Source of the DNA: a virus
IMG/VR virus record: IMGVR_UViG_3300010885_018083
Span: 1 to 20,303 of that record
Direction: 5' to 3' (one strand)
Length of the DNA stretch: 20,303 bases
In this document: positions 1-20,303 of the stretch, in pieces
How the letters are laid out: every line of letters begins with the position of its first letter
How positions within the stretch are numbered: the stretch's first letter is position 1
Program-made: the position numbers and the translations under genes
Notes under the pieces: model-generated
What the model saw: only the letters and a program-made list of their open reading frames with translations
The model's database searches: none
Told to the model about the DNA's origin: nothing

Positions 1-61
1 AACTACCTAAAATACCGGTTAGGGTAGATATAACTATATTCTTATCATTTTGCTTCAACAC
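1..61 (-). CDS. Possible start of a further gene, cut by the window edge
   Basis: After an in-frame TAA at 67-65, an open frame begins with GTG (61-59), immediately followed by TTG (58-56), and stays open to the window edge. Only about 20 residues are visible, including the stretch NIVISTLTGILGS. There is no ATG in this frame, and no Shine-Dalgarno sequence. The hydrophobic strand followed by a Gly-rich turn faintly recalls the start of a nucleotide-binding Rossmann fold, but this is far too little to assign a function. Position supports a gene: it follows the endonuclease I gene on the same strand, and the short gap before it holds a TATATTTAA element resembling the one found in the other gaps. 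It could equally be chance coding potential in AT-rich DNA. Confidence 0.3.
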   Translation of the reverse strand, partial: MLKQNDKNIVISTLTGILGS

Positions 62-77
62 GACTTAAATATACGAC

Positions 78-102
78 AAATATTTGATATTTCCAAATAT
101 TT
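78..102. repeat. Perfect 9-bp AT-rich inverted repeat after the endonuclease gene
   Basis: AAATATTTG (78-86) and CAAATATTT (94-102) are exact reverse complements around a 7-base loop. The repeat starts at the last base of the endonuclease I stop codon. The stem is almost all A/T and no clean T-tract follows on the minus strand, so it would be a weak terminator at best. It may instead be a 3'-end-stabilising hairpin, or chance in AT-rich sequence. Confidence 0.35.
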
Positions 103-527
103 TATGGTCTATTTTCTTCTAAAAACCACTCAATTGGGATAATTTTGTCTGCATACTTATATCCGTTCTTTTCACACCAATCACCATATGTCGTTTTAGA
201 CTTTTTGCTGATTTTGTTCTTTGAATTGGAAAATACGAAGCGAATGTCCAAATGTGGGTTGTGTTCTTTAACCAATAGATGTTTTTTCCTATCTGCAGCC
301 ACAAACCTACCTTTTGTCTCTACTCTAATACCATTGGGTAATTTAAAGTCAGGACTATATGTGTGATTTGATGCAGGAATTATGTATGGAACTTTTTCAG
401 TTTCATATTCTACTTTAATTCCTTGAGACTCTATTTGTTGAGAAATGGTTTCTTCCAAACCAGACTTAAATCCATATTTTTTAGCAACCCATTTTGGATT
501 ACTCTTTTTTGTAACTTTTTTTGCCAT
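102..527 (-). CDS. Endonuclease I, T7 gp3-like Holliday-junction resolvase
   Basis: This 141-residue protein is a close relative of phage T7 endonuclease I (149 residues), which resolves four-way DNA junctions and branched replication intermediates as a domain-swapped dimer. The hallmark stretches are all present: FKSGLEE, KVPYIIPASNHTYSPDF, LPNGIRVETKG, DRKKHLLVKEHNPHLDIR and GDWCEKNGYKYADKIIP. The five T7 active-site residues (Glu20, Glu35, Asp55, Glu65, Lys67) correspond to E25, E40, D60, E70 and K72, a constant offset of five, so the enzyme should be active. The N-terminal extension MAKKVTKKSNPKW is basic. T4 itself uses an unrelated resolvase (gp49, endonuclease VII), so a T7-type enzyme beside a T4-like tail module suggests module exchange. 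The ATG start follows the 68-residue gene by 9 bases and has no Shine-Dalgarno sequence. Confidence 0.95.
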   Translation of the reverse strand: MAKKVTKKSNPKWVAKKYGFKSGLEETISQQIESQGIKVEYETEKVPYIIPASNHTYSPDFKLPNGIRVETKGRFVAADRKKHLLVKEHNPHLDIRFVFSNSKNKISKKSKTTYGDWCEKNGYKYADKIIPIEWFLEENRP

Positions 528-536
528 TAAATTGTT

Positions 537-743
537 TTATTTTGGCTTAGTATCGGAATATTTAGTTGCGGATATTTCACCACCTCTACCTGTTTTAAAT
601 TTTGCTGCAGTTAAAACTTGTTCATCTGCTTTTTTCAAATCATCGGTAGTGTAGGGTGTTCCTTTAGAAGATGCGTTTGGAGTTATTTTATCTACTCCTA
701 ATTCCGTTAGTCTACCTGCGTATGTATCTAATATTGTTGCCAT
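537..743 (-). CDS. Small protein of unknown function (68 residues)
   Basis: I do not recognise this gene. The product is short and polar, with no membrane segment or signal peptide. Residues 1-30 could be partly helical; the C-terminal half is rich in Gly, Thr and Lys and includes FKTGRGGEISATKYSDTKPK, which looks unstructured. The frame is supported by its tight place in the minus-strand series: it follows the fibre-like gene by 30 bases, a gap holding the TATTTATA element, and ends 9 bases before the endonuclease I start. The leader is A-rich (ACAAAAAACA before ATG) with no Shine-Dalgarno sequence. It might be a minor virion peptide or a small partner of the resolvase; nothing in the sequence decides between these. 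Confidence 0.7.
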   Translation of the reverse strand: MATILDTYAGRLTELGVDKITPNASSKGTPYTTDDLKKADEQVLTAAKFKTGRGGEISATKYSDTKPK

Positions 744-760
744 TGTTTTTTGTTTTTGTA

Positions 761-768
761 TATAAATA
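761..768 (-). promoter_or_regulatory. Candidate promoter element TATTTATA
   Basis: On the coding strand the 30-base gap contains TATATTTATATA, with its TATTTATA core 17 bases before the ATG at 743. The same core occurs in the other gaps of 30 bases or more in this window. No clear -35 element is seen. The role is inferred from recurrence and position. Confidence 0.4.
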
Positions 769-773
769 TAAGA

Positions 774-1964
774 TTATGTATCAAATCGTACAATAAAGTT
801 AACTGGTAAGTCAGAATATGATTTTATTGGTTTTGGTAATTTTGCAACTGCTACCAATTGACAATCATCATCGTATAATCCAATTGTTGTAATCATTGGT
901 GTTAAGAATGAACCCGTTGTATCCATAGAACCACTCATATCACCATGTTCAAATCCAGCTTTTATATTTCCAACCGAACCACTAAATGTATAAGAATAAT
1001 CTAATGAACCTGTTCCTGTTTCTAATACAAATGCTTTTTTAATATAATTTACACCAGGATTAATTGTTACTTTTGTAATTTTTCCATCGGTACTTATATG
1101 TGATTCTGTTTGTCTACCAATATTTACAACTGCGGATGGATTTGTTGATACATTAAATTCATCTTGTTCAGCTATAAGTAAATATTCATGTTCATAGATA
1201 GTTTGAGTAGATTTAAATGATACTTCCCAATTTGAATTTAATGATGAATTTACATTTCTTGTAAATACCAATAAACCCTGTGAATAAAACACATTACCTG
1301 CTCTATTAGTTCCTGCAGCACCTTCTAAAAATGTTGCATTTTTAACAAAAATTATACCATCTTGAATATCCATAGAAGTTATTTCACAAACAAATTCTTT
1401 TATTGGGTTACCTAATGAAATTGTAAATTCTCCTGTATTTATATCAACAAAATAGTTTGAGATACTTGATGAATATACACCACCTGCAATATCCGTAAAA
1501 TTAAATGTACTTCCTGTTAATTCTAGATAATTAAAAAAAATTTGAGAACCCGCTCCTGCTGCAATTAAATTTCCATATCCATCATCTACAAATTCCGTTG
1601 TACCATCCAAAACATATACTGAACCCTTTTTAATAGTTTCTCCAACATATATTTGTGGAATGGAAATAACTTTTGCCGAACCACTTAAAAATCTATCTTT
1701 TGTTGATTCAGTATTATTATATTCATTATTTTTATTTCCAAATCTTAAAAATGGATTATCTTCATGTCCATTGTAGAATTGTGCTCTTAATTGTCCATAT
1801 AAAGAATTTTTTTGAACTGATAAATTGTTTCCAATACTTAAATCCGAAGAATTCTCGTCTGCAACTAATAAATCAATTTGTGTAGAACCACTTGTAAAGT
1901 TCCACTCTTTATAGGCTTTAAATGGCCTAATACTAATATCTGATTTTGGTATTCTTTTTAACAT
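774..1964 (-). CDS. Fibre- or baseplate-type virion protein, paralogous C-terminus with the gene upstream
   Basis: This 396-residue protein is rich in Ser, Thr, Gly and Asn and predicted mostly beta, like phage fibre and peripheral baseplate proteins. Near the N-terminus is ISIRPFKAYKEW (residues 10-21), a style of motif I associate with virion proteins of large marine myoviruses (from memory). The last 39 residues begin ITTIGLYDDDCQLVAVAKLPKP and align without gaps to the last 39 residues of the preceding gene's product, 18 of them identical. Just before, EFNVSTNPSAV resembles EFNFSNNPSFV of the paralogue. No catalytic motif or coiled coil is seen. The ATG start lies 6 bases after a TATTTATA element that itself follows a terminator, so this gene probably opens a new transcription unit with a very short or absent leader. 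Whether it is a fibre, fibre attachment protein or baseplate decoration is not resolved. Confidence 0.8.
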   Translation of the reverse strand: MLKRIPKSDISIRPFKAYKEWNFTSGSTQIDLLVADENSSDLSIGNNLSVQKNSLYGQLRAQFYNGHEDNPFLRFGNKNNEYNNTESTKDRFLSGSAKVISIPQIYVGETIKKGSVYVLDGTTEFVDDGYGNLIAAGAGSQIFFNYLELTGSTFNFTDIAGGVYSSSISNYFVDINTGEFTISLGNPIKEFVCEITSMDIQDGIIFVKNATFLEGAAGTNRAGNVFYSQGLLVFTRNVNSSLNSNWEVSFKSTQTIYEHEYLLIAEQDEFNVSTNPSAVVNIGRQTESHISTDGKITKVTINPGVNYIKKAFVLETGTGSLDYSYTFSGSVGNIKAGFEHGDMSGSMDTTGSFLTPMITTIGLYDDDCQLVAVAKLPKPIKSYSDLPVNFIVRFDT

Positions 1965-1970
1965 ATCATA

Positions 1971-1978
1971 TATAAATA
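1971..1978 (-). promoter_or_regulatory. Candidate promoter element TATTTATA directly after a terminator
   Basis: The coding strand reads AAGATATTTATATATGAT before the ATG at 1964; the TATTTATA core ends 6 bases before the start codon. It sits immediately downstream of the hairpin at 1983-2022, where a new promoter would be needed. If it works as a -10 element, transcription would begin at or near the ATG and the mRNA would be almost leaderless. Confidence 0.45.
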
Positions 1979-1982
1979 TCTT

Positions 1983-2022
1983 AAAACTAAAAACCCACCA
2001 AATTACGGTGGGTTATAGTTTT
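1983..2022. terminator. Intrinsic terminator, possibly bidirectional
   Basis: A perfect 8-bp stem, AACCCACC (1992-1999) with GGTGGGTT (2007-2014), encloses a 7-base loop. It is extended by an outer 7-bp A/T stem, AAAACTA (1983-1989) with TAGTTTT (2016-2022), separated by a small asymmetric internal loop. On the minus strand the GC-rich stem is followed by TTTAGTTTTAA, which fits termination after the 406-residue protein gene that ends at 2038. The plus strand also has a T-rich run after the stem. This is the only GC-rich hairpin I see in the window. Confidence 0.75.
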
Positions 2023-2037
2023 TATTTTATTCTCCGA

Positions 2038-3258
2038 TTAGAAGTCTAATTTAACTTTGATTGCAATTTCTTTATCAAATGATTTCTCAACTGGTTTAGA
2101 AGTTTTTGCAACTGCTAATAATTCATTTGCATCATCATATAATCCAACAGTTGTAATATAAACATGTGGGTCATTTTCAAAAATAGTTTGAGTAAATGCA
2201 CCTACTGAACCTGTTACAAATGATGGGTTGTTTGAGAAATTAAATTCTCTATTGTTTGCTCTTACAAAATAATGAGATGTAGAAACATTTTCAGTTCTTC
2301 TAGCTTCAAAATGTGCACCTTTTTTTAATGCATCAAATAATTTCAAAGAACCAGATGATGAACCTGATTGGTGATATTGTCCTGCACTTGAACCTACTGC
2401 GAATGTAAGATTACCATCAACCGAAGAAGATAACGCCAAAGGATTTAATAATAAAATACCCATATCAGGATAGAATAAACCAAATCCATCATTATTACTT
2501 CCAGTTGTATATGCGGAAATAGATGCAGTTGTAGATGTTCCTATATTTAAAGAACCTTTTACTAAGTTATAAACTCTACCTGCAGTAGTTACTGTTTCAC
2601 CTGTTCCACCACTATCATCTATTAATGTCAAACTTCCTTTTGAACCTGAAAGTGTTAATGAAACATTTCCTGGGTCTAATCTTTCTTTGTATCTAGCTCT
2701 ATTGATATTAATAGCGTAAAAATTATTCATTGTGTTTCCACTATAATCTTTGAATTGATTAACACCTGGGTCTAAAAGAACATTTGCTAATTGATAATAC
2801 ATAGCAGTTGTTGATAATTTAGAAGATTGGTCTTGTGTAAGTGTTGGTGCACCTTTTCCACTATAATCACCATATGCTATTGAAAATTGAACTTCAGCGG
2901 CAGCGGATGATGTTACATCGTTGTATATATCCAAATAATAATCTCCACTATCTCCATTTAGTTGATTTGAAGATGTATAAAATGAATACAAAGAACCAGT
3001 ATCTCCACTCCATATTCCAGAAGTTACAACTTGTGTTCTATTTGTTACTTTATCGATTGCTCCAAATTTTTTATAAATACCATTTGAAATGGTAGCCATA
3101 TCGGAAGAGATTTGCTCACCTGTTCCTAAAAATTGGTTTACAATTCTAACTAATTCGTTAGTGTCAACTGGAGTACCTGCTGTATTAGCGGCTCCTGCTA
3201 AATATTGTGATAGATTGCTCGCTAATAACGAACCTCTATTGTCTCTTATTAATGCCAT
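2038..3258 (-). CDS. Fibre- or baseplate-type virion protein (406 residues)
   Basis: This is a long Ser/Gly/Thr-rich, beta-rich protein with the composition of a phage fibre or baseplate-attached structural protein. The N-terminus (MALIRDNRGSLLASNLSQYL) is followed by a possible helical segment to about residue 70; the middle carries repeated short SGS/TGS turns. EFNFSNNPSFV precedes the C-terminal module, whose last 39 residues begin ITTVGLYDDANELLAVAKTSKP and match the end of the next gene's product. The shared terminus suggests a common fold that docks both proteins to the same partner or promotes trimerisation (inference). The gene begins 7 bases after the 207-residue gene, has no Shine-Dalgarno sequence (leader ACAATAATTAAACT), and is followed by the only clear terminator in the window. 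The exact T4 counterpart cannot be named. Confidence 0.8.
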   Translation of the reverse strand: MALIRDNRGSLLASNLSQYLAGAANTAGTPVDTNELVRIVNQFLGTGEQISSDMATISNGIYKKFGAIDKVTNRTQVVTSGIWSGDTGSLYSFYTSSNQLNGDSGDYYLDIYNDVTSSAAAEVQFSIAYGDYSGKGAPTLTQDQSSKLSTTAMYYQLANVLLDPGVNQFKDYSGNTMNNFYAININRARYKERLDPGNVSLTLSGSKGSLTLIDDSGGTGETVTTAGRVYNLVKGSLNIGTSTTASISAYTTGSNNDGFGLFYPDMGILLLNPLALSSSVDGNLTFAVGSSAGQYHQSGSSSGSLKLFDALKKGAHFEARRTENVSTSHYFVRANNREFNFSNNPSFVTGSVGAFTQTIFENDPHVYITTVGLYDDANELLAVAKTSKPVEKSFDKEIAIKVKLDF

Positions 3259-3265
3259 AGTTTAA

Positions 3266-3889
3266 TTATTGTACATATGTTACTGTGATTGGAATAGTTT
3301 GTGAACCACCCGTTTCATTACCATATACAGTTATTGTTGTTTTAATTGTAGATGTTAATGAAGGATTTGGAATAAACTTAAATGTTAATCCTTTTGCAAT
3401 TGATGCAGTTGCTGATACATCGTCACCAATAAACATAGGAACCGTTCCTACATCTGATGTTACACCTTCACCTACTACATCTCCCGCGTTTTTATTAGAA
3501 AGAATAATTGTATATCCTAATGTTCTATTACCGGCCGGCGATGTGGTTGGTGATAAAGCAACTTCACCACTTTTTTGATTTACAGAAATATTTGGGACAC
3601 CAAATTCAACAACAGGAATCCTAGTTGTATTTTTTGGTAAAGTTACCAATTTATATTTCATTACATTTGTTTCATCTGGATTTGCTTCTAAAACTGGCAT
3701 ATTTTTAATTGCCACATCATAATAAGCAGAACCCAACGGATGTGCGGGCTCATAAAGGTTATAATCAATCTCATCATCTGCCAATGCAAATTGAGTAATG
3801 TTTAAACCCTGTCCTGCAGCTAATTTTTCCCTACCTTTTTTAGTAAGAATTGCATCAACTGTTAATTCATTGTTACTTAAATATCCCAT
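3266..3889 (-). CDS. Virion structural protein with conserved N-terminal module (207 residues)
   Basis: The N-terminal 85 residues contain LTVDAILTKKGREKLAAGQ, LNITQFALADDEIDYNLYEP and HPLGSAYYDVAIKNMPVLEA. From memory this is a module seen in uncharacterised structural proteins of large T4-like phages; I cannot verify it here. The C-terminal 100 residues are beta-rich (for example TTITVYGNETGGSQTIPITVTYV) and look like an immunoglobulin-like or similar beta-sandwich. There is no signal peptide or membrane segment. The gene lies between the giant tail protein and two fibre-like proteins, fitting a connector or small tail-tip component. Its 47-base upstream gap carries a TATTTATA element 21 bases before the ATG, so it may begin a transcription unit shared with the next gene up to the terminator. 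Confidence 0.8.
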   Translation of the reverse strand: MGYLSNNELTVDAILTKKGREKLAAGQGLNITQFALADDEIDYNLYEPAHPLGSAYYDVAIKNMPVLEANPDETNVMKYKLVTLPKNTTRIPVVEFGVPNISVNQKSGEVALSPTTSPAGNRTLGYTIILSNKNAGDVVGEGVTSDVGTVPMFIGDDVSATASIAKGLTFKFIPNPSLTSTIKTTITVYGNETGGSQTIPITVTYVQ

Positions 3890-3910
3890 AGTATTGTATT
3901 ATTCGTTTGT

Positions 3911-3918
3911 TATAAATA
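3911..3918 (-). promoter_or_regulatory. Candidate promoter element TATTTATA
   Basis: The coding strand reads AACTATATTTATAACAAACG, with the core 21 bases upstream of the ATG at 3889. It lies in the 47-base gap after the giant tail gene. The assignment rests on its recurrence in the other large gaps. Confidence 0.4.
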
Positions 3919-3936
3919 TAGTTTTTATAAAAATTA

Positions 3937-6900
3937 TTACTCAACTTCCAAAATTGGTTCATTTGCTGCTCTACCTGTCTTATTAACTTTTAATGTATTA
4001 GGGTTAGTTGCAAATGTTTCAATTGGAGAAGTTCCGTCTAAAGTGGTTGCAGCTGTATTTTTTGAACCCAAATAATATGAATTTTTTAATCCAGTTGTTA
4101 AATCACTTGTGTATTTATTATGTGTTGGTAAATACCCATCCACCGGATTAACCGATATAATATTTCCTGTTACTACTGGAGGAGTAGAGCCTGAAAATGG
4201 TTGTATATTTAATTCCGTTTCATTATAAACCGATGATGTTACATGATACCCACCACGAGGGTCTCCCACACCATTTGGTGCAAAATTAAAAACAATTATA
4301 TCTCTACGTTTTTGAGTAGTTACTAAATTTACTTTAACTCTTTCTTTTGTAAGAACATTATCTTTGTTATAGTAAGTTCTTAATGCTACACCTCTTTGTG
4401 CATATAATCCAAATCCAATTTCTTCATAATTAGACTGTCCTACTATTGTATTTGAATTTTGCAACTCTATTTCCGATAGTATTGTTGCATTTCCTAATTC
4501 CGCATTAATGTCAACTTCTTTTTGATAATAATCTGCAGTAGGTATTAAATTATTATTAAAATCAATAGATGTTGTATGTTGATAATTTTCTGCAATAATA
4601 CTTTGCAATGAACCCGTATAAATTGTAGTTTCATATTGGTTATTTTCTCCAAATATGTTTTCAAATAAACTTGATGTAAGTGTTACTTCGTATTGATTAT
4701 TATCAGCAATTATTGTAGATGTGTCACCAAAATGAATATCGGTTTGATATTGATTATTTTCTCCGGATGGTTTTTTATGAGCAACTTTACTTCTTTCTAA
4801 AAAGTGTGGTTCAATTAATAAACCAGTTGTTGCTTTAACTCTTGCTGGTAACATCTTCTTAATATCTTCAAACATAGATTTCTCATATAATTTGATTAAA
4901 TTAATGTATGCGTATATATCTCTACCATCAAACCTTTGAAAATAATAATTTCTTAAAGAATCCAAAGATTTATAATTTGATTTATAAAAATCTGAAGGGT
5001 CACCAATGTAGTTATCAATATTTAATCCACCAAATGATTTTGCAATATCAATATTTAATTCCTTTGTAGGTGAGAAAAATAATCCCACTCTATTTGAGTC
5101 TGTTGGAGATTGGTCAAATGCTTTTTTAGTTACTCTACTTTTTATTGATAAATCAACACCACCACTTACATCATTACCATTAAAATCGGTCTGTGATTCA
5201 AATCTAACTTTATTAGTTGAGTATCTACTTGCACCACCATCTGGATAATCCATTACAACCATTCTATCAACTATTTCAAAATTATATGGATATGTTGATA
5301 TATTTGTAAACTGACTTGCACTTACATATAATGAAGATGACGGATTTGTTGAATACAACGATGCGGTTGTACCATTTTCATAATGATTTCTAGTTAATCC
5401 ATTTGCAAAATAAATATTAGTATCAACATTTATTAATGATTGAGATACTGCTAAATTTTTTGGATATTCAAAATCCAATCTTAAATGTAAATCATGTGTA
5501 GAAGAAGATACACTATTACCATTAATCATTTCTGGGAATGAAACGTGGTTATAAAATATTTGTGTATTTAATTGTTCACTCCATAATCTAAATTCATCCA
5601 CACTACCACTATACGATTTACCCAATGTTATAGTAGAACCATTATTCCAATTTGTTAAATCGTTTATAGTTGTAGAACTTTCAAATATGGTTCGTTCTTT
5701 ATCCGATTGTCTTAAATCCAATTTTAAACCTTCCGAACCTGAACTTACTGAAATTCCGAAATATCTTCCATTAAATATTGGTAATAAAGATGAAGATATG
5801 TTTGTAGAACCACTATAATTAAATATTACTTTACCATAGTCACTATTCGATGAACCACTTAATTGAACATTCCAACCACTTCCTGAAATAACATTCCATT
5901 GGTTACCAAATGCGGGTTTTACAAACATTTCAATTGTATTTGGCTTTCTACCCTTGTCAGTAGATTTCCAATTAAAATCTAAATAAGAACCAGTATTCAT
6001 TACCAACGCAGTAGTAATGTTATCTATTACCAATTTACCTTTACTATCATTTGTAACTTCCGGGCCCCCAAATTCTAATATTGAAAGATTTGATGCAGGT
6101 ATTCCATAACAACTCATCAATGCGTATATTCCTCTTTTTGTTCCCTTATGTTTTAATAGATAAGGTAAGTTGTTTGCAATTCTTCTCCAAACTTCATATG
6201 TTCTTTGTTTGGCAGGATTAACAAATTTATCATTACCATTTTTATCTTTTCCAAATACATATTCCCATAAATGAGAATCGGATGCAAGATTTTTTGCGTC
6301 CCAACTCATTGATTTTAATGCATCAAATAATAACTTATCAGACATATTATTTTTGGATTGATACCCCATCCCTCTACTTCTTTCAATGGCTTTTCCGTGA
6401 AAATATATATTATCAAAATGTTGACCTATCATTGATAGAAATAAAAGTAAACTTTCATTTTCATTGTTATTTACAATATATTGTGGTACATTATTTTGAA
6501 CCCAGTCAGGATTTTCAATATCATATGATTCTGCTAAATCTATTAAATTATTATACCAATTAGTAATTACATTACTATTAGAAAGTAATCTATTATTTCC
6601 AGCGTGTGGCCACGTTAAAGAATCTACAGTGGATAATGTAAATGAAGATGGTGTATATAAGAATTTTTCAAACCCATCAAACCCTTGTATTACTTGATTC
6701 TTTTTTGTTGTTTGTCTTTCAACATCTTGCTGTGATGCTATCGTATTAACCCAAGATGATGTTTGAGAATTTGCAATATTTTGTTCATATAATTCTATTA
6801 ATTGTATTTTATAAATAAAATTATTTACTCTTTCTTTTGCCGAACTAAAATGTATAAAATTTTCCCATATGTAGGATGAACCATCTGTGTATTGTATATT

Positions 6901-9159
6901 TAAATCATCAACATCCATTATAGATGAACTTAAATATGTATTTATCAATTCATTTGAAGATGTTGAACCACTTAATATTAAATCATCTAGTGACTCATAG
7001 TTGGTCGAATTACCACTTACAAAATCTACATCAATACTAAAGTTTGGCCCTTTTATTGGTGGACAACTTAATGAATCTTGTTCGGATAATATAATGGTTT
7101 CAATTAATGGGTTACTCATTAATTTAGTAATCCACAATGTAGAATTTTCTGTTATATTTGCAGGAAGTGGTGTATATAATCTAACAATTATAGATTTTAT
7201 TTCATCTTCCGGTTTAACCATCATATTTCCTAACTCATCTTCCGATTTTTTAGATAATGACCAATTATCTTCTTCAAATGAAGAAATTATAATTTGTTCA
7301 TCATTTCCAAAATTTACTAAATGTGTTAAATATTTACTATCTTTTGATGGTTCGTTTATAGAAAGATTTTGAACAAATGCATCAAAAATACTTTTCTTAA
7401 TAATATCTTCGTCAAGATGAAGTGTTGGATATGCTATGTTAGTTAGAACTTCATATAAATTTCCTTTTAATTCATTTTCACCTCCTCTATTATATGGAGT
7501 AAATCCTAATATTAATTGTGTATTACCATTCCACTTTGGAAATTTTGTTGATAAATCTCTTAAATTTAAATTAAATACTCCATTTGGTGGTAAGTTTTTA
7601 AATAAATTTATAATATCTCCACCTTTATCTATTAAATCAACATCTACACTAGTAGCTGCAAATGAGTTATATTGTACATCAAAATCAATGTTTAAATCTG
7701 AAAATGATGGAATAACAATATCACTAGCATGTATAACTTCGGTTATAGATGGGTAATCGTTAACTGCAATAAAGTTTATTAAAACTTCAACTCTATCACC
7801 TGTACCATATAAATTACTAATAGGTACAATATAGATTTTTTTAGTACCATATACTCCACCATAGTCATTTTTAAATGATAATGGAATATTATTATTAGAA
7901 GCTTGTATTCTAAATATTTTGTCAGCTGCAATGTATACATCTACAAAATCCATATCCATACTGCTAAACGGAAGTTTAACAACCTTATCGGTATCGGAAT
8001 CTTTTACTTCTACATCATATTTTGTTTGATATAATGTAATAGATGGTTTTGCATATTGTAATACTTTTTCTATTTTTACATATATTACAATTCCACCATT
8101 TAATTGATTAGCGGGTAATTTAAATGGTTGTGATATTTCATTCCATTGAGAAAAATCCGTTGTTTTTAACGCAGTACTTTTTGTTGCGTAGTATATGTTT
8201 GTATAAGAATAATCGGATGGTAAATTTCCTTCAATTGTAAAAATTACTTCTCCTTTTTTTAATATATCCTCACTTATATATTTACCATCGGTATTACCAT
8301 TTGTTAATAAAACACTATTAGTTTCAATGATGTCTTGTCCAACGACAATATCATATTTTAAACTTAATATATCACCCAGCTCATTTTGAAAATTTGAATC
8401 AAAAGCAACTTCATAGTTTATATTTTTACTAACAGGCGTAGGGTCATCCGGCTTTGGAGTGGGTATTGAATTAAATTTAAATTCTAAAGATATTGTGCCT
8501 GTTGTTTTTTCTAAACTATTAATATTAGCCGCTCTTGCATTTGTTCCTTCATCGGAAAATACAAATTCTGTAATATTTAAACTTTCGGTATATTTAACAT
8601 CATTTGATGTTAAACTTGGAGAAAAATTATAATTCCAATTAAACAAACCATTTTGATTGCCATTAAATCCACCAAAACCATTATATCCTGTAAATCCGAT
8701 GAACATACTTGAATATAAACTATTATTCCTATCATTCATCCAATAATCTTCATAAACAAATTTTGGAGTTTGATATGCTTTTTGAACACTTACTACATAA
8801 TAATTTGATGGTTTTTTACCATTAACATATGCCATATATGTTCTACTACTACCAAATGTGGTAGCGGGTGAATAGACTAATGTGCTTGATACACCAATCC
8901 CCACACTATTATCATTATCAAAAAATTCCGCAGCCTCATTAGATAATAAATTTACTTTTAAAGAACCCTCATCCATATAAGATGGTGGCACAAAAGTTGG
9001 ATTTGGTGGTGTTGGTGGTATATATGTTCCACCTCCTCCACCTCTACCATCATTGATTCCTAAAAATGGTTGATATACCCCATCTCCATTGTATGCTACC
9101 GGGTCTATTGTATTTCCACCAAATCCGTTATCAAATAATTGATTTTTTACGTCTTGCAT
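3937..9159 (-). CDS. Giant multidomain tail/baseplate protein with LamG-like domain (1740 residues)
   Basis: This is the longest gene in the window. The N-terminus has a Gly/Pro linker (residues 38-59) and then a long beta-rich region to about residue 700. Around 998-1033 is a motif with KHKGTKRGIYAL, then YGIP, then ILEFGG. It resembles the KGT...GIP...EYGG pattern of baseplate-associated tail proteins. A LamG/concanavalin-A-like domain follows (about 1045-1210; IEMFVKP, then GSVDEFRLWSEQL), a fold often used for glycan binding. Residues 1468-1563 hold five tandem repeats of about 19 residues. Its place after gp25 and gp6 and its size fit a gp7-like wedge or large tail-tip component fused to receptor-binding modules (inference). 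No catalytic motif is seen. The ATG start is preceded by GAATAG, without a Shine-Dalgarno sequence. Confidence 0.82.
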   Translation of the reverse strand: MQDVKNQLFDNGFGGNTIDPVAYNGDGVYQPFLGINDGRGGGGGTYIPPTPPNPTFVPPSYMDEGSLKVNLLSNEAAEFFDNDNSVGIGVSSTLVYSPATTFGSSRTYMAYVNGKKPSNYYVVSVQKAYQTPKFVYEDYWMNDRNNSLYSSMFIGFTGYNGFGGFNGNQNGLFNWNYNFSPSLTSNDVKYTESLNITEFVFSDEGTNARAANINSLEKTTGTISLEFKFNSIPTPKPDDPTPVSKNINYEVAFDSNFQNELGDILSLKYDIVVGQDIIETNSVLLTNGNTDGKYISEDILKKGEVIFTIEGNLPSDYSYTNIYYATKSTALKTTDFSQWNEISQPFKLPANQLNGGIVIYVKIEKVLQYAKPSITLYQTKYDVEVKDSDTDKVVKLPFSSMDMDFVDVYIAADKIFRIQASNNNIPLSFKNDYGGVYGTKKIYIVPISNLYGTGDRVEVLINFIAVNDYPSITEVIHASDIVIPSFSDLNIDFDVQYNSFAATSVDVDLIDKGGDIINLFKNLPPNGVFNLNLRDLSTKFPKWNGNTQLILGFTPYNRGGENELKGNLYEVLTNIAYPTLHLDEDIIKKSIFDAFVQNLSINEPSKDSKYLTHLVNFGNDEQIIISSFEEDNWSLSKKSEDELGNMMVKPEDEIKSIIVRLYTPLPANITENSTLWITKLMSNPLIETIILSEQDSLSCPPIKGPNFSIDVDFVSGNSTNYESLDDLILSGSTSSNELINTYLSSSIMDVDDLNIQYTDGSSYIWENFIHFSSAKERVNNFIYKIQLIELYEQNIANSQTSSWVNTIASQQDVERQTTKKNQVIQGFDGFEKFLYTPSSFTLSTVDSLTWPHAGNNRLLSNSNVITNWYNNLIDLAESYDIENPDWVQNNVPQYIVNNNENESLLLFLSMIGQHFDNIYFHGKAIERSRGMGYQSKNNMSDKLLFDALKSMSWDAKNLASDSHLWEYVFGKDKNGNDKFVNPAKQRTYEVWRRIANNLPYLLKHKGTKRGIYALMSCYGIPASNLSILEFGGPEVTNDSKGKLVIDNITTALVMNTGSYLDFNWKSTDKGRKPNTIEMFVKPAFGNQWNVISGSGWNVQLSGSSNSDYGKVIFNYSGSTNISSSLLPIFNGRYFGISVSSGSEGLKLDLRQSDKERTIFESSTTINDLTNWNNGSTITLGKSYSGSVDEFRLWSEQLNTQIFYNHVSFPEMINGNSVSSSTHDLHLRLDFEYPKNLAVSQSLINVDTNIYFANGLTRNHYENGTTASLYSTNPSSSLYVSASQFTNISTYPYNFEIVDRMVVMDYPDGGASRYSTNKVRFESQTDFNGNDVSGGVDLSIKSRVTKKAFDQSPTDSNRVGLFFSPTKELNIDIAKSFGGLNIDNYIGDPSDFYKSNYKSLDSLRNYYFQRFDGRDIYAYINLIKLYEKSMFEDIKKMLPARVKATTGLLIEPHFLERSKVAHKKPSGENNQYQTDIHFGDTSTIIADNNQYEVTLTSSLFENIFGENNQYETTIYTGSLQSIIAENYQHTTSIDFNNNLIPTADYYQKEVDINAELGNATILSEIELQNSNTIVGQSNYEEIGFGLYAQRGVALRTYYNKDNVLTKERVKVNLVTTQKRRDIIVFNFAPNGVGDPRGGYHVTSSVYNETELNIQPFSGSTPPVVTGNIISVNPVDGYLPTHNKYTSDLTTGLKNSYYLGSKNTAATTLDGTSPIETFATNPNTLKVNKTGRAANEPILEVE
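4471..4758 (-). repeat. Five tandem 19-residue coding repeats in the giant tail protein
   Basis: The encoded segment, residues 1468-1563, consists of units of 19, 19, 19, 19 and 20 residues. They begin NNQYQTDI, NNQYEVTL, NNQYETTI, NYQHTTSI and YYQKEVDI, and most end in an acidic pair of type (A/G/S)(D/E). The first three are closest; the last two have diverged. At DNA level the period is 57 bases. Alternating hydrophobic residues suggest a repeating beta structure. Confidence 0.85.
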
Positions 9160-9170
9160 CTATTCTTTTT

Positions 9171-9178
9171 TATAAATA
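9171..9178 (-). promoter_or_regulatory. Candidate promoter element TATTTATA
   Basis: The coding strand reads GAAGTATTTATAAAAAAGAA, with the core 11 bases before the ATG at 9159, in the 35-base gap ahead of the giant tail gene. No -35 element is apparent. It is one of five such elements in gaps of 30 bases or more. Confidence 0.4.
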
Positions 9179-9194
9179 CTTCTAATTATTAAAT

Positions 9195-10481
9195 TTATTG
9201 TTGTGCGTTCATTAAAGAATCATTTGCAAAGTGATTTCCAAAATTACCATTTTCAAGTCTACTAATATCTTCACGGCCCATCCATCCGCCGCCACCTCCT
9301 CCTCCACCATATGCTCCAAGATTTGTTCCGTCAAAACTTTCTGTGATTGGATATTTCATCGGTTCAGGCGTTGGTTGAATTATAACAGGTTGGTCTGGTA
9401 ATGGGTCTATTGGTGCTACAATATCCATTGGTGGTGGTAAAATTGGGTCTACATTGTCATTAAATATTACATTCACTTTATTTGGTGAAAATATATTTCT
9501 TTTCAATGTAACCGGTGTTACAAACGCATCTAAATTATTTTGAATTTGTTTTTGTAATTCTTTTATTTTAAATTGTGATGGGATTGATTGTATTCCTAAA
9601 TCTCTTCTTTTTAATGACCTTAAATTATAATTTATAGAATCTATTAATATCATTAAAGTTTCATCTATTAACATACCAAAATCATATTGTTCACAATCTT
9701 CAAATCTAATTGCAGAATTACTACCATAACCCGCCTCACCTATCTTATAATATTTATTTGTTAAATAATATGTTACAGATGTTTTAAAATCTGACATTAT
9801 TTGTTTTTTTGTATTACCAAACTGGCTTAATCCAAAATCAATTTTAACAATATTAAAAAAATCTTTTCCAAATTGAGATTCAATTGTAGAATCTATTTTA
9901 TCTAAAAAATTATTTTCAAATGAATTTAAAGAATCTAAAAATTCTTTTTTATAATATTTAAAATCTTTATTTAAATTTTGTAAGTTATTAAATTCATGCG
10001 TTGTTTCATTATTTATATTATCATCTTTCGTTTTCAAAGGTAAAATACGAATTTCTTCTCTTGATGGTGATATCTCTTGTATCCAAACTCGTTTCATTTC
10101 ATCATTACTACCAACTCTAAATCTTACAAAATTTAAATTAACTTTAAGTATTCCATTTGTAAATCCAAATGTATTTAATAATTTTTCAATATCAATCGCA
10201 ATTTCTTTCTGTCCACCTGCGTTTGTTATTTTATACATAAATTCTTTAATATAACCTTTTCTTATATACGCAACTTTTTCATTAAATTTATTGGGTAACA
10301 AATTATTATTAATATCATAAACCGATACTTCCATTACATCATATTTACAATCACCAAAATCCGTTTCTTCTATTTGTTGATTTTTTGATATAATAAATAA
10401 ATCATCTAATTGAATAAATTTACCTTCATTTTCGGTATTAGAATTTATACCATCTATATTTGTATATTTTTTAATGCTCAT
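9195..10481 (-). CDS. Baseplate/tail structural protein with Pro-rich and poly-Gly tail (428 residues)
   Basis: The first 150 residues form a beta-rich domain ending in WIQEISPSREEIRILP (133-148), a motif I associate with structural proteins of marine T4-like phages (from memory). Residues 155-330 are Asn/Lys-rich and mostly helical, with FEDCEQYDFGMLIDETLMIL (260-279) as the most hydrophobic stretch. Residues 345-374 are Pro-rich (DPILPPPMDIVAPIDPLPDQ), followed by eight glycines (392-399) and a short polar end. The flexible C-terminus mirrors the Gly/Pro linker at the N-terminus of the next gene's giant product. The position between gp6 and the giant tail protein suggests a wedge component, perhaps in the place of gp8, but I see no decisive similarity. 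The gene begins 11 bases after its upstream neighbour with an A/T-rich leader. Confidence 0.8.
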   Translation of the reverse strand: MSIKKYTNIDGINSNTENEGKFIQLDDLFIISKNQQIEETDFGDCKYDVMEVSVYDINNNLLPNKFNEKVAYIRKGYIKEFMYKITNAGGQKEIAIDIEKLLNTFGFTNGILKVNLNFVRFRVGSNDEMKRVWIQEISPSREEIRILPLKTKDDNINNETTHEFNNLQNLNKDFKYYKKEFLDSLNSFENNFLDKIDSTIESQFGKDFFNIVKIDFGLSQFGNTKKQIMSDFKTSVTYYLTNKYYKIGEAGYGSNSAIRFEDCEQYDFGMLIDETLMILIDSINYNLRSLKRRDLGIQSIPSQFKIKELQKQIQNNLDAFVTPVTLKRNIFSPNKVNVIFNDNVDPILPPPMDIVAPIDPLPDQPVIIQPTPEPMKYPITESFDGTNLGAYGGGGGGGGWMGREDISRLENGNFGNHFANDSLMNAQQ

Positions 10482-10492
10482 ATATTAATTTA

Positions 10493-11608
10493 TTAAAATG
10501 ATGATGGATGCATTATTTGTACTTTTGTTTTGTAATCTTTTGTTTTTTCACTACCATCTGCACGTTTTACTTTTATAACAAATGTACCATCCAATTCTTT
10601 ACTTTTATCTCTACTACCATAAGAACATCCTGCCAAATTTGCTTTAAGTTTAATGGTTTTTTTAGTACCAGTATCCATAGTAAAGTTTGTTTCTGGAATA
10701 GTTAAAAAGTTTTGGCCTGTTGGTGGATTATGTGTTAATGTTATAGTCACAGGACTATTATCATTGTTAACCAAATCCAATGTATTACCCCAATCAAATA
10801 AAGTATACCCTGTATTATTTTTAAATCTAACTCTAATTGTATTTCCTTCTATTGTATCTTTTGGAGTGAATTTTGCTACCACTACATCATTTACAACATC
10901 ACCACCTAGTGCAGCTGCTGCATTGGCAGTTGATTGTTGAATTGCCTGTTGCTGTTGTACCGCACCTAATTGAGATTGTAAACCTTCAATGATTGAATTT
11001 AAAGAATCAATTTGTTTTATAAGTGCTTCAATTTGTGCTTTGAATCCTTGATTTTGAGATTGTAACGATGCTCTTAAAATAGATTCATCAACTGATTTTT
11101 GTAAAGAGATTCCAATTTGACTTGCAAAATCGCTTATAGTAGCACCTAATGTTGCCATTTGATTTTGAAGAATATCATTTAATTGTTCTATAATTAATTT
11201 TTGACTTACTTCATATTGTATTTGTGCTTCTAATAAATTAATTTGACTTTCTAAATCAGCAATTTGCAAATTTAAGTCTGCTACTTCTATTCTTAAAGCA
11301 TTTACTTCTTCTACCTTTGCATCATACATCGGCCTTGGAACTAAATCTAATTTTGGTTTTGGAATATTTGGTTTTAACTCCGTTAATTCTACATTAATTG
11401 CTTTAACTAATTCTGTTGTATCTAATTTTGTTTTTGTTAATGGTTTAAATATTAATGATGATGCAATATTTGTATCATCAACTACAGTTATTCCATAATC
11501 ATTTTTTGTTATAGCTGCAGAACCAGATATACTTAAAATAGTTTCTAAGTCCGAATGTCTTTTTTCAGACAATTTTTGAGCTATTGCTTCTAATGATGTT
11601 AATGCCAT
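10493..11608 (-). CDS. Coiled-coil plus beta-sandwich virion protein (371 residues)
   Basis: Residues 1-95 form a mixed N-terminal region. Residues 96-155 and 185-232 carry clear heptad patterning (for example LRIEVADLNLQIADLESQ and IKQIDSLNSIIEGLQSQL), indicating a long trimeric or dimeric coiled coil that ends in a Gln run (VQQQQAIQQ). Residues 243-371 are a beta-rich domain (NTIRVRFKNNTGYTLFDWGN, later GTFVIKVKRADGSE) resembling an immunoglobulin-like or carbohydrate-binding sandwich. This layout of anchor, rod and head is typical of short fibres or whisker-like proteins. The gene is linked to the preceding one by a TAATG overlap, so the two are probably translated together and at similar levels. 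The function as a fibre or baseplate spacer is inferred. Confidence 0.8.
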   Translation of the reverse strand: MALTSLEAIAQKLSEKRHSDLETILSISGSAAITKNDYGITVVDDTNIASSLIFKPLTKTKLDTTELVKAINVELTELKPNIPKPKLDLVPRPMYDAKVEEVNALRIEVADLNLQIADLESQINLLEAQIQYEVSQKLIIEQLNDILQNQMATLGATISDFASQIGISLQKSVDESILRASLQSQNQGFKAQIEALIKQIDSLNSIIEGLQSQLGAVQQQQAIQQSTANAAAALGGDVVNDVVVAKFTPKDTIEGNTIRVRFKNNTGYTLFDWGNTLDLVNNDNSPVTITLTHNPPTGQNFLTIPETNFTMDTGTKKTIKLKANLAGCSYGSRDKSKELDGTFVIKVKRADGSEKTKDYKTKVQIMHPSSF

Positions 11609-12693
11609 TATTCTACTATTTCAAATTTTAATTTATCATCTATTATAGTAGATATTCCGTTTTCAATTATTTTCAATTTTAATACATAAGTCCTACCTGC
11701 TGGTAATGTATTTAAATCTAAAATAAAATAATTTGTAGTTATATCACAACTTATTTTTGAATAATCATCAAATGGAATTACTACTTCATTTGTTATATAA
11801 TCTTCAATTTGGTAATATGTTGTTTTTGGTAAATATTTAACTTGGTCATAAACAAAGGTAGTTCCAAATGATTTAAGTGGATACATATCTCTACCTTTAA
11901 CTTTTAACTTAATTTTACTATCTTTTAAATACTCCGTTTTTAAATTTGTAACTACAATTTTATAATCATCTTGTGCCGAACCTGTGACAGGACTCAAACT
12001 TCCGGTTATAAAAGAACTATCATCCCAAACTAATTCTAATTTTGGTTGATATATTGTATTTGTTTCTTTTGAAAAAAATTTAAGAATACCATAATCCAAA
12101 TCATCCAATTCGTTTGTCAAACCATGATGAATTATAAATCCATTATTTGGTAAAGACCCACTAATTAAAATTGTTATAATATTTGTTACATCAATTCTAA
12201 CATCATCTATTTCATTATTAAATGATTGTGATGCCATAGATGCAGTATACCAAGTTCCACCTTCTGCATTTGCAGAACCCGTTGTTCCTGTTGCAAAAAC
12301 TGCGGTTCCTCCAATTACATTATCTTGCCAAGTATTTACTCCATTTCTATATTTCCAACTAATTCCATCTGAAGAAATATTATCAAATTTAGTACCAGTT
12401 CCCATTGTCCAACTTTGAGAAACGGCATTTGCATATAGTGTATATTCTAATGGGATTTCCTCCGAATTAGCAGCTTTTAAATTAATATAAGCTTTCCAAC
12501 TTCCTGTAATGTTTTCACTACGAATTGAGGACGATATTGAATTTATATCAAATTTAATAAATGTTCTAGCAATATCTTTTGTAGAACCATAGTATAATTT
12601 ACCAATTTCCAATATTTCATCCCTACCGGCGTTTTGTTCTGGTTGTTGTAAATAAATACTTGCGTCGTATGATGATGTATAAAATTTATGCAT
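11608..12693 (-). CDS. DNRLRE-like beta-domain virion protein (361 residues)
   Basis: The N-terminal half looks like a DNRLRE-type beta-sandwich, a carbohydrate-binding-like module: it begins YTSSYDASIYLQQPEQNAGR and ILEIGKLYYGSTKDIARTFI, matching the usual pattern of DATI..., an Asn/Gly turn and a strand leading to an Arg-rich core strand. It ends around residue 210 with LDYGILKFFSKETNTIYQPK, equivalent to the GLLL.S.E...PKL strand of that family. Residues 225-361 form a second beta-rich domain. In this phage it takes the slot directly after gp6, so it is probably a baseplate-attached accessory protein. TAATG overlaps join it to both neighbours, and its start has a Shine-Dalgarno-like GGGAGG. 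Sugar binding is possible but not shown by the sequence. Confidence 0.75.
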   Translation of the reverse strand: MHKFYTSSYDASIYLQQPEQNAGRDEILEIGKLYYGSTKDIARTFIKFDINSISSSIRSENITGSWKAYINLKAANSEEIPLEYTLYANAVSQSWTMGTGTKFDNISSDGISWKYRNGVNTWQDNVIGGTAVFATGTTGSANAEGGTWYTASMASQSFNNEIDDVRIDVTNIITILISGSLPNNGFIIHHGLTNELDDLDYGILKFFSKETNTIYQPKLELVWDDSSFITGSLSPVTGSAQDDYKIVVTNLKTEYLKDSKIKLKVKGRDMYPLKSFGTTFVYDQVKYLPKTTYYQIEDYITNEVVIPFDDYSKISCDITTNYFILDLNTLPAGRTYVLKLKIIENGISTIIDDKLKFEIVE

Positions 12694-14735
12694 TATAAAG
12701 CCCTCCCTTTTATGTCTTTTGTTGGATATTTAACTTCGAAAATGCAAGGGTCTAATGATGGATAGATTATTTTACCCTTTGTTGCAGAGTCTATGTTATA
12801 TTTGTTTGGTGAATAATTTCCATCTCCACCACATAAATTTGAAATCTTTACGGATGGTACACTCATAACTCCTTCTACATTTGCTAATATTAATTCTATT
12901 TCGGAAAGGTTAATTGGTTTATTAAATGTCCAATTATCTATATCAAAATAAGTTTGTATTTCAGTTAAACAATTTGCAAGTACTTCTCTTTTATTATAAT
13001 TAGAATATGTGACTATTTCAAAATCACAACCAATATTAACAATAAATCCATCCATTATATTAACTGCATCGGTCATCATTCTATATTCACCTAAATAGGT
13101 TTTAAGATTTTGTTTAACTGCTTGATTTATTTGTGTTAATTTTTTTTCATTGTCATAACCTAATAAATACATATTAATTGCAAATGGATTGTTTACTTCT
13201 GCATTTGCATTTTTCTTTTGAGATAAATATTTTACTAATTCTTTTTGTATTTCAGATGGTTTTTTATCTTTTAACGATTCTACTACACCAACAAATTCTG
13301 CTATATTATTTGGACTTGCTAAAATAGATGCAGGTGAATTATTATCAATCTCACCATCGGCAGATACATATACTTTTGTTACACTACCATATCTTTCTGG
13401 CATAGATAATGCTCTCACAATATAGTCTTGTCTTGTAACTGCTCTATTTTGAGAACCAAATGTTGCAATCGCATTTTGTCTAATTTCTTCAATAGTTTCC
13501 GCACCTCTCCCACCAACTGCAGCTTCTAAATTTTCAACTGCTACGGTTGTTTTAATATCTAAATATGACGACCTTTCTGCATCGTTTGAAAATGATAATA
13601 AATCATCTTCAAATTCTATTTTTTGAATATTTGATAAATCACCGGTATTGATATTAGAATCAATTCCACCGCCTGTTAAATATTTAACTATCAATGTTTT
13701 ACCAACAGGAGTTATACCAAATGTATTTGTTTTTAAAAAATTAGAAGGGTCAATTCCTTTATTTAATCTTTCGATTGAATTTGCAAGACCTAATCCTATG
13801 TTTTTTGAATTTGGTAATAATTGTTCATCATTCATTGTTGTATCTCCACTTCCAAATTGTAAATCCATTGTATTGTTTGAATTTACTTTTACTGAAAATC
13901 TATATGGTACTTTTTGAACTTCTAAAATATAAGGAACAGATGCTATGGATGATGCATCATATTGTTCATCGTTTGTATTTGCTGTTGTATTTGGTTGTTC
14001 TACAAATATACTTTCTTGTGCTAAATAAGGAACTTCATACCACTTAACTGAACCACCATCGGATGTTACGGATGTTATTTGAATTATATTTGTATCGGAT
14101 AATGTTACATATGGATATTCCGAATATGCACCAAAATCAAATGTTGCACTTTTTTCAGATGCCGATATTGCTTTTACTTTTTTAGTAATTAAATATTGTG
14201 TTGGAACTCCTGTGGTTGGTTCTCTTTCAAACACTTCAATTTCTCTATCCGTTGGATTTGCAAAATCAACAATATCAGTTGTTCTAAATACTACATTTGG
14301 ATTTGTTGTTGATTTAACTTCTAAACCATCTTTTATTTTTAAATAAAATTTAGAATCAGGCCCATTATTTATTCCTGTTTCATTATTTGATAAACATAGT
14401 TGATATATTGTCAATGTAGTTACTGGAGGTGATGTTACTTTTGGTTTATATCCCATTGACTGAGCCAATGATATTACATTTTTCCTTTCGGATGCATGTG
14501 CTAACATTGATTCTTTTAATTGTGTATCTTGATAAAAAGATAACACATCACCCAGTGCTGCGGCCTGTTCTATAAAGACCATACCTGGAGAAGCTTCATT
14601 AAAATCGGAATATGTATTTGGGAAATATGTTTTGGTAAAATCAATAAGATTTTGTCTAAAACTTGCAAAGTCTTTTCCTACATAACTTAATGTTTTATTG
14701 CTTCCAAAATTTTTATTTATAGGTTTAATCGCCAT
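12693..14735 (-). CDS. Baseplate wedge protein gp6-like (baseplate J family)
   Basis: At 680 residues this is close to T4 gp6 (660), the wedge protein that forms the ring joining baseplate wedges. The N-terminal signature runs NEASPGMVFIEQAAALGDVL, then FYQDTQLKESMLAHASER, then AQSMGYKP (about residues 46-97), the usual start of gp6/J-type proteins. Around 400-450 is GGRGAETIEEIRQNAIATFG followed by NRAVTRQDYIVRA, the conserved core of the baseplate J family. The C-terminal part, with NVEGVMSVPSVKI, is also typical. The gene directly follows gp25 with a TAATG overlap, the classic gp25-gp6 neighbourhood of contractile-tail phages. The start is the ATG overlapping the gp25 stop; the protein begins MAIKPINKNFG, fitting family members. 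Confidence 0.93.
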   Translation of the reverse strand: MAIKPINKNFGSNKTLSYVGKDFASFRQNLIDFTKTYFPNTYSDFNEASPGMVFIEQAAALGDVLSFYQDTQLKESMLAHASERKNVISLAQSMGYKPKVTSPPVTTLTIYQLCLSNNETGINNGPDSKFYLKIKDGLEVKSTTNPNVVFRTTDIVDFANPTDREIEVFEREPTTGVPTQYLITKKVKAISASEKSATFDFGAYSEYPYVTLSDTNIIQITSVTSDGGSVKWYEVPYLAQESIFVEQPNTTANTNDEQYDASSIASVPYILEVQKVPYRFSVKVNSNNTMDLQFGSGDTTMNDEQLLPNSKNIGLGLANSIERLNKGIDPSNFLKTNTFGITPVGKTLIVKYLTGGGIDSNINTGDLSNIQKIEFEDDLLSFSNDAERSSYLDIKTTVAVENLEAAVGGRGAETIEEIRQNAIATFGSQNRAVTRQDYIVRALSMPERYGSVTKVYVSADGEIDNNSPASILASPNNIAEFVGVVESLKDKKPSEIQKELVKYLSQKKNANAEVNNPFAINMYLLGYDNEKKLTQINQAVKQNLKTYLGEYRMMTDAVNIMDGFIVNIGCDFEIVTYSNYNKREVLANCLTEIQTYFDIDNWTFNKPINLSEIELILANVEGVMSVPSVKISNLCGGDGNYSPNKYNIDSATKGKIIYPSLDPCIFEVKYPTKDIKGRAL
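12702..12707 (-). promoter_or_regulatory. Shine-Dalgarno-like GGGAGG before the DNRLRE-like gene
   Basis: The coding strand reads GGGAGG, then 8 bases, then the ATG at 12693. It also encodes the last residues of gp6 (KGRAL), so it may be coincidental. It is the only good Shine-Dalgarno match at a normal distance among the starts checked; the gp25 start has a weaker AAAGG. Confidence 0.35.
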
Positions 14736-15172
14736 TATTTATTTACATTTATAGTTATTGTTTCTGTTAAATTGGGATTAGACGATAATGCAAATTTTAT
14801 TTCTAATATAATTCTATTTAAATCTATATCAGTATCATCGTAATCAAAAATAATATTAGTTATTGTTAAATATGGTAACCAAGTTTCTACCGCATCTATT
14901 ATATAATTTTCAATTAAATTTTCAATGATTTGGCCATCCATAGGTTCAAATAATACTTTCCAAACATCACAACCAAATTCAGGTTGCATTAACCTTTCAC
15001 CTTTTCTAGTAAGTATTAAATTTTTAATGTTATCTTTTGCCTGATTTAAAGTTGTATAATTTACAGCAAATACTCCACCTTTATTAGAATTTTTATTAAT
15101 TCCAATACCAAGTACTTTATAATCGTTTTGAGTTAAATCATCTACTTTAACTTTACCAAGCTCTATTGCCAT
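14735..15172 (-). CDS. Baseplate wedge protein gp25-like (GPW/gp25 family)
   Basis: This 145-residue protein matches T4 gp25 (132 residues), which nucleates sheath assembly on the baseplate and is shared with phage P2 gpW and type VI secretion TssE. The diagnostic stretch is LILTRKGERLMQPEFGCDVW followed by KVLFEP (residues 52-77). It holds the conserved Glu59-Arg60 and the PEFG turn. The C-terminal beta strands (LTITNIIFDYDDTDIDLNRI and IILEIKFAL) complete the fold. It is joined to the upstream Gln-rich gene and to the downstream gp6 gene by TAATG overlaps on both sides, implying coupled translation of wedge components. A weak AAAGG lies 6 bases before the start. Confidence 0.94.
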   Translation of the reverse strand: MAIELGKVKVDDLTQNDYKVLGIGINKNSNKGGVFAVNYTTLNQAKDNIKNLILTRKGERLMQPEFGCDVWKVLFEPMDGQIIENLIENYIIDAVETWLPYLTITNIIFDYDDTDIDLNRIILEIKFALSSNPNLTETITINVNK

Positions 15173-15708
15173 TATCTACCTTTCTTTTGTTTTTCTTGTT
15201 CTGCAAATACTTTTGTTAGTGCACTATAATCTCTTGTTAAAGCTTTCATAGTTGCGTCTTGTAACGCATCTCCTGTTGATTGTAATTGTTGTGGAATATT
15301 TTGAGGTACTCCTATATCTCTATAATTCATTGTTTCCCAATCTTCTTCCATAGTTCTTTGTGGTTGCATCATATCTAATACACTACCACCACCATTTGCC
15401 ATACCACCTTCTGCTCTTTGTTGTGAGGTGAATGGTTGTGTTTGATTCAATACTTCATTCAACATTGGGTTATTTGTAAATACCTTTTGTTGTCTTTGTG
15501 GTTGTTGAATTGATTCTTGTTTTTTAATTGGTCTCTCATATTGATTAACTTCTGTCAAATCTTTTAATGAGGGGGTTGATGTTTTCTTTTGTGAGTTCAA
15601 TGTAACTGCACCAGATTTAATAAGTTTAACAAGTTCTTCTTTTACTTGTAACTTAACTTCGTTTTTAACAACTTCTTTAATTAAAGTTAATAAAATTTCT
15701 GATTTCAT
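15172..15708 (-). CDS. Gln-rich protein of unknown function (178 residues)
   Basis: I do not recognise a named family. Residues 1-34 form an amphipathic helix (LLTLIKEVVKNEVKLQVKEE), which could mediate oligomerisation or docking. The middle is low-complexity and Gln/Pro/Thr-rich, with NNPMLNEVLNQTQPF (about 79-93) and a Gly-rich GGMANGGGS. The C-terminus has a helix (DALQDATMKALTRDYSALTK) and a basic Lys end. The layout, helix-disorder-helix, suits a scaffold, chaperone or minor virion linker. Its place directly before gp25, joined by TAATG, ties it to baseplate assembly. The gene is preceded by a 53-base gap with a TATTTATT element, so it may begin the gp25-gp6 transcription unit. Its leader is A-rich, without a Shine-Dalgarno sequence. 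Confidence 0.75.
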   Translation of the reverse strand: MKSEILLTLIKEVVKNEVKLQVKEELVKLIKSGAVTLNSQKKTSTPSLKDLTEVNQYERPIKKQESIQQPQRQQKVFTNNPMLNEVLNQTQPFTSQQRAEGGMANGGGSVLDMMQPQRTMEEDWETMNYRDIGVPQNIPQQLQSTGDALQDATMKALTRDYSALTKVFAEQEKQKKGR

Positions 15709-15736
15709 AAAATAATTGTTTTGTATATGGTTTAGT

Positions 15737-15744
15737 AATAAATA
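15737..15744 (-). promoter_or_regulatory. Candidate promoter element TATTTATT (one-base variant)
   Basis: The coding strand reads TTCAATATTTATTACTAAAC, with the core 28 bases upstream of the ATG at 15708, in the 53-base gap before the Gln-rich gene. It differs by one base from the TATTTATA of the other gaps. It would drive the coupled series that includes gp25 and gp6. Confidence 0.35.
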
Positions 15745-15761
15745 TTGAAGATTTAGTTTAT

Positions 15762-17351
15762 TTAATGGTGTACGATTTTTATATCAGGTTTACTTACTTT
15801 TAAATTAGCTTTATCTAATGCTTTTAATTTTTGAACAGTTGATATACTTCTGGAATCTTTTTTTCCATCAAATGATTTGATTACATCGTTTACATATGCA
15901 TGTGGGTCTACTTTACCTGTTTTTTTCTGTTCTTCATGCGCTTTTTCTTCTTTACTATTAACAGTATGTGTTTTATGTAAATTTTCCATTGTTAAGCCAG
16001 AATGTTCCGCTTCAGCTTCTAGATGTTTTTTATGTTGCTCTACCAATACTTCATCACCTAATGTTTGTTGTGTCGCACCAATAACACTTAAAGCTGTTAC
16101 ATGGTGTCCTTCTTCGTGTGCCTCATGCATAGCCTGATATGTTTCAGCAGCTTTACCGACTGCTGCGGCTATATATTCTATTGCGGTAAATGCTTTAAGC
16201 ATTTTTAAAGGATTACTTACCGGTGTTATCCAATATCCTACCCATGGTAATACGCCTGGTATAGGAAGAGGTGCTGGTGCTGGATACTGACATAGTGCGG
16301 TTAATATTCCACCAACTGTTAACAAATGTAATGTTGCCGATGCAATGAAGCTTAATAAAAATGGAGACATCATTGAATTTGATGGAACAGTTATTGGAGT
16401 CCAAATTCCAGGCATAAGACACAAGTTGGCAGTTGGATGTGGTAAAGGTGGTAGGATTTGTCCTTTACCTTTAATTGCTCGGCCAATAAATCCACCTTTA
16501 CCAATAACATTGGCAGCTGCGTCATTTGCTTTTTTATATAAATCTGCACCAGGAAATGGGTCAACAGGAATTTTTGTTACATTTTTTACTGCACCTATAC
16601 ATGGAATGGTGGGTGTTCCGAATGTTCCTGAACATTCTAAAAATGCCGCAGTCCAATATGCCTGAACTGCCGGCCCTATATCTCTTAATAAATCACCATT
16701 TGGGTCTTTACTTGTTTTTTCTAATATAGATAAAAGCATAGCTTTCATAATACTAACATGACCACCTCCGTGATTTACACGTCCACCTCCCCACAAAGTT
16801 TTACCACCATTATGAACCGCTTCATCATATGAGTCGGCCAATGCATCTGCAAAAGCTGCCATATTTATTGTTTCAAAATAATGATTTAGGTCACCAAATT
16901 TACCAAGAGATAATACTTTTGTTACAGGTAATCCAAATGCCACAAATCTATTTACTGCCATATCAATTTCCATATTAATATAAAAATCTGTCCAGCTTGA
17001 TACTTCGTGTTTATCTATTTTTACTTTTCCAAAATTAAGATTTTTGATTCGATTGGCGGCAGACCTTGCCACCCCCACACCACCAGATACTGCTTTTTTT
17101 GCTACAGTTTGTACTCCTTTTTTTACAGTATCTTTAAAAACACCATTAGCAATTTTTTCAGCATGAACTACAACTGCACCAATACCAGTAGCGGCCGCTG
17201 CAAACGCGATTCCACCATTTACTGCTAAACGTGTGGCCTCTGCATCCGCAGCTGCAGCTTCTGCTTTAATTGTATCAGCTTCTGTGGATTTGGCATCGGT
17301 TTGCTGTTTCCATTTGACTTCGGCTTTATGTTGTAAATCACCTCCTGACAT
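15762..17351 (-). CDS. Large Ala/Gly-rich tail-module protein with two hydrophobic segments and an HEEGH motif (529 residues)
   Basis: I do not recognise the family. Residues 1-42 are a polar Ala-rich helix (EAAAADAEATRL). A hydrophobic Gly/Ala segment spans 43-63 (GGIAFAAAATGIGAVVV). The middle carries GGGRVNHGGGH (188-198) and a Pro-rich stretch (300-327). A second hydrophobic segment covers 329-354 (SPFLLSFIASATLHLLTVGG). At 412-416 is HEEGH, which fits the HExxH zinc-peptidase pattern, inside a His/Glu-rich helix that makes a chance match possible. The C-terminal 100 residues are charged. It lies 3 bases after the gp5-like hub gene and before gp25, where tail-tip and cell-puncturing components occur. 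It could be a hub-associated protein that inserts in or crosses the host envelope; peptidase activity is speculative. Confidence 0.75.
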   Translation of the reverse strand: MSGGDLQHKAEVKWKQQTDAKSTEADTIKAEAAAADAEATRLAVNGGIAFAAAATGIGAVVVHAEKIANGVFKDTVKKGVQTVAKKAVSGGVGVARSAANRIKNLNFGKVKIDKHEVSSWTDFYINMEIDMAVNRFVAFGLPVTKVLSLGKFGDLNHYFETINMAAFADALADSYDEAVHNGGKTLWGGGRVNHGGGHVSIMKAMLLSILEKTSKDPNGDLLRDIGPAVQAYWTAAFLECSGTFGTPTIPCIGAVKNVTKIPVDPFPGADLYKKANDAAANVIGKGGFIGRAIKGKGQILPPLPHPTANLCLMPGIWTPITVPSNSMMSPFLLSFIASATLHLLTVGGILTALCQYPAPAPLPIPGVLPWVGYWITPVSNPLKMLKAFTAIEYIAAAVGKAAETYQAMHEAHEEGHHVTALSVIGATQQTLGDEVLVEQHKKHLEAEAEHSGLTMENLHKTHTVNSKEEKAHEEQKKTGKVDPHAYVNDVIKSFDGKKDSRSISTVQKLKALDKANLKVSKPDIKIVHH

Positions 17352-17354
17352 AAA

Positions 17355-18596
17355 TTATTTACTTAAATAATTTGTTGATGATAATATGTCTGATAACCTA
17401 CTTCTTATATCTTTAAATGCGGCTTCGTTTAGTGGTGGTTTAACCGTTTGCCCTGCAGGCGTTAAATATTGTTGAGCAACGATTGCATCACATAATTGTT
17501 CTAATATTAAAACTAAATCTCCACCAAGAACCATATGTTGTACACTTGCACCCGCTTCTCCTATTCCGGAATCCTTCCCTAAAAATATATTACCACTTTC
17601 ACTATTTAAAAATATTTTTGAATTATTATGCAATGTTATTTCACCACCTGCTTTTTGATAAATACTACCAGCTGCATCTACACTCCATGTTCCATCGGTA
17701 ATAATTCCTGTATTTCCTTTACCAAATATTATAAATTCACTTGCTTTTGCGGACAATACAATCCTGTCTGAATTTACGAATAATTGATTACCCGTTAATT
17801 TTTCATTTGATGGATATCCACTAAATGCAGTTTTTGCAACACCTATTGTTTCTTTAAATGGTATTTTTATTTTACCGGATGTTATATAAATCGATGTACC
17901 ATCTTTATTTATATCTTCATCTATTAATTCTCCAATTTTTTTAGAATCCAATTCTGGATTTTGTTTATTACGAATGAATATACCTGGAGATGATGTTTTA
18001 CCATCTTCCGTTAAAAAAAATTCACTAAAACGAATTGTATTACCAACTCTACCAGTTAAGATTGTATCACCTTCTCTTGGTTTTAAAAATTTAATTTTTT
18101 CGTTTATTTTATATTTCTTTTCAGGTTTTTCATTTGCTGGTGGTTTGGATGTTCCACCTGTTTGAGTTTTGTATCTTAAATCCTGTGCACTACTTCCTCC
18201 ACCAGAACTATTATATTCTAAATTTGCTTTAGTTCCTTCATATGTAATATAATTTCTTCTATAATTTGAATATGGAGTATTTGTATATGGTAACCAAAAT
18301 TTTTGATTATCTATTGACAAAATTGTTACAGTTTCACCTTTAATTGGAAATGTAAAATTATTTTTATCAAAAGGAAATGCGTAATCTTCTATATTAATTG
18401 TATCTTCGTATCTATATGTAATTGCACCATACATCCTTGCATCTTTATTATGAAAATTTCTATTATCATTATAAACGGAAGTATTATCTCCTTTATCCGA
18501 ATTTTCTTTACCATCGTTTTTTTCATAAGGTAAAAATTCCGTATTTGTTGGAAATACTTTATCAACTGTTGCAAGAAATGAGTTATTTAGATTCAT
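17355..18596 (-). CDS. Baseplate hub/spike protein, gp5-like, without lysozyme domain
   Basis: This 413-residue protein has the layout of a tail spike: an N-terminal OB-like domain (residues 55-110; MYGAITYRY, then AFPFDKNNFTFPIKGETVTI and FWLPYTNT), a middle region with LTGRVGNTIRFSEFF, SPGIFIRNKQNP and EDINKDGTSIYITS, and a C-terminal beta-helix-like region (about 270-360; GNQLFVNSDRIVLSAKASEF, GEITLHNNSKIFLNSESGNI). These match the pattern of OB-fold/needle proteins in large T4-like phages. Unlike T4 gp5 (575 residues) there is no lysozyme domain in the middle, so the spike itself should pierce but not digest peptidoglycan. The C-terminus ends in a helical segment (residues 365-413). It overlaps the small helical gene upstream by 14 bases and is followed after 3 bases by the 529-residue gene. 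Confidence 0.82.
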   Translation of the reverse strand: MNLNNSFLATVDKVFPTNTEFLPYEKNDGKENSDKGDNTSVYNDNRNFHNKDARMYGAITYRYEDTINIEDYAFPFDKNNFTFPIKGETVTILSIDNQKFWLPYTNTPYSNYRRNYITYEGTKANLEYNSSGGGSSAQDLRYKTQTGGTSKPPANEKPEKKYKINEKIKFLKPREGDTILTGRVGNTIRFSEFFLTEDGKTSSPGIFIRNKQNPELDSKKIGELIDEDINKDGTSIYITSGKIKIPFKETIGVAKTAFSGYPSNEKLTGNQLFVNSDRIVLSAKASEFIIFGKGNTGIITDGTWSVDAAGSIYQKAGGEITLHNNSKIFLNSESGNIFLGKDSGIGEAGASVQHMVLGGDLVLILEQLCDAIVAQQYLTPAGQTVKPPLNEAAFKDIRSRLSDILSSTNYLSK

Positions 18597-18999
18597 TAAA
18601 TTTTGTATTTATTTCTTCTATTTCAATTTGAATATCTGTCATTTTTTCTTTAACTTTATCTTCTACCGCATTGATGGTATCTTCCATATCAGAAAGTAGT
18701 TGTTCTTTTTCATGCTCACTTAACCAACCATCTTCTCCAATTCCTTTTGCTTCCGCTGCTGCAAGTCTTTGTGCAATAGTTGCAAGTTTAATTAAATGGT
18801 CATCGTTCTTAACCGATACCTCAATTAAATCTTTAATTATTGGAGCAATAACCGTTGCCTCACCTACATTACGGATAAGTTTTCTTAACGATTCAATCAG
18901 TTCAGAAATGTTTTTTTTCTTATTTTGTTGATTTTCGTAAATGTCTTTAAATAAAGATGATAAGTTTTTACCATCAAATAGCTGAAATTCGTTTGCCAT
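18583..18999 (-). CDS. Small helical protein of unknown function (138 residues)
   Basis: The product is almost entirely alpha-helical and highly charged. It begins MANEFQLFDGKNLSSLFKDI, continues with a Lys-rich helix, a more hydrophobic stretch (GEATVIAPIIKDLIEVSVKN, about 46-65), LIKLATIAQRLAAAEAKG, and a C-terminal coiled-coil-like helix (residues 97-138). There is no signal peptide or membrane segment. The gene starts 1 base after the SGNH-like gene and overlaps the hub/spike gene by 14 bases, so it is probably co-translated with the spike. A role as assembly chaperone or minor hub component would fit the position, by analogy with the small hub-assembly genes of T4; no recognisable similarity supports this. 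Confidence 0.75.
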   Translation of the reverse strand: MANEFQLFDGKNLSSLFKDIYENQQNKKKNISELIESLRKLIRNVGEATVIAPIIKDLIEVSVKNDDHLIKLATIAQRLAAAEAKGIGEDGWLSEHEKEQLLSDMEDTINAVEDKVKEKMTDIQIEIEEINTKFNESK

Positions 19000-19000
19000 A

Positions 19001-19768
19001 TTATATTATCTTGTTCTCTACTATATAATTATTAAGTTCCTGACTTATTAGATTATATCCTTTTGTGTTTGGATGTTGTGCTGGGTTTTTTGTTATCATT
19101 TTTATATCTTCAAAACAATCTGTGCCAGTTTCTTTTAATAAATCTCTCATTGTTTTTTTACGATATTGCCAATAATATTTTGTTGTAATTAAATTTGTCA
19201 CATCATCCGTTTCATTTGGATTTACTACCATTGTATCAAATGCATCACACATTAGATATTTTATACCATAATATTCAAATAATTTTTGTAAAAATATTAT
19301 GTAGTTTTGATTAACTATATTGTAATAATTTTGATTAAAAAGATTATCTAAAAAAAATGATTTATATTCTTTTAAAAATGAATCATATATTTCATTATTA
19401 CTTTTATATGAATTGATAAATTTTTCAGGTAAACTAACCAAATGTTTTATAGACCAACTAACCCATTGTTGTCTTGGTAAAAATGCAGCATAATCTCTTA
19501 AAGATGAACTCCACATTATAATAACTAAATCATTTTTTTTAATTCTACCATTTGTAACATCATCAATAATTGAATTAAATATAACCGAATTTGGATTACC
19601 ACTTTTACCATTATTAATCCATTGTAAATTTAATTTATCTGAAAGTGATTTAACCCAAGAATTTTGATTTCTATAAATTATTAATTCTTGATTTTTAAGA
19701 GTAGATTCTATTTCTAAATTACAACCCTCACCCTCTGTCCAACTATCACCATATGCATGTAGTATCAT
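19001..19768 (-). CDS. SGNH/GDSL-hydrolase-like protein (255 residues)
   Basis: The N-terminus HAYGDSWTEGEG (residues 4-15) is a block I GDS motif with nucleophile Ser9. Block II is likely NNGKSGNPN (52-60), supplying Gly57 and Asn58. The strand VIIMWSSS (82-89) takes the place of block III, but the usual GxND is not evident. The C-terminal block V is NPAQHPNTKGY (228-238) with His232; the usual Asp three residues before it is Pro229, so the catalytic triad may be altered. Family members are esterases or lipases, many removing acetyl groups from sugars. The ATG overlaps the carbamoyltransferase stop (TAATG), so the two are probably translated together and may act on the same glycan or modified substrate. 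It lacks a signal peptide, hence a cytoplasmic or virion role. Confidence 0.7.
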   Translation of the reverse strand: MILHAYGDSWTEGEGCNLEIESTLKNQELIIYRNQNSWVKSLSDKLNLQWINNGKSGNPNSVIFNSIIDDVTNGRIKKNDLVIIMWSSSLRDYAAFLPRQQWVSWSIKHLVSLPEKFINSYKSNNEIYDSFLKEYKSFFLDNLFNQNYYNIVNQNYIIFLQKLFEYYGIKYLMCDAFDTMVVNPNETDDVTNLITTKYYWQYRKKTMRDLLKETGTDCFEDIKMITKNPAQHPNTKGYNLISQELNNYIVENKII

Positions 19769-20303
19769 TACTTACTTATTAAAAACTTACCCAAAACCAA
19801 ATAATCCATATCACAATTATGAAATGTCCAAATTGCTTTTTGTGGGTCATTTGTCATTGTATGGTCTTTTAAGTTGAAAGATGTATTCAATAGAATGGGT
19901 GTTCCTGTTAGTTTTTCGAACTCCTTTAGTAAGTCATAGTAAAGTGGGTTATCTTCTCTTTTAAGTGTCTGTATCCTTGCAGAATTGTCAACATGGGTTA
20001 CTGATGGAATGTTTACATCCTTTTTAACTTTGACAACCTGATTCATATATGGAACATCTTCTTCTGATAGGAAATACTTTTGATAATCTTCAATTGTAAC
20101 CGATGGAGCAAATGGTCTAAACATCTCTCTCTTTTTGACAACCTTATTAATTCTATCTCTAACATCCGATAAATGAGGATTGGCTAATATAGAACGATTA
20201 CCCAATGCTCTTGCACCAAATTCAGTCCTACCTTGAAACCATCCTATGATATTACCCTCTTCAATTAATTTTGCAACTTGTTTACATAAGATTTCATCGG
20301 TAT
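19768..20303 (-). CDS. O-carbamoyltransferase, NodU/CmcH family, C-terminal part
   Basis: The reading frame is open across the right edge of the window, so the gene is partial: about 178 codons are present and the start and the N-terminal Kae1-like domain lie outside. A TTG at 20205 in ALGNRS is internal, not a start. Visible family motifs are IIGWFQGRTEFGARALGNRS, then SILANP, FRPFAPSV, VDNSARIQTL and TGTPILLNTSFN. In this family carbamoyl-adenylate made from carbamoyl phosphate and ATP is transferred to a hydroxyl group on a sugar or other small molecule; this C-terminal region carries part of the transferase active site. Phage members include one reported to carbamoylate 5-hydroxymethylcytosine in DNA. 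The substrate here cannot be told. It is coupled by TAATG to the SGNH-like gene. Confidence 0.93.
   Translation of the reverse strand, partial: TDEILCKQVAKLIEEGNIIGWFQGRTEFGARALGNRSILANPHLSDVRDRINKVVKKREMFRPFAPSVTIEDYQKYFLSEEDVPYMNQVVKVKKDVNIPSVTHVDNSARIQTLKREDNPLYYDLLKEFEKLTGTPILLNTSFNLKDHTMTNDPQKAIWTFHNCDMDYLVLGKFLISK

Follow-up and report, generated by a model that had tools for sequence, protein, structure and literature searches.

The window (that is, the whole stretch of 20,303 bases of a virus record that was analysed) has a GC content of 29.5% and carries every gene on the minus strand. Its products include T4-like baseplate proteins, gp25 (14735-15172) and a gp6-like protein (12693-14735), in an operon of which gene 15708-15172 is the first, together with a resolvase-like endonuclease (102-527). 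A megablast search of the window against 50,697 phage records gave nothing close; protein comparison gives two cultured relatives, Flavobacterium phage immuto and Microcystis phage Mel-JY01, and IMG/VR yielded 80 relatives by gp25 and more by the candidate sigma factor considered below. For the portal protein of G001, a large relative, the scores are 566 bits with immuto, 237 with Rhodothermus phage RM378 and 76 with T4, consistent with membership of the Far-T4 clade, of which RM378 is the representative (PMC4360716). The features of the window that enter the argument are as follows.

66..97, minus strand: housekeeping-type promoter, TTTGG (97-93), 19-base spacer and TATATTTA (73-66), in the layout of the 48-site class described below
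761..768, minus strand: candidate late-promoter octamer TATTTATA (extended form TATATTTATATA), 17 bases 5' of the ATG of gene 743-537
1971..1978, minus strand: candidate late-promoter octamer TATTTATA (extended form GATATTTATATA), between a terminator and the ATG of gene 1964-774
1992..2014, minus strand: intrinsic terminator, 9-pair stem and T-run, directly upstream of the octamer at 1971..1978
3911..3918, minus strand: candidate late-promoter octamer TATTTATA (extended form CTATATTTATAA), 5' of gene 3889-3266
9171..9178, minus strand: candidate late-promoter octamer TATTTATA (extended form AGTATTTATAAA), 5' of the 1740-residue-protein gene 9159-3937
15737..15744, minus strand: candidate late-promoter octamer TATTTATT (extended form AATATTTATTAC), 5' of gene 15708-15172, first of the gp25/gp6 baseplate operon
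19768..20303, minus strand: 3' part of a NolO-like carbamoyltransferase gene; in relatives a sigma-like gene lies immediately upstream, which here would fall beyond the window end

A preliminary description of this DNA had reported four copies of TATTTATA and one of TATTTATT on the coding strand, and all five were located. They occupy, as it had recognized, exactly the five gaps of at least 30 bases (744-773, 1965-2037, 3890-3936, 9160-9194 and 15709-15761, with lengths of 30, 73, 47, 35 and 53 bases), the remaining gaps between the window genes, by the obvious gene calls, being at most 11 bases long. Its distances from core to ATG (17, 6, 21, 11 and 28 bases) are correct, and the terminator that it had noticed directly before one copy is real (2014-1992, with the copy at 1978-1971). 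The 1740-residue protein encoded at 3937-9159, downstream of one of these octamers, has no PHROG match.

The placement of the octamer in the gaps is genuine and far beyond chance. TATTTAT is the sole 7-mer common to all five gaps of at least 30 bases, and TATTTAT[AT] is found in the sense orientation in 5/5 of them, with no antisense copy in those gaps. Equal frequency in shuffled gaps had been named as an objection; when dinucleotide shuffles were made of each gap, none of 20,000 reached five of five and the best reached three, the per-gap probabilities of 0.9-6.9% giving a product of 1.5e-7 for the five window gaps. Counted over the full 20,303 bases, the octamer shows no enrichment (10 found versus 7.6 expected), and the coding sequence holds two further sense copies (3072 and 6810) and four antisense copies. 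The signal therefore lies in place and strand and not in number.

Conservation of the octamer among relatives

The same placement is kept in the relatives. An octamer lies 5' of the ortholog of gene 743-537 in 5/5 distinct relatives, and in 9/9 and 3/3 distinct ortholog upstreams of genes 3889-3266 and 9159-3937, respectively. For gene 1964-774, the order of terminator, octamer and ATG is retained in seven of the eight distinct upstreams, and the layout of 2014-1965 is seen again in G001, G002 and others. TATTTAT is present in 65 of the 70 distinct 70-base ortholog upstreams of gene 15708-15172, and in 0 of the 79 distinct upstreams of the next, gapless gene 15172-14735.

In the relatives, the octamer that was first described is better rendered as a core of ATATTTAT followed by A or T, which in gaps is almost solely sense. 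Counted in co-oriented gaps from a simple gene caller, with first-order Markov gaps as the null, ATATTTAT stands at 21:0 (sense:antisense) in G001 (198 kb), 18:0 in G002 (137 kb), 17:1 in immuto (160 kb) and 17:1 in Mel-JY01 (190 kb), the Markov gaps for these four large genomes having means of 1.4-1.6 and maxima of 4-6; the enrichment in one orientation that had been expected of a promoter is thus present. In these genomes, ATATTTAT is ~19 to 185 times as dense in gaps as in coding sequence on the sense strand. Three groups of relatives ranked by the identity of the sigma-like protein gave 25:0, 22:2 and 46:1, the last of these from distant relatives in which that protein is only 42-50% identical. 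As a control, the same script applied to T4 returned 12:0 for TATAAATA and 0:12 for TATTTATA. Octamers start a median of 29-31 bases 5' of the ATG (43 in Mel-JY01), with a range of 12-157. One gap (G001:160827-160927, with its counterpart at G002:93680) bears two octamers ~20 bases apart on opposite strands, kept in both genomes, and a putative plus-strand ORF of 59 amino acids.

Two promoter classes and the genes behind them

The genomes that carry the octamer also carry a second class, TTTGG-N19-TATATTTG (that is, the Bacteroidota housekeeping promoter), and with both classes in each genome the contrast between them is internal to each genome. An upstream TTG box is part of Bacteroidota promoters. 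Among the TAnnTTTG gap sites of the window's relatives, TTG starts 23 bases upstream in 31 of 48 non-redundant sites (Poisson P 1e-28), TAnnTTTG being the -7 box of this phylum (PMC9723704). Mel-JY01 has TTGC at -23 of TAnnTTTG. In immuto, TTG at -23 accompanies TATATTTAG[GA] in 8/8 cases, and sense TAnnTTTG was not found in its co-oriented gaps; its early-type class, TTG-N20-TATATTTAG[GA]TA, is a consistent variant of the host -7 box. The window itself contains one promoter of the housekeeping layout (97-66), which lies 3' of the last gene, matches a G001 site of the same layout and presumably drives the next gene beyond the window. A scan of the window for E. coli-type sigma-70 promoters was uninformative (112 sites versus 136 expected). 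Mel-JY01 (PP395634) was recorded from Microcystis elabens and bears Bacteroidota-type promoters; possibly this host assignment is mistaken, or else the phage infects associated Bacteroidota.

The octamer class has no such upstream box. TTG occurs at any one upstream position in at most 4 of 67 octamer sites, in agreement with the lack of a -35 element noted in the preliminary description, and a search for a -35 element upstream of the octamer gave nothing beyond a GAT at -17, which is weak and present in 11 of the 67 non-redundant sites. Compared with the Bacteroidota sigma A promoter, the octamer class shares the ATATTT stretch and a position 5' of genes, yet reads ATATTTA and not ATATTTG (that is, the final G of the TAnnTTTG box is absent), is without the upstream TTG and precedes virion genes. 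To judge by these sequences, the octamer looks like a -7 box with the G replaced and the upstream partner gone, a likeness that may parallel that between the T4 late box and the E. coli -10 box.

The two classes also divide by gene function. Genes for tail, sheath, baseplate and terminase proteins follow octamer sites; in immuto, the genes concerned are those for tail spike, terminase, tail fibre, structural, sheath, tail completion and baseplate hub proteins, whereas the other class precedes a small-gene block at 60-77 kb and the gene for the ssDNA-binding protein. A virion or packaging annotation is borne by the gene directly behind 8 of 18 octamer sites in immuto, compared with 0 of 20 in the other class (a tally made by hand, with one gap holding both classes counted as octamer; P 0.0009 by Fisher's test, and 0.0019 without that gap). 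In G001, octamer genes include those for tail tube, sheath, tail fibre/baseplate and head-tail adaptor, and housekeeping-type genes include those for GroEL, an exonuclease and an endonuclease, and also the portal gene, which makes the functional split imperfect. From gene function, we infer that the octamer set is late and the other set early.

A candidate sigma factor

In G001, an unannotated protein of 229 residues is encoded immediately upstream of the carbamoyltransferase gene, with homologs close to the baseplate cluster in all large relatives, among them immuto (gene 152) and Mel-JY01; the window's own copy is out of sight because the record ends inside the neighbouring carbamoyltransferase gene. 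The Pfam family Sigma70_r2 matches the protein of four relatives with 12.7-13.7 bits, below the cut-off (T4 gp55 scores 14.5), and no other sigma candidate was found in those four; the proteins of immuto and Mel-JY01 gave no Sigma70_r2 match. Searches against PHROGs, Pfam and PDB sequences returned no significant sigma match and no PHROG late sigma factor, and the profile found no match in Tenacibaculum phage pT24. Aligned with hhalign against a gp55 profile, the profile of 54 homologs is collinear over 99 columns (P 0.0023, with a probability of only 12.5%).

The AlphaFold model, built from 54 diverse sequences, has a pLDDT of 82 (68 from 20 close sequences). The best Z for the predicted fold falls to T4 gp55 in an open complex (7d7c_F; Z 10.1, rmsd 5.2, 117 of 137 residues), and its other matches in the PDB and BFVD are overwhelmingly sigma factors. 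In helical folds, middling Z values arise by chance. The predicted structure has the fold of sigma-70 region 2, and the assignment, weak by sequence, is drawn mainly from this predicted fold. The family further carries ~95 C-terminal residues that are missing in gp55, with predicted helices at 161-175, 185-196 and 200-224.

The operon of the sigma-like gene follows a housekeeping-type promoter in G001 and in immuto, and in immuto the gap that directly follows the sigma gene contains an octamer. Co-occurrence suggests that the octamer and this protein form a pair. A multisubunit RNA polymerase (PF00562) was not found; the corresponding search for a single-subunit enzyme (PF00940) was uninformative given that the controls were silent.

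A proposed late transcription system in Far-T4 phages

We consider it highly probable that the octamer is a late promoter without a -35 element, used by T4-like phages of Bacteroidota and read by a gp55-like phage sigma factor of altered specificity. A late promoter of this kind, with a sigma specificity other than that of T4, had been proposed from the window and is now favoured by the comparative evidence, given the strand-specific enrichment in the gaps of many relatives, the position 5' of virion genes, the separate housekeeping promoter class in the same genomes and the sigma-like protein that the phages encode. Under this model, the host housekeeping sigma would serve early and middle genes through TTTGG-N19-TATATTTG, and one such housekeeping-type operon would encode the ~230-residue phage sigma with its gp55-like region 2. 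This sigma would then bind host RNA polymerase, recognise a single box of ~8 bases (ATATTTAT then A/T, in place of the -10/-7 box and with no -35/-33 box) and start transcription of the virion operons at the octamer, late in infection.

The closest parallel is with T4, whose late promoter is an 8-bp box without conservation at -35 (PMC2988020, PMC2984593); a late consensus like that of T4 is known from KVP40, 44RR and S-PM2, with a variant in Aeh1 (PMC2988020, PMC2984593). The gp55 system of T4, KVP40 and S-PM2 resembles the one proposed here in its one 8-bp box at -10 with no -35 element, its virion genes and its small region-2 sigma (PMC2988020). Unlike it, the present core is ATATTTAT[AT] where that of T4 is TATAAATA, the sigma-like protein adds its C-terminal domain of ~95 residues, and no gp45-type sliding clamp was matched by PF02916 or PF02767 in four large genomes, which may hold a diverged clamp (T4 matches PF02916). 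The T4-type octamer TATAAATA (or NATAAATA) was not found on the sense strand, G001 giving 0:19 (sense:antisense) against 12:0 for T4. The octamer would work like a T4 late promoter, although by sequence it is not of T4 type, its core differing from the signal of T4 and of its studied relatives.

Three other readings were weighed. The octamer could be a promoter for a host housekeeping or alternative sigma, with a phage activator standing in for the -33 contact (compare MotA/AsiA at T4 middle promoters). ATATTT is indeed common to the octamer and the host -7 box TATATTTG, and the weak GAT lies 17 bases upstream; however, A replaces the final G of TAnnTTTG, a -33 box is missing and the GAT signal belongs to a minority of sites and is in part due to the stop codons with which orthologous genes end upstream. 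As the presence of the phage sigma-like gene in all large relatives also argues against it, we regard such an arrangement as unlikely. There is still less to recommend a role at the mRNA level, where the octamer would enhance translation or mark a processing site in leaders of Bacteroidota type. The octamer does lie within presumed 5' leaders, and hosts of this phylum use translation signals other than Shine-Dalgarno (PMC9723704), yet its distance to the ATG varies between 12 and 157 bases, TATTTAT is missing from all 79 distinct upstreams of the gapless gene 14735-15172 and the same genomes use, in alternation with the octamer, a class of sites recognisable as promoters; this makes the reading very improbable. 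Finally, TATTTATA is, as had been pointed out, the exact reverse complement of T4's TATAAATA, but ordinary T4-type late promoters firing antisense transcripts from the other strand are hardly credible, given that the sites lie a median of ~29 bases 5' of start codons and sometimes directly after terminators, that the common extended form ATATTTATT, reversed, does not fit the T4 box and that the strand bias of T4 itself is opposite. The likeness is probably incidental: what the octamer resembles is a Bacteroidota -7 box in which another base stands for the final G and from which the -33 TTG is missing.

If the octamer is a late promoter read by a phage sigma, the Far-T4 phages may possess a late system of their own; in this version, which we put forward only tentatively, a one-piece sigma would join the gp55-like region 2 to a second domain acting as gp33 or region 4 and would dispense with a clamp, and its box would have evolved alongside the Bacteroidota -7 box, in the way that the T4 late box has a likeness to the E. 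coli -10 element. Far-T4 phages have been detected in marine and freshwater viromes, and when they were surveyed in 2015 none of the core genes by which T4 regulates transcription were found, from which the authors drew the conclusion that transcription in these phages might be different (PMC4360716). A class of late promoters, with a sigma candidate to match, would supply what was missing. They would also be an example of a promoter code changing in a phage lineage whose hosts have another housekeeping promoter, and would offer an easy way to recognise late genes, and the probable host phylum, from sequence in metagenomic phage contigs. The literature searched gave no description of the octamer box; subscription papers, including the RM378 genome paper, lie outside that search and may contain an earlier mention. 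These proposals are open to experiment with a cultured pair, Flavobacterium LMO8 and phage immuto.

RM378 extends the comparison to another host, Rhodothermus. It encodes a homologous sigma-like protein (Rm378p020, E 2e-10) and has a strand-biased gap word, TATTTAA, 5' of sheath, tube and terminase-region genes; in this genome of 42% GC, the word is sense in 16 of 49 tandem gaps and antisense in three (Markov mean 1.0). Its seventh base is A where the octamer has T, and, unlike the phages described here, RM378 has a second, annotated sigma factor, p144, the end of which is region-4-like. TATTTAA is found in nearly half of the gene upstreams of RM378; of 15 divergent gaps, 6 have it in both orientations.
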